64,000 nucleotides of DNA from Nannobrachium achirus (taxonomy: Eukaryota; Chordata; Actinopteri; Myctophiformes; Myctophidae): positions 37,779,820-37,843,819 of the forward strand of contig OY997661.1 of assembly GCA_963921795.1 (NCBI GenBank), given 5' to 3'. Both the position numbers and the translations under genes were made by a program. Under the pieces are notes generated by a model that did not search any database, was not told where the DNA came from, and saw only the letters and a list, made by a program, of their open reading frames with translations. Within the stretch, counting starts at the first letter, position 1. The number at the start of each line of letters is the position of its first letter. Below are positions 1 to 64,000 of the stretch, piece after piece.

Positions 1-506
1 GCTATTCACTATTGTGTAATGTGAAACTGGGAGTGGCTGTTGTGTATTGTGGGGGGTTTATCTTCTAAGTTTGTGCATGAGGTGTGTGCGTTAACTTAAA
101 CATGACCTGACCATATAGGGATGAGAGAGCTGTACCAGTGTGTGCGCGTGTGTGCACGCACTCTGGATGAAATCCAGATGTCCTGACTCCCTTCACATGT
201 TTATACATTGAGGCCCAGGTTGACCTTTCACCCTGCACTCCTAGTGGAATCTCGGCCTGGCCATATACAGACTGTTTTTGTTTGTGTACAAATGAATTAT
301 CATACATATAATAATGTATAATAATTTACTTCATGGCCTATTGCTATTCACTATTGTGTAATGTGAAACTAAAACAACCTTTGCTCTTGAGAGTGTTCTT
401 TTTTGTAGTACTGCAACCAAAACAAAAATGAATTGCACAACAACAACAACAATAATAAAAAAAAGTCAGATTAAATAAATAAGTTAATGTGGATCACATT
501 GTAATG
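1..506. repeat. Left flank with a 28-bp direct repeat
   Basis: No gene is seen here. A 28-bp block at 1-28 recurs identically at 343-370. Between the copies the DNA is ordinary, and a short CAA/AAT-rich tract lies near 438-470. The stretch is downstream of the 3' end of the minus-strand SF3-helicase gene. I found no clear minus-strand polyadenylation signal in it. The element that holds that gene may continue to the left of the window. Confidence 0.6.
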
Positions 507-3500
507 TTAACATCTGGATCGATCATTTGATTCATTGAGGTGGTAGCTCTTCCTAGACTTCTTCCTGTGCTGGACACCAGATGTGTACTCGTTCTCTGAC
601 GGAAGAGAAGAACTGCGACGTTTTTGGGCCCTGGCAAACGTTTGTTCATCATCCGTCTGTGACTGGGAGAGTGTGGTGAAGCTCTTCCTAGACTTCTTCC
701 TGTGCTGGACACCAGATGTGTACTCGTTCTCTGACGGAGGAGAAGAACTGCAACGTTTTTGGGCCCTGGCAAACGTTTGTTCATCATCCGTCTGTGACTG
801 GGAGAGTGCGGTGAGGGACGTCCTAATCTTTGAGCCACTTCTCTCACCGATTTGCTCAGCACTGAAACCACCTCGTCCAGATTGGGGTGAGGCTGCAGTA
901 AATGGGTAGGACGGTTCGTGGTTATCATCCGTCTGACCGTTGAACATCCTCCTCGCCAGAGAATCCCAGTTCGAGAGCTTGTCTCCCCGTTTGACCGATG
1001 CCATGGTAGTGGCATAGTCTGCCTTCAGGTTCTCCACAGCGAACTGTTCGTCTGGGTTAAAGCTGTTCATCACTGCCACGGCGTCTTTCCATTCCCAGTC
1101 CTCCTCCAGAACACTGTAGTGAGGGTGGTAATCCAGGGGCACCTCATTTGAGGTCAGTGTGATCATGTCTTGGTGGTAAACTGTGCGGGTTTTGCAGAAT
1201 GAGCTTAGGTTGACGATGGGCACACCCATCGAAAATTCGGGTGAGCACACATTGAGTCTGGGACCATGGAAGGTGCCCAGAGTGCCAACAAGAGACTCGT
1301 TGATATGGTCCGCATTATAAGCACGGCTCTCTTCGGGGTTGTGTTTGTGGATCACCCCACCATAGTATATCGGAGCCGAACATTCGTAGAGGTGCTGTGC
1401 CATACCACCGCTCTTCATGAAGTGAATTTCCTTCAGCGTCCTCACCCCCTGTGTCCCTTCTAGGATCATACTCTGAATGGGATCGTCCGTGAAGTCCAGG
1501 GTGAAAAGGAGTTTTGGAGGTGGCGGTGGGGGGACTCCTTCGTTGTCTCCAGTTGCAATTCGGTTGGTGAAGCCCCCGCCGACCTCATGCACATGGTCTC
1601 GGTTGTAAGCCTCAATCATGGCCTTGCCCACCTTGTCCCAGAAGCCCCGGTGGCTCTCTGGAGCATACAGGGCAAGCAGATCGTACACCACTTCAAGGCT
1701 CATGGTAATGGAGGAAATCTTGAACTGGCTCTTGTATGGCATCTTCCTTCTGTACCCGTCATCCTGGTTCTTCTTTTCCTTGACATAGGAGCACAGAGTT
1801 CGCGACCTCATGTCGCCCTTGTGAGTTCGAGGCGGAAAGGCGCACAAGGCACACTGTGCTAGTGTTTCATGGGCCACTGACGCAGCTGGTAGCTCCTCCT
1901 TGGGGAAGTAAATCTGGTTGATACCCGCTACCTGAAAGTCCCCGGACTTGGTTCTTGATGCAACGAGACAGCTCTGCAAGTGTACTTGCTTCAACACATA
2001 GGCCAGAATCTGGCAGGAAAAGTGAGCCTGATTGTCGATGACCCTAGGCAACACATCTGGGAGGCATGCCGCTGAGCACAGCTTGAAGACTGAACAAACC
2101 TCGAGCCAGCACTGTGTGTCTGAGAGCTTGTCAAGGGCAATCATACGTGCCTTCTGTAGTTCTTCAAGGAAACGTGTATCGCTGAACTCCTCGCCAGACC
2201 TTGACATTCCCTCGGTCAACTGTGTCCAGGGAGGCACCCACAGGTCATAGACGAAGTGGCAAGCTAGCTTCATAGCCTCGGCAAACACCATCTGATTGAC
2301 AATGCCTAGCATCCTCTGATTGTCCAAGCCCCGTCTGCCACAATTCAGAATGAACTTTGACCTCATTACGCGTATGCAGCTGGTTCGGGCCTTGTCAAAG
2401 GATTCACTGAATTGTGCCAGGTTTGGGAGGCAGACCATGAGGACGCACTGCACCAGGTTCTGTCTGAATAGGCAGCATGCTGCGATTTGCGCCATTTTTT
2501 CTTGCTCAACTATCGCCGTGATGTCCTGGAAGGACAGTGTTCGCTGTGAGCTGGGCGTGAACTCGGAGAGCATCAAATGGCACCTGTCTAGCCAGGCATT
2601 GCTGGTCTGATCCAGTGAGTTAGTGGTTTGTATAAAGCCACAGTTATGCACCGATATAACTTTGGTGGTCTCTAGGGTCCCCTTAGCCTGGTTTAAGGAC
2701 ACTACATTGCTCTCTAAAACGCTCTCATCGAGCAGGTGCTTGAACACATTGGGGATGTTGCAGGAATCGCGGTCAGCACCTAGCACACTCTTTTCAGTGT
2801 TGTGAGTGTCCTCAATCATGACTGTCCACGAACTACGCATTTTGTGGTATTTGAACGACTGTGGTGTGAAAGATGACAGGGTCTCGATGCAGGTGGGCAC
2901 AAGCTGGAACATGAGAATAAGAAGCTTGTTTATAAATGTCTTACCCTCTCCGGGTGCTGTGAAGTTGAACAGCATGTACCGCTCTATGGTGTAGCGAGGA
3001 GCCGTGTTTGTGATCACATAGTTGAACGTTGCGGAGGCTTGGAAGAGCCGATGGACTTTGAACTTGTCGACAAACAGGTGCGAGACAAGATCCCGATCAT
3101 AGACCTTGAGAGAATTGAAGCTCTGGTCTCCTGTGCCCCGCCTCAAGCCCCCGAAAATCTTTCTGTGTACATTGGGGCATATCTTGCCAAGTGACAGAGC
3201 AGAGTTTTCCTTAGAGCCATTGGTGAGCAAGTTGAGTTGAGCGTACATTTTCTCAACAGGCTCTGGAGCACTGAATCGGCCTTCGGCCAGGCATGTGTAC
3301 ACCATGGTAGCCATGCTCTCAAACAAGGTGGGGCCTCCCAAAAAGCTGTACTTGGTCTTCATCTCTGTGGCAAGGCGTTTTAGCTTTGCCAGATGCGGGA
3401 ACAGTTTCTCAAACACCCCCTCCTCGCGCACCATGTCGAATGGGTGTACATTTGACATATTGTAGACGCAAGCATATGCAGCCAAGCAATCATGGGTTCT

Positions 3501-4718
3501 GCCATGTGAGCAGCCACAGTCTCTGTTGCGGAACATAGCCTGCAAAGCAGCCATCCTGCGGTGCTCACTTGTGTCAGTGATAACCTTGCTCAGTACACCC
3601 AAGGGCAGTGGCACGTGCTTGTGAATCATGATGTCCAAGAAGGCATCGGGCCTTTCCCTGGTGATCAGTGACTCCATAGTGTACTCAAACACTATGAATT
3701 GCTTCACGTCCACATGAGTTGTCACGCCGTTGACCACCAAATCCTTTACCAGTCGTTTGAGACGTTCCATAAACGCTGTGTAAGGCTGTTGTACCTTGAC
3801 AAAGTAGCTCTGACAAAACAAACTTTCACCTGACATGGAGTCAATTAGGCTGGTGAAGAGAGACTTGCCATCACCCGTGAAGTCTAAGTCAATGATTGCT
3901 GACAGGGACTCACGCAGGCCTTCTAGGCTCAGGTCCATGATAGTGGAAGGGATAGCATGGATGCTGCGACCAGGGGCGGAGACTGGCATATACGCGGAGC
4001 CCATGAGCTGCTGGACTTTACTCTTTTGCATGTTTTTCGAAACCAAAGTGTCTGACATGTAATCCAGGCACTCAAACATAGCACTCATCTCGCCCTTCGT
4101 GTCACGCATGTTTATCATGGCGTGGTTGAGTGAAGATACCTTGTGCTTGACAAGGCCCAGCCTCAAGAAAGCATGGAAGGCCTCATCTTGTATCAGCTCT
4201 CCAATAATGTCGCCATTGCATTGTAACATATCAAAGTCAACCGAACCCTGCGTGTGCTGTTCGGCCTGAGACTCCTCTATGTCCTCTGGGTCGTTTAAGT
4301 CATTAGACTTTTCGGATGATTCTTCCTCATTCAGGTCTAAGATGAAGCAGAAAAGTAAGGCCTCTGCAAAGTCTTCCCTGATTGGTGTAGATAGATTGCG
4401 TACCTCCCGGTGCTCCAGAGTGATCTGCAGGACCTTGCCCTTGAAGCAGTAGGTAATGTACAGAAGCAGCTGAAACAATGCTCGGTCCTTGCACCCGAGA
4501 GCTGCAAAGCAGTGTATGTCTAAGTGATTGTTGTACAGAAGGGATTTTTCTACAGCAAGGAACATTACATGCCTTTCTTTGGGCACATACACTTTGGTAT
4601 AAGCAGCAGTGCACTGCTTGCGAGGGGGCGCCTTTGGTCTCGGGCTTTCGCCCTTATAGAGATTGCCTCTAGGCATCAGAAGGACCCTCCTGAAATCCTC
4701 TAATCTCAAACTATCCAT
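507..4718 (-). CDS. Large protein with an SF3-type (possibly primase-helicase) ATPase core; virus-like
   Basis: This is one uninterrupted frame of 1403 residues. I start it at the ATG at 4718 (MDSLRLEDF). An upstream in-frame ATG at 4823 would give 35 more residues, but that stretch overlaps the TATA/GC-box region and looks non-coding. A P-loop TAPGEGKT has its lysine at residue 593. Walker B VMIED (E636, D637) and an SF3 motif C ending TTN (T698-N700) follow at spacings normal for SF3 helicases. The segment DRCHLMLSEF after it could carry the arginine finger. IIDLDF (D277, D279) resembles the metal-binding DxD of archaeo-eukaryotic primases, but this is weak. A proline run (GVPPPPPP) lies in the C-terminal third. 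The tail holds two 45-residue repeats, each ending in a basic RKKSRKS patch likely to be a nuclear signal. The expected role is unwinding, perhaps priming, for the divergent DNA polymerase next door. The motifs are seen; the viral origin is inferred. Confidence 0.7.
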   Translation of the reverse strand: MDSLRLEDFRRVLLMPRGNLYKGESPRPKAPPRKQCTAAYTKVYVPKERHVMFLAVEKSLLYNNHLDIHCFAALGCKDRALFQLLLYITYCFKGKVLQITLEHREVRNLSTPIREDFAEALLFCFILDLNEEESSEKSNDLNDPEDIEESQAEQHTQGSVDFDMLQCNGDIIGELIQDEAFHAFLRLGLVKHKVSSLNHAMINMRDTKGEMSAMFECLDYMSDTLVSKNMQKSKVQQLMGSAYMPVSAPGRSIHAIPSTIMDLSLEGLRESLSAIIDLDFTGDGKSLFTSLIDSMSGESLFCQSYFVKVQQPYTAFMERLKRLVKDLVVNGVTTHVDVKQFIVFEYTMESLITRERPDAFLDIMIHKHVPLPLGVLSKVITDTSEHRRMAALQAMFRNRDCGCSHGRTHDCLAAYACVYNMSNVHPFDMVREEGVFEKLFPHLAKLKRLATEMKTKYSFLGGPTLFESMATMVYTCLAEGRFSAPEPVEKMYAQLNLLTNGSKENSALSLGKICPNVHRKIFGGLRRGTGDQSFNSLKVYDRDLVSHLFVDKFKVHRLFQASATFNYVITNTAPRYTIERYMLFNFTAPGEGKTFINKLLILMFQLVPTCIETLSSFTPQSFKYHKMRSSWTVMIEDTHNTEKSVLGADRDSCNIPNVFKHLLDESVLESNVVSLNQAKGTLETTKVISVHNCGFIQTTNSLDQTSNAWLDRCHLMLSEFTPSSQRTLSFQDITAIVEQEKMAQIAACCLFRQNLVQCVLMVCLPNLAQFSESFDKARTSCIRVMRSKFILNCGRRGLDNQRMLGIVNQMVFAEAMKLACHFVYDLWVPPWTQLTEGMSRSGEEFSDTRFLEELQKARMIALDKLSDTQCWLEVCSVFKLCSAACLPDVLPRVIDNQAHFSCQILAYVLKQVHLQSCLVASRTKSGDFQVAGINQIYFPKEELPAASVAHETLAQCALCAFPPRTHKGDMRSRTLCSYVKEKKNQDDGYRRKMPYKSQFKISSITMSLEVVYDLLALYAPESHRGFWDKVGKAMIEAYNRDHVHEVGGGFTNRIATGDNEGVPPPPPPKLLFTLDFTDDPIQSMILEGTQGVRTLKEIHFMKSGGMAQHLYECSAPIYYGGVIHKHNPEESRAYNADHINESLVGTLGTFHGPRLNVCSPEFSMGVPIVNLSSFCKTRTVYHQDMITLTSNEVPLDYHPHYSVLEEDWEWKDAVAVMNSFNPDEQFAVENLKADYATTMASVKRGDKLSNWDSLARRMFNGQTDDNHEPSYPFTAASPQSGRGGFSAEQIGERSGSKIRTSLTALSQSQTDDEQTFARAQKRCSSSPPSENEYTSGVQHRKKSRKSFTTLSQSQTDDEQTFARAQKRRSSSLPSENEYTSGVQHRKKSRKSYHLNESNDRSRC
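546..815 (-). repeat. In-frame 135-bp tandem repeat in the SF3-helicase gene
   Basis: Two adjacent 135-bp copies (546-680 and 681-815) encode two 45-residue repeats near the C-terminus. Each holds LSQSQTDDEQTFARAQKR, a serine-rich linker and the basic patch RKKSRKS. The copies differ at a few positions (for example KRC/KRR and SSSPP/SSSLP). The repeat keeps the frame and doubles a probable nuclear-localisation signal. Confidence 0.85.
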
Positions 4719-4864
4719 CCCTACCAGACACGTACTGTATATGTACATGTTTTTTTTTTCTTCATTTTTTTGGTGGGCGGAGCCTATTACTGTCCTTGTC
4801 CACCAATATATAGTAGTACACACCCATATATGTTTATGTGTAGCTTTGGAGCATCAACCTCACT
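4719..4864. promoter_or_regulatory. Divergent promoter between the SF3-helicase and DNA-polymerase genes
   Basis: The two large genes point away from each other across about 146 bp. For the plus-strand polymerase gene there is a GC box GGGCGGAGCC at 4775-4784, then CCAATATATAG (CCAAT 4803-4807, TATA-like 4806-4812) about 31 bp later, and the ATG at 4865. That leaves a 5' leader of only a few tens of bases. A T-rich tract (4751-4770) lies on the helicase side. The same GC-box and TATA spacing occurs before the 199-residue gene at 10105. Confidence 0.65.
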
Positions 4865-7800
4865 ATGGATGACCCTTTTCCCTTCATGTCCTATTTCCCA
4901 AACATGTACCCCACACAGCGCATTGTCAACTTGGCTGGAGAGTCAAGCCTTGTTGGCCTGCTCATTAAGTCAGTCATGCATGACCAACAACAGAACAGCC
5001 TGCTGTGCAGGACCCTGACCGTGCAAGGGCCTAGCCACTTTCTGCACCATACCATTACCATGAGGGTTAAGGACATCTCCCCGGTGGTGGGATATGATCT
5101 GGAGCTTGGCGATTCCTCCAGTGAGACTTGGGCGAGAATCAAATCTGAATGGTTGCGGTACATGAATGCTGAGCCTGTAACACTTATGGTGCATCAGGAT
5201 GACATCAAGAGGCCTGTGAAAGCTCAGGTTTTCCCACTTGTATCCGTCAATCACGCAAACAGATACATGAATACTGTGGAGGGGGCACTTAACTTTGGCG
5301 ATTTCAGCGAGAAAGGCGACTACATGAGCCGTGATGGCAATGTACCAGCCCTATGCTCCGGTGTGATGTTTGGACGACTGTACTTCCTCCCAGAATCCAA
5401 AGTTGACTGGCTGTCCAAAAACACTGTGGTTTCTCCCCAGGACCTGATCTATGATCATGGGATTTCGGAGGCCTCAGCCCTAGCCTTCGAAACAAAGCTA
5501 TGCGGTGTGTTTTTCAATGCAGCTTGCCTTAATATAGAGACTGTGTTTGATGAAAAGTACAGGAACTCGCAGACTCGTTGCCAAGGCTTTGCCTCAGAAT
5601 ACCCCCAATGCACCGAAAATAAGGTGGAGACACTCAAAGGCCTCGCACTTGTTCTGGGGTGCGAGCTGGCGGGGAAACTAGCTGATGTGCAAGGACAAGA
5701 AAAGGTGGATATTCCCACCCTCCCTGAAGATGTGGCTGGTCAACAACATGAGATTACATGCATCTCCCTCGTGCTTCTGCGTGGCAACAGACCCAAAGAG
5801 CTGGGCAAACATAGGAAGACCCTGATGGTGTTCTACAACAATGGCAAGGTTGATGGTCCTGAGCTGAATCAGAGCACAGAGGCTGTGCTTACTGTGGGCA
5901 TAGAAGACCCAGGACGGATTCAAAGCATCAAGTGTGATAGTGAGTTTCACCTACTATGTCAGGTGTTGACTGCTCTGACCAGTCAAAATATTGATTTGCT
6001 CTACATGTACAATGCAGGCTTTGACCTGAGAGTGCTGGAGCAGCGCATTTGTTTCTATGAGAGTCGGTGCTGTGAATGTGGTCACTTCAGCGTCACACGC
6101 AAACAGGGTAGTAAGCTGCGTGCCATGTGGGACAAAATGTTTGTTTCTGAGAAGTTCAACAGTAGGTTGAAGCCCACCTTCCAGTTTGAGATGCCTCGCC
6201 TGATCGACATCTACGAATCAATGCTGAAGGAAATGCAAACACAGGGGGTTCATGCATACAAGGGGGCTAAAGAGCGATTCAAGTTGAAAAAGAAACAAAT
6301 AGGCCACTTCAAGATTAATAGCTGTGGCACCAACGTCATTGACCTGTTCAGGATGGCCCAGACTCGTTCAATCAAGTTTGGCTGCCCCAGCATGAAACTC
6401 ACCAAGGTTGTTCCGCACGTGGTAGAGTCTTTGCGATCGAAACGGGGTGAGCCGCACAAGGACCGTAGAAAACTCTACAAAGTCTCGCAGGTGAGTTACT
6501 TGCGCATAGATGAGATGATCAATAACGGCGGCACAGACCTCTTCAAGGTTCTCCTCTACAACCTGGTAGATTCGCAGTTGTGTGCGAGGCTGGCCAAGGT
6601 ACTGGATCCCGTTTCATCTCTGTTCCATCTCTGCCACGCCACACTCAACACAGATGTGATCGTACATGGTCGCTGCAACACGTTTAACGGTTTTGTACAA
6701 AGTATCCATGCAGTGCAAATCCCTCAGCTGAAGTACAAGCTAGATAACCTCAGGTGTGTTGCTGGTCCAAAAGGCCACACGCTGCAGAACAGAGTTCCCT
6801 GGACCATGAAGGTGAGCAATGGATCTTGGCAAGGCGGCTCTGTGAGTGATCCCATGACAGGTCTTCACTACTCAGGGCCTGGAATGGGCCTGGAGCTATC
6901 CTTTGACTTTGCCAGCATGTACCCATCGATCATGCGCACGCTCAACATCTCTTCTGAGTCCACTGTGCCTTGGCCCCCAAAAGAGTTTGACCACGACCTC
7001 TCTGACTGGCTGTGCTACAATTGGGAGGCTGAAGGGTTCGATTGTGCATCTCTGATCATGAAGTATGACAAGATCAGGCGAAGATTTGTTCGTGTTGATG
7101 GTATCATGAATACATCCATGGAGCGTTACTACAATCGCAGAGCCCAGTGCAAGCAGCAGCTGAAAGATCCTGGACTCAGTGAAGTCAAGCGTGCAATCCT
7201 TGAGCTCCAAGTGCTTGAGTGTAAGGTTCTGATGAGCTCCTTCTATGGCACGGCCGGTGCCTGCGGACCTCTCATAGCAGCAGCAGGCAGGCAGCAGATT
7301 GCGGTGGTCAACAAGTGTACCTCGGAATTCTTCCATTCCAAGAGCTCTGTCCTGTACGGGGACACAGACAGTGTCATGATGGTGGTAGGCTACGGTCCCC
7401 AAGACGAACCCGAGCCTGAGCTAGAAGACAGAGTAGATGAACCACAGCTGGGCACAGAGGCCAGTACACTGGCTGTGTTCTCAGCACGTGCACGTGAGGC
7501 CATAACTCAGAAGCTTGCCAGAGCTGAGAGACAGGTGCCCACTTTCCTCAAATTTGTGCATAAAAAGCTAATTGAAGATATGCTCAGTAGGCTTTACCTG
7601 ATAGGGCCCAGGAACTCCACACAGAAAGCCTTCAGGGACCCAAATGGTGGTGAGACTATGGGCTATACCAAGTACATTGTCCGGATGTCTGACGGCTCAG
7701 AGATCAATATCACTGACCCCTTTGTGGAAAACATCAGGATCAACCTGGAGTACAAACACAGTTCCTCAATCATATGTCACCAGAACAAGAAGACATACTT

Positions 7801-9859
7801 GAGTTTGAGTCACACAGTTGACCTAAATACGAGTGAGCTGGAGAACTTGAATGTGAAGGTGAAGGGGATATCTGCATACAAGAGCATGCCCACTGCAGCC
7901 GATGCAGATATGGCTTACACTTTCATCGCATGCGTGATGAGAGGAGACTGCCTTAAACTTGAGTCTGACAGCGTCAACTGCTTCTCCACCATGCCCTGGC
8001 ACCAGTTGAGCATCGGCGACTGCATGCTATTCAATAGGCACAAGATTGAGATAGAGCGTGCCACAGGCCTGTGGCGAGGTTTGGCCCAGGCCAAAATGAC
8101 ACTCACTCGCCACATGGTCGAGCTGGTAAAGGTGGTGGAGCTTGATGCAGGGTTCTCGGCTGCGGCAGTCACACTCAGTGACATCTCCTCGGGCGAGCGA
8201 TTCCAGGTGATGACACTGTACAAGGACAAGCTTTACTGTCTGAACCATCTATTTTCCTCAGCCGAGGCCGTGCGCAGGGACTTGGTTGCAACCCGTGCAG
8301 CTGAACTTGTATCGTCTCGAATGGCCTGTGGCTTCTTCCCATGGAGTGGTTTGCCAAAGTGCAACAACAACACCAATATGAAAAGGGAGGTGCTCAGCAG
8401 GCTAAGGGCTGAGAGATCAAGTGTCAAGACCAGCTATGTGGAGACACTGCTCGCCAGAAAGACCCTCCAAAAAATTACGGGTCTCTCGACCATACCATCC
8501 CTGAGGCCTGGGGATGAAATGGTTGATCCTTGTGAGGCTGTATTCTACAGGTACCCTCTTGACCTGAAAGCTAAGACAGGCTGCCTTGTTTCAATGTTCG
8601 GCAACTGCTTGCTGCCAATGTGTTCGAACCCCGAGGTTAGCCAAGCCAGGGCCGATGATGTTTCAGAAGATCCTAGTAGCAGCAAGATGGCCAAGGGGTC
8701 ATCACATTTGGTTGAACCCGAATACACAGGCCCTAGTAGCAAGAGACTCAGGCTCTCTTCTCCATTTTACCACTCCGATCGAGGAGCACACAGCCACGAG
8801 ACCTTAGTCGAGGTACAAGCTGTAGTGGAGAAAGCAGCCGAAGGCATGCCAGTACCTGAACTGTGTCAGCTCAGCAACAGGTGTTACCCAATTTCCAGGG
8901 TGTCGTTAGCTCGAGATGCAGATACATCCCTGATCAACGGGCACTCAAAGATGACCGCATACTGCATTGTGGACTACTGCCTGCCCCGCTACATGTACAG
9001 CCGGACACGGGTCAAAGAGAGACTGGCCGCATGCAGCAAGCACTTGCTCGAGAGACTAAACATTGCTACAGAGAGGCTTGAACGGGCGGACAAGGCCTTC
9101 CTGACCATCATGAACAACTGTCCACTACATATGATCCCGAGCTGTGTTCGCGAGGAGCTTGAGTCCATCAGTTTGCGAAGGACCACGGTGTGTCGGCTGC
9201 CTATGCATAAGCTGGATCTGCTAACCAAATTGATCATTGAGGATATGGGCCTAAACCCGGAAAAGGTTTACATGTCTGCGATCGCTGCCTTTGGCTCCTC
9301 ACTAACCAAGGCCCTCAATGAGGGCACTGTGACACTCACTGAGGACAGGGCACCTGACAACAAAGGACGCATCTCTGTGAACTTGCCCAGGCAACTGTTG
9401 GACGAAGCTGAGGTTCGCCTGTCCGGTACCTGGATATCGTTGTCAGTGGGCAATTGTGACCAGGGTGAGCTTCTTGACATGGCAGGCAGTCTGTATCAGG
9501 CAATCATGGCAAAACAGGTGTATGAGCCAGTAGCCTTTCCCACAACTGCTGCGAATCTGCCTCACAAAGTTTTGAATATCATGCCGTTCTCCAACAGTGA
9601 ACCACATGCTGTCCACAAATGGCTCATTGCATTTGAAAAGATGGGATGGTCGAGGAAGCCAGATCCTCAAAAGAGTACCGAAATTAAAGCATTGTGCCTC
9701 GCTCAACCCCAGTATCACTGCTTAGGCTGTGAATCATTTTTCAAAAAGCTAGCCACTATGCACATAACAATTTCACAGCTGGAGAAAGTTGTTTACAATG
9801 ATGTGACAAAAAGGAGACAGATTGGCAGGTGCTTGAATGAGATCTCAGGGTTTGGGTAA
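4865..9859 (+). CDS. Family B DNA polymerase, herpesvirus/delta-like, with long C-terminal extension
   Basis: A single frame of 1664 residues without introns. Polymerase motif A is DFASMYPSIM (D681-M690), motif B is KVLMSSFYGTAG (787-798), and motif C is YGDTDSVMM (Y831; catalytic D833 and D835). All catalytic aspartates are present. Upstream, Exo II is NAGFD (N383-D387) and Exo III is YNLVD (Y565-D569). The best Exo I candidate is VDIPT (D282), where the usual D-x-E reads D-I-P, so proofreading may be impaired. DFASMYPS and GDTDS are typical of RNA/DNA-primed family B enzymes and unlike the protein-primed polymerases of Polintons. About 800 residues follow motif C, including a basic SSKRLRLSS patch and a C-terminal HCLGC pair; such length is unusual. 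The role is replicative synthesis for a large DNA virus or virus-derived element, probably in the nucleus. It starts at the first ATG after the TATA-like box. A herpesvirus-like element of the Teratorn type is one possible source, but this is not proven. Confidence 0.85.
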   Translation: MDDPFPFMSYFPNMYPTQRIVNLAGESSLVGLLIKSVMHDQQQNSLLCRTLTVQGPSHFLHHTITMRVKDISPVVGYDLELGDSSSETWARIKSEWLRYMNAEPVTLMVHQDDIKRPVKAQVFPLVSVNHANRYMNTVEGALNFGDFSEKGDYMSRDGNVPALCSGVMFGRLYFLPESKVDWLSKNTVVSPQDLIYDHGISEASALAFETKLCGVFFNAACLNIETVFDEKYRNSQTRCQGFASEYPQCTENKVETLKGLALVLGCELAGKLADVQGQEKVDIPTLPEDVAGQQHEITCISLVLLRGNRPKELGKHRKTLMVFYNNGKVDGPELNQSTEAVLTVGIEDPGRIQSIKCDSEFHLLCQVLTALTSQNIDLLYMYNAGFDLRVLEQRICFYESRCCECGHFSVTRKQGSKLRAMWDKMFVSEKFNSRLKPTFQFEMPRLIDIYESMLKEMQTQGVHAYKGAKERFKLKKKQIGHFKINSCGTNVIDLFRMAQTRSIKFGCPSMKLTKVVPHVVESLRSKRGEPHKDRRKLYKVSQVSYLRIDEMINNGGTDLFKVLLYNLVDSQLCARLAKVLDPVSSLFHLCHATLNTDVIVHGRCNTFNGFVQSIHAVQIPQLKYKLDNLRCVAGPKGHTLQNRVPWTMKVSNGSWQGGSVSDPMTGLHYSGPGMGLELSFDFASMYPSIMRTLNISSESTVPWPPKEFDHDLSDWLCYNWEAEGFDCASLIMKYDKIRRRFVRVDGIMNTSMERYYNRRAQCKQQLKDPGLSEVKRAILELQVLECKVLMSSFYGTAGACGPLIAAAGRQQIAVVNKCTSEFFHSKSSVLYGDTDSVMMVVGYGPQDEPEPELEDRVDEPQLGTEASTLAVFSARAREAITQKLARAERQVPTFLKFVHKKLIEDMLSRLYLIGPRNSTQKAFRDPNGGETMGYTKYIVRMSDGSEINITDPFVENIRINLEYKHSSSIICHQNKKTYLSLSHTVDLNTSELENLNVKVKGISAYKSMPTAADADMAYTFIACVMRGDCLKLESDSVNCFSTMPWHQLSIGDCMLFNRHKIEIERATGLWRGLAQAKMTLTRHMVELVKVVELDAGFSAAAVTLSDISSGERFQVMTLYKDKLYCLNHLFSSAEAVRRDLVATRAAELVSSRMACGFFPWSGLPKCNNNTNMKREVLSRLRAERSSVKTSYVETLLARKTLQKITGLSTIPSLRPGDEMVDPCEAVFYRYPLDLKAKTGCLVSMFGNCLLPMCSNPEVSQARADDVSEDPSSSKMAKGSSHLVEPEYTGPSSKRLRLSSPFYHSDRGAHSHETLVEVQAVVEKAAEGMPVPELCQLSNRCYPISRVSLARDADTSLINGHSKMTAYCIVDYCLPRYMYSRTRVKERLAACSKHLLERLNIATERLERADKAFLTIMNNCPLHMIPSCVREELESISLRRTTVCRLPMHKLDLLTKLIIEDMGLNPEKVYMSAIAAFGSSLTKALNEGTVTLTEDRAPDNKGRISVNLPRQLLDEAEVRLSGTWISLSVGNCDQGELLDMAGSLYQAIMAKQVYEPVAFPTTAANLPHKVLNIMPFSNSEPHAVHKWLIAFEKMGWSRKPDPQKSTEIKALCLAQPQYHCLGCESFFKKLATMHITISQLEKVVYNDVTKRRQIGRCLNEISGFG

Positions 9860-10030
9860 ATGGTAGTCCATCTTCTCTCTAACTAAATGTATTTTTTCTT
9901 TCTACCCTTTTTCTTATTTTATATTTTCTAAGAGTATTTTGTCTGGAATGCAACATTTGATCATTTCTGCCATTTGAGCCATTCTGTATATGTGTCAAAG
10001 ATAGTTAACAACAAAGCCTGTGTTGAAAGT

Positions 10031-10104
10031 GGGCGGAGCCTCGGATTTACCCACTCCGTTCACTATATAAACCGTGAAGGGAGAGCTCTGGTCAATAGGA
10101 CACC
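10031..10104 (+). promoter_or_regulatory. GC-box/TATA promoter of the 199-residue gene
   Basis: GGGCGGAGCC at 10031-10040 is followed 33 bp later (start to start) by TATATAA at 10064-10070. The ATG is at 10105. The GC box is identical to that before the DNA-polymerase gene and the spacing nearly so, which suggests common control of the block. Confidence 0.7.
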
Positions 10105-10704
10105 ATGGAAACTCAAGTACTCTCTGATGCAGGTTACAGGCATTTTGCGGGGAACCTTGCAGTGATTTCTGTACACAGAGGATACCCTGTCAAATTTGCG
10201 GTCATATGTAAGATCTGCATACGTGCCAATGGAGTAACCCTGACTGAACTTGGATGTGAAGGCTCCTGGCCCGAGCTTAATACGTTGGTGGACTATTTGA
10301 GGGCGCGCAAATACAGGGACCTCGTTGATTGCAAGTTGTTTCAAACTGTCGAATCTGAGTGCAGGACTGCGGGGCTGCACGTTTCCTCTGATGACCCCTG
10401 TGAGATACCATATTTCGAACTCTGCGCGAAGCTGAATCAGACACTGAGAATGTCATTTAAAACGGATTGTAATGCTTCCTTTATAAAGTACTCGAAGCCC
10501 CTGATCACAAAACAGAAGGGCAGGGTCTACCGTGCTGTCTCAGGAGTCTTGCTTTGGCTCATAGAGTTTGCTTATGAGCAGTACGCCAGGCAACCATATG
10601 AACCCATCTCAGCCCGCACCAGATCCAAAACGCTCGTTGCTGCAATGCAGGCACTGAAGTTGGACACTGAACCCACATCTGGACACCAGCGTGAAATGAT
10701 GTGA
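10105..10704 (+). CDS. Unknown 199-residue protein of the virus-like block
   Basis: A complete frame begins METQVLSDAGYRHFAGN and ends GHQREMM, with a good start context (caccATGG) just after a TATA box. I do not recognise the family. It has several cysteines (for example VICKICIRANG near residue 35 and further single Cys up to about residue 120), a mid-region rich in charged residues, and a hydrophobic stretch GVLLWLIEFAYEQYA around residues 147-161 that looks like an amphipathic helix rather than a membrane span. There is no signal peptide. It lies 245 bp downstream of the polymerase gene with its own promoter and polyadenylation signal, so it is a separate transcript. Its promoter links it to the polymerase; a role in replication or its control is only a guess from position. 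Confidence 0.65.
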   Translation: METQVLSDAGYRHFAGNLAVISVHRGYPVKFAVICKICIRANGVTLTELGCEGSWPELNTLVDYLRARKYRDLVDCKLFQTVESECRTAGLHVSSDDPCEIPYFELCAKLNQTLRMSFKTDCNASFIKYSKPLITKQKGRVYRAVSGVLLWLIEFAYEQYARQPYEPISARTRSKTLVAAMQALKLDTEPTSGHQREMM

Positions 10705-10812
10705 TGCGGTGAAAGACCCTGACTGAGCGTGTGTCTCATTATGAGTCCCTTGATCGTGCCTCTTTGTCATTCTTTGTATTGCAGACTTTGTTCAAGTTAT
10801 AATTTTGAGCCG

Positions 10813-10822
10813 AATAAATAAA
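10813..10822 (+). terminator. Overlapping polyadenylation signals after the 199-residue gene
   Basis: Two overlapping AATAAA hexamers (10813-10818 and 10817-10822) lie about 110 bp after the stop codon. A GT/T-rich stretch follows at about 10844-10865. This is the expected vertebrate cleavage/polyadenylation layout. Confidence 0.6.
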
Positions 10823-10983
10823 TATCTAACATCATAACACCTTGTGCCTGTTTCTGTTGTTGAGGTGTTCATTTCTCACAAGTAGAGACATTTGACATCA
10901 TCTTAAATGTTCATAACATTCTAATATTGTTTGTGTTTAATATATAATAAAATAAATCTGAAAAGCTGAGGTTTTACAGTCAG

Positions 10984-11042
10984 TACGAGCCAGTAGCCTT
11001 TCCCTCAACTGCTGCGAATCTGCCTCACACAGTTCTGTATAT
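10984..11042 (+). pseudogene. Short duplicated scrap of the DNA-polymerase gene 3' end
   Basis: About 60 bp (GAGCCAGTAGCCTTTCCC, then CTGCTGCGAATCTGCCTCAC) match the polymerase coding sequence around 9524-9580 with only a few changes. The homology stops on both sides. It is a remnant of a second, mostly lost copy or of a local duplication at the right edge of the virus-like block. Confidence 0.75.
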
Positions 11043-11616
11043 TTTAGTGATCTCAGGAACCGGAGGCAGAGACATATTCCACTGTTTAGTGTCACATTTA
11101 TTAGAGGCTCCTTTCAGCAGTATAGTCAACCAAAAAGAAATTCAAATCTAGACTTTTACAACACTGATTTTCAACGCGTGGTGTAGAAGATAAAAACGCC
11201 ACTATTAGGCGACTAATAAACCTCAAAATGCTCAGTGAAACGTTTCACTGATGAAATGCACAAAAAGTGCCAGTGTCCAACAATGAGAAGCAGAGCGTTC
11301 TGTCAGCAAAGCTGGTACTCTTCTGTGTCTATTTAGGCGTTTACAAATAAAGGTTCTCCTGCTTCAAGCCCAGCCCGAGCTCCTCTGCTAACTAAATTGA
11401 CACAATCTTTTGTACAACCTTGTAAAGCAGAACGGCGGTTTGAATAATGGGCTACCTTTCTTTTATTTAGTTACAAAGCTGAACGTTCATACAGGAGTCA
11501 AAAGGCATACTTTATCGGTGGATCTCTCTAGCCTATTAATAAATTTGTAAAGGGTCCAATTGGAACCCCCTCAAAAATGAATACATAACTAATAACACAT
11601 GTTCATCTAGAAAACG
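11043..11616. other. Stretch with no recognisable gene
   Basis: AT-rich DNA without a coding signal, RNA gene or clear repeat. It separates the polymerase scrap from a Helitron-type terminal motif. Confidence 0.5.
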
Positions 11617-11640
11617 GCAGATCTACAAGCTCAACAGCGC
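11617..11640 (+). repeat. Helitron-type terminal arm (inward, left)
   Basis: GGCAGATCTACAAGCTCAAC matches the end motif of the autonomous Helitron at 54-61.6 kb. The reverse-complement arm occurs at 14904-14929. The two could bound one non-autonomous element of about 3.3 kb that contains both telomere-repeat blocks. Confidence 0.5.
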
Positions 11641-11709
11641 GACCACTTGTTCATAGCACAGTAGGCTATAACGTTGCATTTGATAAATCTGTTTCTGACG
11701 ATGAGAACA

Positions 11710-11965
11710 GGCTCCGTGACCAAGGTGGCCTCTCGCCCATTCACTTGGGTCAAGGGTCACGCGTGCCTGACATGGGGCCTCCAGGGCACACATGGGCACC
11801 GGTCACGAGGACGTCCCACAATAACATACGTGGATGTACTCAAGAAAGACGTGGGAGCACAAAGCACCAACGAGCTGGCCAGATGTATGGAGAACAGGGA
11901 TGACTGGAAACGACGATGGAAGGCTGGCTCGTCTGAGGACGACCTAGAGGAGATGTGTTTTTTTA
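11710..11965 (+). pseudogene. RTE-type LINE reverse-transcriptase C-terminal fragment
   Basis: The frame reads a TWVKGHACLTWGLQGT segment, then RSRGRPTITYVDVLKKDVG, then ELARCMENRDDWKRRW. A GRPxxTYVDxLKKDxG block followed by a run ending RDxW(K/R) is characteristic of the last part of RTE-clade LINE polyproteins in fish genomes. The rest of the ORF2 protein is missing, so this is a 5'-truncated dead copy. A CA microsatellite follows about 70 bp later, perhaps as part of the tail. Confidence 0.6.
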
Positions 11966-12036
11966 GGAGGGGATTGACAAATGGTGCAGGGTTTAAAGGT
12001 CACAGGTGCCTGACAGGACCGATTGGCAGACAAAAG

Positions 12037-12037
<1 letters not shown>

Positions 12038-12109
<72 letters not shown>
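12038..12109 (+). repeat. (CA)n microsatellite
   Basis: About 36 uninterrupted CA dinucleotides. Open frames through it are artefacts. Confidence 0.95.
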
Positions 12110-12110
<1 letters not shown>

Positions 12111-12384
12111 CGCACCTCCCCTCTGTTTGTAATTGGATACACTGGGCCGCCCAAGAGCTGAGTCAGCTCTGCTCTCTCTCTAGGCTACTCTCTCTGTCTG
12201 CGTCCCCCTGTCGGTGCCTCTGCTCCCCCTCTCCTCAGTGGCTTGGCGTGGTAATGCAGTCCCCCGCTCTGCCTGCCCATACCACCCCATGTGGATAGGA
12301 AGGGTAGTATAAGCCATTCACCATGTAAACTATGAACTATGCTAATAATACGTATGGTTCTGTCAAGCCCCCCTAGCAGACCCT

Positions 12385-12463
12385 AATTAGGGTTAGGGTT
12401 TGGGTTAGGGTTAGGGTTAGGGTTAGGGTTAGGGTTAGGGTTTGGGTTAGGGTTAGGGTTAGG
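12385..12463 (+). repeat. Interstitial telomeric repeat block 1
   Basis: About 12 copies of TTAGGG, with occasional TTTGGG variants, inside otherwise unique DNA. All copies are in the same orientation as in block 2 at 13823-13892. Confidence 0.95.
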
Positions 12464-13822
12464 ATTTATAATGGACTGGTTGTATTTCAGGAGACAGAGG
12501 ACTGTTCTATTGCTCTGGCCTATAAGGGATCTCTGTCATCCGTCATCACTGACTCAAACTTGAACCACAATAGTGTTATTACTAATAATAGTCATGATAA
12601 TAATAATGATAATACTACTAATGGTAATACTAATAATAATAGAATAAATCCTTAAACCACACTGGTGAGTATGAGTGGTAATTCTGTATGACTACAACTG
12701 AAAATAAGAGACTGTGCAAGGCAGGGACGTCGAACCCCCTGAGTCCACTTGAAACTAGACCGCATACCCAGCAGTCATCCACCATCCCAGTAGGAAGAAC
12801 AACAATTATTACAGGAAACTGAACTCTAAGAAAAGAAAAGGTAAATCAGAGCCCCTTCCTCTGATTTTCAAGAAAAAGGCCCCAAAGGGACCCATATAGT
12901 ATCCCACTTCTTGTTAGGGATCTATTTAAAAGAAAAATCACCAAAATATAGTACTTATTACCATCTGGTCTCATAATAGAACTTATCAGCCCTGTATATG
13001 TTAATTTAAATCTCTCTTTAAACCATGCGGATTGAGACATCCTAAGTCCAGGCCAGGGTCCCAAAATTCCAGGAATCTGGCCCATCAGGAAGCTCTACAA
13101 CTGCCCTGATAAAGAGATGAACCATGTTCATAAAAAACATTATATATATTTTGTATATTTATGTCTCTCAGACCAGCCCTCAAGATTTAACAAAAACCCT
13201 TTTATGTCAAAATGAGCATGTATTCATGGCCCAACATTCCATTTCACATACTGACGCTTATTCAATACGACAAATCCAACATACCCGATCTTAAAATCAG
13301 GCACTCCATGCTTTACAGTAACTACCAGACTTGAGTAGACCCCTTAAAAGAGCGTCAAGATGTAAAATATCCGTCTGGGCATAATACCTTTTATAAACGT
13401 CAACTCACAAAGGTAAAAGGAGTAAAAGGACCCCAAAGTAGTAACCAGGATAAAATACAGTCTTAAGAATACAAGACCCCTACTCATGAAACCCCCACAA
13501 TATGAGAATTACTGGCTCCAATGAAAACCTTTTTAAAGGAAGGGGGCATCCCTGGGTCATACAGTGGTATACCATCTTAAAAAGAAAGTGAAAAGAAGCC
13601 AACAAACCAAATTATAGTTTTATTAACAAATATTTATTTTTTACAAAAGGCATAAGAGAATACCGGGATGGTGGATGATACTATAGTCATGTATATTATA
13701 TTTATAAAATAGAATTAGAACTAGGTTTATCCTCCAGAATGTGCACATACCTAAATGCAAAAACATATACAGTATATCACAAATCTCTCATTATGGTTTC
13801 TCATTCAACCCATTGGGTACCA
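12464..13822. other. Gene-free stretch with an AAT-type microsatellite
   Basis: An imperfect AAT/GATAAT microsatellite lies at about 12570-12650. The rest is AT-rich unique sequence without a coding signal or RNA gene that I can see. Confidence 0.55.
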
Positions 13823-13892
13823 CTGGGTTTGGGTTAGGGTTAGGGTTAGGGTTAGGGTTTGGCTTAGGGTTAGGGTTAGGGTTAGGGTTAGG
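13823..13892 (+). repeat. Interstitial telomeric repeat block 2
   Basis: About 10 TTAGGG copies with GTTTGG/GCTTAGG variants. It lies 1.4 kb from block 1 and in the same orientation. Confidence 0.95.
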
Positions 13893-14019
13893 CAGTAGGA
13901 ATGGCAGTGCGTAGGAATGGCAGGTTTAGGAATGGCAATGTGTACCCGTTTAATCTTTCCCTGTGGATCGTTAGGGTGAGGTCGCGCCACAGTGATGTGG
14001 ACATCACGGATGTGGACAT

Positions 14020-14215
14020 CAGGGATCTCCATATATGGGCATAAAAGGGATTTGTTCCCTTGGCATCACAGGGATCTCCATATCTCCATATGGGCATAAA
14101 AGGGATTTGTTCCCCCTGGCATCACAGGGATCTCTCTAACAGGGCATCATTAATATTGATGACATCAGGGAACTCCATATATGGGCATGAATGATGAAAG
14201 GGATTCTGTTAGTGT
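14020..14215 (+). repeat. Imperfect minisatellite, about 50-90 bp units
   Basis: Three related copies contain CAGGGATCTCCATAT, ATGGGCATAAAAGGGATT and a GGCATCACAGGGATC junction. The third copy is more diverged (GGGAACTCCATATATGGG). No coding role. Confidence 0.75.
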
Positions 14216-14637
14216 GACATCACAGCGAAGCCAGAACCTGATCAGAGCAGAAAACCCATAGTAAACGTGTACACGTCTACACGGACGCGAAGAAGCTATC
14301 ACGTTTCTCATAGTAAACTGCAACCTTCGGTCGCTTATTTTGGGCGTGTTTAGCTATAGATTAAAAATCAAACCTCGGTTCGAAGTGAAGCGGTGAACTT
14401 TTATTCTATGTGTTCTAGAGTTATGAACTCTGTGATCTATACATCTACCATATACAGTTATGGACTCTGTGATCTATTCATTCTTTATTCTGAATTCTAC
14501 ATTCTTTATATATTCTGAATGAATATATAAAGAATGGAGGGCTGAATTATCATGTGAAGCTTGACCAATCCTCAAAGTATCCATTCATCTGAACGGAAGG
14601 GACACTACACACATATTCTGGACGTACAGGACAGATA

Positions 14638-14825
14638 AAGCCTATTCATTCTAAACTGAAATGGCCATATATGGACATGGGACACACATTTTGCTTTTTG
14701 AAAAAGCCTATTCATTCTGGACTGAGATCACCATATATGGAAATTAAACACACATTTTGTTTTTGAAAAAACCTGTTCATTCTGAACTGAAATGACCATA
14801 TATGGGCGTGGGACACACAAAGCCA
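14638..14825 (+). repeat. Tandem repeat of about 66 bp, three copies
   Basis: Copies start near 14638, 14704 and 14770. Each holds (G)CCTATTCATTCTGAACTGA, CCATATATGG and GGGACACACATTTTG in the same order, with substitutions between copies. CCATATATGG matches the serum-response-factor (CArG) consensus, but a regulatory role is not supported by anything else. Confidence 0.75.
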
Positions 14826-14903
14826 CTCATAGGAAGCAGTTTTCACCGCTTAAAACATGTAAAGCGAATCAAAACATAAAAAAGTGAAAATATCTCGAAG
14901 GGC

Positions 14904-14929
14904 TGTGTGCTTGTAGATCTGCTATTTTC
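14904..14929 (-). repeat. Helitron-type terminal arm (inward, right)
   Basis: TGTGTGCTTGTAGATCTGC is the inverse of the arm at 11617-11640 and matches the terminal motif GTTGTGAGCTTGTAGATC found around the autonomous Helitron. Confidence 0.5.
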
Positions 14930-15327
14930 AACACTGTTGTGCGATGAAGTATAAAGTAATGGTTGTTAAAAAATATAATTTATATTTCAAAAATGCGCTT
15001 CTCAACTATTCAATTAAAAGAAATGTGATCGATAGAATAATAGAAATAATTTATAGTTGCAGCCCGAAAATGTTTAACGTTTGTAAGAATGTGAAATTAA
15101 ATTAAACAGGACATTTCTCCATGACGAACAACATTTATTCTGTGCCTTTCTTTGTAAAATACTATTGTATATCTGTTGGATGCAGAGCTCTAATTTAGCA
15201 TCACACCCAGAGAACTGCTTCTCAGTTGTTCATGGCAATTGCTGACTTGTGTTTTGTGTCTCTGTGTGGTTTGTATCTGTATGCGTGCGTGCGTGCGTAC
15301 ATGTACATGTACATGTTTGTATCCTAG

Positions 15328-15387
15328 GAATTCCACTAAGAACAAGAGTTGATCAGAAATCAAACGTGAACAGTGTTCTGGAACCTG
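15328..15387 (+). CDS. Probable small upstream exon of an NLRC3-like gene
   Basis: A 60-nt stretch is flanked by an acceptor (TTTGTATCCTAG) and a donor (CTG|GTATGT). It encodes about IPLRTRVDQKSNVNSVLEP and ends after the first base of a codon. That base joins in frame to the first two bases of the exon at 16723 to give glutamate. Short exons before the FISNA-NACHT exon are usual in teleost NLRC3-like genes. The true N-terminus (pyrin or other domain) is not visible here; upstream exons may be missing or lie further left. Confidence 0.55.
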
Positions 15388-16722
15388 GTATGTCTGTTTC
15401 TCTTCTGTTACAAGCTGTCTATTGTTTATTATTATGTTATTTTTACTATTTAAACACTTTCAGCAACCATTTTCAGTTTGCTTATCATTGTCCTACATTG
15501 AAACTTGTTTTATTTCAACTCCAAATTTATATGGGTTTTATTTAAATGTTTACAACCAAAAGTGTTATCTTATTTTGCTGTTATTATTTGATCAACAACA
15601 TGTTAAACAAGGACACTGTACTACTGTCCTCTATGGTGTGAACAATAAACAATTCAGCAGTCATACAAACTCCTGACAACTCATGCAAGATACAGGTTAA
15701 ACAAGACGTGTCATTTCATGATGATGACAATTGGAAGGAACTGGAACACTCTACAATTATAGATACATGATCTTTGTGGGGTTCTCTCTTTTGATTGGAT
15801 AAAAGTACAATATTTTTTCTATTTTCAGTGGAAAATAGCAACTCTAAAAGCTCATAACACGTTGCCAAGAGACATGTTGTGAGCTTGTAGATCAGCTACT
15901 TTCTGTGAAGATATTTAGTTTAGAGTGAAAACGAGTGAGCCTACTATTGAGCCCTTGGGGAATCCCTAGTGATATTATAATATTAAATAATAATAATAAT
16001 AATAATAGGAAGCCTGAATATTCAACTGTTGTTTAACTGTTGTTGTTTTTATTGTGAAAATACACAATCTACAAGCTCACAACGTGTAGCACTATGTTGT
16101 GAGCTTGCAGATACAGTATTTATATGAATTATAGGGCTACAGCTATGGCAGCAGACACATGATACTCTTTAACATTTAAAGGACAACTTTAGTTTTTTTT
16201 TTACAACAAGGGTTCATATTTTAGATTGTAATTAAAGAATATAAAAGATGTGTGTTAAAATTATTTCATTTACTTCTTTCTATTGTTTTAGAGATTCTTA
16301 TTTCAGTGGTTGGGGGCATGTGTACAAGTGGCTAAATATGTCATTTTACACAGAATAAGCCCATTCCCAAGATACAACGCAACCTTTCATGGTTGGATGT
16401 GACTTATGGGGGCTAGAAGTGTTACTGTAAATAGCAATAAAGAAACTGCTGGCTTATTGTGTCTAAAAAGACATATTTAGACAATTGTACGCATGCCCCC
16501 ATGCGTATGCATGCCCCACATTTTAGCACGGTAAACACAATAAAACAATAGAACGAAGTAAATGAAAACACTCACTTTTTCTTTTCTCTAATTACAATCT
16601 AAATTATGAACCCTTGTTGTAAAAAAACGAAGTTGTCCTTTTATTGACCACTTCATCTCATTTGAGAAGCACATTTTCCATAACATGCACTTATTAATGT
16701 CCTCTGTTCTTTTGTCTTTTAG
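15388..16722 (+). other. Intron of the NLRC3-like gene
   Basis: AT-rich intron with GTATGT donor and TTTGTCTTTTAG acceptor. It contains a pair of Helitron-type hairpin ends (15843-16112). Two related segments in opposite orientation, near 16190-16340 and 16545-16640, contain complementary forms of TTACAACAAGGGTTCATA and ACTTCTTTCTATTG/CAATAGAACGAAGT. They look like the two arms of a small inverted-repeat element. Confidence 0.6.
15843..16112. mobile_element. Small non-autonomous Helitron-type element (two hairpin ends)
   Basis: At 15843-15897 CTAAAAGCTCATAACA pairs with TGTTGTGAGCTTGTAG. At 16067-16112 ATCTACAAGCTCACAAC pairs with GTTGTGAGCTTGCAGAT across a 12-base loop. The arms match the asymmetric terminal repeats of the autonomous Helitron at 54-61.6 kb. 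The boundaries are not proven; the two hairpins may instead belong to different insertions. Confidence 0.45.
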
Positions 16723-18475
16723 AAACTCCTGCAGCTCTGTGTCAACAACAACTTAAATCTGTTCTAAGGGAGAAGTTTCAGTATGTGATGGAGTGGATGA
16801 CAAAAGGACAAACACTTCTGAATAACATCTTCACAGAGCTCGACATCACAGAGGGATGGACTGGACAGGTCAATAGGGAACATGAGGTCAGACAGATTGA
16901 AACACCATCCAGAACAGGAGCACCAATCAAATTAGAAGACATGTTTAAACCGTTACCTGGACAACATAAACCAATCAAAACAGTGATGACGAAGGGAGTG
17001 GCTGGCATTGGTAAAACAGTCTTAACTCAGAAGTACACTCTGGACTGGGCAGAAGACAAAGCCAACGAGAATATCCACTTCATCTTTCCATTCACTTTCC
17101 GAGAGCTGAATTTGATAATGAAGGAGAAGAAGGAATACAGCTTGGTGCAACTCATTCATCACTTTTTTGGTGAAACCAAGGAAGCAGGAATCTGCAATTT
17201 CCAAGAGTCTCAAGTTATGTTCATCTTTGATGGTCTGGAGGAGATGAGGTTTCCTTTACACTTTGGGAACAATGAGATTTGGACTGATGAAACAAAGCCA
17301 ACCTCAGTGGACGTGATACTGGCAAACCTCATCAGTGGACACCTGCTCCCCTCTGCTCGCATCTGGATAACCACACGACCTGCTGAAGCCACTCAGATCC
17401 CTAAGAAGTATGTTGACAAGGTGACAGAGGTGAGAGGATTTGCTGACTCCCAGAAAAAAGACTACTTCATGAAGAGATTCAGTAACAACAAAAACCAGGC
17501 CAGTACAATCTACTCGCACATTCAGACATCACGGAGCCTCCACATCATGTGCCACATCCCAGTCTTCTGTTTCATCATTGCTACAGTTCTGGAGGACATG
17601 TTGAAAACAGGGGTGAAAGAAACACTGCCAACGACCCTGACTAATATGTACCTCCAATTCATGTTGGTTCAGTTCAAACATACAAAGGACAAGTATCCTG
17701 ACAGTAGTCCAGCTAAGGTCATTCTGTCTCTGGGAAAACTAGCTTATAAACAACTGAAGAAAGGCAACCTGATCTTCTATGAAGCAGACCTGAAAGAGTG
17801 TGGCATTAATATCAGAGATGCAGCAGTGTACTCAGGAGTATTCACACAGATGTTTCAAGAGGTAAAGGGTGGGTGGGTCAAGGAAGAGGTGTTCTGCTTT
17901 GTCCATCTGAGCATTCAGGAGTTTCTGGCTGCTCTTTATGTCTTCATCAAAACTGGTGTCAACCATCTGTCAGAATCACCAACCACCATTCTGCCTAAAC
18001 CTGGCACGAATAACTTCTACCAGAGTGCTGTAGACAAGGCCTCACAGAGTCCAGATGGACAATGGGACTTGTTCCTCCGTTTCCTGCTGGGCCTCTCAGT
18101 GGAAACCAATCAGACTCCCTTAAAAACACTGTTGGGACAAACCAGACGTATTCCACAGACCACACAGACCAATGAGAAAACAATCTCGTATATCAAGGAG
18201 AAGATCAGGGAGAATCCCTCTCCAGAGAGAAGCATCAATCTGTTCCACTGTCTGAATGAGATGAATGATCATTCTCTAGAGGAAGAAATCCAACAGTACC
18301 TGACCTCAGGAAGATTCTCTGAAGAACAACTCTCTCCTGCTCAGTGGTCAGCTCTGGTCTTCATATTGCTGTCATCAGGGAAGGAGCTGGACGTGTTTGA
18401 CCTGAAGAAATACCAAGCTTCCGAGGAGGCTCTTCTTGGGCTGCTGCCAGTGATCAAAGCCTCCAAAAGAGCTCT
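16723..18475 (+). CDS. FISNA-NACHT exon of an NLRC3-like innate immune receptor
   Basis: One large exon, running from an AG acceptor at 16721-16722 to a GTAAGT donor at 18476. It begins ETPAALCQQQLKSVLREKF, the fish-specific FISNA segment before the NACHT, and continues to LEDMFKPLPGQ. The NACHT P-loop GVAGIGKT is encoded at 16994-17017, the Walker B region IFDGLEEM at about 17222-17245, and a sensor region WITTRPAEATQIP near 17362. The C-terminal part (from about 17700) has the helical NACHT-associated layout with CFVHLSIQEFLAALYVF, then the link to LRR exons. The protein is a cytosolic NTPase receptor thought to regulate inflammatory signalling in fish. Walker B reads DGLEEM where family members usually have DGLDEC. 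The frame is intact, so the exon may be functional. It is partial: only one LRR exon follows. Confidence 0.9.
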
Positions 18476-19010
18476 GTAAGTAAACTGATAACTATAGATT
18501 TAATATAAGGCTGGGACTTTAACTGATTAATTGCCATTAATTAATTACAGAAAATTAACGCGATTAAAAATATTACGCATTTTAATCGCACTTAGTTTTT
18601 GCACCCCAGAACCTTCAGTTTCGGGCATACCGATCACCAACCAAGAAGAGACAACAAATGCAAAGGGAGAAGTAGCCGATCAGAGCGCTTTGCTTGGCCC
18701 AGTGGATGCGAAATTTTGATTTAAAAAACTCACTCGTTGATTCACTCGTACAACAAAATGTGTTTTACTTGAAAAAAATGCCATCAGGTATTATGATTAT
18801 ACTATATATATACTAATAGACACATGAAAACCAGAAAAAGTACAAAACTATGGCACCACCTCTTTAAGTCACATTGAATGTGACTATAACTAGATATGTA
18901 TAACATATTCAGTGTCCGGGCATATCATACTATGCAAACATTCTATGGAAATAGCAGACCTCAGAAGTTTAACATACAGTATATTGATTTTATCTCTGAT
19001 GTTTCTTCAG
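18476..19010 (+). other. Intron between the NACHT and LRR exons
   Basis: A GTAAGT donor and a TTTCTTCAG acceptor bound a 535-bp AT-rich intron. Nothing else is recognisable. Confidence 0.75.
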
Positions 19011-19178
19011 GCTGAGTGGCTGTAACCTGACAGAGAGATGTTGTGAGGACTTGTCATCAGCTCTCAGCTCCTCTGGTTTGAAAGAAATGGATCTAAGTAA
19101 CAACGATCTGCACGATTCAGGCATTAATAAACTCTGTGTTGGACTGGGGAGTCCACAACGTACACTGGAGACCCTCAG
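19011..19178 (+). CDS. Leucine-rich-repeat exon of the NLRC3-like gene
   Basis: A 168-nt exon between TTCTTCAG and CTCAG|GTCAGT. Its first base completes the leucine codon left open by the NACHT exon. It then reads LSGCNLTERCCEDLSSAL, LKEMDLSNNDLHDSGINKL and LGSPQRTLETLR, the ribonuclease-inhibitor type LRR typical of teleost NLRC3-like genes, in which each exon carries two repeats. No further LRR exon is seen downstream: mobile elements occupy the next several kilobases. The gene may be truncated or its next exons may lie far away. Confidence 0.88.
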
Positions 19179-19249
19179 GTCAGTATTCATGAACCTGTTC
19201 AACAGATGACAGTTCTTCAGTAATTACACATGGAGCTTATAGATGTATA

Positions 19250-19854
19250 CATTTAATGTAGATAGATAGATACCTTTATTATCCCAAGGGGGAAAATCAG
19301 TTGCCCAGAGGCAGCACAGCAGTATAAGGTTATTTATAAAGTTACAGAGAAGTAGGAAGAAAAAAACAGAGTACAGTAAAGAGCAAGGTACATCAAGAGA
19401 GTGAACGAATAATATATAAATATATATATACATAAAGTGTCCTAAGCACAACTATTAAAATAGTAGTGTCCAAATCAAAGTGACCATAGCAGTCAATGCT
19501 AGTTAGTGCAACTAGCAAAGACTAGTCTTTTGCATCAAAAAAGTACAGTTCCAAAACAAAGTGCCCATAGCAGTCAATGTTAGTTAGTGCAACAAGTATC
19601 TCACTGTCATGAGCGCCGCTCCTGGCTACATCTGGCTTTGCCTGTATGTACGTATGTCCAGCCTCATCCCACATTGGCCAAGCTTCATGTGCCGCTTAAT
19701 GAAATGAACTAATAAATAGCCTTGTTCACTTCACACTGGGTGTGAATATTGTAGCCTCGGCCGGGAGACGAACCCTGACCCTGATATCCGATGGCATGTA
19801 CGTTACCAGTCAGCCAAAGAACCAGGCTCACTAGCGAAGCAACGCACACACACA
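19250..19854. repeat. Dispersed fish repeats and a short tandem duplication
   Basis: A GATA run followed by TTTATTATCCCAAGGGGG (about 19260-19295) resembles the 3' tail common to fish LINE/SINE copies. A duplicated block containing CATAGCAGTCAATG and TTAGTTAGTGCAAC occurs at about 19480 and 19563. The last 120 bp belong to a repeat that recurs in part on the other side of the hAT element (about 22955-23050). Confidence 0.55.
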
Positions 19855-19862
19855 CCATATAG
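19855..19862 (+). repeat. Left 8-bp target-site duplication of the hAT element
   Basis: CCATATAG directly precedes the left terminal inverted repeat and is repeated exactly at 22773-22780. Confidence 0.9.
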
Positions 19863-22772
19863 CAGGGGTCGGCAATAGGCGGCCCGCAGGCCAAAATTGG
19901 CCCCCCAGTGATTTTATCTGGCCCCCGAGATAGTCTTTAAAAAAAAAAGAAAAAAAGAAAAAGTCGTCAAGTTTTTTTTTCTTTCTTTAATACAACATCA
20001 GAGGGACAAGTCTCAGTCACATTATCGCTATTATATCTGCTCCCTCTGCCCAACTAGAGAAACTATCCCCGCTTAATGAAGAATAATTATTAGGCTACGT
20101 GTAGGCCTCCGCCTATTATCATCCATGAAACATGACAGGCAGGCAGTATAACGGTTGGGAGGTGCGCTCGCTGCGCGTGCTCTCTCTTTCTTCCTCTCTC
20201 TCTCTCAAAAAGAAAAAGTCAGTGGACAGCATTAGTGCTGAAATAGCAAACAGGCAGTGTGGTATTAATAAAAACACCAGTTCAGTAAATCAATCAAACG
20301 TTATCTTCACTTATATGTGACTGTGACGGCACCAGGCAAATTAACAGTAACAATTATGCAATTAAACCAACTTAAAATGAAAAAAAAAAAAAAAAAGCTG
20401 AATCCACTTGATCATCGAGTGCTTGATCTCAGAAGCTCCTGAAACGACAGAGCACAGCATTGTGCGCAACATTAGGTATAAGAATTACTATGTGCTATTT
20501 ATTAACTAAATTAAAACTACAATTAGGCTTTTTAATAACAGGTCAGGTTTAGTACTCACTTAGTGTGAAAAGTGGCATCTCCCGGCGGTCACGATTTTCA
20601 TGTAATCTGGTGATATGGACGTCACTTTAATCCGCAGGCAGTTCTCCAGGTTTTTATCTGTCAATCGATTCCTCTCGTGCGTCTTTATTGCATTCATTGA
20701 TGAAAAGGCCGACTCACAGACATAGGTGGAAGGGAACATTGTGAGCACATAAAATGCGAGTCTCTTGATGTTACTGTACTCTTTTGAGCATGCAACCCAA
20801 AATGCACTCTTGGACTCCGCATTCTTTAGTGCAGCGCTGACCAGGGAGCTTGTTTGGAAGTCAATTAATTCCATTTCCAATGCAGCCTCATCTAACGAGG
20901 GGATAATTTCTTTCACATTGGAGGAGAAGTCGCCATCTGGTTTGTCGGTGAGCGGGTCACGTACAAAGGCAATGAGTTATTTTGGGATAAAGTAGTCATC
21001 AAACCTAGACGTGAAGTTGTCTCGTAGCTGCTTGATAAAGTCAGTCATCAGCTCTGTCACATGTCCCGGTCCCTGCTTTTTAAGTGTACTGAAATGAAGG
21101 AGCCTGCCAGAGGATATTTCTGTCTCTAACAACCCCAGCTTCGTCGTGAATGCCTCGAGCTTTTCAACCATATCCACGATGATTTTCTCCCTCCCCTGTA
21201 GCTGGAGGTTAAGCAGGTTTAGGTGGCCAAATATATCAGATAAGAATGCTACATTGGACATGAACGTTACGTCTCAGAGAAGGGCGAGGTGATCAGCTGC
21301 TGCTTTATTTTTGCTCAATTTAAGGAACGCTTTGACCTCTTCATTAAGTGAGCAGAAGCGCTCCAGTGCCTTTCCCTTGCTCAACCAGCGCACGTCATTG
21401 TGTATGAGCAGATCGTCGTGGGTGGCATCTTCGGACTCAGCCACTAGTTTTCGGAAAAGGCGACGTGTGCTTGACGTGGCCCTGACAAAATTAATGACTT
21501 TCATCACTTTATCCATAACGCTCTTCAGCTCACCACTGAGCCTGGCACAGAGGACACTTTGGTGAATGAGACAATGCAGGGCATGCATCTTGGTGGCTTT
21601 CAACCTGCTAACTAGACCCCTGTGCCTTCCCACCATCGCGGGAGCTCCGTCGGTCACAATTAAGTTAACCCTCTCAAATGACAAAGAATGCAGCCTGAAC
21701 AACTCCTCCAGTTTAGTAAATAAAACATCTGCAGTGGTGTGCCCTTCTAATGGGATGAGAGACAGCAGCTCTTCCTTGAACTCTTTTCCATCAAAATAGC
21801 GAACATAAACACACAACTGGGCTATATCTGTGTTGTCAGTGCTCTCATCAATAGCCATGGAAAAGTTATTCGCACGGCGGAGTCCATCGATAATTACATC
21901 CTCCACCGCGTCGGACAGAGCCTCGTTGCGTCGCGTAGCGGACCTGGCAGACATAGTGTCAGTTGTTTGACTGATGTAATGATACCATCCATAGACTTGT
22001 CGTCGGCAAGTTCTTCCAAAACTGTCACCATCATTTACTTAAAAACCTCAGCGTCTGTGAAGGGCTTGTTGTGCTTGGCGAGCAACCACGACGCCTTTAG
22101 AGAAGCACTTGTGACTTTTTGTTGGGATGTGAGGCCTCGCACAAGGATCCTGGTGCTGTTTGCATATTCTTTTTTCAGTCTTTCAATTTCTTTCTTTCTT
22201 GCCTCGGTTTGTGGTGGGAAGCTGACTTTGAATGCGGCATGATCCCCATCGTGGTGCCGCCTAACATTAAATTCTTTGGAAACAGCTACTGTTCTTTTGC
22301 AGATCAGACACACGGGAGTTGCATTCACGAAAGCAGGTAAGATAAAAAATATACTTTTCTGTCCATTCCTCTTTGAAAATGCGGTTTTCACTGTCCACTT
22401 TCCTCTTGAGACTTTTGGATAGGGCCATTGTTTCTCAGTCAGTGTGTTTGTTTTGCTTGACTAGCGGCAGGTGAAATGTTTCCTGCAATCAAGCAGACTG
22501 CAGACATGCGTGCACAAATAACAGCGCCCCCCATGCATTCTCACTCCAATACAGTTGTGTGTAACAATTAATCTAACTTGGTATAATTATTTGGCCTACA
22601 TCTGGGCAGGCGTAATGTTAAACCATTAATAATGACACAGTAGCAAGTAGCCTAATATTAATGATTTTTTATTTTTTTGTAATCAAGTTTTTATCATAAA
22701 TTTCGTTCTGGCCCCCCATGTAATGGCTTAGAAAAATATTGGCCCCAGGCTAAAATTAATTGCCGACCCCTG
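19863..22772 (-). mobile_element. hAT DNA transposon, about 2.9 kb, inactive
   Basis: Terminal inverted repeats CAGGGGTCGGCAAT (19863-19876) and ATTGCCGACCCCTG (22759-22772) are perfect over 14 bp. A perfect 8-bp target duplication, the hAT signature, flanks them. The ends also carry the GGCC-rich subterminal blocks usual in this family. The transposase on the minus strand is broken, so the copy needs help to move. It interrupted an older repeat rather than a gene. Confidence 0.93.
20560..22391 (-). pseudogene. hAT transposase remnant (ZBED/GTF2IRD2-like)
   Basis: Four collinear coding fragments read on the minus strand: 22391-22035, 21954-21274, 21261-20977 and 20916-20560. They are separated by stops or frame changes. 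The first has a BED-like zinc cluster (CLICKRTVAVSKEFNVRRHH). The second has the RNase H-like core (FSMAIDESTDNTDIAQL and VTDGAPAMVG). The last carries the C-terminal dimerisation region (FPSTYVCESAFSSMNAIK, then NRLTDKNLENCLRI). This domain order fits the hAT subfamily that includes the domesticated GTF2IRD2 and ZBED-type proteins. At least three disruptions make it non-functional. I leave it as separate pieces. Confidence 0.88.
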
Positions 22773-22780
22773 CCATATAG
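22773..22780 (+). repeat. Right 8-bp target-site duplication of the hAT element
   Basis: CCATATAG matches the left copy at 19855-19862. Confidence 0.9.
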
Positions 22781-23219
22781 TATACAGTCGTCCCCTCTAC
22801 CTGGAAGCGCGACCACGGCCAGGGGCTAAGCTCGACTGAAACCGGGGGGTCCGAGCGCGACTCATGGGGGGACTGTTGTTGACTACCAGGCTGGTCTACA
22901 ACGACCGAGGAACTGACAGAGCACCCGACAGTACCTATTTGTACCGCTGCCACCAATGTAGCCCTGGCCGGGAAGCCAGGGCGCTACCGGTCTGCCAAAG
23001 AGCCAGGCTCGCTAGGGAGCAACGCACATACCATATAGCGGCTATATGGTGTGAATGAATGAATGAATATTTTATTTCCGTGTCTGGACAATATTTGACC
23101 CATCCTATATGGGATTATCAGACACATCAAATACATACTGTACATGTAAACCAAAAACAGACATTCCAGTGCAAATTCCACCAACAGCTAAATACAAAGA
23201 ATACAGTATCTCACAGAAA
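22781..23219. repeat. Dispersed repeat and LINE-like tail before the Helitron array
   Basis: 22955-23040 repeats, with changes, the block left of the hAT element (GCCAAAGAGCCAGGCTC, GAGCAACGCACA, CCATATAG). A (GAAT)n run and ATATTTTATTTCCGTGTC at about 23053-23085 look like a minus-strand LINE or SINE tail. No gene. Confidence 0.5.
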
Positions 23220-24760
23220 CTAGAAAAATATTGTTCCTTCGAAACAATTGTGGGCTCGCTTCTAGCCAGAAAACAATGGCTATAAAAGTACAAAATGTCA
23301 AAATCGCAGGCAGTGCTCTCTTTGACGTTACTGACGTCAAAGATGGGTCCATTTTTTCCAAAAATGTGTTATGCAAAAGTTGACCCGCTGGTGGCGCTAT
23401 AACAGGCCAATGATAGAAGGGTGGTATCTGTTCCTTGACCTATTGGGAATGTGCTTGCAAGATTTCACGCACATCCCAGGCTGTGTTCATGATTTGAGGT
23501 GTTTTTGGCTTTGGCCACTTTATCGCTGCTTGCAGCTATATTTATTATTATTATTTTATTATTTTATTGTATGCACTTCATAGGCATGTTAGATAAAGGT
23601 CCTTAGATTGTGTGTAGAATGTTTCATGCAAATTGCTAAAAAGAAATCCTAGAATAAAAACGGTTTTAAGCGTTTCACAAACTGCTCAAAATGATATAGC
23701 GCCCCCCTTTGGCCAATTGGGGTATGATTGGTTTTAGTGATATTTGGAATAACACTCTACATCTTTGCCAAATGCCATGAACATGCTACTTTGTATGTAT
23801 GATTTAGAGGCAGAAGAATAATTTGCATAAAAATGCAATATTCATTGAATAAAAAAAAAAAGCATGTTTCAATTTTAAAGAAATCCGATCTGACAGATCT
23901 TTAGATATTGGTCCAAAGTTCACGTAAAAAAAGTTTTGTGCACGTGACGCAAAAATTTCAGAATAAAAGCCGGTTTACGCGTTTTACAAACTGCTCAAAT
24001 TGGCGGAAAATCTAAGGGCGGAGCTTACTTAACAACGACACAGATGTCTTCCGCTTGAGTCAAAGCACGCGTGTAACAAGTTGCATGTCTTCAAACGAAA
24101 CGAGTCAAGACTTATGCCCGTTTGAAGTTTGAATTTTCAAACGCTTCGTATAGCGCCCCCCTTTGGCCAATTGGAATAAGATTGGTTTCAGTGATATTTG
24201 GACTAACCCTCTACATGTTTGCCAAATGCCATGAAAGTAACACTTTGCATGTTTGATTTAGAGGCAGAATAATAATTTGCATAAAACCGCAATATGAATT
24301 GAATTATAAAAAATTAATGGTTTAACGTACAAACTTCTCACCACATAGACTGTATAGGTATTGGTCCAAAGTTCATGTGAAAAAAGTGTTGTGCACTTGA
24401 CGCGAAAATCCCAGGAGGAGATAGATTTTTACTGTTTTTCATATAATTCCGAATTGTGGGAGACCTAAAGGTCAGAGGTCAAAAGTTAGCGGGTAAAAGT
24501 TGTTCGGCATGAGGAGACGCATAAGTGTATACAGGTTTCATGGCTGTATGTATAACACAGCATGAGCTATACCTGTTCAAAGTTTGCACTTTTGAAGGCT
24601 TCCTACAGCGCCACCATTTGGCCGATTGCTGTAAAAAGTAATAGCACACTTCACCACAGTAAACTGAACACATTGATGTTTTTATTTTCATTTTCTCACT
24701 AAGTATGTAGGAGTAGAAAGGAACCGAAGTTCCCGTCTACTGTTGACTGACTGATAGATA
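23220..24760 (-). mobile_element. Helitron-like unit 1, subtype A
   Basis: On the minus strand the 3' end is ATTGTTTCGAAGGAACAAT (hairpin), ATTTTT, CTAG, then T, the Helitron 3' layout. The 5' side ends in a short GTCA/GATA tract. The unit is non-coding and contains two similar internal blocks, each with AGCGCCCCCCTTTGGCC. It has a CRE-like TGACGTCA near its 3' end and a 3'-proximal GCGAGCCCACAA block. Confidence 0.7.
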
Positions 24761-24762
24761 AA

Positions 24763-26309
24763 CTAGAAAAATATTGTTCCTTCGAAACAATTGTGGGCTC
24801 GCTTCAAGCCGGAAAACAATGGCTATAAAAGTACAAAATGTCAAGATCGCAGGCAGTGCTCTCTTTGATGTTACTGACGTCAAAGATTGGTCCATTTTGT
24901 TCCAAAAATGTGTTGTGCAAAAGTTGACCCGCTGGTGGCGCTATAACAGGCCAATGTAAGAAGGGTGGTATCTGTTCCTTGACCTATTGGGAATGTGCTT
25001 GCAAGATTTCACGCACATCGCAGGCTGTGTTCATGATTTGAGGTGTTTTTGGCTTTGGCCACTTTATCGCTGCTTGCAGCTATATTTATTATTATTATTT
25101 TATAATTTTTTTGTGTGCACTTCATAGGCATGTTAGATAAAGGTCCTTAGATTGCGTGTAGAATGTTTCATGCAAATTGCAAAAAAAATCCTAGAATAAA
25201 AAAGGGTTTAAGCGTTTTACAAACTGCTCAAAATTATATAGCGCCCCCCTTTGGCCATTTGGGGTAAGATTGGTTTCAGTGATATTTGAACTAACCCTCT
25301 ACACTATTTTGTCATGAAAATCTGACTTTGCATGTATGTTTTAGAGGCAGAAGAATAATTTGCATAAAAATGCAATATTGTTTGAATTATTTAAAAAAGC
25401 ATGTTTCAATGTTAAAGAAATCCGATCTGACAGATCTTTAGATATCGGTCCAAAGTTCACGTAAAAAAAGTTTTGTGCACGTGACGCGAAAATTCCAGAA
25501 TAAAAGCGGTTTACGCGTTTTACAAACTGCTCAAAATGGCGGAAAATCGAAGGGCGGAGCTTACTTAACAACGACACAGATGTCTTCCGCTTGAGTCAAA
25601 GCACGCGTGTAACAAGTTGCATGTCTTCAAACGAAACGAGTCATGACTTATGCCCGTTTGAAGTTTGAATTTTCAGACGCTTCGTATAGCGCCCCCCTTT
25701 GGCCGATTGGAATAAAATTGGTTTCAGTGATACTTTGACTAACCCTCCACATCTTTGCCAAATGCCATGAACGTGTAACTTTGCATGTATGATTTAGAGG
25801 CCGAAGAATAATTTGCATAAAACCGCAATATATATTGAATTATTAAAAAATCATTATTTAACGTACAAACTTCTCACCACATAGCCTGTGTAGATATAGG
25901 TTCAAAGTTCATGTGAAAAAAGTTTTGTGCACTTGACGCGAAAATCCCAGGAGGAGATAGATTTTTACTGTTTTTCATATAATTCCGAATTGTGGGAGAC
26001 CTAAAGGTCAGAGGTCAAAAGTTAGAGGGTAAAAGTTGTTCGGCATGAGGAGACGCATACGTGTATACAGGTTTCATGGCTGTAACTAAAACACAGCATG
26101 AGCTATACCTGTTCAAAGTTCGCACTTTCGAAGGCTTCCTACAGCGCCACCATTTGGCTGATTGCTATAAAAAATAATAGCACACTTCGCCACTGTAAAC
26201 TGAACACATTGATGTTTTTATTTTCATTTTCTCACTAAGTATGTAGGAGTAGAAAGGAACCGAAGTTTTGAGGAGAAGTTGATATAGTATAGTATAGTAT
26301 AGTATAGAA
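24763..26309 (-). mobile_element. Helitron-like unit 2, subtype B
   Basis: Same 3' hairpin-CTAG end as unit 1, 1543 bp further on. Subtype B differs at diagnostic points: CAAGCCGG instead of TAGCCAG, TTTTGTTCC instead of TTTTTTCC, and GTAAGAAGG instead of GATAGAAGG. Its 5' side ends in a (TATAG)n tract. Confidence 0.7.
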
Positions 26310-26310
26310 A

Positions 26311-28217
26311 CTAGAAAAATATTGTTCCTTCGAAACAATTGTGGGCTCGCTTCTAGCCAGAAAACAATGGCTATAAAAGTACAAAATGTCAAGATCGCAG
26401 GCAGTGCTCTCTTTGACGTTACTGACGTCAAAGATTGGTCCATTTTTTCCAAAAATGTTATGCAAAAGTTGACCCGCTGGTGGCGCTATAACAGGCCAAT
26501 GATAGAAGGGTGGTATCTGTTCCTTGACCTATTGGGAATGTGCTTGCAAGATTTCACGCACATCCCAGGCTGTGTTCATGATTTGAGGTGTTTTTGGCTT
26601 TGGCCACTTTATCGCTGCTTGCAGCTATATTTATTATTATTATTTTATTATTTTATTGTATGCACTTCATAGGCATGTTAGATAAAGGTCCTTATATTGC
26701 GTGTAGAATGTTTCATGCAAATTGCTAAAAATAAATCCTAGAATAAAAACGGTTTTAAGCGTTTCACAAACTGCTCAAAATGATATAGCGCCCCCCTTTG
26801 GCCAATTGGGGTATGATTGGTTTTAGTGATATTTGGAATAACACTCTACATCTTTGCCAAATGCCATGAACATGCTACGTTGTATGTATGATTTAGAGGC
26901 AGAAGAATAATTTGCATAAAAATGCAATATTCATTGAATTATTTAAAAAAGCATGTTTCAATTTTAAAGAAATCCGATCTGACAGATCTTTAGATATCGG
27001 TCCAAAGTTCACATAAAAAAAGTTTTGTGCACGTGACGCGAAAATTTCAGAATAAAAGCGGGTTTACGCGTTTTACAAACTGCTCAAATTGGCGGAAAAT
27101 CTAAGGGCGGAGCTTACTTAACAACGACACAGATGTCTTCCGCTTGAGTCAAAGCACGCGTGTAACAAGTTGCATGTCTTCAAACGAAACGAGTCAAGAC
27201 TTATGCCCGTTTGAAGTTTGAATTTTCAAACGCTTCGTATAGCGCCCCCCTTTGGCCAATTGGAATAAGATTGGTTTCAGTGATATTTGGACTAACCCTC
27301 TACATGTTTTCCAAATGCCATGAAAGTAACACTTTGCATGTTTGATTTAGAGGCAGAATAATAATTTGCATAAAACCGCAATATGAATTGAATTATTAAA
27401 AATTAATGGTTTAACATACAAACTTCTCACCACATAGACTGTATAGGTATTGGTCCAAAGTTCATGTGAAAAAAGTTTTGTGCACTTGACGCGAAAATCC
27501 CAGGAGGAGATAGATTTTTACTGTTTTTCATATAATTCCGAATTGTGGGAGACCTAAAGGTCAGAGGTCAAAAGTTAGAGGGTAAAAGTTGTTCGGCATG
27601 AGGAGACGCATACGTGTATACAGGTTTCATGGCTGTACCTAAAACACAGCATGAGCTATACCTGTTCAAAGTTCGCACTTTCGAAGGCTTCCTACAGCGC
27701 CACCATTTGGCCGATTGCTATAAAAAATAATAGCACACTTCGCTACTGTAAGCTGAACACATTGATGTTTTTATTTGACCTACGGTTCAATAGTTATAGG
27801 GCAAAACGTAAAGTGGGGTGTTATAGCGCCACCATGTGGCCGACTGATGTAATTATTTTTTAATTAATTCTTACAATTATTATGAATCTCCTCTTCAAGT
27901 TTTGAAACTGTAGACCCTATGGTTTGCAAGAGAGAAAATAATTGAATGTGAGTTTTTGCGATTCCCATTATAAGTCAATGGGGAAAATTAATTCACTAAT
28001 AAATTAATATCAATTAAACGATACAACTTTACTCTTAGAAAAGTAATAGCACACGATTCCCGATTACGCCGGTCGATTTGACATATGACGCGAGTGTGTG
28101 GCGCAAAAACTGTGGGAGGAGATTCGCGCCAAACTTTTGGTTACATTGAAAGAATAATAATAATAATAAAGTTTCCCTAGAACTATAGTGTGTTGCCCTG
28201 TAAGGGCAACCACACTA
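26311..28217 (-). mobile_element. Helitron-like unit 3, chimeric
   Basis: From 26311 to about 27775 it is a subtype A unit. From there to 28217 it switches to the 5' part of the other families (GACCTACGGTTCAA, then GCGCCACCATGTGGCC), matching 40784-41160 and 49887-50320. It ends in the hairpin GTTGCCCTGTAAGGGCAAC followed by CACACTA. The switch falls in a T-rich stretch shared by both parents. Confidence 0.75.
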
Positions 28218-28264
28218 ACTAGAAATACTGTTCCTTCGAAACAGTGTGGGCTCGCTTCCAACCC

Positions 28265-28860
28265 AACAAATAGGATACTTTAAGGTACTGTAAGGTACAG
28301 TACCTTACAGTATTGTACTGTACCTTGCTATACTGTACTGCACCTTACTGTACTGTACTGTACTGTACTGTGCTGTACTGTAACTTACTGTACTTTACTG
28401 TACTCTACTGTACTGTACTTTACTGTATTCTACTGTAACTTACTGTACTTTACTGTACTCTACTGTACCTTACTGTACTGTACTCTACTGTACCTTACTG
28501 TACTGTACTGTACCTTACTGTACTATACTATACTGTACTCTACTGTACCGTACTGTACCTTACTGTACTGTACTCTACTGTACCTTACTATACTGTACTT
28601 TACTGTACTCTACTGTACTTTACTGTACTCCACTGTACCTTACTGTACTTTATTCTACTTTACTGTACTTTATTGTACTTTACTGTACTCTACTGTACCT
28701 TACTGTACTGTATTGTACTTTACTGTACCTTACTGTACTGTACTGTACTCTACTGTACCTTTCTGTACTGTACCTTTCTGTACCTTACTGTACTTTACTG
28801 TACTCTACTGAACCTTACTGTACTTTTACTGTACTCTACTGAACCTTACTGTACTGTACA
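28265..28860 (+). repeat. (TACTG)n-type satellite, about 600 bp
   Basis: Dense array of 5-bp TACTG with TACTT/TACTC/TACCT variants, often alternating as 10-bp steps. It starts about 40 bp inside a Helitron-like 3' end. Open frames in it are artefacts. Confidence 0.95.
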
Positions 28861-29480
28861 TATTCTATGTGTTCTAGATCTACATTTTTGATTCTGTGTT
28901 TGGGAACCAGCAACTGTCAAATGGACTCCAACTGTAGTGGAGTATATTGAGTGCATATACTGTAGGCTAACAATCCCAGATCACATCTGTCCTCCACTAT
29001 GTCTATAACCAAGGCGTTCTTCTATGTGGCCACTCCAGACTGAGGAGTGGAGCATGGCTTTTATTGTGTTTGTGGATCTGACTTGGAAATGCATTGGTTT
29101 TGATATCTCCCTGACAACCAACAACAACCACTAATATGGCTGACTGTCCCTGCGGGCTCTAGGATATATGGCTATGGGATTTACATCCCATCGCCCGGAC
29201 TTGATTCTTGATCACAGCTGTGTAATCAGTAGAGTGGAGAGGGACATTTATTTATAGTTTTAACTATAACTATAGTTTTATACATCACACAGCTTAGACA
29301 TTTGGATCAAATCAGAGAGCAGACCTGTGTGAACGCAATGATATAGATAGCATATCTGAAGTGTGAACACTGCAGCCACAGCGCCTTAACATAAACATGG
29401 GTCTATTATCCTTCTCTCCACTCTGTCCCCACTCACTAAACCCATTGGAAATGCATTGGGTGCTTAAAGTTAAACATTTT
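28861..29480. other. Unique stretch within unit 4, no gene seen
   Basis: AT-rich sequence without coding signal, RNA gene or strong repeat, other than a short ATAGTTTTAACTATAAC inverted repeat near 29256. Confidence 0.5.
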
Positions 29481-29734
29481 TATTTTTTTATATTTATACT
29501 ACAAAACATTTCAAAACCAAAAGTACAAGCACACGTGTCCTCAGTAAGCTGAACACATAAAAATTTGAATGGTGTTGAAAGGTGTAAGCGTTTAAGAGAT
29601 GAAGCGCGCCAAAGTTTTGAGGAGATACTGACTGATAGATAAACAAATAAATAACTAGAAAAGCAGTTCCTGCAGAAACTGCGTGGGCTCGCTCGAAACT
29701 GTTATGAAGTAATAATAGAAAATGCATTTAAGCG

Positions 29735-29998
29735 CAAGTTTTTTGAAAAAAAAAAGTTTTTTGAAAAAAAAGTTTTTTGAAAAAAAGTTTTTTGAAAAAA
29801 AAAAGTTTTTTGAAAAAAAAGTTTTTTGAAAAAAAAGTTTTTTGAAATAAAAAATTTTGAAAAAATTTTTTTTTGAAAAAAATGTTTTTGAAAAAAAAAT
29901 TTTTTTGAAAAAAAAACATTTTTGAAAAAAAATGTTTTTGAAAAAAAAAGTTTTTTGAAAAAAAAAAGTTTTTTGAAAAAAAAACGTTTTTTGAAAAT
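29735..29998 (+). repeat. Self-complementary A/T minisatellite, about 16-18 bp units
   Basis: About 16 units of AGTTTTTTGAAAAAAAA. Each TTTTTTGAAAAAA core is near-palindromic, so the array can fold as a run of hairpins. The lysine/phenylalanine-rich frames through it are not genes. Confidence 0.92.
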
Positions 29999-29999
29999 T

Positions 30000-30896
30000 G
30001 AAAATTGGTATGGAACTGCCGATGGAATTAGATCTACAAATCATGGGGATGGGACTGGTTCTAGAATTAGATCTACAAATCATGTGGATGTGACTGGTTT
30101 TAGAATTAGATCTACAAATCTTGTGGATGAGACAGGTGATGGATTTAGAGCTACAAATTATGGTATGGAACTGCCGATTGAATTAGATCTACAAATCATG
30201 TGGATGTGACTGGTTTTAGAATTAGATCTACAAATCATGTGGATGAGCTACAAATTATGGTATGGAACTGCCGATGGAATTAGATCTACAAATTAGATCT
30301 ACAAATCATGGGGATGGGACTGGTTTTAGAATTAGATCTACAAATCATGTGGATGTGACAGGTGATGGATTTAGAGCTAAAAATTATGGTATGGAACTGC
30401 CGATGGAATTAGATCTACAAATCATGGGTATGGGACTGGTTTTAGAATTAGATCTACAAATCATGTGGATGTGACTGGTTTTATAATTAGATCTACAAAT
30501 CATGTGGATGAGACAGGTGATGGATTTAGAGCTACAAATTATGGTATGGAACTGCCGATTGAAATAGATCTACAAATCATGGGGATGGGACTGGTTTTAG
30601 AATTAGATCTACAAATCATGTGGATGTGACTGGTTTTAGAATTAGATCTACAAATCATGTGGATGTGACAGGTGATGGATTTAGAGCTACAAATTATGGT
30701 ATGGAACTGCCGATGGAATTAGATTTAAAAATCATGGGGATGGGACTGGTTTTAGAATTAGATCTACAAATCATGTGGATGTGACAGGTGATGGATTTAG
30801 AGCTCCAAATTATGGTTTGGAACTGCCGATGGAATTAGATCTAAAAATCATTGGGATGGGACTGGTTTTAGAATTAGATCTACCAATCATGTGGAA
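30000..30896 (+). repeat. Higher-order minisatellite with ATTAGATCTACAAATCATG core
   Basis: Monomers of about 36-39 bp share TTAGATCTACAAATCATG and alternate in type (ATGGGACTGG, ATGTGACTGG, ATGTGACAGG, GGAACTGCCG). They form longer repeating sets of about four monomers. The reading frame is partly kept, but I see no start, promoter or family likeness, so I treat it as non-coding. The core resembles the Helitron arm GATCTACAAGCTCAC next to it. Confidence 0.9.
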
Positions 30897-30899
30897 GTG

Positions 30900-30989
<90 letters not shown>

Positions 30990-31074
30990 TACATGCGTGC
31001 GTGCGTGCGTGTGTGTGCGTGCGTGCGTGTGAGTATGCATGTGTATGTGTGCATACATGCGTGCGTGCGTCCAT
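30900..31074 (+). repeat. (GT)n/(GCGT)n microsatellite
   Basis: A GT run passes into a GCGT run and then mixed GTGC/ATGT steps. Many overlapping artefact frames arise from it on both strands. Confidence 0.95.
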
Positions 31075-31114
31075 GTGTTCCCTGGACCACACTTTGAGAA
31101 CCAGATAAATAGCC

Positions 31115-31167
31115 GATCTACAAGCTCACAAAGTTACACAGTGCAACTTATTGTGAGCTTGTAAATC
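31115..31167. repeat. Helitron-type terminal hairpin
   Basis: GATCTACAAGCTCACAA pairs with TTGTGAGCTTGTAAATC. The inner bases AAGTT and AACTT extend the stem. It is the clearest full hairpin of the motif that bounds the autonomous Helitron. Confidence 0.75.
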
Positions 31168-32368
31168 ATGTGAGACCACTGACTCAGCACTGTAATTAAA
31201 GTTAATAAGGAGCACCTTTGCTTCTGAGCTGTAGAACTGTTTGTTCAAGATATGGGCCATATCCATTGGTTTGAATAGGGAGCGCAAGTGTACGAACTGA
31301 TCGCTCTCCCGGAAACACGAAAAGTTGAAAACACATAGTCTTTGCTCGGGGAGTGGCTCGGTGAGTGGCTCTACGAACATTGCGATTCTGATGTTAAAAG
31401 GATCAATAATGTGCGCATGAGAGCAAGCTAGAAATGTTTGGGGGAAAATACAAAAATTCCGAAAACCAGAAAAAAAATGACTTGAGGTGAATGGGGCGTC
31501 TGAGGCGCGACCCGGCACTCAGAGGGCCATAGATGAAATTCTGTAAGTCTCTGTTTTATTTTAGTTGCACTTTACGAAACACGACGAGCGTGGCTACAAA
31601 CGTGCCAAAAAACATGCATACATTTTAAATATTCTGGCCGTGAGGACGATTCGTTCAGAGAACTTCATTACTTTAAGAACAAGTCTCCCACACTCTAGCT
31701 ACACTCTAGGACTGGTTTTCCCGCCAAAAATATCCCCAAAATACCCCAAAACACTCTACCTTTGGACTGCGATTGTGGAAGAACGGTATGACGTTTTCGA
31801 ATACCGTTTGAACCACGATGAAGTCCAAAAGCGCGTGAGCGTTTTTCAAGTTTGAATCGCGTTCCTACGTAAATGTATGCCAGAGTAATGAGGCTATAAA
31901 GTTTAGTGAAAAAGTAAAAATGTTAAAGTCAGATCCCATTCATTCTCTATGGGATGAAAGATTTATGAATAAAGTTAAATATTTCAAACAGTATAAACTT
32001 TTAAATAATTTCGAAAACAACAATGAAACTTCAAACCTTGCTGAACATTTCAAAGTTGGAACGAAGTTTTTATGTTAAAGTATGAAAGAGTTATAAGAGC
32101 ACAAAGAATTTGCACCAGAAAAGTGGGCACTTTTTTGCATAGACTCCCATTATAAGGAGGAAAAATAAAAGTTTAAAAGTTAAATATTTCCGAAAATATG
32201 AAATATTTTGAAAAGAAAAGTACAAGCACACATCACTGTAGAAAGCTGAACATGTTGAAGTTGGAACGAAGTTTGTAGCACAAAGTGTGAGGGAGTTGAA
32301 AGATGCCGAAGAAAGTGGTCGGACCCTTGGAAGTTTTAAAGAATAAACATAAACTGGGGTATAACAAG
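31168..32368. other. AT-rich, non-coding body of unit 5
   Basis: No convincing gene. The part from about 31860 shares the style of other Helitron-like units here: calm AT-rich text with TCTATGGGATGAAAG, and CCCATTATAAGGAGG, similar to CCCATTATAAGTCAATGGGG in units 3, 11 and 17. Confidence 0.5.
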
Positions 32369-32395
32369 CTGGACTCGCCTTCAGCGAGCCCACAA

Positions 32396-33534
32396 CTAGA
32401 AAAATATTGTTCCTTCGAAACAATTGTGGGCTCGCTTCTAGCCAGAAAACAATGGCTATAAAAGTACAAAATGTCAAGATCGCAGGCAGTGCTCTCTTTG
32501 ACGTTACTGACGTCAAAGATTGGTCCATTTTTTCCAAAAATGTTATGCAAAAGTTGACCCGCTGGTGGCGCTATAACAGGCCAATGATAGAAGGGTGGTA
32601 TCTGTTCCTTGACCTATTGGGAATGTGCTTGCAAGATTTCACGCACATCCCAGGCTGTGTTCATGATTTGAGGTGTTTTTGGCTTTGGCCACTTTATCGC
32701 TGCTTGCAGCTATATTTATTGTTATTATTTTATTATTTTATTGTATGCACTTCATAGGCATGTTAGATAAAGGTCCTTAGATTGCGTGTAGAATGTTTCA
32801 TGCAAATTGCTAAAAAGAAATCCTAGAATAAAAACGGTTTTAAGCGTTTCACAAACTGCTCAAAATGATATAGCGCCCCCCTTTGGCCAATTGGGGTATG
32901 ATTGGTTTTAGTGATATTTGGAATAACACTCTACATCTTTGCCAAATGCCATGAAAATGTGACTTTGCTTGTATGTTTTAGAGGCAGAAGAATAATTTGC
33001 ATAAAAATGCAATATTGTTTGAATTATTTAAAAAAGCATGTTTCAATGTTAAAGAAATCCGATCTGACAGATCTTTAGATATCGGTCCAAAGTTCACGTA
33101 AAAAAAGTTTTGTGCACGTGACGCAAAAATTCCAGAATAAAAGCGGGTTTACGCGTTTTACAAAAGTTTCGTGCGCGTAACGAAAAAAACCCAGGAGGAG
33201 ATAGATTTTTACTGTTTTTCATATAATTCCGAATTGTGGGAGACCTAAAGGTCAGAGGTCAAAAGTTAGAGGGTAAAAGTTGTTCGGCATGAGGAGACAC
33301 ATAAGTGTATACAGGTTTCATGGCTTTATGTATAACACAGCATGAGCTATACCTGTTCAAAGATCGCACTTTCGAAGGCTTCCTACAGCGCCACCATTTG
33401 GCCGATTGCTATAGAAAATAATAGCACACTTCCCCACTGTAAACTGAACACATTGATGTTTTTATTTTCATTTTCTCACTAAGTATGTAGGAGTAGAAAG
33501 GAACCGAAGTTTTTGATACTTGCACTAGTATATA
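32396..33534 (-). mobile_element. Helitron-like unit 6, subtype A, internally deleted
   Basis: Standard family 1 3' end at 32396. The unit is only 1141 bp to the next CTAG because about 400 bp are missing at about 33163. There the text jumps from GCGTTTTACAAA in the first internal block to TTTCGTGCGCGTAACG, close to the equivalent place in the second block. The 5' side ends TTTGATACTTGCACTAG. Confidence 0.75.
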
Positions 33535-33536
33535 AA

Positions 33537-35077
33537 CTAGAAAAATATTGTTCCTTCGAAACAATTGTGGGCTCGCTTCAAGCCGGAAAACAATGGCTAT
33601 AAAAGTACAAAATGTCAAGATCGCAGGCAGTGCTCTCTTTGACGTTACTGACGTCAAAGATTGGTCCATTTTGTTCCAAAAATGTGTTGTGCAAAAGTTG
33701 ACCCGCTGGTGGCGCTATAACAGGCCAATGTAAGAAGGGTGGTATCTGTTCCTTGACCTATTGGGAATGTGCTTGCAAGATTTCACGCACATTGCAGGCT
33801 GTGTTCATGATTTGAGGTGTTTTTGGCTTTGGCCACTTTATCGCTGCTTGCAGCTATATTTATTATTATTATTTTATAATTTGTTTGTGTGCACTTCATA
33901 GGCATGTTAGATAAAGGTCCTTAGATTGCGTGTAGAATGTTTCATGCAAATTGCAAAAAAAATCCTAGAATAAAAACGGGTTTAAGCGTTTTACAAACTG
34001 CTCAAAATTATATAGCGCCCCCCTTTGGCCATTTGGGGTAAGATTGGTTTCAGTGATATTTGAACTAACCCTCTACACTATTTTGTCATGAAAATGTGAC
34101 TTTGCATGTATGTTTTAGAGGCAGAAGAATAATTTGCATAAAAATGCAATATTGTTTGAATTATTTAAAAAAGCATGTTTCAATGTTAAAGAAATCCGAT
34201 CTGACAGATCTTTAGATATCGGTCCAAAGTTCACGTAAAAAAAGTTTTGTGCACGTGACGCGAAAGTTCCAGAATAAAAGCGGGTTTACGCGTTTTACAA
34301 ACTGCTCAAAATGGCGGAAAATTGAAGGGCGGAGCTTACTTAACAACGACACAGATGTCTTCCGCTTGAGTCAAAGCACGCGTGTAACAAGTTGCATGTC
34401 TTCAAACAAAACGAGTCATGACTTATGCCCGTTTGAAGTTTGAATTTTCAGACGCTTCGTATAGCGCCCCCCTTTGGCCGATTGGAATAAAATTGGTTTC
34501 AGTGATACTTTGACTAACCCTCCACATCTTTGCCAAATGCCATGAACGTGTAACTTTGCATGTATGATTTAAAGGCCGAAGAATAATTTGCATAAAACCG
34601 CAATATAAATTGAATTATTAAAAAATCATTATTTAACGTACAAACTTCTCACCACATAGCCTGTGTAGATATAGGTTCATGTGAAAAAAGTTTTGTGCAC
34701 TTGACGCGAAAATCCCAGGAGGAGATAGATTTTTACTGTTTTTCATATAATTCCGAATTGTGGGAGACCTAAAGGTCAGAGGTCAAAAGTTAGAGGGTAA
34801 AAGTTGTTCGGCATGAGGAGACGCATACGTGTATACAGGTTTCATGCCTGTACCTCAAACACAGCATGAGCTATACCTGTTCAAAGTTCGCACTTTCGAA
34901 GGCTTCCTACAGCGCCACCATTTGGCCGATTGCTATAAAAAATAATAGCACACTTCGCCACTGTAAACTGAACACATTGATGTTTTTATTTTCATTTTCT
35001 CACTAAGTATGTAGGAGTAGAAAGAAACCGAAGTTTTTTGATACTTGCACTGACTGCCTGCCTGCCTAGTATAGAAA
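33537..35077 (-). mobile_element. Helitron-like unit 7, subtype B
   Basis: Full-length unit with the family 1 3' hairpin-CTAG end. The 5' side has a (GCCT)n tract and TAGTATAGAAATAA before two short hairpin repeats. Confidence 0.7.
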
Positions 35078-35078
35078 T

Positions 35079-35165
35079 AATGACAATATCTAAAGTGTGC
35101 TCGCCTTATAGGCGAGCCCACAATGACAACATCTAAAGTGTGCTCGCCTTATAGGCGAGCCCACA
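35079..35165 (-). repeat. Two tandem 43-bp hairpin repeats
   Basis: Two copies, 43 bp apart, of TGACAAYATCTAAAG followed by GCTCGCCTTATAGGCGAGC and CCACA. On the minus strand each begins TTGTGGGCTCGCC, the complement of the GCGAGCCCACAA block beside the family 1 3' hairpin. They look like repeated Helitron 5' ends. Confidence 0.7.
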
Positions 35166-35166
35166 A

Positions 35167-36708
35167 CTAGAAAAATATTGTTCCTTCGCAACAATTGTGG
35201 GCTCGCTTCTAGCCAGAAAACAATGGCTATAAAAGTACAAAATGTCAAGATCGCAGGCAGTGCTCTCTTTGACGTTACTGACGTCAAAGATTGGTCCATT
35301 TTTTCCAAAAATGTGTTATGCAAAAGTTGACCCGCTGGTGGCGCTATAACAGGCCAATGATAGAAGGGTGGTATCTGTTCCTTGACCTATTGGGAATGTG
35401 CTTGCAAGATTTCACGCACATCCCAGGCTGTGTTCATGATTTGAGGTGTTTTTGGCTTTGGCCACTTTATCGCTGCTTGCAGCTATATTTATTATTATTA
35501 TTTTATTATTTTATTGTATGCACTTCATAGGCATGTTAGATAAAGGTCCTTAGATTGTGTGTAGAATGTTTCATGCAAATTGCTAAAAATAAATCCTAGA
35601 ATAAAAACGGTTTTAAGCGTTTCACAAACTGCTCAAAATGATATAGCGCCCCCCTTTGGCCAATTGGGGTATGATTGGTTTTAGTGATATTTGGAATAAC
35701 ACTCTACATCTTTGCCAAATGCCATGAACATGCTACTTTGTATGTATGATTTAGAGGCAGAAGAATAATTTGCATAAAAATGCAATATTCATTGAATTAC
35801 TTAAAAAAGCATGTTTCAATTTTAAAGAAATCCGATCTGACAGATCTTTAGATATTGGTCCAAAGTTCACGTAAAAAAAGTTTTGTGCACGTGACGCGAA
35901 AATTTCAGAATAAAAGCGGGTTTACGCGTTTTACAAACTGCTCAAATTGGCGGAAAATCTAAGGGCGGAGCTTACTTAACAACGACACAGATGTCTTCCG
36001 CTTGAGTCAAAGCACGCGTGTAACAAGTTGCATGTCTTCAAACGAAACGAGTCAAGACTTATGCCCGTTTGAAGTTTGAATTTTCAAACGCTTCGTATAG
36101 CGCCCCCCTTTGGCCAATTGGAATAAGATTGGTTTCAGTGATATTTGGACTAACCCTCTACATGTTTGCCAAATGCCATGAAAGTAACACTTTGCATGTT
36201 TGATTTAGAGGCAGAATAATAATTTGCATAAAACCGCAATATGAATTGAATTATTAAAAATTAATGGTTTAACGTACAAACTTCTCACCACATAGACTGT
36301 ATAGGTATTGGTCCAAAGTTCATGTGAAAAAAGTGTTGTGCACTTGACGCGAAAATCCCAGGAGGAGATAGATTTTTACTGTTTTTCATATAATTCCGAA
36401 TTGTGGGAGACCTAAAGGTCAGAGGTCAAAAGTTAGAGGGTAAAAGTTGTTCGGCATGAGGAGACGCATAAGTGTATACAGGTTTCATGGCTGTATGTAT
36501 AACACAGCATGAGCTATACCTGTTCAAAGTTTGCACTTTCGAAGGCTTCCTACAGCGCCACCATTTGGCCGATTGCTGTAAAAAGTAATAGCACACTTCG
36601 CCACAGTAAACTGAACACATTGATGTTTTTATTTTCAATTTCTCACTAAGTATGTAGGAGTAGAAAGGAACCGAAGTTCCCGTCTACTGTTGACTGACTG
36701 ATAGATAA
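35167..36708 (-). mobile_element. Helitron-like unit 8, subtype A
   Basis: Family 1 end with one hairpin base changed (CCTTCGCAAC instead of CCTTCGAAAC). The same change occurs in unit 12, showing they are copies of each other. The 5' tail (CCCGTCTACTGTTGACTG) matches units 1 and 12. Confidence 0.72.
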
Positions 36709-36709
36709 A

Positions 36710-38237
36710 CTAGAAAAATATTGTTCCTTCGAAACAATTGTGGGCTCGCTTCAAGCCAGAAAACAATGGCTATAAAAGTACAAAATGTCAAGATCGCAGG
36801 CAGTGCTCTCTTTGACGTTACTGACGTCAAAGATTGGTCCATTTTGTTCCAAAAATGTGTTGTGCAAAAGTTGACCCGCTGGTGGCGCTATAACAGGCCA
36901 AATCTGTTCCTTGACATATTGGGAATGTGCTTGCAAGATTTCACGCACATCGCTGTGTTCATGATTTGAGGTGTTTTTGGCTTTGGCCACTTTATTGCTG
37001 CTTGCAGCTATATTTATTATTATTATTATTATTGTTTGTGTGCACTTCATAGGCATGTTAGATAAAGGTCCTTAGATTGCGTGTAGAATGTTTCATGCAA
37101 ATTGCAAAAAAAATCCTAGAATAAAAACGGGTTTAAGCGTTTTACAAAACGCTCAAAATTATATAGCGCCCCCCTTTGGCCATTTGGGGTAAGATTGGTT
37201 TCAGTGATATTTGAACTAACCCTCTACACTATTTTGTCATGAAAATCTGACTTTGCATGTATGTTTTAGAGGAAGAAGAATAATTTGCATAAAAATGCAA
37301 TATTGTTTGAATTATTTAAAAAAGCATGTTTCAATGTTAAAGAAATCCGATCTGACAGATCTTTAGATATCGGTCCAAAGTTCACGTAAAAAAAGTTTTG
37401 TGCACGTGACGCGAAAATTCCAGAATAAAAGCGGGTTTACGCGTTTTACAAACTGCTCAAAATGGCGGAAAATCGAAGGGCAGAGCTTACTTAACAACGA
37501 CACAGATGTCTTCCGCTTGAGTCAAAGCACGCGTGTAACAAGTTGCATGTCTTCAAACAAAACGAGTCATGACTTATGCCCGTTTGAAGTTTGAATTTTT
37601 AGACGCTTCGTATAGCGCCCCCCTTTGGCCGATTGGAATAAAATTGGTTTCAGTGATACTTTGACTAACCCTCCACATCTTTGCCAAATGCCATGAACGT
37701 GTAACTTTGCATGTATGATTTAAAGGCCGAAGAATAATTTGCATAAAACCGCAATATAAATTGAATTATTAAAAAATCATTATTTAACGTACAAACTTCT
37801 CACCACATAGCCTGTGTAGATATAGGTTCAAAGTTCATGTGAAAAAAGTTTTGTGCACTTGACGCGAAAATCCCAGGAGGAGATAGATTTTTACTGTTTT
37901 TCATATAATTCCGAATTGTGGGAGACCTAAAGGTCAGAGGTCAAAAGTTAGAGGGTAAAAGTTGTTCGGCATGAGGAGACGCATACGTGTATACAGGTTT
38001 CATGCCTGTACCTCAAACACAGCATGAGCTATACCTGTTCAAAGTTCGCACTTTCGAAGGCTTCCTACAGCGCCACCATTTGGCCGATTGCTATAAAAAA
38101 TAATAGCACACTTCGCCACTGTAAACTGAACACATTGATGTTTTTATTTTCATTTTCTCACTAAGTATGTAGGAGTAGAAAGAAACCGAAGTTTTTTGAT
38201 ACTTGCACTGACTGCCTGCCTGCCTAGTATAGAAATA
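36710..38237 (-). mobile_element. Helitron-like unit 9, subtype B-prime
   Basis: Lacks about 15 bp after AACAGGCCAA (AATCTGTTCC follows directly) and a few bases at CACATCGCTG. Unit 13 shares both losses. Non-coding. Confidence 0.72.
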
Positions 38238-38238
38238 A

Positions 38239-39780
38239 CTAGAAAAATATTGTTCCTTCGAAACAATTGTGGGCTCGCTTCAAGCCAGACAAAAATGGCT
38301 ATAAAAGCACAAAATGTCAAGATCGCAGGCAGTGCTCTCTTTGACGTTACTGACGTCAAAGATTGGTCCATTTTGTTCCAAAAATGTGTTATGCAAAAGT
38401 TGACCCGCTGGTGGCGCTATAACAGGCCAATGTGAGAAGGTTGGTATCTGTTCCTTGACCTATTGGGAATGTGCTTGCAAGATTTCACGCACATCCCAGG
38501 CTGTGTTCATGATTTGAGGTGTTTTTGGCTTTGGACACTTTATCGCTGCTTGCAGCTATATTTATTATTATTATTTTATAATTTTTTTGTGTGCACTTCA
38601 TAGGCATGTTAGATAAAGGTCCTTAGATTGCGTGTAGAATGTTTCATGCAAATTACAAAAAAAATCCTAGAATAAAAACGGGTTTAAGCGTTTTACAAAC
38701 TGCTCAAAATTATATAGCGCCCCCCTTTGGCCATTTGGGGTAAGATTGGTTTCAGTGATATTTGAACTAACCCTCTACACTATTTTGTCATGAAAATGTG
38801 ACTTTGCATGTATGTTTTAGAGGCAGAAGAATAATTTGCATAAAAATGCAATATTGTTTGAATTATTTAAAAAAGCATGTTTCAATGTTAAAGAAATCCG
38901 ATCTGACAGATCTTTAGATATCGGTCCAAAGTTCACGTAAAAAAAGTTTTGTGCACGTGACGCGAAAGTTCCAGAATAAAAGCGGGTTTACGCGTTTTAC
39001 AAACTGCTCAAAATGGCGGAAAATTGAAGGGCGGAGCTTACTTAACAACGACACAGATGTCTTCCGCTTGAGTCAAAGCACGCGTGTAACAAGTTGCATG
39101 TCTTCAAACAAAACGAGTCATGACTTATGCCCGTTTGAAGTTTGAATTTTCAGACGCTTCGTATAGCGCCCCCCTTTGGCCGATTGGAATAAAATTGGTT
39201 TCAGTGATACTTTGACTAACCCTCCACATCTTTGCCAAATGCCATGAACGTGTAACTTTGCATGTATGATTTAGAGGCCGAAGAATAATTTGCATAAAAC
39301 CGCAATATATATTGAATTATTAAAAAATCATTATTTAACGTACAAACTTCTCACCACATAGCCTGTGTAGATATAGGTTCAAAGTTCATGTGAAAAAAGT
39401 TTTGTGCACTTGACGCGAAAATCCCAGGAGGAGATAGATTTTTACTGTTTTTCATATAATTCCGAATTGTGGGAGACCTAAAGGTCAGAGGTCAAAAGTT
39501 AGAGGGTAAAAGTTGTTCGGCATGAGGAGACGCATAAGTGTATACAGGTTTCATGGCTGTATGTATAACACAGCATGAGCTATACCTGTTCAAAGATCGC
39601 ACTTTCGAAGGCTTCCTACAGCGCCACCATTTGGCCGATTGCTATAAAAAATAATAGCACACTTCGCCACTGTAAGCTGAACACATTGATGTTTTTATTT
39701 TCATTTTCTCACTAAGTATGTAGGAGTAGAAAGGAACCGAAGTTTTGAGGAGAACTTGATATGACTAGTATAGTATAGAA
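38239..39780 (-). mobile_element. Helitron-like unit 10, subtype B-double-prime
   Basis: Diagnostic TATAAAAGCACAAAATG and GTGAGAAGGTTGG, shared with unit 14. Its 5' side carries GAGGAGAACTTGATATGAC and a TAGTATAG tract. Confidence 0.72.
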
Positions 39781-39781
39781 A

Positions 39782-41230
39782 CTAGAATTGACAGAGTCAA
39801 TTTTGACAAGTGTGCCTGCAATGCACGACCTTGTGTAGCGGTTTGGACGGTGAGACCATCCGCCAAGTTGTCTGCGTTTCGTTGTGAGAGGGTCGGTCCC
39901 CGTGAAAAACGCGTTCCGGCACGAAACGGTTACGTTTCGCGCGTTCGTGACGCCCCCTAGGGGTCGAAGTGGAAATGCTTTTGGGGATTCGTTGAGTATG
40001 CCACCCCCGACCTGTGGTTGAAATTCAGTGTTGACTCGACCTATTGTTTGTGATTTATGGCTATCGTTTGCGAAACGGGCCCCTCCCGCTAACTTTGGCA
40101 GCGCGTTACGAAGGTACGGTATGGACTATCGAAATATCCTTTGACTATGTTTATCGCATGGCTTCATAGATCACGTGTACCGGTTTTTAAGACATTTGAA
40201 GAAAATATGTAGGAAAAGGAGCAAAAAGTGTCTTTTGGAGAAAATTTGAAATGGTGAAAAATCTTCCCATGTGCAAATTGGCGTGTCCTATATGGAGAGA
40301 TGCGTCGTGACCCAAGGAATCCAGGGAAAAAATAATTTTAATTCTCCGACCTATGGTTCAAGAGTTACGAGGCAAGTGGTCCGTTATAGCGCCACCATGT
40401 GGCCAATTGGAAATGCTTTTGGGGATCGTTGAGTATGCCACCCCCGACCTGTGGTTGAAATTCAGTGTTGACTGGACCTTTTGTTTGTGATTTATGGCTA
40501 TTGTTTGCAAAACGGGCCCCTCCCGCTAACTTTGGAAGCGCGTTACGAACGAACGTAATGGACTATCGCAATATCCCTTGAGTATGTTCATTGCATGGGT
40601 TCATAGATCATGTGTACCGTTTTTTGTGCAATTTGAAGAAAATATGTCGGAAAAGGAACAAAAAGTGTGTTTTGGAGAAAATTCAAGATGGCGGAAAATC
40701 TATCCTGGCGCAAATGGGCGTGGCCTATATCGGGAGATGCGTCTTGACCCAAGGAATCCAGGGAAAAAATAATTTTAATTTTCCGACCTACGGTTCAACA
40801 GTTACAGGCCAAAACGTAAAGTGGGCTGTTATAGCGCCACCATGAGGCCAAATGACACTATTATTTTTTATTTAATCCTTGAAATCATTATGAACCTCCT
40901 CTCCAAGTGTTGAAACTGTAGGCCCTATGGTTTGCGAGAGAAAATTAATTGAATGTGAGTTTTTGCCATTCCCATTATAAGTCAATGGGGAGAAATTAAT
41001 GCACTAATAAATTAATATCAATTAAACTATAGAACCTTTCTCTTAGCAACTTAATAGCACACCATTCCCGAGTAAGCCGGTCGATTTGACATATGGCGCG
41101 AGTGTGTGTTGCAAAAACTGTGGGAGGAGTAGCGTGCCAAACTTTGGGGAATCGTATGGACAGACATAAATAAATAAATAAATATGAGCGAGAACAATAA
41201 GTGTCCCATGCTATGCATAGGCACACTTAA
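39782..41230 (-). mobile_element. Helitron-like unit 11, terminal family 5
   Basis: The 3' end on the minus strand is AATTGACTCTGTCAATT followed directly by CTAG and T. The 5' side ends in a hairpin (AAGTGTCCCATGC, TAT, GCATAGGCACACTT at about 41197-41228) after an AAAT run. The interior has a tandem duplication of about 440 bp (from about 39970 and 40410, both GAAATGCTTTTGGGGAT). It contains CGCCCCCTAGGGG at 39951-39963. Confidence 0.7.
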
Positions 41231-41231
41231 T

Positions 41232-41361
41232 AATGACAATATCTAAAGTGTGCTCGCCTTATAGGCGAGCCCACAATGACAATATCTAAAGTGTGCTCGC
41301 CTTATAGGCGAGCCCACAATGACAACATCTAAAGTGTGCTCGCCTTATAGGCGAGCCCACA
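41232..41361 (-). repeat. Three tandem 43-bp hairpin repeats
   Basis: Copies start at 41234, 41277 and 41320. Each has the TGACAAYATCTAAAG and GCTCGCCTTATAGGCGAGC layout of the pair at 35079-35165, with one copy more. Confidence 0.75.
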
Positions 41362-41362
41362 A

Positions 41363-42904
41363 CTAGAAAAATATTGTTCCTTCGCAACAATTGTGGGCTC
41401 GCTTCTAGCCAGAAAACAATGGCTATAAAAGTACAAAATGTCAAGATCGCAGGCAGTGCTCTCTTTGACGTTACTGACGTCAAAGATTGGTCCATTTTTT
41501 CCAAAAATGTGTTATGCAAAAGTTGACCCGCTGGTGGCGCTATAACAGGCCAATGATAGAAGGGTGGTATCTGTTCCTTGACCTATTGGGAATGTGCTTG
41601 CAAGATTTCACGCACATCCCAGGCTGTGTTCATGATTTGAGGTGTTTTTGGCTTTGGCCACTTTATCGCTGCTTGCAGCTATATTTATTATTATTATTTT
41701 ATTATTTTATTGTATGCACTTCATAGGCATGTTAGATAAAGGTCCTTAGATTGTGTGTAGAATGTTTCATGCAAATTGCTAAAAAGAAATCCTAGAATAA
41801 AAACGGTTTTAAGCGTTTCACAAACTGCTCAAAATGATATAGCGCCCCCCTTTGGCCAATTGGGGTATGATTGGTTTTAGTGATATTTGGAATAACACTC
41901 TACATCTTTGCCAAATGCCATGAACATGCTACTTTGTATGTATGATTTAGAGGCAGAAGAATAATTTGCATAAAAATGCAATATTCATTGAATTACTTAA
42001 AAAAGCATGTTTCAATTTTAAAGAAATCCGATCTGACAGATCTTTTGATATTGGTCCAAAGTTCACGTAAAAAAAGTTTTGTGCACGTGACGCAAAAATT
42101 TCAGAATAAAAGCGGGTTTACGCGTTTTACAAACTGCTCAAATTGGCGGAAAATCTAAGGGCGGAGCTTACTTAACAACGACACAGATGTCTTCCGCTTG
42201 AGTCAAAGCACGCGTGTAACAAGTTGCATGTCTTCAAACGAAACGAGTCAAGACTTATGCCCGTTCGAAGTTTGAATTTTCAAACGCTTCGTATAGCGCC
42301 CCCCTTTGGCCAATTGGAATAAGATTGGTTTCAGTGATATTTGGACTAACCCTCTACATGTTTGCCAAATGCCATGAAAGTAACACTTTGCATGTTTGAT
42401 TTAGAGGCAGAATAATAATTAGCAAAAAACCGCAATATGAATTGAATTATTAAAAATTAATGGTTTAACGTACAAACTTCTCACCACATAGACTGTATAG
42501 GTATTGGTCCAAAGTTCATGTGAAAAAAGTGTTGTGCACTTGACGCGAAAATCCCAGGAGGAGATAGATTTTTACTGTTTTTCATATAATTCCGAATTGT
42601 GGGAGACCTAAAGGTCAGAGGTCAAAAGTTAGAGGGTAAAAGTTGTTCGGCATGAGGAGACGCATAAGTGTATACAGGTTTCATGGCTGTATGTATAACA
42701 CAGCATGAGCTATACCTGTTCAAAGTTTGCACTTTCGAAGGCTTCCTACAGCGCCACCATTTGGCCGATTGCTGTAAAAAGTAATAGCACACTTCGCCAC
42801 AGTAAACTGAACACATTGATGTTTTTATTTTCAATTTCTCACTAAGTATGTAGGAGTAGAAAGGAACCGAAGTTCCCGTCTACTGTTGACTGACTGATAG
42901 ATAA
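41363..42904 (-). mobile_element. Helitron-like unit 12, subtype A
   Basis: Near copy of unit 8, including the changed hairpin base and the same 5' tail and 1543-bp length. Confidence 0.72.
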
Positions 42905-42905
42905 A

Positions 42906-44430
42906 CTAGAAAAATATTGTTCCTTCGAAACAATTGTGGGCTCGCTTCAAGCCGGAAAACAATGGCTATAAAAGTACAAAATGTCAAGATCGCAGGCAGT
43001 GCTCTCTTTGACGTTACTGACGTCAAAGATTGGTCCATTTTGTTCCAAAAATGTGTTGTGCAAAAGTTGACCCGCTGGTGGCGCTATAACAGGCCAAATC
43101 TGTTCCTTGACATATTGGGAATGTGCTTGCAAGATTTCACGCACATCGCTGTGTTCATGATTTGAGGTGTTTTTGGCTTTGGCCACTTTATTGCTGCTTG
43201 CAGCTATATTTATTATTATTATTATTATTGTTTGTTTGCACTTCATAGGCATGTTAGATAAAGGTCCTTAGATTGCGTGTAGAATGTTTCATGCAAATTG
43301 CAAAAAAAATCCTAGAATAAAAACGGGTTTAAGCGTTTTACAAAACGCTCAAAATTATATAGCGCCCCCCTTTGGCCATTTGGGGTAAGATTGGTTTCAG
43401 TGATATTTGAACTAACCCTCTACACTATTTTGTCATGAAAATCTGACTTTGCATGTATGTTTTAGAGGAAGAAGAATAATTTGCATAAAAATGCAATATT
43501 GTTTGAATTATTTAAAAAAGCATGTTTCAATGTTAAAGAAATCCGATCTGACAGATCTTTAGATATCGGTCCAAAGTTCACGTAAAAAAAGTTTTGTGCA
43601 CGTGACGCGAAAATTCCAGAATAAAAGCGGGTTTACGCGTTTTACAAACTGCTCAAAATGGCGGAAAATCGAAGGGCGGAGCTTACTTAACAACGACACA
43701 GATGTCTTCCGCTTGAGTCAAAGCACGCGTGTAACAAGTTGCATGTCTTCAAACGAAACGAGTCATGACTTATGCCCGTTTGAAGTTTGAATTTTCAGAC
43801 GCTTCGTATAGCGCCCCCCTTTGGCCGATTGGAATAAAATTGTTTTCAGTGATACTTTGACTAACCCTCCACATCTTTGCCAAATGCCATGAACGTGTAA
43901 CTTTGCATGTATGATTTAGAGGCCGAAGAATAATTTGCATAAAACCGCAATATATATTGAATTATTAAAAAATCATTATTTAACGTACAAACTTCTCACC
44001 ACATAGCCTGTGTAGATATAGGTTCAAAGTTCATGTGAAAAAAGTTTTGTGCACTTGACGCGAAAATCCCAGGAGGAGATAGATTTTTACTGTTTTTCAT
44101 ATAATTCCGAATTGTGGGAGACCTAAAGGTCAGAGGTCAAAAGTTAGAGGGTAAAAGTTGTTCGGCATGAGGAGACGCATAAGTGTATACAGGTTTCATG
44201 GCTGTATGTATAACACAGCATGAGCTATACCTGTTCAAAGATCGCACTTTCGAAGGCTTCCTACAGCGCCACCATTTGGCCGATTGCTATAAAAAATAAT
44301 AGCACACTTCGCCACTGTAAACTGAACACATTGATGTTTTTATTTTCATTTTCTCACTAAGTATGTAGGAGTAGAAAGGAACCGAAGTTTTGAGGAGAAC
44401 TTGATATAGTATGCCTGCCTGATAGATAAA
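42906..44430 (-). mobile_element. Helitron-like unit 13, subtype B-prime
   Basis: Near copy of unit 9 with the same internal losses. Confidence 0.72.
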
Positions 44431-45975
44431 CTAGAAAAATATTGTTCCTTCGAAACAATTGTGGGCTCGCTTCAAGCCAGAAAACAATGGCTATAAAAGC
44501 ACAAAATGTCAAGATCGCAGGCAGTGCTCTCTTTGACGTTACTGACGTCGAGATTGGTCCATTTTGTTCCAAAAATGTGTTATGCAAAAGTTGACCCGCT
44601 GGTGGCGCTATAACAGGCCAATGTGAGAAGGTTGGTATCTGTTCCTTGACCTATTGGGAATGTGCTTGCAAGATTTCACGCACATCCAGGGCTGTGTTCA
44701 TGATTTGAGGTGTTTTTGGCTTTGGACACTTTATCGCTGCTTGCAGCTATATTTATTATTATTATTTTATAATTTGTTTGTGTGCACTTCATAGGCATGT
44801 TAGATAAAGGTCCTTAGATTGCGTGTAGAATGTTTCATGCAAATTGCAAAAAAAAAATCCTAGAATAAAAACGGGTTTAAGCGTTTTACAAACTGCTCAA
44901 AATTATATAGCGCCCCCCTTTGGCCATTTGGGGTAAGATGGGTTTCAGTGATATTTGAACTAACCCTCTACACTATTTTGTCATGAAAATGTGACTTTGC
45001 ATGTATGTTTTAGAGGCAGAAGAATAATTTGCATAAAAATGCAATATTGTTTGAATTATTTAAAAAAGCATGTTTCAATGTTAAAGAAATCCGATCTGAC
45101 AGATCTTTAGATATCGGTCCAAAGTTCACGTAAAAAAAGTTTTGTGCACGTGACGCGAAAATTCCAGAATAAAAGCGGGTTTACGCGTTTTACAAACTGC
45201 TCAAAATGGCGGAAAATTGAAGGGCGGAGCTTACTTAACAACGACACAGATGTCTTCCGCTTGAGTCAAAGCACGCGCGTAACAAGTTGCATGTCTTCAA
45301 ACGAAACGAGTCATGACTTATGCCCGTTTGAAGTTTGAATTTTCAGACGCTTCGTATAGCGCCCCCCTTTGGCCGATTGGAATAAAATTGGTTTCAGTGA
45401 TACTTTGACTAACCCTCCACATCTTTGCCAAATGCCATGAACGTGTAACTTTGCATGTATGATTTAGAGGCCGAAGAATAATTTGCATAAAACCGCAATA
45501 TATATTGAATTATTAAAAAATCATTATTTAACGTACAAACTTCTCACCACATAGCCTGTGTAGATATAGGTTCAAAGTTCATGTGAAAAAAAGTTTTGTG
45601 CACTTGACGCGAAAATCCCAGGAGGAGATAGATTTTTACTGTTTTTCATATAATTCCGAATTGTGGGAGACCTAAAGGTCAGAGGTCAAAAGTTAGGGGT
45701 AAAAGTTGTTCGGCATGAGGAGACGCATAAGTGTATACAGGTTTCATGGCTGTACGTATAACACAGCATGAGCTATACCTGTTCAAAGATCGCACTTTCG
45801 AAGGCTTCCTACAGCGCCACCATTTGGCCGATTGCTATAAAAAATAATAGCACACTTCGCCACTGTAAACTGAACACATTGATGTTTTTATTTTCATTTT
45901 CTCACTAAGTATGTAGGAGTAGAAAGGAACCGAAAATCCCGTCTACTTACTAGATAAACAAATAAATAAATAAAT
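44431..45975 (-). mobile_element. Helitron-like unit 14, subtype B-double-prime
   Basis: Near copy of unit 10 over most of its length. Its CRE-like site is broken (TGACGTCGAGATTGG). The 5' tail is TCCCGTCTACTTACTAG followed by an AAAT run, unlike unit 10. Confidence 0.7.
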
Positions 45976-46067
45976 AATGACAATATCTAAAGTGTGCTCG
46001 CCAGGTACTGGCGAGCCCACAATAATGACAATATCTAAAGTGTGCTCGCCTTATAGGCGAGCCCACA
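45976..46067 (-). repeat. Two tandem hairpin repeats, one variant
   Basis: First copy has GCTCGCCAGGTACTGGCGAGC: the loop is changed but the stem is kept and extended. The second is the standard GCTCGCCTTATAGGCGAGC. The stem is conserved although the sequence between the arms is not. Confidence 0.72.
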
Positions 46068-46068
46068 A

Positions 46069-47601
46069 CTAGAAAATATTGTTCCTTCGAAACAATTGTG
46101 GGCTCGCTTCTAGCCAGAAAACAATGGCTATAAAAGTACAAAATGTCAAGATCGCAGGCAGTGCTCTCTTTGACGTTACTGACGTCAAAGATTGGTCAAT
46201 TTTTTCCAAAAATGTTATGCAAAAGTTGACCCGCTGGTGGCGCTATAACAGGCCAATGATAGAAGGGTGGTATCTGTTTCTTGACCTATTGGGAATGTGC
46301 TTGCAAGATTTCACGAACATCCCAGGCTGTGTTCATGATTTGAGGTGTTTTTGGCTTTGGCCACTTTATCGCTGCTTGCAGCTATATTTATTATTATTAT
46401 TTTATTATTTTATTGTATGCACTTCATATGCATGTTAGATAAAGGTCCTTAGATTGCGTGTAGAATGTTTCATGCAAATTGCTAAAAAGAAATCCTAGAA
46501 TAAAAACGGTTTTAAGCGTTTCACAAACTGCTCAAAATGATATAGCGCCCCCCTTTGGCCAATTGGGGTATGATTGGTTTTAGTGATATTTGGAATAACA
46601 CTCTACATCTTTGCCAGATGCCATGAACATGCTACTTTGTATCTATGATTTAGAGGCAGAAGAATAATTTGCATAAAAATGCAATATTCATTGAATTATT
46701 TAAAAAAGCATGTTTCAATTTTAAAGAAATCCGATCTGACAGATCTTTAGATATCGGTCCAAAGTTCACGTAAAAAAAGTTTTGTGCACGTGACGCGAAA
46801 ATTTCAGAATAAAAGCGGGTTTACGCGTTTTACAAACTGCTCAAATTGGCGGAAAATCTAAGGGCGGAGCTTACTTAACAACGACACAGATGTCTTCCGC
46901 TTGAGTCAAAGCACGTGTGTAACAAGTTGCATGTCTTCAAACGAAACGAGTCAAGACTTATGCCCGTTTGAAGTTTGAATTTTCAAATGCTTCGTATAGC
47001 GCCCCCCTTTGGCCAATTGGAATAAGATTGGTTTCAGTGATATTTGGACTAAACCTCTACATGTTTGCCAAATGCCATGAACGTAACACTTTGCATGTTT
47101 GATTTAGAGGCAGAATAATACTTTGCATAAAACCGCAATATGAATTGAATTATTAAAAATTAATGGTTTAACGTACAAACTTCTCACCACATAGACTGTA
47201 TAGGTATTGGTCCAAAGTTCATGTGAAAAAAGTTTTGTGCACTTGACGCGAAAATCCCAGGAGGAGATAGATTTTTACTGTTTTTCATATAATTCCGAAT
47301 TGTGGGAGACCTAAAGGTCAGAGGTCAAAAGTTAGAGGGTAAAAGTTGTTCGGCATGAGGAGACACATAAGTGTATACAGGTTTCATGGCTTTATGTATA
47401 ACACAGCATGAGCTATACCTGTTCAAAGATCGCACTTTCGAAGGCTTCCTACAGCGCCACCATTTGGCCGATTGCTATAGAAAATAATAGCACACTTCCC
47501 CACTGTAAACTGAACACATTGATGTTTTTATTTTCATTTTCTCACTAAGTATGTAGGAGTAGAAAGGAACCGAAGTTTTTGATACTTGCACTAGTATATA
47601 A
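46069..47601 (-). mobile_element. Helitron-like unit 15, subtype A
   Basis: Full-length relative of unit 6, without its deletion. One A is lost after CTAG (GAAAATATTG). Confidence 0.7.
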
Positions 47602-47602
47602 A

Positions 47603-49133
47603 CTAGAAAAATATTGTTCCTTCGAAACAATTGTGGGCTCGCTTCAAGCCGGAAAACAATGGCTATAAAAGTACAAAATGTCAAGATCGCAGGCAGTACT
47701 CTCTTTGACGTTACTGACGTCAAAGATTGGTCCATTTTGTTCCAAAAATGTGTTGTGCAAAAGTTGACCCGCTGGTGGCGCTATAACAGGCCAATGTAAG
47801 AAGGGTGGTATCTGTTCCTTGACCTATTGGGAATGTGCTTGCAAGATTTCACGCACATTGCAGGCTGTGTTCATGATTTGAGGTGTTTTTGGCTTTGGCC
47901 ACTTTATCGCTGCTTGCAGCTATATTTATTATTATTATTTTATAATTTGTTTGTGTGCACTTCATAGGCATGTTAGATAAAGGTCCTTAGATTGCGTGTA
48001 GAATGTTTCATGCAAATTGCAAAAAAAATCCTAGAATAAAAACGGGTTTAAGCGTTTTACAAACTGCTCAAAATTATATAGCGCCCCCCTTTGGCCATTT
48101 GGGGTAAGATTGGTTTCAGTGATATTTGAACTAACCCTCTACACTATTTTGTCATGAAAATCTGACTTTGCATGTATGTTTTAGAGGCAGAAGAATAATT
48201 TGCATAAAAATGCAATATTGTTTGAATTATTTAAAAAAGCATGTTTCAATGTTAAAGAAATCCGATCTGACAGATCTTTAGATATCGGTCCAAAGTTCAC
48301 GTAAAAAAAGTTTTGTGCACGTGACGCGAAAATTCCAGAATAAAAGCGGGTTTACGCGTTTTACAAACTGCTCAAATTGGCGGAAAATCTAAGGGCGGAG
48401 CTTACTTAACAACGACACAGATGTCTTCTGCTTGAGTCAAAGCACGTGTGTAACAAGTTGCATGTCTTCAAACGAAACGAGTCAAGACTTATGCCCGTTT
48501 GAAGTTTGAATTTTCAAATGCTTCGTATAGCGCCCCCCTTTGGCCAATTGGAATAAGATTGGTTTCAGTGATATTTGGACTAAACCTCTACATGTTTGCC
48601 AAATGCCATGAACGTAACACTTTGCATGTTTGATTTAGAGGCAGAATAATACTTTGCATAAAACCGCAATATGAATTGAATTATTAAAAATTAATGGTTT
48701 AACGTACAAACTTCTCACCACATAGACTGTATAGGTATTGGTCCAAAGTTCATGTGAAAAAAGTTTTGTGCACTTGACGCGAAAATCCCAGGAGGAGATA
48801 GATTTTTACTGTTTTTCATATAATTCCGAATTGTGGGAGACCTAAAGGTCAGAGGTCAAAAGTTAGAGGGTAAAAGTTGTTCGGCATGAGGAGACGCATA
48901 AGTGTATACAGGTTTCATGGCTGTATGTATAACACAGCATGAGCTATACCTGTTCAAAGTTCGCACTTTCGAAGGCTTCCTACAGCGCCACCATTTGGCC
49001 GATTGCTATATAAAATAATAGCACACTTCGCCACTGTAAACTGAACACATTGATGTTTTTATTTTCATTTTCTCACTAAGTATGTAGGAGTAGAAAGGAA
49101 CCGAAGTTTTTGATACTTGCACTAGTATATAAA
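47603..49133 (-). mobile_element. Helitron-like unit 16, subtype B with A-like section
   Basis: Family 1 3' end and the 5' tail TTTGATACTTGCACTAG as in units 6 and 15. From about 48370 the text (CAAATTGGCGGAAAATCTAAG) is of subtype A, so this unit is also a mosaic. Confidence 0.68.
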
Positions 49134-50321
49134 CTAGAAAATGTGCAATTTGGGAAATTGCGAGTGTGGTTGCCTTCCCTGCCCCGGCGCGAGTCGTGGG
49201 GATGCGCCGCCGGGACCCTGAGCAAAACGCAGGGGTCCGAGGGAGACGACGTTGGGACGGATAGCGGCGGGCCCGTGCGACGCGCGATTCGAAAAGGCGC
49301 CGTTGGGATCCTGCGTTCTTGATGTAAGGATATGTTTTTTTGTTTTTAAGAAATAGGCTCCTCCCACGAGTTTGGCCAGGCGATTGCGTTGTCACGTCGC
49401 ATCCGAGATCGCTTGTGTTTCGTTTTGAGAGGGTCGTTCCCCCTGAAAAACGCGTTTTGGCACGAAACGGTTACGTTTTGCGCGTCTGTGGCGCCCCCTA
49501 AGGGTCGAAGTGGAAATGCTTTTGGGGATTTGTTGAATATCCCACCCGCAATTTGTGGTTAAAATTTGGTGTTGACTGGATGTTTCGTTTGTGATTTATG
49601 GCTATTTTTGGCGAAACGGGCCCCTCTCGCTAACTTCGTAAGCCTGTTCCGGACGAACGGTATGGACTATCGAAATATCGCTTGAATATGTTCATCGCAT
49701 GGGTCCAGAGATCATGTGTACTGATTTTTGTGACATTTGGAGAAAATATGTGGGAAAAGGAGCAAAAAGTGTGTTTTGAAGAAAATTCAAAATGGCGGAA
49801 AATCTATCCTGACGCAAATGGGCGTGGCCTATATGGGGAGATGCGTCATGACCCAAGGAATCCAGGGAAAAAATAATTTTAATTTTCCGACCTACGGTTC
49901 AAGAGTTACAGGCCGAAACGTAAAGTGGGCTGTTATAGCGCCACCATGAGGCCGAGTAATGTATTTATAATTTGATTAATTCTTGCAATAATTATGAATC
50001 TCCTCTCCAAGTTTTGAAACTGTAGCTCCTATTGTTTGCGAGAGAAAAATAATCTAATGTGAGTTTTTGCAATTCCCATTATAAGTCAATGGGGAAAATT
50101 AATTCACTAATAAATTAATATCAATTAAACGATACAACTTTTCTCTTAGAAAAGTAATAGCACACGATTCCCGATTAAGCCGGTCGATTTGACATATGGC
50201 GCGAGTGTGTGGCGCAAAAACTGTGGGAGGAGATTCGCGCCAAACTTTTGGTTACACTAGTCAAGAATAATAATAAAGTTACCCTAGAACTATAGTGTGG
50301 TTGCCCTTAGGCAACCACACT
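49134..50321 (-). mobile_element. Helitron-like unit 17, terminal family 3
   Basis: The 3' end on the minus strand is GCAATTTCCCAAATTGC, ACATTTT, CTAG, T, with GGCAACCACACT just before it. The 5' end is the hairpin GTGTGGTTGCCCTTAGGCAACCACAC at about 50295-50320 read as two arms around CTTA. It shares its interior with unit 11 (for example AACGGGCCCCTC). It contains GGCGCCCCCTAAGGG near 49490. Confidence 0.75.
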
Positions 50322-50323
50322 AA

Positions 50324-50415
50324 CTAGAAAATGTGCAATTTGGGAAATTGCGAGTGTGGTTGCCTGACTCACCTGGACGCGAGTTGTGGGGTGTGCTGGC
50401 GGGACCCCAGGAAAA
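50324..50415 (-). mobile_element. Family 3 Helitron-like 3' end fragment
   Basis: Repeats the first 90 bp of unit 17 (GCAATTTGGGAAATTGC, then GAGTGTGGTTGCC and a diverged GGGACCC section). It then passes into unrelated DNA. It marks the right edge of the array. Confidence 0.65.
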
Positions 50416-53128
50416 TGGTTTATCTTGTGCAGTATTTCAGTGGAACAGTTGGTTTAATAGATATCAAAATACATTCTTATCTTATCAAAGCAACCTTTCT
50501 GAACCTTAATCTTTTGAGATTAGCACAATATGATTTGATATTGTGTGATGTTGAAAATACTTTGTATAGAGTACATAATCTGCATAAAATTCTACATGCA
50601 TTAAAACTCTGAACTCTGACTGGGGGGCTTTGGTAAAGAGGTCGATTAATGTAGTCTAATCATCGTCCTAACAATGTCCTGCAAATCAAAATATGAATGT
50701 TTGATGGCATGTCATTAAAATCTATCTTGACATGGCACACTGACTGACCATTACAAAAAGGTGGCGGTAGCCTGTCAATATAGGGCTATGCTTTCCCCAC
50801 ACTTGTATTATATTATGTCTAATTATGACTAAGATTCAGCACCTTTTATTTTTCTGTGCTGAGAATAGATATAAAATACCCTGTATTGCACTTGGGAACG
50901 TCTCACCTTATAATACAAGTGGAGCCAATGTTGAAACATGTCAAAGAGTTTAGTGGCTGTGTTGAAGCCATACCATTTGTATGCTGTATGATCGATACTG
51001 CTCAGCATGTCAGGCACATTATTGAATGGTGTCAAAATGACAATGCAAAACTATTGTTCAGGCTACTTTGTGACAAACTTTATCAGAGAGGTTGGATCCT
51101 TGTTGTTCGCTTCACCATCTTGCACACAGTACACGGATTGAAGTCCATCCAGCAGGGATTGAAGTCCATCCAGAGAGCATGGATTAGTCAGGACACCATC
51201 AATACAAGTTTTGACTCTTGCAAGGATCAAACAGTTATGTGGAACCATGTAAAATACATTATAACACCAGATTGTAGAGGCAAGAATAATTGGAAGTTGA
51301 CAAACCTTTAAACTGAATGTTCATGGGCTTGTGTATAATGGATTTATTCAAAATAATCACTTTTTGTTCAAGTGGTGAATAACAATTCTGATTGTGGATA
51401 GTAATTCAAAAACCCCAAACACATCTGTATTCATAGTAAATGTCAGACTAAATAGATTACCAAACATATAAATTAACTTTCAAAACAGATTCACTTTTCA
51501 AACACATGGTAAAAAGAATAAGAGACACAAACACAGTAGCAGATATAGTTTAAAATGTTTATTAACAAACTGTTATTAGTACCTTTACTTTATGCAACAC
51601 CATAAATATCTGTGCTATTATAATCAATGGTTAGTGGTTATGATTTTACCTTATGCAACACCATAAATATCTGTGCTATTATAATCAATGGTTAGTGGTT
51701 ATGATTATATTTAACAATGTTATGGTTCAATTGTAAGATTTGTATGTTATGCTAAAGTTAACAGTTTTACTATTGACAGATATTTTACTATGGTTTATAT
51801 TGATGTCAGATTGTTATTATTAGTACTATTATTGTCAAAACTAAAGTGGTGTAAAGTCTTACAAAATATGTAAGTGCTTGGCTTTAAACCTCAGCTATAC
51901 TGGATATGTGCAAATGTTTTTATTTTATTTTATTTTTTTACTTTTACTCCACTACATCTTATCAAACATTATATTTTACTTTACAAATGTTGATTACTAA
52001 CATAATACATTAACCACTACATTTAAAATTACATTTTGACTATTTGCTATTTACAAATTTTGATTATTAACATAATACATTAACCACTACATTTTTAATT
52101 ACATTTTGACTATTTGCTATTTGAAAATGGCTGATCTACAATACTTAATAGTTTTTCTACACATTTATGCAAGCTAAACATTTGTAGTAGTTACCAAAAC
52201 TGCAAAAAATATATATTTTAACCCTTCATTACCTATTTTAGATTTTCCAGGGTGAAGCGAAAAACCCCTGCCTCCTAATTTCAGAGTGCAGGGGGAAAAA
52301 TGGTTCACCGACCCCTCAACGGCGATCAAGCAAGCTCCTGGAAAATGTATTTAAATAATAACTAACATTATGCAACTGATGAACAAATGTAGGTATTGTT
52401 TAGTTACTATTTTTGTAAATATTAACACAATACATTACTTCATTGCTAATTAAATGTTGACTATTGAAACCTGTGAAGTGTTACATTTTGCATGCATATT
52501 TTTAGACGTGTGCTATTTTCTGTACATTTTGATGCCAATACTTTTGTATGTTTAATCAAATAAATTTGGAATACTGAACATTACATTTACTTACTAGAAG
52601 ACTATTTCTATCTACTTTTAAGTCAAACATTTGAGTACTTTTACCACCACTGTAAATATTTATTTCTAACTTTTGAGTCAATTAAAGATGTTGAACTGTT
52701 AACTAACATTCTGTAATTGATTAACTAATTTAGTCTAACCAGGTGTTGCAGGCCTAAAAACAAACAGTGGGTTAAGAAATGATCAATATGCACATGCAAA
52801 TATAAGATGGGTCATGAACAGGCAGTATAAAATCAAAGTGGCATTTGGTTAAAGATGGTTAGTCCATGTTTTTGTAATCCAATTTAGGGATGGCCAATAA
52901 TGTCATTCTATGTGAGCTTATATAAATTCAGTACCACATGTCCATGAGCCAGAGCAAAAATTAAATGAACAAAGACATATTATTTTCAAAGAACATTCCT
53001 GAAAAGTAGAAAAAGGTTAAAGGCAGAACAATTCAAACATCTGTTAGCACTGTAGAATCACTCAACGGCATCTGAAAAACAGGGAAAAAAGTGTTAGTAT
53101 ATTTAACCAATGCAGACGGTTCACAATC
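50416..53128. other. AT-rich gene-free region with two short tandem duplications
   Basis: No coding signal convinces me; frames of 90-150 codons here have no recognisable domain. Tandem duplications: a 61-bp step (copies at 51591 and 51652, TATGCAACACCATAAATATC) and a step of about 70 bp (from about 51984 and 52055, CATAATACATTAACCACTAC). A GAAGTCCATCCAG doublet lies near 51140. Confidence 0.55.
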
Positions 53129-53550
53129 AACATGACATGACTGAAATAAAGTATTCAAATGAAGAAACAGAAATTAGAATTTACCCCTGTAAAGCAGAAA
53201 AGTGTTAAAGACATAACAAGTGTATAACAAGGCCACAATAAGAAATGTACTCGCAACTCAACCTTTTATTGATATAGTACATGTAACATTACAATGGTCA
53301 AGGTTGTACATTGATTAAACAAACATTACATAATGTAGATCAACATGACATGACTGAAATAAAGTTATCAAATGAAGAAACAGAAATTAGAATTGACCCC
53401 TGTAAAGCAGAAAAGTGTTAAAGACATAACACGTGTATAACAAGGCCACAATAAGAAATGTACTCGCAACTCAAGATTTTATTGATATAGCACATGCAAC
53501 ATTACAATGGTCAAAGTTGTACATTGATTAAACAAACAATACATAATGTA
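53129..53550 (+). repeat. 212-bp tandem duplication
   Basis: A block starting CAACATGACATGACTGAAAT at 53129 is repeated at 53341 with few changes. A 33-bp echo (CACATAATGTAGATTAGTAC) follows it. It lies just downstream of the 3' end of the autonomous Helitron. Confidence 0.85.
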
Positions 53551-54107
53551 GATTAGTACACAACAATCACATAATGTAGATTAGTACACAATCACAGAAA
53601 GCAATGGGTTGGTTGGTTGGTGTTTAGGTGAGTAGGTCAAATCAGATTTGAGTTTTGGGAAATCGATTTCCATTATTTGAGGGCTATGTGTACCAGTAAG
53701 TGCTGCATCTTGTGCATTGTAATGTATTACTGGTCTGATTTGACCTTTGTGGGACTAGAGCCTGCCAGAGTGTGTTGATGAACAAAGTTCATCCATATCC
53801 CCCATAGCATCTCTGGTGTCCACCTTTGGGCAGATATCACCGTAAGTTCAAGTGTCATTGTGCGATTTTAAGTGGAGTTATATATATTTTACATTTAAAA
53901 TGTAGTTATATATATTTTACATTTAAAACCAACCCAAAGCGTTTCCATGAGAAGAAAACCTATAGAACAGTCTATTCACAAAGGATTGGCCCTAACCCTA
54001 GTTATGAACATTTTAGTGACATCAGAGGCCCGACACGATGCTTTTATTGTGAAGCCAAGCGTTCCTGAACTTCTTTACTCCTGGAGGTTTCTGCATCAGG
54101 AATATAG
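53551..54107. other. Gene-free spacer before the Helitron 3' end
   Basis: Holds a GGTT run near 53606, a 31-bp duplication of TTATATATATTTTACATTTAA near 53880-53925, and nothing that looks coding. Confidence 0.55.
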
Positions 54108-54143
54108 CCGATCTGCAAGCCCGCGACGCGTTGAGCTTGTAGA
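54108..54143 (-). repeat. 3'-terminal hairpin of the autonomous Helitron
   Basis: GATCTGCAAGCCCGCGACGC followed by GTTGAGCTTGTAG on the plus strand: CAAGC and GCTTG pair, and CGCG pairs with CGCG inside. It lies about 50-90 bp after the stop codon of the transposase. Confidence 0.65.
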
Positions 54144-54196
54144 AAAGTAGGTCTGCGTGCTGCCAGTGTTTGCAAGCACGTCCTGCAGTCTATGCA

Positions 54197-57100
54197 CTAG
54201 TCATCTTCGGTGGACAATACGCAATACACAGGATTGTGATAGCTGTAGTATGTACGTAGCACTCCAGACTGTAGACATTGCTGTGGTCTTGAGATGTACA
54301 TGTGATCCAACAGCGTGTTCTTTTCTGTGGTGGCCTCCTTGATGAGTTGTGCATATCCTCTGGACTCTAGAAGCCTTGTTATGGGCCCAGGAAAACCGTT
54401 CAGTAGGTCTTCGTTGAAGTCTCCACAGACTACGATGGGCTGGTGATCCATAACTTCCAAGGAGTCCAGAAGCGCCTTCAGGTTCTCCATAAATGGGTTA
54501 CCATAATGTGGTGGTCTGTACACCGCAGCGATCAGAAGCTTGACAGGGGACTCGATCTTTACTGCCACAAACTCAAGGTTTGTCACATTGTGAAGGTAAC
54601 GCTTTTCACTAGCCTGGAAATGGTCCCTCACATACACAGCGACGCCACCGCCGTTCTGTTCTGCACGTTCAGGTAGCTTTGCATATGACACGTGTCTGTT
54701 GCGGCTGAACATGGTGTAGCCGTCCAATTGCAGACTGTCAGCCACAAAGGAGCCAGTGAGATGAGTTTCTGTCAAGCACAGGACATCTGAAAGTGTCAGC
54801 TCGTGGTGTCGTTTGAGGTCCTGAATGTGAGCCGGTAAACTCTGAGTGTTGTGGTGGACAATCGTCAAAGTTTGGGCTTGGGCTGTCGTCTCTCGAAACT
54901 TCAACAGCGGCATGACACCGTCCAGAGACGCAGTCTTCATGGATTCCAGGGCAGCTGTGATTTTAGGATCAGCCCAGATTTTCTTCTCATCAAAGTCAAT
55001 GATGTGCAATCCTTGCAGTGTCGTTGTCCTACTGAGGGCAACGTAGGACATGCCTTCTAAGAAGACCCCTTTCAAGGAAACCACTGCAGATTGTGTAGTC
55101 ATCCCTTGGACTTTGTGAGCCGTGCAAGCATATGCCAGCTTGATGGGAAATTGCCTGCGAATCACTTTGTGGTTACTCAGGTTTTCCTCCATCCTCTCGA
55201 CGTACACCTGTGTGGCGCCAGGCGTAGTTCTCCGGTACTTCAGTCCTGCTTCAGGCTTGTCTAGCACCAGCCAAAGCTTGGTTACTGTAGTTCCGTCCCT
55301 GTCGACCCGCATGTCAACACCATCAATCTTGCCAAATGTGCCGTTTACAAGGCCATCCTCCACGTCTATGTTCCTGGTGATCATGACAGGGGCGCCTTCT
55401 GCAATTTGCAAGTTGTCCTCAAGATCCTTGTACGGTTTACCTTTCTGGGGTTCTGAGCGGCGAGCCATGCGGTGACTAATTTCGTCTCTCTCGTAGTCTT
55501 CTGCGGGTATGTCAACGATGTCAGAGTGGAGCCGAGTCAAAGCGACCTTGTTGTGTTTGTCAACCTGATCGTTGGTTGCAAAGATGTGCAAAACATCCTT
55601 AGGACAATGTTGACTGTCAGTCAGTCTCTCACCAAGGAGTGCTCTGTCTGCATCGCTCAGTCGTTCTCTCTTGTTCTTGACTCTCAACCTATTCAGAAGT
55701 TGTGCATAGGGCACGTCATCCTTCTGTCGCATGATTTCTGTCAACGTGACCATCTCAAAGTGTTCACACAGAAGATCCGGTTTGCCTTCTTCTGACACGC
55801 AAAGTGGTTTCCCGCTTGCCGTTGGAGGGAGCTGGTAAAAGTCACCTACTGCAAGTACCGACATGCCACCGAATGGTTTCTTACTGCCTTTGATCTCTTG
55901 CAGTCTCCAGTGAACGTAGGTAAACAATTGCTTTGAAACCATCGAGATCTCATCGATGATGATGATTTCCGCATTTCCCAGCTTTGCTCTCACATCATCC
56001 AAACTGTTTCCCAGCCCTTTGTAGGGTGGGTTCAGGCTTCTGGGCAACTTTAACAGGGAGTGCAGTGTGTTCCCCCCGATGTTGTACGCTGCAGTTCCTG
56101 TGAATGCCGACAGCAGCACCATGGGCATGGATGCGTCTCTGTCTTCATAAAGTCTGGGGAGTCGACGGAGAATCCTTGTTGCCTCATGGAAGATGCACTT
56201 TATCAGGTGTGATTTGCCCGTGCCAGCACCTCCAGTGACAAAGAAAAGGAACGGTTCGGGGTTCTGCTCAAGTACGCTCTGTAAGCACCAGTCCCGTACA
56301 GAGTGAAACACTGAGGCTTGTTTCTGGTTTAGGTTTCGACACATTGCACGCAGAAAATCTAGGCTCAATTGTGGGGCCACTACACTATGTGCAGGAATTG
56401 TACCCACCTCACGAGTGCTGAACTCTGGCGCATTGTCTCGTTCTTCCTCTTCCAGCAGATCCTCGTCTTGTTCGGCAAGACATTCCATGCGATCTAGCTC
56501 GTTTTCTGGGGCAATGTTGGCCCACGCGTTTTCAGCGGGGCCATTTTTCCAGAACTCCTCCACGGCTTCTTCCACCGCTTGACTGTACTTTTCGAACCTC
56601 TTCCTGTTCTCAGCAACAATCATTTTCGCGGGATAAATCATGCCTGTTCCAGGCAATTCCACGCACGCAGACTCGTAGAATTCCTTGTACGTGGGGAACG
56701 CTTCTGTTTTGAGGGTCGATTGATAGCGATGAGGCAGGTAGACTTTAAGCAAGTTGCCATAGAATTTCTCTGGCTCCTTCTGTTCCGAGAATTTTGCATA
56801 TCTGACAACTGCATCTTTGCCCTCGCGCTTCTTAATGGTTCCCATGTTGTCAGACAACTTCAAGCGACCTTCGCCTTTTGCTTGTTGGCCGTACACAACC
56901 CTGTACTTGGACGCAAAGTCTGCCAAACACATGTTGTCAAACTCGGGTGTTTTGGGCCTGGCGTTGTACTTGTCCAGATATCCCTTCATCCACACTTGGT
57001 CTGAGTCGTCTGGTTTGTTCCGCAGCGCGCTGAGGGGGAGACTCATCTTCATTGCATTGTCATCTGTCGGGAGGAAGATAACATCACGGGAGCATTTCTT

Positions 57101-60100
57101 CAACGGCATGCTGCAAGTCCTGGCCACTGCCTCCTGAGCGCTAACCTGCCTGTTTTTCACATAGGTGTGAACAAGTTGGTTCATCGCATCCCTCTCGGTG
57201 ACCTGCGTCGGATCGATGCCAACCACTACCTGTTTGAGAAGTTCGCCCATCTCATGTTCTGCCTTTGAAATGTAGGAGAGCATGTATGTGATCGCAATAT
57301 GGTGATCCAGAACAAACTGGATATCCATGTTAGCATTCCAGGCCTTCAGGAAAACTGGGTTGTAGTTGTTCACAAGGCAGTCCTTCACTCCGCGCTTCAT
57401 GAGGAGGACGCGGTTCTTCCTCATGTCTTCAAGACAGCTGTCGTACTCTTCGCTGGTCATATTGCACTTTGCCAGCAAGTCCGACAGGTCTGTCACTCCT
57501 GACGCAGAGTCCATCAGCATGTCGAAAATTGGTTTGAGTTTCTCCATAGCAGCTTGTGCTCTTGCTGTCTGTTTTTTGCCAAGGCCTTCGGCACGCTTTG
57601 CCTTTGTTTTGGTTGCGCTTTGGTTTGCGCCTTCATCCATGTCTTTGTTTGCTTCACTTTCATCTTCTGTGCCACTGTCATTTGCAGTTGGATCAACCGC
57701 CTTTGGGTTTAGTATGCACGTTTTGTCCACTGGTGGCTTTGGAAATCCAAACCTGCATGTCTTCCTACCTTTCCTACAGGACTTTGTATGGTTTCGGCTG
57801 TGCATCTGAACCTGTAGGACAATTTGGTAAAGCACAGGATCTTCGTCTGGATCAGGCAGCTGGCACGAAATGTAGCGGTCTGCAAACTCGCAGATCTTCT
57901 CATCCGAGTCAACGCCAAGGACGGGGGCGCCGTCGATCCACATCAACGCGTGAAAATGTGGGCTTCCCCTGGCTTGGAACTCGATACGATGGAACCAGTC
58001 GATGACGCGTCCGAAAGGTAGAGCTTCTGAATGTACCAGTTTTTTGTAAGCGGATTTAACTCGCTTGTCAAACATTCGCATGGTTGTGACTGCGTTGCTT
58101 CTGAGAATGTCGCATTTCCCATTCCAGTCCAACTTTTCCCAATCCACAATCTGGCCTTGCTGTGCTTTTATTGCGATGATGACTTCTGGCCATCTGAACT
58201 CAGCAGCACTTGCGGTCACAAAGAAGGTTGGTGGTCCTAACTGACGGACCATGGCAAACAAGTCCAACATCGTCTTGTGCCAGTAAGCTGGAGTCCCTCG
58301 AATTGGTGACATGAATCGTGTTGCGTCTTTGCTTCTGACCAGTCTCTCGACTTCACGCTTGTCTTTCAACATCTTGTTGGTGATCCTGCGACCATCATTG
58401 GTTAAAGGTTTTCCCTTCTTTAACTGAAAGGAGATGCTGTTTTTTGCAATATGTGTCTCTGAGACAAAGTGTGCAAAGAAGCAAAAGCTTTGGTCTCTAG
58501 CGAAACGACCGTCAACATTGAAAAGTCTTGCGTTGAAGTAACGGCTCGGGGACAGACGGACCCTTCTCTTCACATCCAACGTGTTTGCTCCAGTTGGAAA
58601 CAAAGTAGGGAAGGCCTGCGCTTCGAGGTTAGGGACAGTGCTGTAGCTGACAGGCCTGTTGCCTTCGGCGGGGGCAATGCTAAATATGCCATCACCATAG
58701 GTCATCATTTCTTGTGCTATGTCATCTGCCTCCAAGCAACTGTCTAGGCCATGTCCAGGTCTCAGCGCATCTTGCTCATCTTCAACACTGGGGGGATCTT
58801 GATCCACTGCCTGCGATGCGTCGAGAGCTTCAGCAGAATCCGCTACTTCCATCATTTCAGCCTCATCACAACTGTCCATGACTTCGTCGGCGGGCAGATT
58901 TTCAACCTGGCCCTCCACATCGTCGTCATCATCGATTGTGACCGCTGTGTAGCCTGGGTGAGTCACTTTGAGTGTCCTCGCGCCCCGTACAACCTTCCTC
59001 ATATTAACAATGTGAGACAAATGATGGCCTTTGAACCGCAGACGTCGCTTTAGCTTCATTCGGTACAGTCCGGATGAGCCGAGCCTTCTCGGTAAGGCGT
59101 TTATTGTGGTTTGCACCCGTGATGGCACACACACCACAGCACCAAGTACAGCTCCCTGTTTGCCTTTAGGAAGTGTGAGAATCTTGGCAAACGGTATGGC
59201 CAAAGCTAAGAGTTGCCTTTCCAGCACATTCAGATCGCTGAGTTCTGGGGGAATGGGTGCTAGCTCTAAATTGTTTGCGACAGCCAAGGCTGGCATTCTT
59301 CCAGCCTGTAGGGTGTCGTGACAATTCTTGCATATCCACTCGAGACGCCTTTCTTCGGGTACAGTGCAGGCTTGCGGGCCTCCACATTGATCGTCACACG
59401 AATGGACGTATTTGCCTGTCAAGCAGGCATCAACCAGCTTTCGCTTCCGTGTGAACTTGGAACGACGGCAACGGTACACAGATTCCGAGAAAAGTGCCCG
59501 ATGGCACGTTGTGCACACATAAGTAGGGCCATATTTGATGTCTTCCTGGAAATCTGCTATAGCGATTTCTTCCAGGCTACGCTGTTTCGCAGCTTCAGCC
59601 TCCCTAGACGCTTTTTCAGTTTCCGTCTTCTTCTCATCATGTCTCAGTCTGAGCAGGACTTGACATAACGCCTTGTACCTGCGTTTTATTTTATACGCAG
59701 CGCGGATGTCACGGCGCAACTTAAAGTATTTGTCCGTTTCGCATTTGTGGGACATGTACAACCTCATATGTTGGGTGTGTTTTGCCCTGAACTCCGGGTC
59801 GTCTTGGAACCTCTTGTTGACATATGTCTTGTGCTTCTCTCTGAACACCAGGTCTTCATGGAACCTCTTGTTGACATATGTCTTGTGCTTCTCTCTGAAC
59901 ACCAGGTCTTCATGGAACCTCTTGTTGACATATGTCCTGGTATATGTATTGTGCTTCTCTCTGAACTCCTGGTCTTCACATTTCCGCTTGTTGAAATATG
60001 TCTTGCACATCTCTCTGAAAGAAACATCTTCGATATATCTTCTTCGGAAGTATGTGCTCTTTTGTAGTTTTTGCTTAGCCTTGAATGCTACATCGTAACT

Positions 60101-61489
60101 GCATCTCCTAGCCCTATACTTCTTCATGTATTCATTTTTCCTGGCCCTAAAATCTGTATTAATTTTGCTTTGTTTTGCCTCAGGAGTTTGCTGTGAAGCT
60201 TCCTTCCTCTTCTGTTTTCTTCGTCTCTCTTTATTCAATTTGGATGATAGAATGCCTGACTGCAAAGGAGACTTGGAGCTTGAATGTTTAGAGCTCGATG
60301 GTCCAGTGTCACTTTCATCCTCGCTATTCAATTTGGATGATACAATGCCTGACTGCAAAGGAGACTTGGAGCTTGAATGTTTAGAGCTCGATGGTCCAGT
60401 GTCACTTTCATCCTCGCTAGTCAGATGGGGTGATGGAGAATTTGTCTGTTCAAATGTTACAGGCATGAAATCGAACTGCATTCTGTCAATCGCTATGGAA
60501 TGCAAGGATTGATTTAGCTCTTCAATCTTAGCAATCAGATCATCCAAGTGAGTGAAAGTCATCATGACACATTTTCCTCCTCTCCATCGAGGCAAAGGTA
60601 GGCCATCAGCACTTCTGGCATGGGAGTCAAACAGTCCATATCTTCCAGACCTGTCTCTAAAGACAGCAATGGTGTATGGTGATACTGTCAGCAGTGCATA
60701 ATTGACATCTACAGACAGGCACTGAAGTCTATTCTGTAGATTCAACCACCAATTGCGTCGGTGAGTTTCTCCGTCATTTCTCATGTAGCCCATCTCTACA
60801 TTATATTTAGTCACGGAGTACTTCTTGCGTTGTGTTTGAACAGTCAGGGGTATTTCTTCCATACTCAAAAAGTTGGAGTTGAACAGTTTGTCTTTCTTTA
60901 GTTTTGTTATGGTCCTTTTGTACAGCCGGTCTCCCTTGTCCAATATCTTGTCGAGATCATTACGCTTAATGTCACGACCTTCATGTTGGTGTGCCAAAAA
61001 TGTCAGGGCCATGCATGTGCACTGCTTATTCCTTGACATATAGGAAAAGGAAAGATCATTCTGGCTTTTGGATGCCCGCACAGATATCACAGAGGGTGCT
61101 GGGATGTCACTCTGTTGTACAGGGTCATCGTTGGAAAGGTCCATGGCTTCTACAACAGATATCAGCAAGGGTGCTGGGATGTCGGTCTGTTGTACAAGGT
61201 CATCTTTGGAAAGGTCCATGGCTTCCACAACAGATATCACCGAGGGTGCTGGGATGTCGGTCTGTTGTACAGGGTCATTGTTGGAATGGTCCATGGCTTC
61301 CGCACTGCTGTGCGGTTCCTCAACTTCACACTGTGCATGTTGTTGAGACGTTTGTGCCAAATTGTCCATGACCGGGCTAAATATTTGTTTCCCTTCATCA
61401 ACTTCCATGCAGTTGTATTCTGGGGATTTTGAATGTTTGGTGGCCCATCTATTCTTTGCAGCAATAGATCTCTTCTTCCGCTGAGGCAT
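54197..61489 (-). CDS. Helitron Rep-helicase-endonuclease polyprotein with cysteine-protease-like domain
   Basis: A frame of 2430 residues from the ATG at 61489 ([15 protein letters not shown]); the codon at 61504 is TTG, so I do not use it. Order: three 25-residue repeats (about 60-135). A papain-fold deubiquitinase-like domain (OTU or herpes-type C76) has C157 in NKQCTCMAL and D288/H290 in [10 protein letters not shown]. Arg/Lys-rich KTYVNKRF repeats follow (about 475-605), then Cys/His clusters ([19 protein letters not shown]; about 655-730). The Helitron N domain starts near 955. HUH is H1178-F-H1180 and the two-tyrosine site is Y1402/Y1406 (TYMLSYISK). The PIF1-like helicase has GGAGTGKS (K1759), IIIIDEIS (D1846, E1847) and a late [13 protein letters not shown]. 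An APE-type endonuclease closes it (about 2200-2430: [16 protein letters not shown]). Its last motif reads SYHNPV, where such nucleases usually have SDH. It nicks, unwinds and copies DNA for rolling-circle transposition. No stop interrupts it. Confidence 0.93.
59680..60060 (-). repeat. In-frame repeats encoding [18 protein letters not shown]
   Basis: At least six repeats of about 16-19 residues. Two adjacent ones are nearly identical in DNA (TTGTTGACATATGTCTTGTG at about 59814 and 59868, 54 bp apart). The basic, aromatic pattern suggests DNA binding. Confidence 0.85.
60230..60420 (-). repeat. In-frame tandem repeat, [18 protein letters not shown]
   Basis: Two near-identical copies of about 90 bp encode [18 protein letters not shown] and SPLQSGI. 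The coding frame is preserved. Confidence 0.85.
61075..61300 (-). repeat. In-frame 75-bp tandem repeat in the Helitron gene
   Basis: Three copies encode [20 protein letters not shown] with small changes. The period is exactly 75 bp (25 residues). The repeat is acidic and likely unstructured, before the protease-like domain. Confidence 0.85.
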
Positions 61490-61629
61490 GATGTCGCAAT
61501 GCAATGTGATATCTAGCTATGAACTTGTTTACGATTTATTCCAAATCTATCCACACGATTCCACGCGAATGTGCTGTAGAATTATGTATGGGACACTTCC
61601 GGAGAACACGATGCGTCGCAGATGCAACC

Positions 61630-61646
61630 GTTGTGAGCTTGTAGAT
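61630..61646 (-). repeat. 5'-terminal arm of the autonomous Helitron
   Basis: GTTGTGAGCTTGTAGAT on the plus strand, about 140 bp upstream of the transposase ATG. It is the same motif as at 14904, 15880, 16096, 31151 and 62747. Confidence 0.65.
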
Positions 61647-62746
61647 GTGGCAGTGGAACTGCCGCACACCTTCTGCGCAATGGGACGTTGGATATCTAAA
61701 CAATATAACTGACTTCACTCTAAACAAATCAACTTACCGTTAAATATGAAGACACTAATGGAGCTCTTCAGATCTGATGAACACTAGTACAAAATAAAGA
61801 AATAAATAAACATACCTTGGCTTGCAGTAGTCGCAGACTGGGTAGTCGGTCAGTCAACCACCGCCGTGTCGACGAATAGAGCAGGATAAGTCCGCGCCAG
61901 TGCACCCACAGCTGAAAATAATTTTTAAAATACAGTATTTTAGACACATAAGTTAAACTGAAGACACATTATTGCTGCACATCAGGGTTTTCCAATGGCC
62001 AAATTATGTGAAGAATACCAAGCCTCAACATTGCACAACCTGTGAACAGATTGGGGCTTGGGGGCAACGTTCCTGCTACTGCAATGACAGATGTGCAGAT
62101 ACTAGTGTTGTTACTTCTTAGTTAGAACCAAATCTGTTGGGTAATACAAGCAAAAATGTTTTGCAGAGATCCGTCTTAGGGATGGCCAACCAGTAACCAC
62201 CATCAACTAATGATATTTATTTATGGGTCAATTTAGAACCCCTAAAAACTTAGGTGAGGATTTTGCAAGGTATTTTTAGAATCTACGTCAGTCCTAAATG
62301 GGTGAAGCAACATACGATATACTGTTATGTTTTTGTAATTGCTCCTTAAACACTGAGAATAGATGGACCCCAAGACAATGTCCATTTGACAACATTAATA
62401 CAGGGATTGACGCCAACATTTGCACGACTGCCCAGGGTAGGTAAATAAAATGGTCGGGCAGTTGAAGTTTGCTACCAGGTTGTCCGACCGGGTAGGTGCC
62501 CATTTTGAGTAACATAATGTGAGATTGTTTCTTTCGCCTACTTGTTATTCTTATTCTGTATATTTTTAATCTAATAAATCATTAAAACCGCTGTGTTGAA
62601 AGCCTTGAGGTTTGAGAAATAATAGTCACCTATTGGCTGTGAGAGTGTTTTACTGTGCATTCTAATTGGACTAGACACTCAGTAGTATATCCAGGAGGAA
62701 ATGTATGAGCAGACTTAAACATTCGTAATGCGTCATGGATAGACGT
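61647..62746. other. Gene-free stretch upstream of the Helitron
   Basis: No gene or clear repeat. It could be the element's own promoter and leader if the arm at 62747 is the true 5' end. Confidence 0.45.
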
Positions 62747-62774
62747 GTTGTGAGCTTGTAGATCTGCTATTTTT
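62747..62774 (-). repeat. Second 5'-type Helitron arm
   Basis: GTTGTGAGCTTGTAGATC followed by TGCTATTTTT. It matches the arm at 14904-14929 beyond the core, including TGCTATTTT. Confidence 0.6.
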
Positions 62775-63014
62775 GAGGCAACACCGTTTTATGGCTGAAC
62801 TGAGCATATCATTATGTTGGTTGAAGTAGAGTCCGAGTGAACCTTGTATCTTTCCATAAGCGAGTCAACTCAATAATTTAGTTCATTTAACTTCCTTGCA
62901 TCCTTTATTCGTTAAAAAGCAGTGTTGTATTGGTGATTGTTTGGGGGTCGTTATGTTAATGTTTGACACGTATCCCGCTAAAACTGGAGTTAGCAGACCA
63001 TTATGCACTGAGAC
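62775..63014. other. Spacer with no gene seen
   Basis: Ordinary AT-rich DNA between a Helitron arm and a small inverted-repeat element. Confidence 0.5.
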
Positions 63015-63019
63015 TCATT

Positions 63020-63333
63020 CAGGGTTTCCTGCAGCACTTTATAGGCCAGGGGGGCCCCCTGGCCTAAAATCTGTCCCCCCTGGCCAAGAGACAATAGTCA
63101 ACCTCTACTTTTATGTTGAGGGCAAAAATAAGAATTAGTCTAAAATAAGGGAATTCATTTAGTTGTGTTTTCCGTCATCATGGGCACATTCATGTGTTTT
63201 TTATAGGGCAAAATTAAGAATTTATATTACAAATTAAGTGAATTAATTACTTGAATTAATTAATTAATTATCAAACATTTTCGGCGCAAAGAGATCCCCC
63301 CCTGGTCAAGACTTTTTCCTGCAGGAAACCCTG
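63020..63333. mobile_element. Small non-autonomous inverted-repeat element (MITE), 314 bp
   Basis: Perfect 15-bp terminal inverted repeats, CAGGGTTTCCTGCAG (63020-63034) and CTGCAGGAAACCCTG (63319-63333). TCATT lies directly outside each end (63015-63019 and 63334-63338), a candidate 5-bp target duplication. Inside are GGCCAGGGGGGCCCCCTGG near the left and GATCCCCCCCTGG near the right. It encodes nothing. The CAGGG start suggests the hAT superfamily, but the flank is 5 bp rather than 8, so the family is uncertain. Confidence 0.75.
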
Positions 63334-63453
63334 TCATTCCAATGTTAATGCAGGCTGGTGTGAAGTGACTCGACCCCAATACAACTACAGGCTAAGATGC
63401 GTTATGATTACAAGTTATAATGTAAAAGGCTTCATCAGATTATCTCTAAAACA

Positions 63454-63741
63454 GGGGCGGCATAGCTCAGGGGTAGAGAAACTGGTATTAGAGCACGAAG
63501 GGTATAAATCCCGTAGGGTTCCCAGTTCGAATCCGGGCTCCCCCTGAGTTAATGTCGAAGGGTCCTTGGGCAAGACTCTGAACCCCTAATTGCCTCCGGT
63601 GAGTAGGTTGGTGCCTTGCATGGCTTCCTCCGCCACCGGTGTATGAATGTGTGTGTGAATGGGTGAATGTAATGCACAATCTATGTAAAGCGCTTTGGAT
63701 TAAAAGCGCTATATAAATGCACCATTTACCATTTACCATTT
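63454..63741 (+). mobile_element. tRNA-derived SINE
   Basis: The head is tRNA-like with a pol III A box (TAGCTCAGGGGTAGAG near 63463) and B box (AGTTCGAATCC at 63524-63534). The spacing between them is longer than in a functional tRNA. The body ends with AAAGCGCTTTGGATTAAAAG, CGCTATATAAATGC and three ACCATTT steps, a tail typical of fish SINEs copied by a LINE partner. The intact promoter boxes suggest a fairly young copy. Confidence 0.8.
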
Positions 63742-64000
63742 AAACATGTGGCATAACTTGCGACCATATAATGCTGAATGCTTGTACATTTATTGGATAA
63801 GCATATTAAAGACAAAGTTGAATTGTGAAGCATGACATCACCGCAAGAGCTTCTGTCCAGAATGTCCTTCTAAACTGTGGATGTAAAACTGTGGATGTAA
63901 AACTGTTGTAAAACCCGCGGCTGCTACCCTGGACCCAATCTAAGTTGTTAAACTACAGTAATAAACCCATCAATAGTAAGTAAAGTATTTACACACTGTT
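63742..64000. other. Right flank, no gene seen
   Basis: Only a short GTGGATGTAAAACT doublet (about 63878-63906) stands out. Confidence 0.5.

Follow-up and report, generated by a model that had tools for sequence, protein, structure and literature searches.

The window, by which we mean the whole stretch of 64,000 nt of fish DNA analyzed here (positions 1 to 64,000), contains two large divergent open frames near its left end, as a sequence-only reading of this DNA had described. One encodes 1438 aa on the minus strand (507-4823) and is assigned below to Allo56, and the other encodes 1664 aa on the plus strand (4865-9859) and is assigned, from Pfam, relatives, and motifs, to the family B DNA polymerases of the alloherpesvirus/Teratorn type. 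The minus-strand frame is open from a GTG start given by the mechanical ORF listing, and the Allo56 alignment places the start common to the relatives at Met50 (codon 4674-4676), which gives an intergenic region of 188 bases (4677-4864) between this inferred start and the start of the polymerase. Near the C terminus of Allo56 lies an in-frame tandem repeat of 135 nt in two copies that are 98% alike (545-814, minus strand). GC content is 0.50 in both large frames, compared with 0.38 in bases 1-505 and 0.40 between 14 and 64 kb, and no tRNA or Rfam match was found in the 64-kb window. Left of Allo56, an identical 28-base direct repeat occurs at 1-28 and 343-370, 342 bases apart, and could be a host satellite or a viral repeat.

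Behind the polymerase lies a frame of 199 aa (10105-10704, plus strand), a lineage-specific gene with one relative, P0056 (246 aa, 57% identity), which has no Pfam match. Because this relative is longer, the copy in the window is shorter at its C terminus; a possible polyadenylation signal, AATAAA, follows at 10813-10818 on the plus strand (sequence match). Two exact copies of the 13-mer GTGGGCGGAGCCT are present in the 64 kb, one upstream of the polymerase (4773-4785) and one upstream of the 199-aa frame (10029-10041), beginning 34 and 35 bases, respectively, before TATATA (4807-4812 and 10064-10069); the combined pattern, which was chosen post hoc, appeared in none of 100 shuffles. The polymerase and the 199-aa gene share an exact GC-box/TATA module of promoter-like character (4773-4812 and 10029-10069, both on the plus strand).

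The right edge and the flanking fish sequence

The rightmost recognizable viral piece is a 60-nt copy (92%) of polymerase bases 9520-9579, located at 10983-11042 on the plus strand. Queries with relatives of the three genes gave no other viral match in the rest of the window, and no capsid, terminase, protease, helicase, primase, or other core gene was recognized among the scanned frames of the window, the queries including no such proteins. The fully intact frames might suggest a misassembly in which DNA of an exogenous virus became attached to that of the fish, a reading that we find barely credible. Both large genes show CpG observed/expected ratios of 0.46 to 0.55 with an excess of TpG/CpA, which fits residence in methylated DNA, although viruses may be CpG-poor and the flanking stretches vary from 0.19 to 0.80. 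The polymerase fragment, together with the shortening of the small gene, has the look of an old edge.

A perfect 20-base palindrome (11232-11251) lies between this edge and two telomeric arrays, and TTAA sites, which are of little meaning, are present on both sides of the locus. The sequence TTAGGGTTAGGG has 13 matches in the window, all of them in the two arrays, at 12387-12463 and 13825-13892. These TTAGGG arrays (77 and 68 bases; 12.8 and 11.3 copies) have the same orientation, lie 1.3 to 2.9 kb past the last viral piece, and enclose a piece that by eye resembles a retrotransposon end and is without a Pfam match. Interstitial TTAGGG arrays are also present in fish without viruses. AciHV-3 and other herpesviruses carry TTAGGG arrays at their ends, according to the accessible part of PMC12031113, and since herpesviruses with telomeric repeats integrate through them, the arrays may be a trace of the insertion route, which we regard as a lead rather than a result.

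The description of the surroundings as full of decayed repeats was only partly right. Right of the locus there is an NLR-type exon (16698-18479) with FISNA, NACHT, and NOD2_WH domains, a hAT dimerization domain, and a Helitron frame of 2435 aa that is still open (54197-61504, minus strand; Helitron_like_N, PIF1, and Exo_endo_phos domains). Close to its N terminus the Helitron frame also has a match to Herpes_teg_N (E 3e-7). Three short arrays of nearly the same 43- to 48-base unit (AATGACAA.ATCTAAAGTGTGCTCGCC...) are spread over 11 kb, at 35079-35166, 41232-41362, and 45973-46068.

The polymerase and its exonuclease motif

Pfam DNA_pol_B matches the plus-strand frame (E 2.9e-16), with the exonuclease domain as a trace under the cutoff. 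There was no match to a protein-primed polymerase model, in agreement with the earlier view that this is not a Polinton, and a protein-primed or Polinton origin was rejected. A search with residues 340 to 900, in which 7076 candidates were scored, matched 32 proteins. Of these, 28 belong to one family (E 4e-75 or better), with named members in Channa striata, Collichthys lucidus, Larimichthys crocea, Mugilogobius chulae, and Oryzias latipes; identity with the medaka member, A0A286P9R0, is 49% across the searched residues. The other four are remote polymerases (E 8e-5 to 1e-3). Because no exogenous alloherpesvirus polymerase was among the 32 matches, the placing of the window polymerase with herpesviruses rests on medaka and Teratorn, on gene order, and on Allo56. 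Against viral contigs, the polymerase alignment found 19 distant polymerases (21 to 27% identity), and single proteins (the polymerase, Allo56, and P0056) found no relatives there. The sequence-only reading had called the enzyme herpes/delta-like. It is a family B polymerase, and the wording is loose, because the polymerases of alloherpesviruses and of the Herpesviridae belong to different viral groups (PMC7544198, as far as its accessible text goes).

That reading had also listed motifs A, B, and C as kept, which holds for the aspartates of A and C. The motif A aspartate (DFASMYPS in the window) and YGDTDS are unbroken in all 26 rows of the polymerase alignment (P0026 to P0032 left out), while the Asn of motif B, present in the 25 other rows, is Ser791 in the window alone, possibly an early sign of decay in that copy. 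A second change is common to the window and the nearest members of the family. In established polymerase biochemistry, the aspartate of Exo I serves as a metal ligand of proofreading. In the window, Exo I reads N-I-E (Asn, residue 223) instead of D-I-E, and Asn is found in all three rows of the clade formed by the window, P0001, and P0002; Asp is found in 21 of the 23 remaining rows, the exceptions being a gap in P0016 and absence of the motif in P0024. Exo III is changed in P0001, P0002, and P0024 and unchanged in the window. Since the metal-ligand Asp is Asn, the polymerase of this clade has probably lost proofreading.

Allo56 and its P-loop

With Allo56 residues 450 to 950 as the query, 23 relatives were found, all at E 1.8e-80 or better, in a search that scored only the 7992 candidates sharing most words. 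They include proteins from Channa, Mugilogobius, and medaka, the last being A0A286P9Q9 (47% identity), whose accession adjoins that of the medaka polymerase. One annotated member from Channa striata, P0051, is joined to a PYRIN domain (Pfam, E 1.2e-7; 1 of 24 members) in a gene model of 1656 aa, either a fusion or an annotation error. Relatives sought with the Allo56 alignment in viral contigs were absent (71 stretches, none a relative). A model of residues 61 to 1058, of low confidence (pLDDT 43.7), was used for a combined sequence-structure search of predicted viral proteins, and 4 of 158 matches reached E 0.001 or better, with E-values that rest largely on the sequence part because of the low confidence of the model. 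The top match was Allo56 of lake sturgeon herpesvirus (5.6e-19), followed by one protein without a name (3.4e-16), ORF111 of ranid herpesvirus 2 (5.1e-13), and a protein of ranid herpesvirus 4 (2.2e-11); the fifth stood at 0.15. The matches to Allo56 and to the ranid herpesvirus proteins extend across about 1000 columns. Because the only viral matches at this threshold were these proteins, we name the minus-strand gene Allo56, an assignment, dependent on the model search, to an alloherpesvirus core gene. Allo56 is among 11 core genes across 40 alloherpesvirus genomes (PMC10410580) and is listed as a core gene of unknown function in 2025 (PMC12567609); the literature searched for allo56 assigns it no function in its accessible parts.

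The partner of the polymerase had been proposed to keep the motifs of SF3 helicases. It does show, in an SF3-like order, PGEGK[ST], hhhhED resembling Walker B, and TTN resembling motif C, in a core that spans 2609-2975 on the minus strand (PGEGKT, residues 624 to 629; TVMIED, 667 to 672; FIQTTN, 730 to 735; Arg747 region). The initial glycine of the canonical Walker A is absent, and no SF3 match was found in Pfam, NCBIfam, or PDB sequences. The PGEGK loop is invariant in the alignment, and the series of P-loop, hhhh[DE]D 37 residues on, and [ST]N a further 57 to 58 residues on is present in 22 of 24 rows, being broken after its first part in P0053 and P0055. The pattern fitted to Allo56 matches none of nine phage SF3 controls and so is no valid test of SF3 membership. 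No helicase family appeared in Pfam, NCBIfam, and PHROGs scans of the 24 members, among which there were weak matches to Pfam AAA (two members, best 0.041), Rep_N (one, 0.22), and a PHROG clamp loader (one, 0.27). The structure models (pLDDT 43.7 and 40.0) are unusable for the fold, and searching the PDB for folds similar to the second model (pLDDT 40.0) returned nothing at E 0.001.

Profile comparison with hhalign, leaving out P0053 to P0055, set Allo56 against nine SF3 domains (P4 alpha, seven phages, and one archaeal virus) and aligned the motifs in register, with a score of 35.6 that was reached by none of 200 column shuffles. With the Walker A left out, the score was reached by 19 of 200 shuffles (residues 636 to 780) and 77 of 200 (650 to 780), so that by this comparison no profile similarity to SF3 domains is seen outside the P-loop, and on the same SF3 profile the Pif1 of the window's Helitron scored 39.0 and T7 gp4 33.2. 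Because the signal sits in Walker A, these data support Allo56 as a putative P-loop NTPase and make an SF3 helicase a possibility, a label that reflects motif order only. In the literature searched, the paper that pairs alloherpesviruses with an SF3 helicase does not mention Allo56 in its accessible text.

These results bear on whether the pair might represent a different class of self-contained replicon, either Polinton-like or new, whose polymerase and SF3 helicase merely resemble herpesvirus genes. Only replication genes are visible, and the P-loop partner has the SF3-like motif order. Nevertheless, for about 1000 columns the partner aligns with Allo56 and proteins of ranid herpesviruses, with nothing else at E 0.001 apart from the one unnamed protein, the genes have the order and sizes seen in alloherpesviruses, and no protein-primed polymerase match was found, which makes such a replicon highly improbable. 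A replicon outside the herpesviruses was rejected on the published gene order (PMC12567609, accessible part) and on the Allo56 and ranid herpesvirus matches.

Lineage, constraint, and relation to known alloherpesviruses

The nearest family of both genes by sequence is Teratorn-like, yet in unrooted quick trees both stand on a long separate stem. In the maximum-likelihood polymerase tree (30 rows, including 26 family rows; P0026 to P0028 left out), the window polymerase, P0001, and P0002 group with support of 100 on a stem of 1.39 changes/site, the remaining inner branches among the family rows being 0.30 or shorter; the clade stands next to P0018 with support of only 87. In the Allo56 tree (21 rows, P0053 to P0055 left out; the tool warns of meeting long branches), the window and P0033 to P0035 likewise have support of 100, and the branch to the rest totals 2.05 (1.43 + 0.62 on either side of the midpoint root), compared with 0.27 or less for other inner branches. 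The window and its closest relatives form, in these trees, a deep, long-stemmed lineage beside or within the Teratorn-like viruses, the outgroup polymerases being too remote for rooting and the support next to P0018 only 87. The long-stemmed clade in both gene trees is new here, and it could coincide with an element listed earlier from 28 teleost species (PMC5822658, Table 1).

Changes private to the window fall preferentially on columns that vary outside the clade. For the polymerase they affect 121 of 1203 varying and 14 of 359 invariant columns (ratio 0.39; Fisher, 7e-5; P0016 and P0025 left out), and for Allo56 63 of 842 and 7 of 352 (ratio 0.27; Fisher, 6e-5; P0051 to P0055 left out). At nonsense-to-missense ratios of 0.048 and 0.051, about 10 stops would be expected with 205 private changes under neutrality, and the frames have none. 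Among the relatives the constraint ratio ranges from 0.26 to 0.80, that of P0033 (0.80) not being significant. As judged from the alignments, the window's own branch shows constraint until recently; because this branch includes time as a virus, it is no proof of host use. Host domestication, in which the virus is gone except for the polymerase, Allo56, and the small gene, kept for a host function such as interference with related viruses, would account for this purifying pattern, for the fully open frames, and for the 53 kb on the right in which no further viral gene was recognized. It nonetheless seems quite unlikely to us, given that the motif B Asn is changed in this copy alone, that the relative of the small gene is longer, and that relatives lie on contigs of many fish with no apparent orthology.

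We favor, with a probability of roughly 0.88, an endogenous alloherpesvirus with kinship to the Teratorn-like viruses of teleosts, of which the locus would be either the right-hand part or an isolated piece. Beyond the observed homology, gene order, motif conservation, and constraint, the most likely scheme is one in which the polymerase would copy viral DNA in the nucleus during viral replication, and Allo56, a putative P-loop NTPase, would probably be expressed with it across the short shared intergenic region and serve the same machinery, for example, in ATP-driven initiation or unwinding. The small lineage-specific gene behind the polymerase carries the same GC-box/TATA module as the polymerase. 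Viral DNA would once have been inserted in the germ line and inherited with the chromosome, and the frames would be open either because the insertion is recent or because the genes were under selection in a propagating element that may still be active. A more far-reaching reading, which we consider doubtful, is that a second deep lineage of endogenous alloherpesviruses exists in fish beside the Teratorn-like one, that it dropped proofreading in its common ancestor while keeping the polymerase and Allo56 intact, and that alloherpesviruses have in common, in Allo56, a replicative helicase or initiator of SF3 type that is made together with the polymerase.

Overall, both the kind of locus and its arrangement are known; its proofreading motif is unusual, and the NTPase nature of its core protein is testable. 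The small number of herpesviruses recorded from germ lines of animals gains a divergent branch. With the Exo I change throughout the clade, nature would offer an example of a lineage of large DNA viruses in which proofreading was probably lost and the genes were kept, and the P-loop gives a direct way to test what Allo56 does, a core gene whose function still stood as unknown in 2025 (PMC12567609, in part).

The sequence-only reading had held that the pair is not the textbook herpesvirus set and is possibly an undescribed replicon, and neither view survives comparison with known systems. Medaka carries this pair too (49% and 47% identity), as does Channa striata, and the medaka records A0A286P9R0 and A0A286P9Q9 are most likely Teratorn, the sequence of which was deposited from medaka as LC199500 (PMC5601938). 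On this point the sequence-only reading is refuted by its own criterion. Elsewhere, colocation of the two genes is judged from labels, namely consecutive Channa locus tags (P0016/P0051 and P0028/P0053) and contigs of equal size (P0001/P0034 and P0003/P0039). As far as the accessible texts go, Teratorn and Teratorn-like viruses are endogenous alloherpesviruses in teleost genomes, possess the two genes under the names “pol” and “ORF56” (PMC5822658), and have genes reported to be intact with dN/dS well below 1 (PMC5601938, PMC5822658, PMC10175614). The window, too, has the polymerase and ORF56 (Allo56). The window clade differs from Teratorn-like viruses in its long stem in both trees and in having Asn for the Exo I Asp, and in comparison with Teratorn no piggyBac match was seen among the window frames scanned (part of the ORFs).

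The polymerase and Allo56 also lie back-to-back on opposite strands in the esocid and white sturgeon herpesviruses EsHV-1 and WSHV-1, as described in the accessible part of PMC12567609, and this published alloherpesvirus order is that of the window. Those are whole exogenous viruses, in which core genes continue beside the pair, whereas the window has host DNA on the right, and the EsHV-1 polymerase has two exons, whereas that of the window is a single frame. AciHV-3, integrated in lake sturgeon, is likewise an alloherpesvirus in a fish genome with TTAGGG arrays near virus-host junctions (PMC12031113, in part). Its arrays stand at the genome ends and measure 1087 to 39,907 bp in full copies, compared with 77 and 68 bases in the window. 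The gene sizes are similar, 4383 and 4863 bp in AciHV-3 and 4317 and 4995 nt in the window; Allo56 of lake sturgeon herpesvirus is given as 3660 bp (PMC9740441, accessible part).
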